24,915 nucleotides of DNA, from IMG/VR virus record IMGVR_UViG_3300020171_000985, positions 1-24,915 of that record; one strand, given 5' to 3'. Source of the DNA: a virus. Positions within the stretch are counted from its first letter, which is position 1. Every line of letters begins with the position of its first letter. Shown one piece after another: positions 1 to 24,915 of this stretch. The notes under the pieces are model-generated. The model made no database searches. It saw only the letters and a list, made by a program, of their open reading frames with translations, and had not been told where the DNA came from. The position numbers were made by a program, and so were the translations under genes.

Positions 1-1
1 A

Positions 2-1159
2 TGCAATGTAGCAATAACGATTGAGCAATCAAAGTTAATCTGGGAAGATGCTGCACGGTTAATGACCACGCAACCCGAGTTATCCTGGATGCTGCAAAAA
101 GCGCCGATAAGAAAACCGTTTCCAGCATTAGTCTGGTCCAATGGCGCCACGTTTACCTGCAGGTCAACTGATCAACCAGCTAACCTCTGGGGTTCATGGT
201 ACGATTTTGTTAGTTATGACGAAGCAGCTTGTGAAAAAAAACCAGAAGAAACTATTCCTCTAATAAAAACCAGACTTATGGACCATGACGGAATGCTTGA
301 TTTTATAAGCACTCCTGGCTACGTCAAAAACTGGTTCTTCAAAATCAAGCAGCATGCCCGCCTTAATCCAAAAGAATATTTTTTACTCACCGGATCCAAT
401 AAAGAAAACCTGAATATCTCAGATGAAGCACGGAATCGGTTTACCGAAAAAATGACGAAAGACCAAATCAGAGTACACGTCGAAGGCGAAGACATCGATG
501 CTGGCGGATATGTGTTTAGAGCCGATGACGTCGAAGCAGCAAGGCAGCCTTCGCTTGATTTGATAGAATGCACTCCGAATGAAAGGTACGTTCATCGTCC
601 ATACATCCCGGGACACAGATATGCTGATGGTTGGGATATCGCTACCAAAAAAGATTACTTAGTCGGCATAACGCTCGACATTACAGAGAAACCTTATAAA
701 CTAGTTATGTTCGAAAGATATCATAGGATACCATGGGACTATGTTTACCAAAGGATCCGCGAACGCCATAAGATGTACCACTCATTTAAAAAAATAGATG
801 TTACCGGTGTAGGCGACCACGTACCCGAAGAATTGATGGATTTAAAAGATTTCGTAGTTGGAATAAACTTCGCAAAACCGAAAGTAAAAACGAATATAAT
901 CATAGCAGGACAAAAGGCGCTGGAAGATAGAATCGTAATTTTTCCACATATACCTCCGTTGATTGAACAATTAACATTTTATGAATGGGATGATAAAAAT
1001 TTAGAAACCGATTGTGTCATCGCGTTCTGTTTAGCATTATATGATACAGAAGGCGCTGAGTATGAGTTTACCGGGAATGCAGGCGATATTATAATTGGAG
1101 AGAAAACTAGGGCAAAAGAAATATCAGAAGAATTAACCAGGAGAAGAATCTATGCCTGA
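2..1159 (+). CDS. terL: Terminase large subunit, 5'-truncated by the window edge
   Basis: ATP-driven DNA packaging motor with nuclease that cuts the concatemer. The frame is open without a stop from base 2, so the ATG at 62 is internal and the Walker A part lies outside the window. Counting from that ATG, a Walker B-like DEA triad is at residues 53-55 and a coupling motif (STP) at 83-85. The RNase H-like nuclease acidic residues are plausible at D192 (GWDIA), D247 (KIDVTG) and D317 (ETDCVIAFCLAL). The nuclease domain therefore looks intact. The gene overlaps the portal start by 8 bases, the usual terminase-portal coupling. Family assignment rests on motif order and context; the exact terminase subfamily is not resolved. 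Confidence 0.93.
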   Translation, partial: CNVAITIEQSKLIWEDAARLMTTQPELSWMLQKAPIRKPFPALVWSNGATFTCRSTDQPANLWGSWYDFVSYDEAACEKKPEETIPLIKTRLMDHDGMLDFISTPGYVKNWFFKIKQHARLNPKEYFLLTGSNKENLNISDEARNRFTEKMTKDQIRVHVEGEDIDAGGYVFRADDVEAARQPSLDLIECTPNERYVHRPYIPGHRYADGWDIATKKDYLVGITLDITEKPYKLVMFERYHRIPWDYVYQRIRERHKMYHSFKKIDVTGVGDHVPEELMDLKDFVVGINFAKPKVKTNIIIAGQKALEDRIVIFPHIPPLIEQLTFYEWDDKNLETDCVIAFCLALYDTEGAEYEFTGNAGDIIIGEKTRAKEISEELTRRRIYA

Positions 1160-2807
1160 AGAAAAGAGAGAACCAACAAAACCGTCACCAGAGATAATAG
1201 GCGAAGCCGGCGGAACGTTTATGCCTTCTATTACCGGCGGGCTTACATGGAACCCGGATACTATTTCAGTAAAGACGTATCTCGAAATGGAAGATGACGC
1301 TCAGATAAAAGCTGTCTACACTTTGATAAAAGCTCCATTGCAAAAAGTAGTATGGTCAATAGGATGCGAAGATCCTGACATCGCGAGATTTGTCAGAATA
1401 GTTATAGAACCTTTATGGTTAAGTCTACTTAACAATTTGAGCATGGCGCTGCAATTCGGACACCAGGCATTTGAAAAGGTATGGGAAGAAAAAAATGGAC
1501 AATGGCAATACTCTGGTTTTCTGGATTTATACCCGGATTCAGTGAAATACAAAAAAGGGATTCGAGGCGAGTTTGACGGATTAGAGCAGTATACCACAAA
1601 AGGAACAGTAACTATCCCAAAAGAGAAATCGTTTGTCTTTACTAATGAGAAACGATGGGGAAATCCTTATGGACGGTCGAAGTTTCGGTCGGCGTATATG
1701 TATTGGTTCATCGATAAATTTACTTATGATTTTGAAAATCAGTATTTCGAAAGATACGCAAACCCGTTAATCTGGGGACAAGCGCCTGCAGGGAAATCAC
1801 AAACAGGAACAACGGAAACTAGTCAGCAAAGCAATATCAGTATTTTATTTAACTTATTAAAAGAAGCTAAAAATGCGGGATTAATAGTAACCCCGTCAGA
1901 CGTAGACGCATTGACGCATCAAAAGAAATGGATCGTTCAATTCCTCGAGGCGCAACGCCGCGGCGCAGATTACCGCTCAAGACATGAATATTTAGATTTA
2001 ATGAAAGCCAGGGCAATCTTCGCGCCAGAACTTGTATTCTCAGCGCCGTATGCAGGATCATCCTACGCACTAGCCAGAGAGCATGCTACAATATTCATGA
2101 GCGCAGAAGAAGCTATACTTCAAGAAGTAAAGAATCATGTTCAAAAATATATCATTCCTCAATTAATAAAATACAATTTTGGAGCAAATGCACCACCAGC
2201 TACATGGGATTATGAATCCATAGCGCCTGAAACAAAAACGTTATTACGGGATCTCGTTATGGCAATGGTTGCAGGGGATATCATTCGACCAGACCCGGAT
2301 TGGATATCTAAAACGATTGGTATTAAGTTAAGAGAAGAGGCATCGAAAACTACGGAACGCCAGGTAAAACAGAAAGTACAGGAAACTATACTCAAAGGTT
2401 TACAACAACAAACTGGCGGAGCCGCGCCAGAAGAAATTCTTCCTGAAGGACAGCCAGAAGACCAGGCACAACAGTTAATCCAAGCAGTGCAACAAGCACG
2501 GCAAGCACAGGAGCAACAAGCCGTAGAAGAACCAGGTGAAGAAATATTTAAACCTTCTCGATCCGCAGCAGCTTATAAACGCTGGGCCACAACACCTACA
2601 CCGCAACGATTTCGTTCTGATAAATCTTATCAGAAAGCCTACAGCAAAGGATTATTCGAAGATATCCAAAACCATTACCTTTTTAGAACTCAAAGAAAAT
2701 TAATGCTTGATGAACGTTCAGGAGAAGTTATTGAAATAAAAAAGAGTAAAACCAGAAGACTTAGAAACACAATACTATCATTGATAGAAAGGTTCTTGCC
2801 GGAATGA
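1152..2807 (+). CDS. Portal protein, Mu gp29/DUF935-like
   Basis: Predicted dodecameric portal at the capsid vertex, the channel for DNA packaging and the seat of the terminase. It is 551 residues long. The N-terminal part (about 25-110) has the DUF935 pattern of a Trp-Asn start, a YLEMEDD segment and a GHQAFEKVWE stretch. A GNPYGRS motif at about 170-176 is followed by an aromatic helix (YMYWFIDKF) and FERYANPLIWG, all typical of Mu gp29-type portals. Residues of about 415-465 are rich in Gln, Glu and Ala, probably a flexible region, and the last 80 residues are basic. It overlaps terL upstream and overlaps the next gene by ATGA. Portal identity is well supported by order and motifs; the exact subfamily is an inference. 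Confidence 0.9.
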   Translation: MPEEKREPTKPSPEIIGEAGGTFMPSITGGLTWNPDTISVKTYLEMEDDAQIKAVYTLIKAPLQKVVWSIGCEDPDIARFVRIVIEPLWLSLLNNLSMALQFGHQAFEKVWEEKNGQWQYSGFLDLYPDSVKYKKGIRGEFDGLEQYTTKGTVTIPKEKSFVFTNEKRWGNPYGRSKFRSAYMYWFIDKFTYDFENQYFERYANPLIWGQAPAGKSQTGTTETSQQSNISILFNLLKEAKNAGLIVTPSDVDALTHQKKWIVQFLEAQRRGADYRSRHEYLDLMKARAIFAPELVFSAPYAGSSYALAREHATIFMSAEEAILQEVKNHVQKYIIPQLIKYNFGANAPPATWDYESIAPETKTLLRDLVMAMVAGDIIRPDPDWISKTIGIKLREEASKTTERQVKQKVQETILKGLQQQTGGAAPEEILPEGQPEDQAQQLIQAVQQARQAQEQQAVEEPGEEIFKPSRSAAAYKRWATTPTPQRFRSDKSYQKAYSKGLFEDIQNHYLFRTQRKLMLDERSGEVIEIKKSKTRRLRNTILSLIERFLPE

Positions 2808-4879
2808 GAATAGAATTTATTGAAGACAAAAAATCATATGATCCGTCAAAAGTAACTAATAAGGTATTAGTAGACGATCATCGGTTACTTCATATTGGCT
2901 GGCAACGTTTAGTTCATGGCGCACGTTGGGGCGATTGGAATAAAGAAGAAGTATGGAACCTGCATAACCGAGTCGTCTCAGAAATGAAGAAACGCAGCTT
3001 GAAACATAATATCGTCGATAAGAAACTAGATGCTATAAAATTACAGGAATTAGAAGTTGCGCAGCGTACCAAAGAAATATTAGCTGAACTAAAAACGTTT
3101 GTCGTCTCAGAAGGTTTTATATCTCTAGTAGGATCTTCAGCGGAAGGAAATCCAGAAGCTGCGGATATTGATTTCGTGATTAAACTAAAAAACAGGAATG
3201 AAGATCTCGAGAATAAATTGACAGAACAATCTCCTCTGCATAATATTCTACCCGACGTTCATTTCGTTTATGACCTGGATGGTTCACACGGAAAGAATAT
3301 CGCTATATACGATCTGGTAGCGGTGAAACGAGGCGACTTAGCTGTAAATAACCCTCAGTATTCGTTTCCTTTATTCGGCGCAGCGCCACAGCAAGCGAGA
3401 CTCGAAAGCGAACATGGATTGGAGATGTGTTATCTGCATAGAGACAAGAAACGTTGCGAACTCGTTGACGTAGACGGGAATCGTCTGATAAATTTTCCTC
3501 ATTTAGAATCTGAAGGTGCCGGTATGTCTAGACCAGATACTTATATCCTTTGCGGAAATTTAACTACTGACGGAAAGTTTGAGACGAAAGATATTTTTAG
3601 ATGGAACTCGACTGAACTTATATCATGCCCGGAGAAAGACAGGCAGTTCTTTCTTGATAAATTTGAATGGACTTCTAATATATTACGACAGACGCTCAAA
3701 GATGAAGGCTTAGAATTCGAAGAACACATAACATTAATGAAACCGTTCCTTCCGTTAAAAACAAAAGCTGGATATGGTACTTATGAATTTAACACAATCG
3801 ATGATTTAGTACGCTTTTGGGCTAATGGCGAATATATGAAATTGGGAATTGCGGTTCAGGAAAAATCAGATGGTATGAGATTTTTGATTCACCGACGGGG
3901 TAATGAAGTCAAAATGTTCACCGAAGACAAGAAACGCGACCGCGCGGATATGCTGCCAGACATCCGTGACGAAATAAGAAGACTTACGCCTAATGAATTA
4001 ATATTAGATACAGAAGTAGTTATGTATACTCCAGACGGAAAATTAATGCCACGCCACGAAAGCATGGCAATCATCGCCAGCAAGACACCGATAAGAGAAA
4101 AAGTAGTAGCGAAGATACACGACTGCTTATGGTTTAATGGACCAAAGAATGAAGCGCCGTATTCTGAAAGAGTGGAATTAATTAAAAAAGCCGTACCAGT
4201 AAACACTAAACATTTATACGTGATGCCAACATATATTGCGCATACCGAATCAGAATTACGAGCAGCAATCCGCAAGGCTGCTAAGACGCCTGGCAGCGAA
4301 GGAGCGATGCTGAAAGTTTTAAATTCCACTTATCCATTGAATGGCAAAACCCAATACTGGGCTAAATTAAAATTCGTAAAAGAAATAACTTTAAAAGTAA
4401 TTGGTATACGTCGTAAACGCGCAGCCGGCGGAGAAGAATCAAAAGGAACATTCTTATACAGAGGAGCATTCTTAAATAAAGAAGAAAAACTTGAAGCAAT
4501 GTATTCTCAGCATATAATAGGACCTATCGATATGAAAGAAGAAAATGAATGGCAAATGGGACAAGGGTTTAAAAATGCAGTCCCTGGAGAATATGGATAC
4601 GCAGAAACGTATGCTTCGAACGTTGCTGCGAAATTAGGAGATTTAATTACTATCTCTCCTATTCATATTTTAAAGTTTAAAGACAAGGATGGAAAAGAAC
4701 GTTACGCTACGATGTTTCCTCGTATGCGTAACTTAGAGACTGCTAAGACAAAACCGGATACCGTTGAACAATTGGAGAAGTTAGCCGCGCTCGGCGAAGG
4801 CTCAGAGAAAATGACGTTAGAAGAAATGTTAGATAAAATTAAACCAGAAGATTTTCCACTAACAATAAAGGAGGTCTAG
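2804..4879 (+). CDS. Nucleotidyltransferase-ATP-dependent DNA ligase fusion
   Basis: A 691-residue multi-domain enzyme. Residues of about 25-100 are helical. A Pol-beta-superfamily nucleotidyltransferase signature follows: GSS at 110-112 and DID at 121-123, with a possible third acidic residue near D157-D170. The C-terminal half has all the expected ATP-dependent ligase motifs. Motif I is EKSDGMR with the adenylated lysine at K354. Motif III is LDTEVV around E404, IIIa ends near D440, IV is EGAMLK at 499-504, and V is WAKLKF at 519-524. An OB-like domain ends in an FPRMRN motif near 638-643. Residues of about 201-290 resemble a second, degenerate ligase domain. ATGA overlap with the portal means co-translation. 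In Mu-like phages this slot normally holds a minor head protein, so the enzyme may be packaged in the virion; that is inference. Confidence 0.87.
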   Translation: MRIEFIEDKKSYDPSKVTNKVLVDDHRLLHIGWQRLVHGARWGDWNKEEVWNLHNRVVSEMKKRSLKHNIVDKKLDAIKLQELEVAQRTKEILAELKTFVVSEGFISLVGSSAEGNPEAADIDFVIKLKNRNEDLENKLTEQSPLHNILPDVHFVYDLDGSHGKNIAIYDLVAVKRGDLAVNNPQYSFPLFGAAPQQARLESEHGLEMCYLHRDKKRCELVDVDGNRLINFPHLESEGAGMSRPDTYILCGNLTTDGKFETKDIFRWNSTELISCPEKDRQFFLDKFEWTSNILRQTLKDEGLEFEEHITLMKPFLPLKTKAGYGTYEFNTIDDLVRFWANGEYMKLGIAVQEKSDGMRFLIHRRGNEVKMFTEDKKRDRADMLPDIRDEIRRLTPNELILDTEVVMYTPDGKLMPRHESMAIIASKTPIREKVVAKIHDCLWFNGPKNEAPYSERVELIKKAVPVNTKHLYVMPTYIAHTESELRAAIRKAAKTPGSEGAMLKVLNSTYPLNGKTQYWAKLKFVKEITLKVIGIRRKRAAGGEESKGTFLYRGAFLNKEEKLEAMYSQHIIGPIDMKEENEWQMGQGFKNAVPGEYGYAETYASNVAAKLGDLITISPIHILKFKDKDGKERYATMFPRMRNLETAKTKPDTVEQLEKLAALGEGSEKMTLEEMLDKIKPEDFPLTIKEV
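4868..4875 (+). promoter_or_regulatory. Strong ribosome binding site before the 4881 gene
   Basis: AAGGAGGT, a near-perfect Shine-Dalgarno sequence, lies inside the end of the ligase gene, five bases before the ATG at 4881. It implies high translation of the small downstream protein, as expected for a structural component. Confidence 0.7.
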
Positions 4880-4880
4880 G

Positions 4881-5204
4881 ATGCGAGGGAGTATTGATTA
4901 CCAGTTGACGAAAGTGCTTAGTTTTTTCTCTGACATCGAATTCAGACGAAAGAGATTAAGCGTAGCAGGAGGAACTAAATTGGATTCAGGCACCAGGTTT
5001 GGGTTTGGAACTCAGTTCAAATACTTTTCTGCATTTAATCTTGGAACCGAAGACGTCTATTTCAGGATGAACGCGGCAGGAACCGTTAATTCTTCTTGCG
5101 CGAAAATAATCGGAGGCGCATCGCTGCAAGAATCAGTGATGGGTTCAGTATTACATTTCTACGCACGAGGGACACCAGAGATCCAAGTTCACGTAAAACG
5201 TTAA
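4881..5204 (+). CDS. Small beta-rich protein, possible decoration or fibre component
   Basis: A 107-residue protein I cannot assign to a family. It starts one base after the ligase stop codon with a very strong ribosome binding site. The N-terminal 30 residues are charged (FRRKRL), and the remainder alternates short polar and hydrophobic stretches rich in Gly, Thr and Val, consistent with a beta-sandwich. Its C-terminal half (AAGTVNSS, then a block ending IQVHVKR) resembles in composition the 95-residue protein after the major capsid gene. Both could be small virion surface proteins. There is no signal peptide or membrane segment. Confidence 0.75.
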   Translation: MRGSIDYQLTKVLSFFSDIEFRRKRLSVAGGTKLDSGTRFGFGTQFKYFSAFNLGTEDVYFRMNAAGTVNSSCAKIIGGASLQESVMGSVLHFYARGTPEIQVHVKR

Positions 5205-5225
5205 AGAAGAAAGGAGTATAAAAAA

Positions 5226-6047
5226 ATGTATAGAAAGAACTACTTTTTAACAGGATTATTAATATTAGCCATAATTGTTTTCTCAAACCAAGAAGGCATA
5301 GCAGAAGGGTGGTCGCAGACAAAAGTATACTGGAGAAACTTAATAGGTCCAGTAATAATTAAACCCGCCACCGACTCTACTACCGCAGTGCAAATCCAGA
5401 ATTCTACAGGCACGGCAGTGGTGAATGTGGATACGACAAATAAGTATTTTGGAATTGGGACAACTGTTCCCGTAGCTAAACTACATCTACATGAAAATGC
5501 TGGTAGTGATATTTTTGCACAAATTACTAATACAGATACAGGACAGCTCTGGAATGATGGATTTCTAATATGGTTGAATGCAAACGAAGATTTAAAACTT
5601 TGGCATTATGAAGCTAAGGATATTATTTTTGGAATAACTAATACACAAAGAGTAATAATTAAGAGTGGAGGAGCAATAGGTATTGGTAGTAATACTAGTC
5701 CTGCATCAGTTTTTGTAGTTACTCCTCCAGCCGCATCAACCATTGTAGCAAACGATACAATTACAGCAAATGCTTGTGGAACGATAATGTTACTTACCGC
5801 AGACTTACCTGTTACCACTAACACTACGAATACCTTCACTACTCCAGCAGCAGCGAATGCTGGATGTTGTATGGATGTAGTGAATATAGGAACGAACGCT
5901 ACGAATACCATTACTCTTGACGCTAATACCAATTTTACCTCAGCGGGCGCTGCAGATGTGGTTCTTGGGATAGGAGATTCCTGTAGAGTCTGTTCCAATG
6001 GAGCAAGTGGAAAGTGGTTCCAAATTGGAGATACAGGAAATAATTAA
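5226..6047 (+). CDS. Tail-fibre-like protein with Sec signal peptide
   Basis: A 273-residue protein with a clear N-terminal signal: a basic start (MYRKN), a hydrophobic core at about 8-20, and a likely cleavage after GIA near residue 27. The mature part resembles phage fibre or adhesin shafts: VQIQNSTGTAVVNVDTT, then GIGTTVPVAKLHL, a motif common in phage fibre and secreted fibre proteins. The C-terminal 100 residues are Thr/Ala/Asn-rich with a GCCMDVVNIG motif and four Cys in total in that domain. A strong AAGGAG site lies 10 bases upstream of the ATG. A Sec signal is unusual for a tail protein made and assembled in the cytoplasm, so an exported accessory protein is an alternative. Confidence 0.8.
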   Translation: MYRKNYFLTGLLILAIIVFSNQEGIAEGWSQTKVYWRNLIGPVIIKPATDSTTAVQIQNSTGTAVVNVDTTNKYFGIGTTVPVAKLHLHENAGSDIFAQITNTDTGQLWNDGFLIWLNANEDLKLWHYEAKDIIFGITNTQRVIIKSGGAIGIGSNTSPASVFVVTPPAASTIVANDTITANACGTIMLLTADLPVTTNTTNTFTTPAAANAGCCMDVVNIGTNATNTITLDANTNFTSAGAADVVLGIGDSCRVCSNGASGKWFQIGDTGNN

Positions 6048-6054
6048 AGAGAAA

Positions 6055-6984
6055 ATGAGAAAAAAAAGTATAATCTTTTTTTTATTAATAGCAATCCTGT
6101 TACCTATAATTGCCTTTGGACAGGCAATACCGCTTTATGATAAATTGCAGAAGTTGCGTGACGTTACAATATCAAGCCCACAAGACAATGAAGTCTTAAC
6201 TTACGAAACGACATCGAGTAAATGGAAAAATGAAAACCTTACTGCATATGCATTACTTGCATCTCCGACTTTTACAGGAACTGTAACTATTCCTACGCCA
6301 TTTACTCTGGGAGCAGTATCAGTTTTACCAACAGGGACGGAATTAAATTTCGTAGATGGTGTTACTTCAGCGATACAGACACAATTAGATGCAAAACAAG
6401 CGACATTAACTAATTCAGCAGGACTTGCCGCTGCTTTAGCTGACGAAACAGGCACAGGATTAACGGTATTTTCTACTTCCCCAACTTTCACCACACAGAT
6501 AACCACTCCAATTATTGCTCTGACAGGTGGGCAAATTGCTTTTCCTGCCACTGCCGCCCCTTCTGCCGACGCCAATACCCTTGATGATTATGAGGAAGGG
6601 GATTGGACACCTGGGTTGAGTTTCGGTGGAGGAACAACGGGGATAACTTATCAAACTACATATACAAAAGGTCGTTACACAAAAATAGGAAATATAGTAA
6701 TTGTAAGTGCATTCTTACAACTCACATCAAAAGGCTCATCTACGGGGGATACACTACTTACAGGACTTCCATTCACAGTATTAAATGCTTTTGGTGGATA
6801 CGCCACGGTATCACTATGGTTTGATGGAATAACATTTGCGAACCAGTTTCAAGGACGGACTGCCCTAAATACAACAACGGCATACCTTGAGGAAACTACG
6901 GAAGCGGGAACAGCAACAGCACTAACAAATGCTAATTTTGCGGATACGAGCATTCTTGTAGTTAACTGTGCATATAGAATATAA
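6055..6984 (+). CDS. Tail-fibre-like protein with signal peptide and receptor-binding-type C-terminus
   Basis: The ATG at 6055 is preferred over an upstream in-frame ATG at 5998 because it places a signal peptide (MRKKS, then hydrophobic core FFLLIAILLPIIAFG) at the very start and removes a 50-base overlap. The protein is 309 residues. The shaft has tail-fibre segments: ALLASPTFTGTV, TELNFVDGVTSAIQTQLDAK and a second SPTFTT. The C-terminal domain begins DDYEEGDWTP and continues with GRYTKIGN, LTSKGSSTG and LLTGLPFT, a pattern I know from the tips of many phage tail fibres. It likely binds a cell-surface ligand. It follows the similar 5226 gene by 7 bases, and the two may act together. Confidence 0.83.
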   Translation: MRKKSIIFFLLIAILLPIIAFGQAIPLYDKLQKLRDVTISSPQDNEVLTYETTSSKWKNENLTAYALLASPTFTGTVTIPTPFTLGAVSVLPTGTELNFVDGVTSAIQTQLDAKQATLTNSAGLAAALADETGTGLTVFSTSPTFTTQITTPIIALTGGQIAFPATAAPSADANTLDDYEEGDWTPGLSFGGGTTGITYQTTYTKGRYTKIGNIVIVSAFLQLTSKGSSTGDTLLTGLPFTVLNAFGGYATVSLWFDGITFANQFQGRTALNTTTAYLEETTEAGTATALTNANFADTSILVVNCAYRI

Positions 6985-6993
6985 GGAGGATTT

Positions 6994-7080
6994 ATGTATT
7001 CAGAACAATCAGTAATAGACAAAATTGAAGTATTAGAGGACGGACAAATCCAAGTGCGTAGGGTAGATAGGGAGGAATAA
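6994..7080 (+). CDS. 28-residue mini-ORF repeating the motif of the next gene
   Basis: A short ORF, preceded by AAGGAGGA with a good spacing to its ATG. Its core VIDKIEVLEDGQIQVR matches VIDKIEILEDGQIQIR in the next gene at residues 50-65. It ends with TAA directly before the ATG at 7081 and supplies that gene's ribosome binding site (GGGAGG). Both ORFs share one frame, so stop readthrough would join them. It may be a real small peptide, a translational leader or the remnant of a truncated duplicate. Confidence 0.5.
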   Translation: MYSEQSVIDKIEVLEDGQIQVRRVDREE

Positions 7081-7491
7081 ATGGAAAAATTATTTAGATT
7101 AACAGTAATATCATTATCCTTAATTGCTTTTCTTATTGCGAGTTTGACAATAGGGTTAATTGGAGGTAGAGTGCGTTCTTGGATATTAAATGGTTATTGT
7201 GCCGAACCAGTATATACCGAAAAAGTGGTCATTGATAAAATAGAGATTTTGGAAGATGGGCAAATACAAATAAGAATGGCGACTAAAGTATTTAAGGATG
7301 GGGTAGAAGTCGCTAAAACTTATTGGAGAACCGTTCTTGCACCTGACCAAGATTTAAGTAAAATTGTAATCGCGCCTAATATAACCAAAGAAGATGCAGA
7401 TAAAGTAAAGGCAGTGGCTAATGTGGTGTGGACGGATACTGTAAAAAAGGCATACTTGGAAGCAAAGAAGAATAATGAAATAATTAAATGA
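7081..7491 (+). CDS. Membrane-anchored small phage protein
   Basis: A 136-residue protein with one hydrophobic segment at about 8-28 (signal anchor or uncleaved signal), then a basic turn (GGRVRSW) and a soluble domain. The domain contains VIDKIEILEDGQIQIR followed by ATKVFKDGVEVAKTYWR and LAPDQDLS. I recognise this pattern from small proteins next to tail-fibre genes in other phages, where it normally lacks the membrane segment; their function is unknown to me. It lies in a run of three genes with N-terminal hydrophobic segments (5226, 6055, 7081), which suggests a shared location at or outside the membrane. Confidence 0.75.
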   Translation: MEKLFRLTVISLSLIAFLIASLTIGLIGGRVRSWILNGYCAEPVYTEKVVIDKIEILEDGQIQIRMATKVFKDGVEVAKTYWRTVLAPDQDLSKIVIAPNITKEDADKVKAVANVVWTDTVKKAYLEAKKNNEIIK

Positions 7492-7504
7492 GAGATATAA
7501 AAAA

Positions 7505-9079
7505 ATGTTAAGAATAAAATCAGTTGATTTTGGAACAACTGGACTAACTGGCAGCGTAGGGTATAGATTAATCAATGCAACTGGATCTTTGACCTTAGCA
7601 CGAACAAACTCAGGTATTATTGCTTTTGGTTCCGGAGCATACCTTGCAGAATTTAATATCCCCGACAATTGGAGCGGAGTAGTGTTGTGGGATGATGGAA
7701 AAACACCAAGACTCTACGCACACGAATTAATTGAGAAAAGTCCAGGAACGTTCAGTTACGCAAATATAGCTTTAATACCAACCTTGGGAACACATCTACA
7801 ATCAAGGATTGATGGTAGTATCAAAAGAAATACTGGAGGAACATTCTCGTATTCACTAATTGCACAGATTGGTACACATTTATTAGGACGCATACCAGGA
7901 ACTATTAAAAAATCTATTGAGGGGACCTTCTCGTATGGCAATATTGCATTACTTCCAAGCCTTGGAACTCATTTGCAAGGTAGAATTCCTGGAAGTATGA
8001 AGAGAACAATCGAAGGGACTTTTAGTTATTCTTTAATAGCGCAAATAGGCACACATCTAAATGCTAGAATCTTTGGATCGGTACATCAAAAAGGAGCAGG
8101 AACATTTAGTTATGCTAACATAACTTTGATACCAGGATTAGGTACACATTTGCAATCTAGAATAACTGGATCCATAGCAGACGCGAGTGCGCTGGGGACT
8201 CATTTGAATAGCAGAATTACTGGAACAATGCCGTCACTTGCTGTTTTAGGAACACATCTGAACTCAAGAATACCAGGAACCGTAGCAACACGAGGCGATA
8301 TGGGAACGATTAAAGGCGCCACGTTCGACAAGACAACTGATTCGCTTGAAGCAATAAGAGATGCTTCAGCCGGAGGATCAACGCCATCATATATAGGAAG
8401 CGTCATTTGGGGAAAGATGAATCCTAACAGTTTCTCCGAATTGCCAAATACATTCGGTCAAAGAATACAAAAAATCCTTGACCGCGCATCAAGCGGGGTA
8501 GGCGGAGTCGCTGTAGCATCTCAGATTTTCAGCGAAAAAGAAAAGCAAACATTGTTCAACTGGATTAAAAGTATGATAGATAGAATATTAGCGATAGAAA
8601 TTATTGTCTCACAATTCAATCCAGAAACTAAAAAAGCAATATCACAAGTCGTAGTAGATATAAAAACAGGACAGACTAAATTACAAGAAATTCTACAAAA
8701 TTATCTAAAGACTGATGTAAAACAGAAAGAAGGAATTAAAGATAATCTGAACTTTATTGCTAACTCCTTTGAAGATATCGCGAACATGAATAAAAATGTA
8801 ACAGTTATAAAAACATCACTGATTCAATTAGCAGAAGAAATTCCAGTGTTAATTCACGAGATACCTTTAAAAAGTATTAGTTCAACAGTAACAACGAATT
8901 TCCAAGATCTTAGAAACCTTATTTCACAAAGTATTAATATTGCAAGTGATGTAAGCGAAAAACTAAAAAATAATCTGATTATTCTCGAAGAACAAAGAGA
9001 AAGCACAAAATTAACGGATAAAGTAATGCTGAGTCTTATACCAGCTGAAAAACTTAAGAAAATTATAGAGAACGAATAA
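7505..9079 (+). CDS. Fibre-like protein with GTHL repeats and helical C-terminus
   Basis: A 524-residue protein. Residues 1-78 form a small beta domain with WSGVVLWDDG, seen at the start of many phage fibre or appendage proteins. Residues 81-260 are repeats: five GTFSY blocks (81, 112, 140, 171, 199) and seven GTHL blocks (95, 123, 154, 182, 213, 231, 249), each followed by an R-I-x-G pattern. Residues of about 278-320 contain IWGKMNPNSF and NTFGQRIQKI. From about 340 the protein is mostly helical and charged, with likely coiled coil. This fits an elongated, probably trimeric, shaft or baseplate-attached fibre. There is no signal peptide, unlike its neighbours. It overlaps the phosphoesterase gene (TAATG). 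Confidence 0.8.
   Translation: MLRIKSVDFGTTGLTGSVGYRLINATGSLTLARTNSGIIAFGSGAYLAEFNIPDNWSGVVLWDDGKTPRLYAHELIEKSPGTFSYANIALIPTLGTHLQSRIDGSIKRNTGGTFSYSLIAQIGTHLLGRIPGTIKKSIEGTFSYGNIALLPSLGTHLQGRIPGSMKRTIEGTFSYSLIAQIGTHLNARIFGSVHQKGAGTFSYANITLIPGLGTHLQSRITGSIADASALGTHLNSRITGTMPSLAVLGTHLNSRIPGTVATRGDMGTIKGATFDKTTDSLEAIRDASAGGSTPSYIGSVIWGKMNPNSFSELPNTFGQRIQKILDRASSGVGGVAVASQIFSEKEKQTLFNWIKSMIDRILAIEIIVSQFNPETKKAISQVVVDIKTGQTKLQEILQNYLKTDVKQKEGIKDNLNFIANSFEDIANMNKNVTVIKTSLIQLAEEIPVLIHEIPLKSISSTVTTNFQDLRNLISQSINIASDVSEKLKNNLIILEEQRESTKLTDKVMLSLIPAEKLKKIIENE
7745..8284 (+). repeat. In-frame protein repeats with a 177-base supercycle
   Basis: Long (about 31 residues) and short (28 residues) repeat units alternate. 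The GTFSY starts are at 7745, 7838, 7922, 8015 and 8099, giving a 59-residue (177-base) period between like units. Two shorter GTHL units of 18 residues follow. The units are similar at protein level and more diverged at base level, so they are old or selected for protein structure. Confidence 0.75.
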
Positions 9080-10551
9080 TGAATAAAAACGATCTCATAG
9101 AAGAATTTAAATCAAAAATTTCAGAAAAGATAGAATTTATCTCTGCAACAGCGCAAGACCTTAATACAGCAACTGATTCAATAAATAAACTTAAAAGAGA
9201 AATTGCGTTAGTAGATCAAATTTTAGATGAAAAAACAATTCATTCAACGAAAGAATTAGCAGACTTTCTTGGATCGTCCCTCGGAAAAAATGTGTCGCTG
9301 AAAACAAAAGATGAGACAATAATGGAGTTTATGATTGACGCAAACCAGGTAAACGTACCAACTGCGTTAGATAATTTTTCTAAGAAATTCAGACCTGAAC
9401 ATGAATCCGAACCTGCTATCCTTAATCAGTGGGGATTATACTTATCTCCTCCACACGGAGAACTTATATGGTCAGGAAAAAAGAATGTGATTGTAAAATC
9501 GATACGCTTATCAAATCATATCGATGAACCAGTATACCTTCTTTCAGGAAAGTATTGTTACGGAATAATTAAGATGGGAAAATCTAGACAGATTAATCTT
9601 CGAGAATTTAAGGAACTCTCGAGCAAACATCAAATTACGGACGAAGAAAGAAGAAGGTTTTGGCCCGGGAAAGAAATCCTTTATTTATATCCGATCAATA
9701 TAATAAGACGTTGGCAGCCGCCTCGTGAATGGAAAGTGCAAAAGGGAGCGCAGATATTCGTTAAAGACGTAAAGTTCGAAGAGACATCGAACTCTGCGCG
9801 GTTTATCTTTCTTGCCAGCGAAGAAGGCGGGAATGAAGGAGATACCCATGAGGAAGAAATAGAAAAACAAATGAATGCGTATGGCGACTGGTATCGCGTA
9901 AAAGCTAATTCTCGTAAAACGTATAGATATGTAGCTCAACATCATATTCGTGGAAATTCTATACACACAGATTTAAGAATGGAAATGAACGATCACTTAG
10001 TAGGCTGGACTTTAGACACACCTGGATCTCTTGCAAATATTAAACACGATAAGTTCTTAGAACCAGTGACAGCGTCGCAAGGCATAGATTACCAGAACCT
10101 TGCGGAACGAAAGCTGGTACAACCTAAAGTCTGGCTTACTGTAAAAGGTAAAGTTCCTGCCGGAGGTATTGGCGCCACGGCGCATAAAGAAGCTGAGTTC
10201 CAGATTGTTTCCAGCGGCACGGTTAGATTCGGTACGCAGAAACATGATTTCCACGAATACTTCCTCTATCCAGAGAAGAAATGGAACCAAGAATCTACGG
10301 TTAAAGGACGATGGATAGCAGCATATATCCCGCGTCCAGCGCATTATACGAGAGCTGGTGAAGGAAAAATGATGTATGCTTTTTGGAAACCTAACGATCA
10401 ACGGCCATATGTCGAATACCAGGATTATGAAGAATCGTTAAAGAAAGCGGAAAAGGAAAAAGGGTATGTCATCTGGCAGGATCCCAATAAAGGCGAATTA
10501 AAAAAAGCAGGAGATTTCAGAGAGAATAAAAAATCTTCCTGGGTATACTAA
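9079..10551 (+). CDS. LigD-like 3'-phosphoesterase domain protein
   Basis: A 490-residue protein. Residues 1-60 are helical and probably coiled coil. Residues of about 115-215 (GELIWSGKKNVIVKS, KYCYGIIKMG, HQITDEERRRFW) resemble an ASCH/PUA-like nucleic-acid binding domain; that call is tentative. Residues of about 284-425 match the LigD phosphoesterase family. QHH at 287-289 and HTDLRME at 296-302 correspond to the metal-binding and catalytic His, Asp and Arg of that family, with one extra residue between the two His positions. Later family-like features are KVPAGGIGAT and KGRWIAAYIP. The family removes 3'-phosphates and terminal ribonucleotides before ligation. With the ligase at 2804, it reconstitutes most LigD activities on two proteins. 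It overlaps the fibre gene by one base, and no Ku homologue is present in the window. Confidence 0.82.
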   Translation: MNKNDLIEEFKSKISEKIEFISATAQDLNTATDSINKLKREIALVDQILDEKTIHSTKELADFLGSSLGKNVSLKTKDETIMEFMIDANQVNVPTALDNFSKKFRPEHESEPAILNQWGLYLSPPHGELIWSGKKNVIVKSIRLSNHIDEPVYLLSGKYCYGIIKMGKSRQINLREFKELSSKHQITDEERRRFWPGKEILYLYPINIIRRWQPPREWKVQKGAQIFVKDVKFEETSNSARFIFLASEEGGNEGDTHEEEIEKQMNAYGDWYRVKANSRKTYRYVAQHHIRGNSIHTDLRMEMNDHLVGWTLDTPGSLANIKHDKFLEPVTASQGIDYQNLAERKLVQPKVWLTVKGKVPAGGIGATAHKEAEFQIVSSGTVRFGTQKHDFHEYFLYPEKKWNQESTVKGRWIAAYIPRPAHYTRAGEGKMMYAFWKPNDQRPYVEYQDYEESLKKAEKEKGYVIWQDPNKGELKKAGDFRENKKSSWVY

Positions 10552-10562
10552 AGGAGCAACTT

Positions 10563-10787
10563 ATGCAATTACCTTTTGGTATCAATATAAGTCTAAATGG
10601 AAATAATAATAAGTATGTGAAACAAAAAGAATGTCACGAAGCTCAGGATAAAATTAGAGACTGTATCTCTTTGAAATTTAAAGATTACAGTTTGGAGAAT
10701 CAACAAAAATTGCTTGAATTAAAAACTGATTTAATAGACCATATAAGTATACAAATGCAAATGGTGAGAGATTTAATACAAAGATGA
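10563..10787 (+). CDS. Small coiled-coil phage protein
   Basis: A 74-residue protein with AAAGGAG 5 bases before its ATG. After a short N-terminal stretch with Asn repeats it is almost all helical, with a KQKECHEAQDKI segment like those in many small phage proteins of unknown function, then heptad-like leucines. It is likely oligomeric. Its stop overlaps the next start by ATGA, so the two are co-translated. I give no function. Confidence 0.7.
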   Translation: MQLPFGINISLNGNNNKYVKQKECHEAQDKIRDCISLKFKDYSLENQQKLLELKTDLIDHISIQMQMVRDLIQR

Positions 10788-10957
10788 ATCTTTCTGTAGA
10801 CCGTTCTAGAATAAAATGTCATATATGTAATGAATGGAAATATATAAACACCCAAATATACGTCGACGGAGACACAATAAAATGCCTCGAATGCGATGCT
10901 ACTTTAGGATACACTACCGACCTGCCTGAAATATTCGATAAACCCGAAGAAAAATAG
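10784..10957 (+). CDS. 57-residue zinc-ribbon protein
   Basis: A short ORF starting by ATGA overlap with the previous gene. It has two CxxC knuckles, C12/C15 and C34/C37, spaced as in a zinc ribbon, with a hydrophobic beta-type linker (IYVDGDTIK) between them and an acidic tail. Such domains bind nucleic acid or proteins. The translational coupling and the intact cysteine pattern make it a credible gene despite its length. Confidence 0.7.
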   Translation: MNLSVDRSRIKCHICNEWKYINTQIYVDGDTIKCLECDATLGYTTDLPEIFDKPEEK

Positions 10958-10960
10958 TTC

Positions 10961-10987
10961 TTGACAGAAAACGAGATTTGGTATTAT
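10961..10987 (+). promoter_or_regulatory. Candidate sigma-70-type promoter before the protease/capsid genes
   Basis: A perfect -35 box TTGACA at 10961-10966 is followed by TATTAT at 10982-10987 (15-base spacer) or TATTCT at 10985-10990 (18-base spacer). Neither spacer is the ideal 17. It lies just after the zinc-ribbon gene and could drive the 11000 gene and the protease, scaffold and capsid genes. Chance matches are likely in AT-rich DNA. Confidence 0.35.
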
Positions 10988-10999
10988 TCTATCATCAAG

Positions 11000-11269
11000 A
11001 TGACAGAGAAAATTTACTCTTTCAAATGCGGCGAATGCGGTAAGCAGTTAGCGAAATTCTCAGACCGCGAAGCGTTCATAAAATCTGGGATACAAATAAT
11101 GTGCCGCAATCATGAAAGAGACGAGAAGAAAGTAAATTTTGCTGTTCAAAGAATTGTTTTTGGTTCTGCAAATTATGCATTAGGAAAAATCGTGGAATTT
11201 GTAAGGAGACCGTATGTCAGAGAAAAAGTTCAGGATAACAACTCGGCTGCCCAATACGTTAGAGTTTGA
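11000..11269 (+). CDS. Small Cys-rich, zinc-finger-like protein
   Basis: An 89-residue protein from the ATG at 11000; an in-frame TTG at 10961 would add 13 residues, but MTEKIYSFKCGECGK is a natural start for a zinc-ribbon protein. C10/C13 form a CxxC knuckle, and C35/H38 (CRNH) could complete the site. The second half is a hydrophobic then basic helix. No strong ribosome binding site is seen. Its 3' end overlaps the protease gene by 56 bases out of frame, so the last residues also carry that gene's ribosome binding site. The function is unknown. Confidence 0.65.
   Translation: MTEKIYSFKCGECGKQLAKFSDREAFIKSGIQIMCRNHERDEKKVNFAVQRIVFGSANYALGKIVEFVRRPYVREKVQDNNSAAQYVRV
11203..11208 (+). promoter_or_regulatory. 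Ribosome binding site of the protease gene
   Basis: An AAGGAG sequence lies about 5 bases before the ATG at 11214, inside the coding end of the upstream small gene. It supports 11214 as the protease start although this creates a 56-base overlap. Confidence 0.55.
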
Positions 11270-12590
11270 CGGAGAAGGAATAGCAGACGTAGAATTGTTT
11301 AGAGAAGGAGAATGGAAACATCCTGCTGCACCTGACGGATGGTTTAAAGTAACAAAAGAAAGAATAAAGACATTTATAAATAACTTCAACCGGGGTATAT
11401 GCGGGTATGAACTTCCGCTGGAATTTAACCACGCGCAGGATTCGGAAAAAACGCCCGGTTGGGTTGTAGGTATGTATGAAACAGTCAAAGACGGGATATC
11501 CCACCTGTACGGAAAATTAAAGTTAACAGATCCAGTAACCCGAGACCGTATAAAAAACGGGTCTCTTAAGTTTATCAGTCCGACTGTGGTATCTGATTAT
11601 GTAGACACGGCTTCAGGCCAGATGTTTGAAGTAATCAGATCCGCAACGCTCACAAATTACCCGCACATAAAAGGGTTAGAGCCTATCGCAGTAAACTTCG
11701 AAGAAATACAAAATGAGGAGGAATCGATGCAAAAAACAGAAAAAGAAATCCTCGAGAACAATGAGTTGCAGTTGGAAGACTTAGACACTATTACCTTGGA
11801 CCAGTTAAAAAAAGGCGATATTGTGTTAGAGTATCTTACCAAAGAGCAAATCGTTGAACTCGCAGAGAAGTTCGAAATGACAGTTGAACAGTTCCAAGAA
11901 CAGTATCCAGTGGCAGGAACCAAGATGTATGGGAATAGACCAAAACTGAAACTTCCAGCCAACGTTCCCCCAGAGCAGAAAAAAGCGTTTCTCGACGCCT
12001 TCAATGCAGCGTACGATAAATACCAGGATGTAGATAAAGCTATGAAAGTAGCGTTAAGAAGTATCGGAGTCCAGATGGAAGCGGAAACCCCAACAGGAGT
12101 CAAGGAGTTCGTAGAGATGCTCGGTAATTACATCAAGAAAGTAACGGGGAGAGCGCCGATTAAAATATCGGAGGAAGATGTGGATGCGACGAAATTCGAA
12201 GAATTGCAAAAAGAAGTCAAGGCTCTAAAGGCGTATAGAGAAAGAGTGGAACTTCAAGAAGACGCGTCATTAGTAGAAAGTTTCAAACTGCTCACTCCGG
12301 CCGCGAAGAAAATTGTGCAGGCATTGCTCGTAGCAGGACGAAACACATCCTTGAAGTTTGAAGAGACAACGATCTCTTTGCATGATATGCTTATCAGCCT
12401 GTTCGAGGAACTTAAGAATAATCCTACGATGAATATGTTCGCAGAATTGTCGCATAAAGAAACTCTCGACTTATCGGAAGATTTATCAGTAGCTATAGAT
12501 AAATACAGAAAAGACCATCCGGAAGTAGAATACAGAGCAGCGTACGATATTTGTTTCCAGGAATTCAAGAGAGCTGGAAAAGTAAAGTAA
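11214..12590 (+). CDS. Mu I-like prohead protease with C-terminal scaffold region
   Basis: A 458-residue protein. Residues of about 25-160 match the Mu protein I protease family: GEWKHPAAPDGWFKV, then PLEFNHAQDS with the likely catalytic His73, PGWVVGMYE, and LKFISPTVV with Ser122, followed by RSATLTNYPHIKG. It cleaves scaffold and head proteins during maturation. Residues of about 240-285 (LPANVPPEQKKAFLDAFN) resemble a ChaB-like helical domain. The C-terminal two thirds is acidic, helical and scaffold-like, ending in a conserved-looking helical segment. The gene precedes the decoration and major capsid genes, the expected place. A strong internal start at 11727 likely makes a separate scaffold. 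Confidence 0.87.
   Translation: MSEKKFRITTRLPNTLEFDGEGIADVELFREGEWKHPAAPDGWFKVTKERIKTFINNFNRGICGYELPLEFNHAQDSEKTPGWVVGMYETVKDGISHLYGKLKLTDPVTRDRIKNGSLKFISPTVVSDYVDTASGQMFEVIRSATLTNYPHIKGLEPIAVNFEEIQNEEESMQKTEKEILENNELQLEDLDTITLDQLKKGDIVLEYLTKEQIVELAEKFEMTVEQFQEQYPVAGTKMYGNRPKLKLPANVPPEQKKAFLDAFNAAYDKYQDVDKAMKVALRSIGVQMEAETPTGVKEFVEMLGNYIKKVTGRAPIKISEEDVDATKFEELQKEVKALKAYRERVELQEDASLVESFKLLTPAAKKIVQALLVAGRNTSLKFEETTISLHDMLISLFEELKNNPTMNMFAELSHKETLDLSEDLSVAIDKYRKDHPEVEYRAAYDICFQEFKRAGKVK
11715..11721 (+). promoter_or_regulatory. Internal Shine-Dalgarno for a nested scaffold
   Basis: GAGGAGG lies inside the protease gene, five bases before an in-frame ATG at 11727. It is one of the strongest ribosome binding sites in the window and falls exactly at the junction between the protease domain and the helical region. 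Confidence 0.65.
11727..12590 (+). CDS. Nested scaffold protein, in-frame start inside the protease gene
   Basis: Initiation at the ATG at 11727 gives a 287-residue product equal to the C-terminal part of the protease polyprotein without its catalytic domain. It is acidic and helical (KTEKEILENNELQLEDL), includes the ChaB-like segment and likely coiled coil, and would act as capsid scaffold. Known precedents are Mu Z within I and lambda Nu3 within C. That it is made here is inferred from the ribosome binding site and domain boundary. Confidence 0.6.
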   Translation: MQKTEKEILENNELQLEDLDTITLDQLKKGDIVLEYLTKEQIVELAEKFEMTVEQFQEQYPVAGTKMYGNRPKLKLPANVPPEQKKAFLDAFNAAYDKYQDVDKAMKVALRSIGVQMEAETPTGVKEFVEMLGNYIKKVTGRAPIKISEEDVDATKFEELQKEVKALKAYRERVELQEDASLVESFKLLTPAAKKIVQALLVAGRNTSLKFEETTISLHDMLISLFEELKNNPTMNMFAELSHKETLDLSEDLSVAIDKYRKDHPEVEYRAAYDICFQEFKRAGKVK

Positions 12591-12623
12591 ACAGTTGCAA
12601 CGCTAAATCACGGAGGTAAATTC

Positions 12624-13046
12624 ATGGAACAATACCTATTAGATCAAACGTTTCTGTCCGCCGGATCAATTGGAACCGGACTTTGGGTACGTATGTCAGG
12701 AGGAACGCCAAATTCCTTGAGTGATATTAACAACAGGGTTAGGACATTAAAAGGATCAACTACGAAAGGATCAACCATACCTATAGGCGTATCAATTCTC
12801 GGCTGCTCAGCCAGTGGAAAAGAAGTAGTGATACGTATGGCCGGGATCGCTAAAGTAAAACTCCAATTAACAGTCGGCAGCATCATCCAGGGCGGTATAG
12901 CTTGGCCTGCAAGTGATGGAAAAACAAAAGTCGCTGTCCGCGGTGCCATTGGAACAACGATCGGTGGCGGGATAATTGTTCGCGCCGAAGGAAAAGGTTC
13001 ACCGAATTCGTTAATCAGCGTAATGGTAAGACCGGGCGTGTATTAA
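12624..13046 (+). CDS. Capsid decoration (cement) protein, DUF2190-like
   Basis: A 140-residue, Gly/Ile/Val-rich beta protein directly before the major capsid gene. The middle segment (VVIRMAGIAKVKLQ, then VGSIIQGGIAWPASDGK) has the DUF2190 pattern, in which a short beta domain binds the outside of the capsid. The C-terminus (GGGIIVRAEGKG, SLISVMVRPG) continues the beta pattern. CGGAGGT stands 7 bases before the ATG. DUF2190 proteins stabilise heads in several phages; the assignment relies on order and motif. Confidence 0.78.
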   Translation: MEQYLLDQTFLSAGSIGTGLWVRMSGGTPNSLSDINNRVRTLKGSTTKGSTIPIGVSILGCSASGKEVVIRMAGIAKVKLQLTVGSIIQGGIAWPASDGKTKVAVRGAIGTTIGGGIIVRAEGKGSPNSLISVMVRPGVY

Positions 13047-13076
13047 AATCTGTCTAAAAAAAAGGAGAGGTGAATC

Positions 13077-14003
13077 ATGATTGATGCAGTCCAAGTTCAT
13101 ATAGACGCAGCGCTAAGCAATTTATCGAAAGCGTTTAAGAATAATACTTTCATCGCGGAACTTGTAGCCAAAGTTGTACCAGTAGGTAAAGAAAGCGGAA
13201 TCTTTTTTACCTATGGCCGCGATGCGTTCAAAGTTCCAAATGCATATCGCGTAGATGGAACTAAATCCAATGAAGTACATTTAAAAGTAGGACAAGATAC
13301 TTATACTTGTCTCCCTTATGCTCTTAGTGATATCCTGACAGACAATGTAAGAAAGCAATGTGATCCTGCTATTAACCCCGAAGCTGATACCACAGAGTTT
13401 ATTACTGATTTAATGCTTCTACAGTTAGAAGACCTGGTTGCGACAGAAATGACGACCGTTGCAAGATACGCTAACAGCAACTATTCTACGTTATCAGGAA
13501 CTTCTCAGTGGAACGATTATTCAAACTCTAACCCGTTAACAAACATTAAAACAGGAAAAGCCAAGATACGCAGCCTTATCGGCCGCGAAGCGAATTCAAT
13601 AATCCTGCCTGGCGATGTCGCAGAAACGCTTAGTTTGCATCCTGACATCAAGGATTTAAGGAAGTACACGGATCCAAACCTTCTAACACAAGCAGGGTTA
13701 CCACCGAAAATTCTGGGCTTGACTGTCGTAGAGGCAAAGGCTACAAAGAACGCAGCATGGGAAGGCGTAACGGAAGTAATGGGATATGTGTGGGGAAAAC
13801 ATGCGATTATTCTCTATATCCCAGATAGAGTTGGTATTAAATCATTAGCGCCTTGGATAATCTTCCGCGAAACAGGGTACAGAAACACGAGGAAATGGAG
13901 AGAAGAAGCACGTAAAGGCGATATGGTTGAAGTTGAAGATAAATATGTTGTTAAAGAAATCGCCGATGAATGCGCGTATATGTTAGTTAACGTTATTGCA
14001 TAA
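13077..14003 (+). CDS. Major capsid protein, HK97-fold type
   Basis: A 308-residue protein after scaffold and decoration genes, with a strong AAGGAGAGG site. The order and layout fit an HK97-fold capsid protein. There is an N-terminal helix, a stretch with YGRDAFKVPNAYR that may be the E-loop region, and a helical spine with TEFITDLMLLQLEDL. A P-domain-like part includes NSIILPGDVAETL and LPPKILGLTVVEAKA. The C-terminus (VGIKSLAPWIIFRETG, then VVKEIADECAYMLVNVIA) matches the end of many Mu- and lambda-type coat proteins. There is no separate delta domain because the scaffold is a separate gene. It is a possible substrate for the downstream glycan cassette. Confidence 0.87.
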   Translation: MIDAVQVHIDAALSNLSKAFKNNTFIAELVAKVVPVGKESGIFFTYGRDAFKVPNAYRVDGTKSNEVHLKVGQDTYTCLPYALSDILTDNVRKQCDPAINPEADTTEFITDLMLLQLEDLVATEMTTVARYANSNYSTLSGTSQWNDYSNSNPLTNIKTGKAKIRSLIGREANSIILPGDVAETLSLHPDIKDLRKYTDPNLLTQAGLPPKILGLTVVEAKATKNAAWEGVTEVMGYVWGKHAIILYIPDRVGIKSLAPWIIFRETGYRNTRKWREEARKGDMVEVEDKYVVKEIADECAYMLVNVIA

Positions 14004-14017
14004 CACTGGAGGAAATA

Positions 14018-14305
14018 ATGCCACAAATAAAGTCTAGAGAACAATTACTTTCTGAGGGCGCTCCTTATTTCGCCAGTGGGACCTTGCGACTTTCAAGAAA
14101 TGCCGGTACTGTACGATACATAAGTTTCCCTAGTGGAAGTTTTGCCGGAACTCCGCTTCTTGTAATTAGAACAGGTTCAAGTAATCTTCCAGCAGGAACA
14201 GCAATCCCGATTCTATGCAAAACAACCGGACCAGGTAGTTTCAGAATCGGGCTTTCTTCCTATAAACAGGGAACTGTAGTCGTACATTGGCAAGCGAGAA
14301 TATAA
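14018..14305 (+). CDS. Small beta-rich virion-surface candidate
   Basis: A 95-residue protein following the major capsid gene by 14 bases, with GGAGG before the ATG. It is Ser/Gly/Thr-rich with a repeating beta pattern: GTLRLSRNAGTVRYISFP, LLVIRTGSS and a C-terminus VVVHWQARI. The end resembles in shape the H-type lectin-like modules found in phage fibres, but the similarity is weak. Its place next to the capsid suggests a head decoration or head-fibre role. The 107-residue protein at 4881 may be of the same general type. Confidence 0.72.
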   Translation: MPQIKSREQLLSEGAPYFASGTLRLSRNAGTVRYISFPSGSFAGTPLLVIRTGSSNLPAGTAIPILCKTTGPGSFRIGLSSYKQGTVVVHWQARI

Positions 14306-14315
14306 GGAGTATAAA
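14287..14315 (+). promoter_or_regulatory. Candidate promoter of the glycan cassette
   Basis: TTGGCA at 14287-14292 and TATAAA at 14310-14315 are separated by 17 bases, each one mismatch from the sigma-70 consensus. It overlaps the end of the 14018 gene and lies just before the GTG at 14327, so it could start the cassette with a very short leader. Support is only sequence resemblance. Confidence 0.4.
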
Positions 14316-14326
14316 ATAGAGGCACA

Positions 14327-15538
14327 GTGAGAATACTTTTCTTCGCTAAAGATGCCCCGTTCGTAAACTCAGGTTACGGCAAATGTTGCCGTGAAATCTG
14401 TACAAGACTAAGCCGACTGGGCCACGACGTCGCGGTTTTCGCGACAGTAGGGAACCGGTCGGCTTACTTTTTTGAGTGGCAGGGATTAAAAATATATCCT
14501 GGTTTCGAAGATCTCTTCGGTGAAGATATCATATATGATCATTACCTGGATTGGAAAGCGGATATCTTAATTACGCAATTAGATATCTGGCCGATGAAAA
14601 AGATACACGAATTATGCCGTACCGGATTAATCAACTGGTTGCCTTATGCGCCGATAGATTCGATGCCTCCCTGTCTTGACATTACTGAACGTCTGCGATA
14701 TGCAACTCACGTAATTACAATGTGCAACTGGGGAAAAGAGCTGCTCGAAAAACAAGGAATCGAAGCTACATGTATACATCATGGAATTGATACCAAAATT
14801 TTCAGAATCATTAATGAAACAAAAGAGAAACTAAAACAGGAACTCGGGTTCTCAAAAGAATGTTTCTTAGTAGGAATGGTGCAAGCTAACCAGTTCACTC
14901 GTAAAGCAATCGAAGAACAGCTGAGAGGAGTAGCAATATTTAAAGAAAGACATCCGCAGATAGATATTAAGGTATACTTCCACACTCAAGCTAACCGCGC
15001 AGACTCATTCCATTTACCGTCATTAGTACAAATTGTAGGATTAAAAGACCATGTAAAATTTCCAAATGAATACCTGACAATAAAAGGATTTACTGAAGAA
15101 CATATGTCAAGGATATACAATGCCTTCGACGTCCTATTATCAGCAACGAACGGCGAAGGGTTTGGGTTGCCAGTAATTGAAGCTCAGGGCTGCGGTATTC
15201 CCGTAGTAGCAACTGACTGTATGTCTTTTCCTGAGCTTGTCCTGGTAGGAGGGTTGTGTAAAGTAAAAACCTGGTTTACTACGCCGTCATTACAAATAAA
15301 GGCTATACCGGATGAACAGGATATTGCAGAGAAACTATGGACAATATATAATTTAGAATATAATAAACGAGAATTACAAGACATGGCTCATTATCTCTGG
15401 AGCTGGGATTCGAAGATTATCCAGGAATGGATGCGGATCCTGGATCAGATAAGATTAAAAATAGAAAAACGGTGCCTCGCAGTACCTCAGGTGTCTAAGA
15501 AAACAAAAGAAATGGAGAAGAACATTTGCGTATATTAA
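14327..15538 (+). CDS. GT4-type glycosyltransferase, first gene of glycan cassette
   Basis: A 403-residue retaining GT4-like enzyme transferring a sugar from an activated donor. The GTG at 14327 gives the typical N-terminus MRILFFAKDAPF with NSGYGKCCREI. The C-terminal donor-binding domain has NGEGFGLPVIEAQGCGIPVV at about 275-294; the two Glu of the EGFGLPVIE motif bind the donor and act in catalysis. HHGID at 151-155 joins the two domains. The protein matches family length. A stable hairpin followed by six T lies within codons 28-49. The ribosome binding site is weak (GAGG close to GTG). It overlaps the next gene by 13 bases. The acceptor is unknown. Confidence 0.85.
   Translation: MRILFFAKDAPFVNSGYGKCCREICTRLSRLGHDVAVFATVGNRSAYFFEWQGLKIYPGFEDLFGEDIIYDHYLDWKADILITQLDIWPMKKIHELCRTGLINWLPYAPIDSMPPCLDITERLRYATHVITMCNWGKELLEKQGIEATCIHHGIDTKIFRIINETKEKLKQELGFSKECFLVGMVQANQFTRKAIEEQLRGVAIFKERHPQIDIKVYFHTQANRADSFHLPSLVQIVGLKDHVKFPNEYLTIKGFTEEHMSRIYNAFDVLLSATNGEGFGLPVIEAQGCGIPVVATDCMSFPELVLVGGLCKVKTWFTTPSLQIKAIPDEQDIAEKLWTIYNLEYNKRELQDMAHYLWSWDSKIIQEWMRILDQIRLKIEKRCLAVPQVSKKTKEMEKNICVY
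14409..14473 (+). terminator. Terminator-like hairpin inside the first glycosyltransferase gene
   Basis: A 12-bp stem (14409-14420 with 14455-14466, one G-U pair) encloses a second 6-bp stem (14429-14434 with 14440-14445) with a 5-base loop. A C and six T (14467-14473) follow at once. This is the layout of an intrinsic terminator, although the large internal loop is unusual. It is within coding sequence, so it might act as an attenuator for the cassette. Confidence 0.45.
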
Positions 15539-16464
15539 TTACAGGAATTACTGGCTTCGTAGGCTCACATTTAGCTGAGTATATGCTCAAACTAGGACAC
15601 GAAGTATTCGGAGCTGCACGGCCGCGAAGCAGTTTAGATAACTTAAGATTGTGTAAAAAAAGTATAACGATACTAGACTGCAATGTTTTAGATTACATAT
15701 CTGTATATCGAATAATTAAAGAAATAAATCCGGATATAATATTCCATCTAGCTGCGCAGTCGTTCGTTCCAACAAGCTGGAATTCTCCACAAGATACCTT
15801 CACTACTAATGTCATCGGGACGCTCAACGTCTTAGAAAGCGTGAAAGCGTTAAGACTAAATTGCATAATCCACGTAGCCGGTACCAGCGAAGAGTATGGT
15901 TTCGTAAAACCTGATGAAATACCGATAAAAGAAACCAATTTTCTAAAACCGATGTCTCCGTATGGAGTAAGCAAAGTCGCAGCTGACTTACTGGCGCAGC
16001 AATACAATTATTCTTACGGGCTTCATACAATCGTAACCCGGGCATTTAATCACGAAGGCCCGCGGAGAGGACGACAATATGTAATTAGTAACTTTATAAT
16101 TCAAGCATTACAGTCGGATATTATAAATACAGGAAACACAGAAACAATCCGCGATTTCACTGATGTCCGAGATATGGTTAAAGCATATTGGTTAGCTATA
16201 CGCGACTGCGAAGCAGGACAAGTGTATAACATCTGTTCAGAAAAAGGTGTTAAAATAAACGATTTAATTCCCATGATAGGAAGCATCTTAAAAAAAGAAC
16301 TAAAAGTAATAAGAGACAATTCGTTATTTCGGCCAAGCGATGTGCCGATCCTAATCGGTGATTGCACTAAATTTAAAAAAGAAACCGGGTGGCAACCAGC
16401 GATACCGTTAGAAACAACTATCAGAGACATGGTAGAATACTGGAAAGGAGAATTAGGAAAATGA
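15526..16464 (+). CDS. SDR nucleotide-sugar enzyme, GDP-mannose dehydratase/reductase-like
   Basis: A 312-residue extended short-chain dehydrogenase. The TTG at 15526, with GGAG 8 bases upstream, gives MRILITGITGFVGSHL with the NAD(P)-binding GxxGxxG at 7-13. The active site is present: T120/S121 in GTSEEYG and YxxxK at Y146/K150. RAFNHEGPRRG, then IRDFTDVRDMVKAYWLA are typical of GDP-mannose 4,6-dehydratase and of GDP-6-deoxy-hexulose reductase. GFVGSHL fits the reductase better than the dehydratase (usually GQDGSYL). It would provide an activated deoxysugar for the cassette. No second enzyme for the pathway is present, so the host must supply its substrate. Confidence 0.82.
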   Translation: MRILITGITGFVGSHLAEYMLKLGHEVFGAARPRSSLDNLRLCKKSITILDCNVLDYISVYRIIKEINPDIIFHLAAQSFVPTSWNSPQDTFTTNVIGTLNVLESVKALRLNCIIHVAGTSEEYGFVKPDEIPIKETNFLKPMSPYGVSKVAADLLAQQYNYSYGLHTIVTRAFNHEGPRRGRQYVISNFIIQALQSDIINTGNTETIRDFTDVRDMVKAYWLAIRDCEAGQVYNICSEKGVKINDLIPMIGSILKKELKVIRDNSLFRPSDVPILIGDCTKFKKETGWQPAIPLETTIRDMVEYWKGELGK

Positions 16465-17330
16465 GGATAGCATTTTTACAAGACTACGACGTCTTTTCGT
16501 ACCCTGGTGGCGCAGAAATGAATGATGCTGCGCATTTCAGAGAAGGGCTTAAACGCGGGCATGATTTGTTTTTAGTCAACCCGCAGACGCCATACTCACA
16601 GCCGGAGGCGTTGATAGTATCAAATTGTGTATCATTTGATAAGAAACGTTTGTCGGATATGGTAAACTCAGCACCAACTGTATTTTTCTTTCACGACTAC
16701 ATTTTCTGCAAGTATAGATTATTCTATCCGATGCTCGAGCATTGCGGGACGTGTGAAAGTTCAAAATGGTGGCTTGAACTATTTATGAAAGCAAAATTAT
16801 TAATATGGCTATCTCCGCTGCACAGAAACGCAGCGCTCGTAGCATTACCGGAATTAGCGGAAAAGAAATACGTGTTGATACCGTCTGCGATAAACCCTGA
16901 AAAGTTTTTAGGGAAAGACGTCAACCCGCGCCAAGAAGCGTATCTATCCGTAAACTCGTTATTCCCATTCAAAGGAAGAGACAACTTAATTACTTACGCA
17001 ACATTGCATCCTGATATATTATTCCATGTAGTCAGCCCTGAACCTGAACCTGAATTACCCGGGAATATGCTCGTACTTCCTCCGCAGACGTATGACCAGA
17101 TGCATAAAGTTTATCGCATGTATAAATATTATATAGAACTCCCGTCGACTCCGCAGCCATTTAACAGAACCGTTACGGAAGCGAAATTGTCCGGTTGCAA
17201 AGTAATCACTAATCAACTGATGGGCGCGGCCAGCTGGCCGTGGTTCAAAGAAAGCCCAGAAGTCATAGCGGACGAGTTGCGTAAAGCTACTACGCAATTC
17301 TGGGATGCTGTGGAGGAGGCGTTAAAATGA
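16461..17330 (+). CDS. Glycosyltransferase, GT4-like, short
   Basis: 289 residues from the ATG at 16461, which overlaps the SDR stop by ATGA; an upstream ATG at 16389 would overlap by 76 bases and give a non-family N-terminus. The start MRIAFLQDYDVFSYPGGAE is a GT4-type acceptor-domain opening (GGAE loop). The donor domain has VNSLFPFKGRDNL and, near the end, PFNRTVTEAKLSGCKVITN, equivalent to the ExxxE-containing motif. The usual EGFGLP is replaced by a weaker version. A HCGTC motif in the first domain is unusual. It is in one operon with its neighbours; donor and acceptor are unknown. Confidence 0.8.
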   Translation: MRIAFLQDYDVFSYPGGAEMNDAAHFREGLKRGHDLFLVNPQTPYSQPEALIVSNCVSFDKKRLSDMVNSAPTVFFFHDYIFCKYRLFYPMLEHCGTCESSKWWLELFMKAKLLIWLSPLHRNAALVALPELAEKKYVLIPSAINPEKFLGKDVNPRQEAYLSVNSLFPFKGRDNLITYATLHPDILFHVVSPEPEPELPGNMLVLPPQTYDQMHKVYRMYKYYIELPSTPQPFNRTVTEAKLSGCKVITNQLMGAASWPWFKESPEVIADELRKATTQFWDAVEEALK

Positions 17331-18322
17331 GAATCCTCGTTGTCTCGCATAGTTGTTGTCATCCCAGGCAGCAATGGTTTTTCCGCAAGCTCGGCAGCAT
17401 CGCTGGGCATTGCACCATCGTAGGCCCGAATAAATGGGGAAACTTGTATCTTAAAGATATGGCTATCAAAACTTTTTCAACTATCGGTCTACCAGTAGTC
17501 AGAGAAGGAGACATTTTTAATTATTTTCTCAACGGAATTGAAGAAGTAATCGATGAAATCAAACCAGATATAATTTATTGTCAGGCAGAACTAAGAGCTT
17601 TTCAGACATTAGTTACATTAAGCGCAGCAACAGACAGAGATATTCCTTTTATTGTATTCATATGGGAGAATATTTTTCCGCCTAAATCAGATGCAGAATT
17701 TGTAATATTACATAAAGCAAAACAAATCATTTGCGGAAACTTAGAAGCGAAATCGCTTATCCCCAAGAAACATCAAGAGAAATGTAGAATTATTCCGCAA
17801 GTAGGAATTGAATTAGACTACTTCAAACCTTTTTATAATATAGAGAAGAAATACGATGTGGTTTTCTGCGGCCGGCCTGTAGCTGAGAAAGGAATCGAAA
17901 TTATAAAACAAGGATGCGAAGAACTTAATTGCTCGTTAAAAATCATCCAGGGTATAGAATATGAAAAAATCCCTAAGCTGCTTTGCGAAGGAAGAATATT
18001 TGCATCGTTGCCAATCACCACTCCGACATGGAAAGAACAAAGCGGATCCTATGCTAACTTAGAAGCGATGGCATGTGGCCTACCAGTCATCACTACGCGT
18101 TGCGGCGCAATATTAGAATACTTAGGAATCGGAACAGCTGCGCATTGCGACGAAAACAATTTAGAATCATTTATAACCGTATTGAAAAGCATTGTCTTTG
18201 ATAAAGAACTTAGAAATCAAATGATTGATCTTGGATTTATAAAAGCAAAAGAATACTCAAACGAAATCATAGCAACAAAACTATTGGAGGCACTGAAAGA
18301 ATGTATATTGGAGACAAAATAA
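17327..18322 (+). CDS. Glycosyltransferase, GT4 family
   Basis: A 331-residue protein starting by ATGA overlap with the previous gene, with GGAGGAGG upstream. The N-terminus MRILVVSHSCCHPRQQ leads the acceptor domain, which has EEVIDEIKPDIIYCQAEL. The donor domain has VVFCGRPVAEKGIEIIK (the GR-x-x-x-EKG element) and NLEAMACGLPVITTRCG, the classical GT4 donor-binding motif. The C-terminal helix pair (ELRNQMIDLGFIKAKEYS) matches the closing helices of this family. It is full length with no break. It probably extends the glycan after the first glycosyltransferase. Confidence 0.85.
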   Translation: MRILVVSHSCCHPRQQWFFRKLGSIAGHCTIVGPNKWGNLYLKDMAIKTFSTIGLPVVREGDIFNYFLNGIEEVIDEIKPDIIYCQAELRAFQTLVTLSAATDRDIPFIVFIWENIFPPKSDAEFVILHKAKQIICGNLEAKSLIPKKHQEKCRIIPQVGIELDYFKPFYNIEKKYDVVFCGRPVAEKGIEIIKQGCEELNCSLKIIQGIEYEKIPKLLCEGRIFASLPITTPTWKEQSGSYANLEAMACGLPVITTRCGAILEYLGIGTAAHCDENNLESFITVLKSIVFDKELRNQMIDLGFIKAKEYSNEIIATKLLEALKECILETK

Positions 18323-18915
18323 GAATGAAGTATGTAGAAAAAAATATGCCTTTTGCTACAAGTCCAAACCGCTTTTGTCTTGATGTTGGATGTGGAGATA
18401 GGATTTATTGGGATACTATTTTAGCGCATAAATATCATTATCAAGGAATTGATCTTCTTCCGATAGAAAATTCGGTGATGCAAATAGATTTAGATAAATC
18501 TGTAGATCGGGAAAAAATAAAAAGCAAATATTCTTTGATTCTGTGCGTTGATGTATTAGAACATCTTGAGCATCCTTCTGATGTTCTGAGTTACTTAATC
18601 ACTCTAATAGAAGATCAAGGAAAATTAATTATCCATGTACCGAATAGAAACCAAACTCATGTAATGATTGAACCAGAAAAAAATGCAGGACATATTGTCG
18701 AAGGATTCAATCCCTGGGATATAAAAGAATTCTTTGAAAAGAATCTTAAAAATTCTAAAATAGAATATACGTTTGACTGGAGTGAAGCTATCGCGTGGGA
18801 CCTTGATTATATTTTAAGAAATAATATAGATCTCAACGAACCTATGCGTAAATTGCTAAACTTTGATACTGAAAAATTTATACCATACGGAATACTAGCT
18901 GTAGGAGATAAATGA
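18301..18915 (+). CDS. SAM-dependent methyltransferase, class I
   Basis: A 204-residue protein. Motif I for S-adenosylmethionine is CLDVGCGD, followed by GIDLLPIE as the acidic loop. SLILCVDVLEHLEHPSDVL and GKLIIHVPNRNQ match the UbiE/Methyltransf_11 type. It overlaps the previous gene by 22 bases; GGAGG lies 10 bases before the ATG. In glycan operons such enzymes methylate sugar hydroxyls, often capping the chain. That target is inferred from context; protein or small-molecule targets cannot be excluded. Confidence 0.82.
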   Translation: MYIGDKIRMKYVEKNMPFATSPNRFCLDVGCGDRIYWDTILAHKYHYQGIDLLPIENSVMQIDLDKSVDREKIKSKYSLILCVDVLEHLEHPSDVLSYLITLIEDQGKLIIHVPNRNQTHVMIEPEKNAGHIVEGFNPWDIKEFFEKNLKNSKIEYTFDWSEAIAWDLDYILRNNIDLNEPMRKLLNFDTEKFIPYGILAVGDK

Positions 18916-20516
18916 AAATACCTAACTTGCGCGAAATGCTTTGGTTCTCGCCGCCTGATATGGGCGGAGAAAACATATCGTCGATAATGCGTAGGTACAT
19001 AGAATACAATGGATGGAGAAAAGGAAATAATCCTGCCATAATATATTGCGGATCTGAAAGCCAATTAGAAAACGGAATGAAAGCAAAACTTGAAAATCCG
19101 AATGTACCATTCATCATGAATTTCTGGGGATGGTTGCCTGAACGGTTTATCGATATTCAATGGAGAAATCACTATCTAGCGAAAATTAAGATAATCGAAG
19201 AATACGTTGACATCATCACGGTCCCTAGCGAAATCGCACTCGAGCAACTCCTGATGTGCGGAGTAACAAAAAAGATAGAAATTTATCCTCCCGGAGTAGA
19301 TACTATAAAATTGCTTCTTGCGAAAAATGGATCCAGAAAATATCTTAAAACTCTGCCATTCGTTCTCTCAATCGGGCGCCATGTCCCTCATAAAAGTTTT
19401 CAGAGTGTAATCGAAGCGCTTAAAGAAACTAGTATTCAATATATTATTATAGGAAACGGAGAATATAAAGAAAAGTTGCTGGAATTCGCTAAAGAACGTA
19501 ACGTTCTTTTAGAGATAGTTGAAGACGCCAATGATGGAGATAAAGGAGAAATGATTTCATTAGCGAAAGTAGTTGTTGTGCCGTCAAGATACGAAGGGTT
19601 TGGTTTACCAATCGTCGAAGCAGCTACGATAAGTACTCCTGTTCTCGCTTCGCCTCTTCCAGTTTTTAAATATTTGTTCGGAGAAAACGTAGAATACTTC
19701 GAAGACATCGCTGACTTGAAAAGTAAAATAGAAAAAATCATAAATGATGAATCGTATAGAAGAAAAGTAATATTCAAAGAGGCGATACTCGGACTCAGGT
19801 ATTCTGCGATAAACCAGAGCATTCATTTAAACGATCTGTTCGTTGAAACAATAGCAAATCATTTGAAGGCAGAAATGAAAAAAGAATGCGCAAAAGGAAT
19901 AAATACGTTAGCCGATGCATACAACCTCGACGCTTTAATAGACGCTGAATATTTTAAATATCGGTTAAATCCGGGGACTACGCTATTCCACTTTAGAGTA
20001 ATTCCGTTATTACAAAACCTAACCGGTAAAACAGTATTGGATGTCGGCAGTTCTACTGGAATTTTTGCTCTGTTCATGGCTAAGGAAGGATACGATGTAA
20101 CTTGTATTGATATAGCAGAAGAATACCTTAAATTAGTAGTTGCATTGGCGGAAAAAAACGGAGTCTCTCAGAAAGTAAAAACAAAAATATGCGATGCGAC
20201 AAACCTTGAAACGGAGTTCCAAGAAAATTCATTCGACAATGTCTGGGCTGGAGAGATAATTGAACATTTCGAAGATTCTAAACTACTGATAAGACAACTT
20301 ATGAGAGTCTTAAAACCATCAGGAAGATTCTTGCTTACTGTTCCATACCAGAATGCTTGTGAAGATCCATTCCATTTAAAGACATTTGAAACAGAAGAAG
20401 ACATTAAAAAGATATTCCAGGAATTTCCGAACTTCGAAGTCAAAGAAGTAAAAAAAATCGGGAGTCCTGGAGGGAACTACAACAACTGGTTCGCATGGGG
20501 AATAAAGAATATTTAA
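18912..20516 (+). CDS. Bifunctional glycosyltransferase-methyltransferase fusion
   Basis: A 534-residue fusion. Residues 1 to about 325 are GT4-like: PGVDT near the domain junction, LSIGRHVPHKSFQSVIEAL, then RYEGFGLPIVEAATISTPVL near 225-245 with the catalytic EGFGLP motif. Residues from about 330 are a class I methyltransferase: VLDVGSSTGIFALFMA near 375, CIDIAEEY, then NSFDNVWAGEIIEHF and SGRFLLTVPYQNA. A short linker separates the two. It starts by ATGA overlap and is continuous without frameshift. Fusion suggests sugar transfer and methylation at one glycan end, perhaps a capping step. Confidence 0.84.
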   Translation: MKIPNLREMLWFSPPDMGGENISSIMRRYIEYNGWRKGNNPAIIYCGSESQLENGMKAKLENPNVPFIMNFWGWLPERFIDIQWRNHYLAKIKIIEEYVDIITVPSEIALEQLLMCGVTKKIEIYPPGVDTIKLLLAKNGSRKYLKTLPFVLSIGRHVPHKSFQSVIEALKETSIQYIIIGNGEYKEKLLEFAKERNVLLEIVEDANDGDKGEMISLAKVVVVPSRYEGFGLPIVEAATISTPVLASPLPVFKYLFGENVEYFEDIADLKSKIEKIINDESYRRKVIFKEAILGLRYSAINQSIHLNDLFVETIANHLKAEMKKECAKGINTLADAYNLDALIDAEYFKYRLNPGTTLFHFRVIPLLQNLTGKTVLDVGSSTGIFALFMAKEGYDVTCIDIAEEYLKLVVALAEKNGVSQKVKTKICDATNLETEFQENSFDNVWAGEIIEHFEDSKLLIRQLMRVLKPSGRFLLTVPYQNACEDPFHLKTFETEEDIKKIFQEFPNFEVKEVKKIGSPGGNYNNWFAWGIKNI

Positions 20517-21085
20517 TAGTCTGCACAGATGATATACGGCCAAGCACAATAAAAAAGTATTGGCAATACTGGGAATTACTAAGAAATCTTTATCCAGAGT
20601 TAAAACTTAATGCATTCGTAGTACCTTACTGGTTTGAAGAAAGCGCAGAACATATCCATAATAAAGAATTTATCGACTGGTATGAATCAGTAAAAGGTTG
20701 GGTCCAATTACATCTGCATGGTTTTGCGCATACATTTCCTCCGGAATGTACTCTAGAAAAAGAAGAACAGGAAAAACTAATAGAAAAAGGAAGTCAACTA
20801 TTGAAAAAAATATGCAAACAGGACTTTGGATATAAAGCACCCGGGTATCATTATATTGGAGCCACACTCGATGTCCTGAAGAAGTACCATATAAAATTTT
20901 TGTGTAATGAAAAAGAAATAATCTGGTTAAACGATGTCGAACCCAAGAGAGAACTTTCTTTAATAACATTAGTACAAACTCATACTAATGGAATATCGGC
21001 TGACTGTATTCATTTTATCTATGACGATCTCTCTGAATTTTTTAAAAACAAAGAATTTTTATTTCTAAACGATTTAATAACATGA
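20495..21085 (+). CDS. Polysaccharide deacetylase-like (NodB-fold) protein
   Basis: A 196-residue protein. TDDIRP at 11-16 corresponds to the TFDD metal/catalytic motif with D12 and D13. HLHGFAH at 73-79 has the HxxxH metal pair H75/H79. YKAPGY at 113-118 is the RxP-type motif. HTNG near 161 may supply the late catalytic His. It is shorter than many carbohydrate esterase 4 members and lacks a signal peptide, so it acts in the cytoplasm. It overlaps the previous gene by 22 bases. The probable role is removal of an N-acetyl group from a sugar of the cassette product; the substrate is unknown. Confidence 0.75.
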   Translation: MGNKEYLIVCTDDIRPSTIKKYWQYWELLRNLYPELKLNAFVVPYWFEESAEHIHNKEFIDWYESVKGWVQLHLHGFAHTFPPECTLEKEEQEKLIEKGSQLLKKICKQDFGYKAPGYHYIGATLDVLKKYHIKFLCNEKEIIWLNDVEPKRELSLITLVQTHTNGISADCIHFIYDDLSEFFKNKEFLFLNDLIT

Positions 21086-22017
21086 AAATATTATTTATAG
21101 CACCCTTGGAAAACCCCGAATCAACTGCCTGGCTAATCTTGAAAGCTATGAGGAATTTAGGATTAGAAGTCGAAGCAATATCTTATCGAGAATATGAGAT
21201 AGATTCGATGAACGCTGGGATATTTGATATGGTAGAAAACTACAGTTGGGATGATGTAATATTTGTTGTTAAAGGAGAAAGTATTTATCCTGAAATTCTA
21301 AGAAAAACGAAAGCCAGGAAAATTCTGTGGCATTTTGATTTTGACAGCCATACTTTAACTAAAGATTTAATAGATAAATGTTCTGTTTACAATAAAGTTT
21401 TATTAACATGTTATCCCTGGGTAGAACAATTACGCGAACTTGGCATCAACGCATTCTTTATGCCCCAAGCCACGGATCCATCGGTATATCACCCGACAAT
21501 TTTTGAACCTAAATATGCCTGTGATGTAGCGTTCATAGGATCATGGAAGCCTGGCCGCGAAGAAATATTGCTGGAATTAAAAAAAGATTTTGATTTGAAA
21601 GTTTTTGGGAACGGTTGGGATACACGATTTATGCCAGGGTACCCAGTATACTTAGATGAATTTAATAAAGTATGCAGTTCTGCGAAAGTTATTTTGAACA
21701 TTACGCCATCAAACGAATGGCCAATCTATGAAAAAACTTTCTCGCAACGAATATATATGGTAATGGCAGCTGGAGGATATCTGGTCACAGATAGAATTCC
21801 AGGTTTACCACTGAAATGGCTAGGCGTTTACGAAAACCTAGATGAACTAAAAGAAATAATTAGATCCGCAATTGAAGATAAGAATATAAGAAAACATATT
21901 TGCCAAAGTGCAAGAACAGAAATTCTTCAAAAACATACATATTACCATAGAGTAAAGGAGATAATGACATGCCACCTAAAATCGTTGCCGTATGCCCGGA
22001 AGAATACCCAGGTGTAA
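21082..22017 (+). CDS. CgeB-like glycosyltransferase
   Basis: A 311-residue protein starting by ATGA overlap. The acceptor domain has ILWHFDFDSH and VLLTCYPWVEQLRELG. PQATDPSVYHP and then VAFIGSWKPGREEILLEL plus VFGNGWD are hallmarks of the CgeB/DUF3880-type glycosyltransferases. The end contains FSQRIYMVMAAGGYLVTDRIPGL, the donor-side motif (R-x-Y/F-E-x-x-A-x-G in the family). Its 3' end overlaps the next gene by 49 bases. Members act in spore-coat, flagellin or surface glycosylation. The acceptor is unknown. Confidence 0.82.
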   Translation: MKILFIAPLENPESTAWLILKAMRNLGLEVEAISYREYEIDSMNAGIFDMVENYSWDDVIFVVKGESIYPEILRKTKARKILWHFDFDSHTLTKDLIDKCSVYNKVLLTCYPWVEQLRELGINAFFMPQATDPSVYHPTIFEPKYACDVAFIGSWKPGREEILLELKKDFDLKVFGNGWDTRFMPGYPVYLDEFNKVCSSAKVILNITPSNEWPIYEKTFSQRIYMVMAAGGYLVTDRIPGLPLKWLGVYENLDELKEIIRSAIEDKNIRKHICQSARTEILQKHTYYHRVKEIMTCHLKSLPYARKNTQV

Positions 22018-22871
22018 GTGCTGTATTTAAACACGGAGAAAAACTAGGACTTTGGGAATATCATAACGTAAGACAAGTACTGCCGGAGAACGACCTAGTA
22101 ATTCTGGGCGCCTGGCATTACTACTATAAAAACTATTTAGAAAAAAACCGGTGCATTGTATACTTAACATCCACTTTCGGACAAATGGAGTTTTCTTATC
22201 AAGGAATAGAAATAGATAATCTCGGAGAAATAGAAAGACTTTTAAAAGAAGGTAAAATTAAAGCAATCCTAGCCGGTTGGCCTGACGTAGCAGAATATTT
22301 TCAATCTAAAAAAGCTTTCTACTGTCCATATCCATTTTCTGAAGAATATATCCTAAAACAAACAAAACAAGAAACTAAAGAATATGAGTCAATAGGAATC
22401 TTCTTGCCAAACTCAGCGCGTAAGAACACGTTCAATCAAATATTAGCTGCAATAAACTCAAAAATGAAGGTCTATACCAATCTTCCATATGATTGTCCCG
22501 GGATAAAGACGGTCGGATGGCTTCCGGACCCAGAATATTATAGTCTGATAAGCAAACTGGCGATTACGCTTCACTGTACATTCACAGAATCGTTCTCCTA
22601 CGCCGCTGCGGAAAGTGTAATCTTAGGAACGATTCCAATTGTTTCACCTCAGATTGCTGCGAACCTTTCTTTGACGAATGACGTGATCTGCTGGCAATGC
22701 GATTCTGTAAAGAGTATCTTGGAAAAGATAGAATGTTTGAAAAATGTTAGCGCAGAAGCGTATCAACAAAAAATTATGATATTAAAAAATTATTTAAAAA
22801 TACGCATTTCTGAAAATTTAGACAAGACGAAAAATGTTCTTGACGAAGTAGTCAAACTAGTAGTTAAATAA
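21969..22871 (+). CDS. Glycosyltransferase-like, last gene of the cassette
   Basis: A 300-residue protein with AAAGGAG 7 bases before its ATG, supporting the start within the preceding gene. The C-terminal half has a GT4-like donor fold: VYTNLPYDCPGIKTVGWLPDPEYYSLISKL, then FTESFSYAAAESVILGTIPIVSPQIA, matching the SFSYAAAE-type motif of Gly-poor family members. The N-terminal half (GAWHYYYKNYLEK, TFGQMEFSYQG) is family-atypical and I see no clear sub-family. It ends the cassette 15 bases before the neck-region genes. Confidence 0.75.
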   Translation: MPPKIVAVCPEEYPGVSAVFKHGEKLGLWEYHNVRQVLPENDLVILGAWHYYYKNYLEKNRCIVYLTSTFGQMEFSYQGIEIDNLGEIERLLKEGKIKAILAGWPDVAEYFQSKKAFYCPYPFSEEYILKQTKQETKEYESIGIFLPNSARKNTFNQILAAINSKMKVYTNLPYDCPGIKTVGWLPDPEYYSLISKLAITLHCTFTESFSYAAAESVILGTIPIVSPQIAANLSLTNDVICWQCDSVKSILEKIECLKNVSAEAYQQKIMILKNYLKIRISENLDKTKNVLDEVVKLVVK

Positions 22872-22886
22872 ACCAAAGGAGGAACC

Positions 22887-23288
22887 ATGGCAAAGTACAA
22901 AACGAAGTCGCTTTTAATCCATAACAATGCAGAATACCCAACTGGCTCAATCGTAGAGATGACTCCAGACGAAGCAAAACAGGCACTAGATATGGGAGTC
23001 ATCGAAGCCACAAGAGAAGAAGTCCCTCCGCAGCAAGAAGAAAAAATAGTCGATAAATTCTCAGCTCCCTCATCCGTACCGGAAATTGAGAAAGCAGTCG
23101 TCAGCGCAACTTTAGCACCCGAGAAACGCGGCCGGTGCCCTAAATGCAAAGTCGAACGAGAAATAAGGAATCCGCAAGTATCGCAAAGCGCTAAAGGCGT
23201 GATACATTTAATGGGGGAATGCGGAGTTTGTGGTACTAGAATTTCTAGAATGGCCGGAAGAGTAAAGATAGAGAAAGAAAAAATTTAA
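22887..23288 (+). CDS. DUF5679-like zinc-ribbon protein with phage N-terminal domain
   Basis: A 133-residue protein with AAAGGAGG before the ATG. Residues 1-42 (NAEYPTGSIVEMTPDEAKQ, then MGVIEA) look like a short domain common in phage neck or capsid-adjacent proteins. A Pro/Glu-rich linker follows. The C-terminal domain has CPKC at 84-87 and CGVC at 112-115 with NPQ and ISRMAG, very like the DUF5679 zinc ribbon. DUF5679 is of unknown function and is known to me from uncultivated bacteria, archaea and large phages. Its place after the glycan cassette begins the neck module. Confidence 0.75.
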   Translation: MAKYKTKSLLIHNNAEYPTGSIVEMTPDEAKQALDMGVIEATREEVPPQQEEKIVDKFSAPSSVPEIEKAVVSATLAPEKRGRCPKCKVEREIRNPQVSQSAKGVIHLMGECGVCGTRISRMAGRVKIEKEKI

Positions 23289-23968
23289 TGGCAATTAGAG
23301 GAAGGTATATTAGTCCATCTATTCGACATATCAAAAAAGCTGTTGCCGAACGCGAAGACAGAATTATCGCGAATACTATATTTACCGGAACATTAAGAGT
23401 TACGAATGCGGATGGAAAAACAGCCAAAATAACGCCTCTAGTGGGATCTATAGTCTCATCAGGAATATATGCTAGCCCAACGGAATTAAATGGCGATGAC
23501 ACCTATGGATTCGATATCGATTTACCTGGGAACACTTATATTCCCGCTGCTAATTTGTCTGTGATTTCCATTCCAAGAACGTGGGGACTTACAGCAACAG
23601 TAGCTTATGGTGCCTTTGGATCCGCCCCACAGTTTTATATGGCTTGTTGGTATGCTAATAGTGCTGCTACATACTATACAATGGATCCAACAACTGAAGT
23701 TATGTCTACTTGGACAGCAGGGAATTGTACGTTAGGCGATATAAATACATGGGATGCTTTATTGGGAGTTTCAGCTTTTGCACACTGGAGGCTACGTAGC
23801 GATGACCTATATAAATCAATAAGGATACTTCCAGCTGTAGCTAATTATATATGGGATAAATCAGCAGAAGCAACTGTCACAGCCTATAATCTTAATGGAC
23901 TTGTATCAACGACAATTGGTGTACAAACAAGCATAGTTTCTGTTATAATAAAAGAATGGGATTATTAA
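23288..23968 (+). CDS. Unknown protein of the neck module
   Basis: A 226-residue protein whose start overlaps the previous stop by one base (TAATG). Basic N-terminus (RGRYISPSIRHIKKAV), then a predominantly beta, Thr/Ala/aromatic-rich body with LPGNTYIPAANLSVI, ACWYANSAATYYTM and a C-terminal TSIVSVIIKEWDY. There is no signal or membrane segment. I recognise no family. By position a structural protein (head fibre, adaptor or tail component) is plausible. Confidence 0.7.
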   Translation: MAIRGRYISPSIRHIKKAVAEREDRIIANTIFTGTLRVTNADGKTAKITPLVGSIVSSGIYASPTELNGDDTYGFDIDLPGNTYIPAANLSVISIPRTWGLTATVAYGAFGSAPQFYMACWYANSAATYYTMDPTTEVMSTWTAGNCTLGDINTWDALLGVSAFAHWRLRSDDLYKSIRILPAVANYIWDKSAEATVTAYNLNGLVSTTIGVQTSIVSVIIKEWDY

Positions 23969-24268
23969 ATGCTTATCATATATAATGATAACGGAGACAT
24001 TCAATTTGCATGTTCTGATGATACTTACGTTAAAAGATATTTAGAAAAACATAAAGAATTGCCTTTTTTAAACCACGGAAAAAATGCTGTATGGTTAAAA
24101 AATGAACCATTTCCAATGGACTTAAATATACAACGAATAGATATTACGTCAAAAACATTAATTAAGAAGAATGAAAAAGAAATTAAAGCAATAGAACTAG
24201 AAAAGAAAAATAATATCCAAAAGAAAACATTTGTGCTCAAAAATGTTGAAACCGTGCAAACAAATTAA
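23969..24268 (+). CDS. Small hypothetical protein
   Basis: A 99-residue protein starting immediately after the previous stop. The N-terminal 50 residues (MLIIYNDNGDIQFACSDD, HKELPFLNHG) are beta/alpha-like. The C-terminal 45 are a Lys/Glu-rich helix (KKNEKEIKAIELEKKNN), likely coiled coil. Its end overlaps the next gene. In phages, small proteins of this kind sit between fibre and neck genes; I cannot assign a function. Confidence 0.65.
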   Translation: MLIIYNDNGDIQFACSDDTYVKRYLEKHKELPFLNHGKNAVWLKNEPFPMDLNIQRIDITSKTLIKKNEKEIKAIELEKKNNIQKKTFVLKNVETVQTN

Positions 24269-24488
24269 AGGTGGAAAGCGAATCAGATTAGTAGGTGGCC
24301 CTGGAGACGGCGTAATTTTTGTTGCTTCAGGAAAGATGGGTGCCTTGAAGTATGAAGTCGATGGACAAGAATATTATTATAAACGAGTTGGTTTAAGTGA
24401 TGGTAGACATGAGTTATTTTCTTTCTTGGGAAAAGAAACTTCTCAAAAAATGAAGGAGGACCCTCAATGTATGGCACAATACCAGTAA
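24243..24488 (+). CDS. Small hypothetical phage protein
   Basis: 81 residues from the ATG at 24243; a TTG at 24231 in frame would add four residues. The conserved-looking start is IRLVGGPGDGVIF, then YEVDGQEYYYKRVG. A GGPxDG opening followed by a short Tyr-rich beta region is familiar from small phage proteins of unknown role. No clear ribosome binding site is seen, so translation is probably coupled to the gene before, which it overlaps by 26 bases. Its own 3' end overlaps the connector gene and carries that gene's AAGGAGG site. Confidence 0.65.
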   Translation: MLKPCKQIKGGKRIRLVGGPGDGVIFVASGKMGALKYEVDGQEYYYKRVGLSDGRHELFSFLGKETSQKMKEDPQCMAQYQ

Positions 24489-24915
24489 TTAAACAATTAT
24501 TAAATCCGCGGCCAAGAGGCACAATTAGCGGAGCAATTTTTATTGGAACATCAGGCAGCGCGCAATGCGGCACGACGTTCGCAAAGAATATGCTGCTCGA
24601 CGCAGGAACATTTATCAATGGAATGATTTTTCATCGTTTCAAACTTCCTTTTACTGCAGTGCCACCAGAGATACATTTTATCGCAAACCGGTTAGCAACT
24701 GCGTATATCATACAGGCGTGTAAATTATATACCGCAGACTCAGCTTCGAACTTTCTCTACGATAAACAACAAACCTACGAACGCGAAGCAATGACGAAAC
24801 TCCAGGCTATCGCAGATGGGATAGAACTTTTAAAAGGGGTAGAAAACGAAGATGTACCGCAAACGCAATTCGGTGATTTGGAATTCGGCGTGCCAGGCAG
24901 CGTAAACGTTCGGCC
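24467..24915 (+). CDS. gp36-like head-tail connector (DUF1320-like), 3' end outside the window
   Basis: The frame is open to the last base, so the 149 residues seen are partial. AAGGAGG stands 7 bases before the ATG. After an N-terminal extension the segment AGTFINGMIFHRFKLPF, VPPEIHFIANRLATAYI, then YEREAMTKLQAIADGIELLKG matches the Mu gp36/DUF1320 pattern of helix, xRF, pro-rich turn and long helix with periodic Leu. These proteins close the head and join it to the tail. The acidic, Gly-rich end (FGDLEFGVPGS) continues beyond the window. The order after the capsid gene agrees with Mu apart from the inserted cassette. Confidence 0.75.
   Translation, partial: MYGTIPVIKQLLNPRPRGTISGAIFIGTSGSAQCGTTFAKNMLLDAGTFINGMIFHRFKLPFTAVPPEIHFIANRLATAYIIQACKLYTADSASNFLYDKQQTYEREAMTKLQAIADGIELLKGVENEDVPQTQFGDLEFGVPGSVNVR

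Follow-up and report, generated by a model that had tools for sequence, protein, structure and literature searches.

A ligase, nucleotidyltransferase and LigD-type phosphoesterase module among virus head genes, a candidate DNA repair cargo

The window analysed in this study, by which is meant the whole of a 24,915-base IMG/VR virus record (IMGVR_UViG_3300020171_000985) that is linear and incomplete, raises the question of why an ATP-dependent ligase and a LigD-like enzyme should be encoded among the genes for a virus head. The first-pass annotation read this locus as a split version of the bacterial LigD end-joining kit and suggested that the enzymes travel in the virion. Its ORF coordinates and reading frames were right (Table 1). 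The two ORFs are treated here domain by domain, then through their relatives and neighbouring genes, and finally in terms of what the encoded proteins may do.

The window and its head genes

The plus strand carries, in order, the large terminase subunit (TerL), the portal, a nucleotidyltransferase (NTase)-ligase ORF, repeat-rich ORFs, an ASCH-phosphoesterase (PE) ORF, the protease, the capsid, a glycosyltransferase-like cluster and an adaptor. The TerL is homologous to that of contig L006 (2e-52). The portal, protease and capsid matches bear out the earlier view of the region as a head module, whereas "fibre" is at best a tentative label for the repeat-rich ORFs; a match of one of these (7505-9079) to the Pfam family S1CSD-TOTE was below the cut-off and judged to be chance. 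The ligase gene is directly coupled to the portal gene, as had been proposed, and the NTase-ligase and ASCH-PE ORFs lie 4.2 kb apart. Promoter and terminator scans of the window gave signal at the level of shuffled sequence. The ligase had also been assigned the slot of the Mu gp30-type minor head protein, which holds by position, but the window has no match to the MuF domain (PF04233), and identity as a MuF protein is ruled out on that ground.

Table 1. Features of the window and of the two module ORFs, in plus-strand order.
Feature	Coordinates	Strand	Evidence or remark
Large terminase subunit (TerL)	2..1159	+	PF03237 0.0017, phrog_5909 0.0014; 5' end cut by record
Portal protein, Mu type	1152..2807	+	PF06074 3.9e-41, phrog_113 1e-51
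NTase-ATP-dependent ligase ORF, 691 aa	2804..4879	+	ATG overlaps portal stop (ATGA)
Helical hairpin core motif HNRVVSEMKKRSLKH	2963..3007	+	Hairpin spans about aa 25-80
Minimal Pol-beta-type NTase domain	3068..3319	+	G110-S111, D121, D123, D170
ATP-dependent DNA ligase adenylation domain and OB-like region after it	3734..4753	+	Catalytic K354
Several repeat-rich, possibly fibre-like ORFs	4881-9079	+	Weak matches, to phrogs of unknown function
ASCH-LigD-type PE ORF, 490 aa	9079..10551	+	ATG overlaps upstream stop (TAATG)
ASCH domain	9424..9780	+	46-48% identity to L002/L003 domains
LigD-type 3'-phosphoesterase (PE) domain	9898..10497	+	Profile, structure model, residues
Head maturation protease, Mu-I type	11214..12590	+	PF10123 2.5e-12, phrog_328 9.6e-10
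Major capsid protein	13077..14003	+	phrog_1005 3.3e-62
About eight non-structural glycosyltransferase-like ORFs	14.3-22.9 kb	+	Between capsid and connector genes
Mu gp36-like head-tail adaptor	End of window	+	

Domains and active sites of the two ORFs

The ligase domain anticipated in the first ORF was recovered by PF01068 (1.2e-21), phrog_114 (4.2e-23) and a PDB DNA ligase (3gde, 1.8e-11). Residues K354 (in KSDGMR), E499 and K521 are kept in 63 of 63 relatives, and by these profile and residue matches the identity of the ligase, with an intact active site, is secure. The Pol-beta-type NTase assignment stands in part. When the whole ORF was used the match to PF01909 was weak (0.0066), and with the segment alone it passed narrowly, at 21.4 bits against a curated cut-off of 21. 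G110, D121 and D123 are conserved in 49-50 of 50 relatives, with the third carboxylate kept in only 26 of the 50. The core consists of the G-S...D-x-D signature only, whereas PolX is a template-directed polymerase with fingers and thumb, and a Foldseek fold search found no significant match, leaning toward MNT-type NTases. The domain is thus predicted to be a minimal, MNT-like enzyme of the Pol-beta fold, for which the name "polymerase" is unproven and is not used here.

A conserved helical hairpin (pattern H..V..EM..R...H), found mostly just before the NTase, and the ASCH domain of the second ORF are two features that the first-pass annotation did not contain. By its HMM the hairpin is present in 34 of 73 module contigs; of the 49 ORFs matched across the loci, 48 belong to the module, with module ORFs making up only 12% of the residues. 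For ASCH, the family profile matched the TTHA0113 structures 1wk2 and 2dp9 in the PDB over the whole length at about 7e-6 (1wk2 6.8e-6).

The evidence for the LigD-type PE comes from the family more than from the window sequence by itself, for which single-sequence profiles were sub-threshold (PF13298 0.037, TIGR02777 0.022). A profile of 40 PE family members matched the PDB entries 3p43 (9.4e-6) and 3p4h (2.7e-4), and 19 of 40 relatives matched LigD_N individually (best 2.4e-7). A structure model of the window domain, for which the row of the archaeal virus ANMV-1 was left out, reached a pLDDT of 77.8 and a pTM of 0.76; in Foldseek its top seven PDB matches were all LigD-PE (7.7e-7 to 7.9e-5, probability 1.00), with the next match at an E-value of 0.04. 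A haem oxygenase match of the whole ORF in the PDB (0.015) was judged to be chance. The second ORF, as modelled, is a divergent LigD-type 3'-phosphoesterase, in agreement with the earlier assignment.

Q287, H289, H296, D298 and R300 of the window PE align with Q40, H42, H48, D50 and R52 of the Pseudomonas aeruginosa enzyme (PaLigD), where the PE residues named include the metal triad His42/His48/Asp50 and Arg52 (PMC8656161); the metal motif of the window has a one-residue insertion relative to PaLigD. Two further residues essential to PaLigD, His84 and Tyr88 (PMC8656161), are in the most natural alignment, as inferred from sequence, replaced by Gln348 and Trp352, which suggests that the chemistry of this PE may differ from that of LigD-PE.

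Relatives, the portal-capsid slot and known systems

Used as a single query, the window ligase ORF retrieved no relative in the viral contigs, and searches with PE sequences in about 50,700 phage records gave ANMV-1 only, or nothing; single-protein queries yielded few relatives, and alignments were therefore needed. Alignment searches of IMG/VR returned 42 PE, 28 NTase-ligase and 15 ASCH loci, which were reduced to 71 contigs after repeated contigs were removed by name and by eye. The module, consisting of ASCH, the helical hairpin, the NTase, the ATP ligase and the LigD-type PE, is found in about 70 IMG/VR contigs, in ANMV-1 and in three genome bins, which were retrieved with PE alignment A10 and of which two duplicate contigs L014 and L016. 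The profiles were refined on the same loci and their E-values are in-sample, with the main picture already given by first-round profiles of four sequences.

Co-occurrence of the two genes beside the portal had been set beforehand as the test of the proposed pairing, and the pairing withstood it. Among contigs found by PE alone (n = 35), the ligase was present in 29, the NTase in 28 and ASCH in 9; among those found by ASCH alone (n = 15), the ligase was present in 14, the PE in 13 and the NTase in 14. All 27 contigs from the NTase-ligase query had a PE match, 13 of these being weak; the latter are the marine-type contigs L060-L073, with partial matches (1e-4 to 1e-10), and are not counted as clear members. 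The term "split" describes the window, which has the module in that form, but not the family as a whole, as a single ORF encodes both ligase and PE in 44 contigs and in ANMV-1, against separate ORFs in 19 contigs. The module is often one polypeptide of 850-1970 aa (largest in relatives 1972 aa). Distance matrices of ligase and PE were correlated (r = 0.76, 52 contigs, Mantel p < 0.0005), a value from which shared ancestry is not removed. Contigs without the ligase include truncated ones such as L039, and also L006, the nearest relative of the window by TerL, portal and capsid, which has ASCH-PE in the slot and no ligase within its 9.3 kb.

The position of the module is one-sided. With portal and capsid located by iterated profiles, the portal was upstream of the module in 28 of the 28 contigs in which it was detected and downstream in none (25 within about 1.2 kb of the module, 26 within 2 kb), and the major capsid protein was downstream in 13 of 13 and upstream in none. 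In a PHROG tally of neighbouring ORFs, those upstream were mostly portal, minor head, head morphogenesis and maturation protease families, and those downstream mostly major head and maturation protease families. A MuF protein lies between portal and module in L025 and L041, and a portal-MuF fusion directly precedes the PE in L023. As the slot recurs across unrelated head types, the module can be assigned to the head region, and "gp30 slot" is a positional term only. This recurrent placement suggests synthesis together with the head and, possibly, entry into the cell alongside the viral DNA.

Large versions of the module carry further domains. These are metallo-beta-lactamase folds in L002, L076, L078 and L080, a D12 adenine DNA methyltransferase in L078 (6e-14) and L080 (8e-9), and a match to pyrimidine-dimer glycosylase (Pyr_excise) in L008 (23.8 against a cut-off of 23). 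One ORF of L076 joins the metallo-beta-lactamase fold to a pair of PE domains and, at its C-terminus, to a head-protease-like domain (phrog_4523 1.6e-8, PF04586 0.0019). By their predicted families the extra domains point toward DNA more than RNA.

The comparison with bacterial LigD is apt for the ligase and PE domains, the metal triad and Arg of the PE being kept in the window module. The window differs in that its PE phosphate-site residues are replaced, its NTase is of another fold and its genes lie in a head module. Neither Ku, as the first-pass annotation had noted, nor the AEP-type LigD primase-polymerase (PF21686) is seen in the window, which is a fragment. Ku is likewise absent from 25 of 26 related records, provisionally since these are fragments, and the primase-polymerase cut-off was passed in none of 27 records, with one sub-threshold match. 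The sole exception for Ku is the record of L047, where it lies beside a separate ligase of 283 aa and not in the module, which is also present. With Ku and primase-polymerase absent in nearly all of these fragmentary records, LigD-type NHEJ is rejected as the activity of the module. The window PE finds its best matches, by structure and by profile, in stand-alone archaeal LigD-PE proteins (3p43, 3p4h, 5dmp), but these are cellular and single-domain, and it differs from them at the His84/Tyr88 equivalents.

Among viruses, ANMV-1 is similar in having NTase, ligase and PE in one ORF directly after the portal (AJP62006 in KP703175; PMC4372165), but differs in that this is a fused protein of 866 aa, with no ASCH found, from a virus with a putatively archaeal host. 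AJP62006 has been public since 2015 annotated only as "ATP-dependent DNA ligase", the main text of the ANMV-1 paper being silent on it (PMC4372165), and the ANMV-1 portal, misannotated as MutT-like, matches PF06381 at 3.2e-22. The mycobacteriophages Omega and Corndog also apply end joining to the phage's own genome, with a phage Ku that uses host LigD (as cited in PMC7719229); they bring Ku and borrow the host ligase, whereas the module viruses supply ligase and PE of their own but no Ku.

A further parallel is that of the polyvalent proteins, which are multidomain, virion-injected and encoded near portal or MuF genes (PMC5512222; PMC9503650). Like these and other MuF-linked effectors, for which injection is predicted, the module comprises large multidomain proteins from the portal-terminase head region; at least two disparate domains per polypeptide, as defines polyvalent proteins, occur in both the NTase-ligase and the ASCH-PE ORF, and the portal-terminase context is that of all contigs with a detected portal or capsid. 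A paucity of polyvalent proteins has been described in archaea (PMC5512222), whereas the module family includes archaeal viruses. The main text of PMC5512222 was not found to mention LigD or ASCH, nor that of PMC9503650 to mention ASCH, and the combination of ligase, PE and NTase was not found in the main text of either.

What the module may do

Our confidence is about evenly divided on the reading, drawn from the combined analysis, that the module is a polyvalent cargo for repair of DNA ends and nicks, produced along with the head and probably brought into the cell with the genome. The analysis establishes the domain identities, the conserved ligase catalytic and PE metal-binding residues, the co-occurrence and the slot; synthesis with the head, packaging, delivery and the order of action are proposed from the published portal- and MuF-linked injected multidomain proteins (PMC5512222, PMC9503650). 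The proteins would be made late with the head, be incorporated in its structure or packaged inside it, and pass into the cell together with the viral genome. There the PE would restore a 3'-OH at ends blocked by a 3'-phosphate or a 3'-ribonucleoside, after which the ligase would seal nicks or ends; the NTase, as an accessory, may adenylylate a partner or carry out nucleotide addition, and ASCH may bind nucleic acid, possibly modified. As a net effect the incoming genome would be repaired or circularised, or cuts made by host nucleases repaired, before viral gene expression. A broader form of this proposal is more doubtful, namely that a Ku-independent end-joining complex lies in the heads of many uncultured tailed bacterial and archaeal viruses and is injected with the DNA to heal and seal genome ends, or cuts made by the host, before expression, as a virion-borne LigD counterpart in which the NTase is of another kind and ASCH serves as reader. 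The ligase-free L006, the gap between the window ORFs, the PE residue changes and the partly conserved NTase carboxylate are points against delivery, for which a location among head genes is indirect evidence.

The main rival to delivery, somewhat unlikely in our view though a serious one, is that nicks and 3' ends of concatemeric DNA are fixed in the producing cell before or during packaging, in which case the enzymes may bind portal or terminase and virion entry would not be needed. Gene position and timing would fit equally well, and general phage biology makes a need for nick sealing at packaging plausible, although ordinary phage ligases usually lie among replication genes and not in a portal-capsid slot. 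The module ligase is the sole ATP ligase in 18 of the 23 ligase-bearing records, and no NAD+ ligase was found among 26 related records, an absence that is provisional in fragments; the module ligase may therefore have an ordinary replication or repair role. In the remaining five a second ATP ligase is present elsewhere, so that the module ligase is not the sole ligase there, which speaks against late repair, as do the fusion to a head-protease-like domain and the existence of large multidomain versions, both of which fit delivery better.

The extra domains bear on a further, unlikely explanation, that the proteins are delivered as counter-defence, repairing or marking viral DNA attacked by restriction or CRISPR, with general end joining not their main purpose and with ASCH and methyltransferase domains that would recognise or make base modifications. 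The methyltransferase and metallo-beta-lactamase fold of some copies fit this, as does the proposal that polyvalent proteins counter restriction (PMC5512222), but the window ORFs have neither domain.

In repair of RNA ends, offered as an alternative in the first-pass annotation, the NTase, the ligase and the PE would together mend and reseal RNAs (tRNAs) that anticodon nucleases of the host have cut. Jumbo phages pair Pol-beta NTases of the RlaP type with RNA ligases (PMC7824862), 3' ribonucleotides are a LigD-PE substrate (PMC8656161), and RNA is often bound by ASCH/PUA domains (PMC7641849). The ligase nevertheless matches DNA ligase families only, its PDB matches are DNA ligases, none of 43 NTase segments matched RlaP at E <= 0.1 among the matches listed, and relatives add DNA-directed domains; with a DNA-type ligase and such additions, this explanation was rejected as very improbable. 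Least credible is chance cargo, with the head module a permissive insertion site for unrelated passengers, as the non-structural cluster at 14.3-22.9 kb and the ligase-free L006 might suggest, since it is already disfavoured by conservation: four domains recur together, fused or separate, in a one-sided slot of diverse viruses and with an invariant ligase active site.

The open-access literature, to which the search was confined (subscription papers and preprints being outside its scope), yielded no description of the end-repair combination. The cargo theme is known, and it is the end-repair form of head-encoded polyvalent proteins that appears to be new. The family definition, comprising profiles, slot and catalytic residues, is sufficient to guide searches of virion proteomes, and it sets right records labelled only "DNA ligase" or "hypothetical protein". 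Few systems are known that protect or circularise incoming linear phage DNA before expression (cos ends, Ku phages, protelomerases). If the delivery reading is true, a delivered repair kit of ligase and 3'-end healing would be in use across bacterial and archaeal viruses, and the polyvalent theme would be widened beyond effectors that modify the host, to proteins that mend the genome of the virus itself.

Helical hairpin and module variants

The helical hairpin near the start of the ligase ORF was found to be almost exclusive to proteins of the module (the head-linked set of ASCH, hairpin, NTase, ATP-dependent ligase and LigD-type 3'-phosphoesterase, PE), and might serve as a targeting or DNA-binding element. 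Across the enlarged polypeptides of four relatives (L008, L076, L078 and L080), the extra domains are of the pyrimidine-dimer glycosylase, metallo-beta-lactamase, adenine methyltransferase or head-protease-like kind. In another module-bearing contig, L003, the NTase-ligase ORF has its NTase domain split by an intein-like insert of ~340 aa, starting CYDEKTEVLTRKGW, and HNH-like ORFs lie close by.

Locations of features in the window and related loci
Feature	Location	Remark
Conserved helical hairpin	window 2876-3043	about aa 25-80 of ligase ORF
Two fibre-like ORFs	window 5226-6984	
Repeat/coiled-coil ORF	window 7505-9079	
Glycosyltransferase-like ORF cluster	window 14327-22871	between capsid gene and head-tail adaptor genes
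Enlarged module polypeptides	L008:1807-7663, L076:3429-5966, L078:9674-15265, L080:7502-12748	
NTase-ligase ORF with intein-like insert	L003:283-4293	
ANMV-1 portal gene	L004:1913-3193	AJP62005
Ku and ligase genes (L093)	G012:C1:22000-29000	L047's record

Neighbouring genes

Two fibre-like ORFs of the window have N-termini (MYRKNYFLTGLLILAIIVFS... and KKSIIFFLLIAILLPIIAFG...) resembling a signal peptide or membrane segment, an unusual feature among virion proteins. The PE ORF is directly coupled to an ORF that carries ~32 aa tandem repeats (GTHLQ/NSRI.GS/T...) followed by a coiled-coil tail. Further along, around eight ORFs in a row resemble glycosyltransferases, a sugar epimerase and methyltransferases, and perhaps have a role in virion glycosylation; a glycosyltransferase-like ORF is also present upstream of the module in L002. 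AJP62005 of the archaeal virus ANMV-1, annotated as 'MutT-like phage hydrolase', is instead a portal protein, as evidenced by matches to portal families (PF06381, 3.2e-22; phrog_146, 2e-30).

Ku on the L047 record

In addition to its head module, the virus of L047 carries a Ku gene adjoining a stand-alone ATP ligase of 283 aa, possibly a phage-borne Ku-ligase pair.

Follow-up and report, generated by a model that had tools for sequence, protein, structure and literature searches.

What does a tailed phage modify with a block of nine sugar-handling genes placed between its capsid and neck genes? The question is raised by IMGVR_UViG_3300020171_000985, a virus record of 24,915 bases that was analysed in its entirety (hereafter, the window) and that represents a fragment of a tailed-phage genome. 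Its main genes all lie on the + strand, as do the features given coordinates below. The first part of the window holds a partial terminase, a portal, a DNA-ligase gene and several fibre-like or exported small proteins. These are followed by a LigD-phosphoesterase-like gene, a head protease (from 11214) in the upstream flank of the cassette, a small 140-aa protein and the major capsid protein (13077..14003; phrog_1005 major head protein, E=3.3e-62). After the capsid gene come a 95-aa protein (14018..14305), the nine-gene cassette, a small DUF7210/DUF5679 protein (22887..23288; Pfam), some small genes and a Mu gp36-like head-tail adaptor that is cut by the window end (24467..24913; Phage_Mu_Gp36, E=4.7e-7; phrog_195). 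The slot is bordered upstream by the capsid gene and downstream by the gene at 22887, a homolog of which lies soon 3′ of the capsid gene in cassette-free relatives, for instance in loci L002 and L148.

The cassette consists of nine intact ORFs on the same strand that tile positions 14327-22871 (+) without internal stops, and the preliminary description of the locus was accurate both in this and in its account of the flanking genes. Successive ORFs overlap by 13, 4, 4, 22, 4, 22, 4 and 49 nt, and a Shine-Dalgarno-like sequence is found ahead of most of them. No convincing terminator was detected between the cassette genes, and terminator-like sites are fewer than in shuffled sequences. Because of these overlaps, the lack of internal stops and the lack of a convincing terminator, the nine genes fit a single translation-coupled unit, which is co-directional with the head genes. 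Long DNA repeats and tRNAs, sought as marks of a mobile insert, are absent from the window.

The enzymes themselves had been counted beforehand as six glycosyltransferase domains, an SDR, two methyltransferase domains and a deacetylase, and searches against Pfam, PHROGs and NCBIfam return the same set. There are six GT-B glycosyltransferase domains (at 14327, 16389, 17327, 21082, 21969 and in the N-terminal half of 18912), one SDR (15526), two methyltransferase domains (at 18301 and in the C-terminal half of 18912) and one DUF2334/deacetylase-like domain (20495). The lead gene, GT1 (14327..15538), codes for a GT4-type glycosyltransferase (Glyco_trans_1_4, E=2e-12; phrog_2170, E=5e-29) with an EX7E motif; the canonical form, EGFGLPxxE, is present both in GT1 and in the fusion protein described below. 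Its best PDB match is the chlorovirus glycosyltransferase B736L (E=7.5e-8), which is a weak resemblance within the broad GT4 family and fixes neither substrate nor function. As for the other single-domain glycosyltransferases, GT3 (17327..18322) is GT4-like (Glycos_transf_1, E=5e-11), GT5 (21082..22017) belongs to Glyco_trans_1_2/DUF3880 (E=7e-19), and GT6 (21969..22871) is a GT-B enzyme (phrog_4356, E=6e-8) with the EX7E motif ESFSYAAAE. HMM support is weak for two of them, GT6 and GT2, the latter listed as an ORF from 16389. GT2 probably starts at the ATG at 16461, which forms an ATGA overlap with the SDR stop, and would thus span 16461..17330. Its profile matches GT4 enzymes, and an AlphaFold2 model built from five aligned loci (pLDDT 80.7, pTM 0.82) has PimA as its best PDB match (E=7e-10), which supports its assignment as a GT-B, GT4-type enzyme. 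The activity of GT2, GT3 and GT5 is less certain, as none of these proteins clearly shows EX7E where it would normally lie.

The remaining genes suggest which sugars may be involved. The SDR (15526..16464) is a probable GDP-6-deoxy-D-mannose reductase. It aligns over its full length with 2pk3, a GDP-6-deoxy-D-lyxo-4-hexulose reductase/GDP-D-rhamnose synthase, at E=3.7e-77, while the next-best PDB match reaches E=1.7e-50 and a GDP-mannose dehydratase E=3.7e-42. In addition, its motifs GTSEEYG and YGVSK align with GSSEEYG and YGVSK of 2pk3. It is, then, a short SDR with the active-site motifs and with an RMD as its nearest characterised relative, for which the catalysis is predicted; as 2pk3 is by far the closest match, the enzyme is best predicted to provide a D-rhamnose donor. 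The 24,915-base fragment has no recognisable GDP-mannose dehydratase, so the substrate of the SDR would be supplied by the host. The SDR family is common in large cyanophages, and the enzyme was dropped as an argument for homology between cassettes. The gene at 18301..18915 encodes a SAM methyltransferase (Methyltransf_23, E=1.3e-12), probably a sugar O-methyltransferase. It is followed by the glycosyltransferase (N)-methyltransferase (C) fusion (18912..20516; Glycos_transf_1, E=3.5e-23; Methyltransf_11, E=1.2e-18); for this fusion and for GT5, tblastn searches in isolate phages gave remote partial matches only. The DUF2334/polysaccharide-deacetylase-like protein (20495..21085) scores 29.6 bits against a DUF2334 cut-off of 26 and weakly matches the PDB deacetylase 3qbu (E=0.11); its assignment as a putative deacetylase holds at the family level only.

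On balance, the cassette probably encodes a cytosolic pathway that is expressed late and glycosylates the phage head, and its product would most likely be a methylated, rhamnose-type sugar chain on the phage shell. In such a pathway, the SDR would make GDP-D-rhamnose from host GDP-4-keto-6-deoxymannose, and GT1 would start or control glycosylation of a head protein, with the capsid protein, the small product of 12624 and the lectin-like protein at 14018 as candidates. The other five glycosyltransferases would lengthen the chain, the two methyltransferase domains would add O-methyl groups as a cap or as decoration, and an N-acetyl sugar may be deacetylated by the DUF2334 protein. The benefit would probably lie in altered surface contacts or in protection of the particle. 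The enzyme classes, gene order and overlaps, the capsid linkage of GT1 and the lack of membrane segments can be read from the sequence, whereas we infer the expression time, acceptor, sugars and benefit of the cassette; its target could be the capsid, a decoration protein or the host surface.

The last of these targets had been raised in the preliminary description as an alternative. Host-surface remodelling late in infection could prevent re-adsorption of progeny to debris or exclude competing phages. In fact, the enzyme classes of the cassette are those of surface polysaccharide clusters, and individual enzymes are weakly similar to teichuronic-acid and exopolysaccharide enzymes. Nevertheless, none of the nine cassette proteins contains a transmembrane segment (a 19-residue segment with mean hydropathy >1.8). 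By this hydropathy threshold, the nine proteins include no flippase or membrane-anchored glycosyltransferase of the gtrABC type, through which temperate phages glucosylate the host surface, and no polymerase or lipid-linked initiating enzyme. The lack of membrane segments favours soluble transfer onto a cytosolic acceptor over lipid-linked surface polysaccharide synthesis, and the consistent siting of such genes beside capsid genes also argues against the host surface, which is thus an unlikely target. The acceptor most consistent with this linkage would be a head protein.

Whether the position of the cassette is informative at all depends on how the slot behaves in other phages. A capsid-alignment scan yielded 80 loci. 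The two closest relatives of this phage are L091 and L092. In L091 (59% capsid identity), the capsid gene is followed by a 115-aa gene, GT1 (E=1e-156) and the start of an SDR, after which the contig ends. In L092 (52% capsid identity), the order is capsid, a homolog of the 14018 gene, GT1 and then unrelated genes, so that the cassette consists of GT1 alone. By contrast, relatives with ≤42% capsid identity go from the capsid straight to small head genes, and among them a GT1 relative was found only in L119, some genes downstream; in L002, a small protein of the 22887 type comes soon after the capsid, which amounts to an empty version of the slot. Conservation in related phages had been put forward as a check on the role of the cassette, and it holds in part: GT1 occupies the same slot in L091 and L092, but length is not conserved, one relative has GT1 only, and GT1 is missing from most of those with a capsid identity of 42% or less. 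Thus, the cassette is linked to the capsid gene and kept among close relatives, is lacking in more distant ones and differs in length; it is a module that was acquired and that comprises between one and about nine genes.

This variability is what would be expected if the capsid-connector junction were simply an insertion hot-spot that tolerates cargo, in which case the position of a transferred module would say nothing about its target. For instance, L076 has a cassette nearly as long as that of the window, with 7.6 kb after GT1 that include radical-SAM/B12 and sulfotransferase genes, two SDRs and further glycosyltransferases. Moreover, the slot of L048 also holds, before the connector, two GH42-like genes and the ATPase, permease and binding protein of a sugar ABC transporter, and these transporter and glycosidase-like genes indicate that the slot also takes cargo unrelated to virion glycans. 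Nevertheless, among 48 slot genes in 17 loci, Pfam assigns 13 to GT2-type glycosyltransferases and several to other glycosyltransferase types, six to SDRs, four to radical-SAM proteins, three to Methyltransf_24 and one to a sulfotransferase. Where domains are recognised, these relatives fill the slot mainly with glycosyltransferases, SDRs and methyltransferases, and this predominance of glycan enzymes, together with the recurrence of the GT1 family next to different capsid families, makes indifferent cargo quite improbable.

The recurrence of GT1 was observed with an alignment of the window GT1 and three isolate-phage homologs as query, which found 181 viral contigs with a GT1 relative. Viral contigs gave no matches when TerL, portal or GT1 served as a single-sequence query, nor did a scan of genome contigs with GT1. 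The context of GT1 was examined in 80 of the 181 contigs, with nearby genes classified by profile models of neighbouring genes. Besides the capsid family of the window, three others adjoin GT1: MCP-A, which includes the GenBank-annotated capsid of Microcystis phage Mae-JY09, MCP-B (phrog_283) and MCP-C (phrog_10). Removal of near-copies at 80% identity left 56 GT1 loci, 52 of them with at least 1.5 kb upstream. A capsid gene lies within 4 kb upstream of GT1 in 38 of these 52 (30 MCP-A, 4 MCP-B and 4 MCP-C) and no recognised capsid gene in the other 14, a count to be read with the facts that all seed sequences came from among head genes and that many of the loci with capsid linkage come from a single phage group (MCP-A being partly one lineage) and are not independent. 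Random placement in a genome of 40-60 kb would be expected to put a capsid gene there in about one-tenth of loci. Downstream, a connector gene follows GT1 in 15 loci, 1.2 to 7.6 kb away, and 14 of these 15 have both borders. In a tree of 60 GT1 proteins, the window groups with L091 and L092 (support 100/99), and the distribution of capsid classes, with "none found" counted as a class, requires 14 label changes; GT1 has therefore been associated with several capsid types. In all, the GT1 family recurs in phages with at least four capsid types, that of the window included. The earlier proposal of a methylated glycan on head or fibres can be narrowed accordingly: the enzyme set fits a methylated deoxysugar and the cassette is linked to head genes, and this recurrent capsid linkage favours the head over fibres as the presumed site of attachment.

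Phage glycosyltransferases of similar fold act on DNA, as in T4. The suggestion that the cassette decorates modified bases of phage DNA is highly improbable and finds no support within the fragment, since no nucleotide-modifying enzyme was recognised in 25 kb (although most early genes are missing from the fragment and such enzymes could lie elsewhere), the cassette is placed with head genes, and its enzyme set, with a nucleotide-sugar reductase and a deacetylase-like protein in addition to six glycosyltransferases, is larger than known DNA glycosylation uses.

A glycan cassette in this position has precedents. An insert between capsid and connector genes was described in 2013 in the Cluster J mycobacteriophages Thibault, Omega, Optimus, BAKA, LittleE and Courthouse (PMC3706429), and the window has this type of architecture, with about 8-10 genes between the major capsid and connector genes. 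The slot is the same and the size is similar (Thibault gp11-gp20 cover about 6.3 kb; Thibault record), and several glycosyltransferases occur together with SAM methyltransferases in both cases (PMC3706429). LittleE gp17 is even a methyltransferase-glycosyltransferase fusion, comparable to that at 18912 (PMC3706429). By contrast, the Thibault cassette also has a Ser/Thr kinase, while an SDR and a deacetylase-like protein occur in the window. No phmmer match at E≤10 was found between Thibault gp8-gp20 and the window proteins, so the window would not belong to the Omegavirus (Cluster J) enzyme lineage; judged by sequence, its cassette is a known architecture filled with an enzyme set unrelated to that of Cluster J.

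Other mycobacteriophages offer looser parallels. Corndog and Cluster O phages carry methyltransferase and glycosyltransferase genes, sited in Cluster O between portal and protease, that have been proposed as capsid modifiers (PMC4351075). Corndog thus resembles the window in having phage-encoded glycosyltransferases and an O-methyltransferase among its head genes (PMC4351075), but these lie between portal and protease instead of between capsid and neck. In a Che8-like phage, the glycosyltransferases are near the right genome end (PMC11256854). Glycosylated virions are reported for Che8, Corndog and Myrna (PMC12363180). Closer in gene content are Pontimonas phage phiPsal1 and Mae-JY09, whose lead glycosyltransferase is a homolog of GT1 (29% identity, 80-96% of the query covered) and lies directly after the capsid in phiPsal1 and after the capsid and one small gene in Mae-JY09. 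In phiPsal1, this enzyme is followed by a methyltransferase, a second glycosyltransferase and the neck. Both phages differ from the window in their shorter cassettes and other capsid families. In S-CBS4, GT1-family genes lie between portal and protease. Our literature search found no study of the GT1-family genes of phiPsal1, Mae-JY09 or S-CBS4 (the phiPsal1 paper leaves the phage undiscussed) and no virion chemistry for this or any GT1-bearing phage.

A working analogue for the mechanism may be found in the chloroviruses, which glycosylate their capsid protein with their own cytosolic enzymes (PMC7019647). PBCV-1 has the GT-GT-methyltransferase fusion A064R and a methylated rhamnose cap, and some chloroviruses make GDP-D-rhamnose (PMC7019647). 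The window would share with them cytosolic viral enzymes, a GT-methyltransferase fusion and GDP-D-rhamnose synthesis (PMC7019647); in contrast, chloroviruses are unrelated viruses of eukaryotes with a different capsid fold.

The 95-aa protein at 14018, homologs of which occupy the same position in L091 and L092, may also be part of the system. It has no Pfam match at E≤1. Its AlphaFold2 model, built from three sequences, is of low confidence (pLDDT 61) and suggests a possible H-type-lectin-like beta-sandwich: the best PDB matches are H-type lectins (Helix agglutinins and SLL-2), after which come domains of phage tailspikes and pyocin fibres. The top Foldseek matches, to Helix agglutinins, have probabilities of 0.99-1.00 but E-values of 0.06-0.25, and VIA-align of the model against Helix lectins gives Z 8.0, a value close to what can be attained by models that have no true relatives. 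That the neighbour of the sugar-making genes encodes a decoration or sugar-binding protein is thus a lead only.

A broader, tentative proposal is that GT1 founds a widespread and previously unnamed family of head-protein glycosyltransferases, which would have moved between at least four capsid lineages while staying beside the capsid gene, and that the lectin-like 14018 protein decorates the head and carries, binds or presents the glycan that the phage makes. This combination is possible but doubtful. What GT1 adds to the known architecture is a marker of the capsid-neck slot across capsid lineages and environments. It provides a sequence marker for predicting glycosylated virions, and the question can be tested in isolates such as Mae-JY09. 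The direct evidence that we located for sugar-coated phage heads comes from a few mycobacteriophages; if the broader proposal is true, glycosylated heads would be common in uncultivated phages and not an oddity of mycobacteriophages.

Among the head genes of the window, an ATP-dependent DNA ligase (2804-4879), with a weak nucleotidyltransferase-like domain upstream of the ligase, lies directly after the portal gene. Ahead of the protease, at 9079-10551, is a gene whose product carries a LigD 3′-phosphoesterase-like motif, HHIRGNSIHTDLRMEMNDHLVGWTL, and gives a weak match to Pfam LigD_N; this gene is also kept in L092, a near relative of the window phage. Together, the ligase and the LigD-like gene possibly form a split end-joining module within the head genes. 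In addition, two fibre-like or repeat proteins and one small protein encoded at 5226-7491 have hydrophobic, signal-peptide-like N-termini (peak hydropathy of 1.7 to 2.7), which is unusual for products of head-operon genes. They are followed at 7505-9079 by a 524-aa protein with tandem repeats of the GTHLxxRIxGS type and no family match in PHROGs.

In L018, L040, L047 and L055, a DegT-like aminotransferase family (phrog_3139) lies upstream of GT1, the lead glycosyltransferase of the glycan cassette, accompanied in three of the four by a glycosyltransferase like GT2_16389, the second of the window's cassette. Within 4 kb upstream of GT1, these loci showed no recognisable capsid gene from any of the three modelled families. 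In phages of one such family, MCP-A (L010, L006, L060 and others), the position between capsid and GT1, just ahead of GT1, is taken by a conserved protein some 130 aa long, which has no PHROG match for the one member searched and is a candidate acceptor or decoration protein.

In phage contig L048 (1922-7880), two GH42-like genes occupy the GT1 slot ahead of the connector genes, along with a class I aminoacyl-tRNA-synthetase-like gene and the genes of a sugar ABC transporter comprising ATPase, permease and periplasmic binding protein. In L076, the large capsid-connector cassette (3180-10539) encodes two radical-SAM proteins, one with a B12-binding domain, together with a sulfotransferase, two SDRs and glycosyltransferases; its product would be a different glycan, possibly sulfated or C-methylated.
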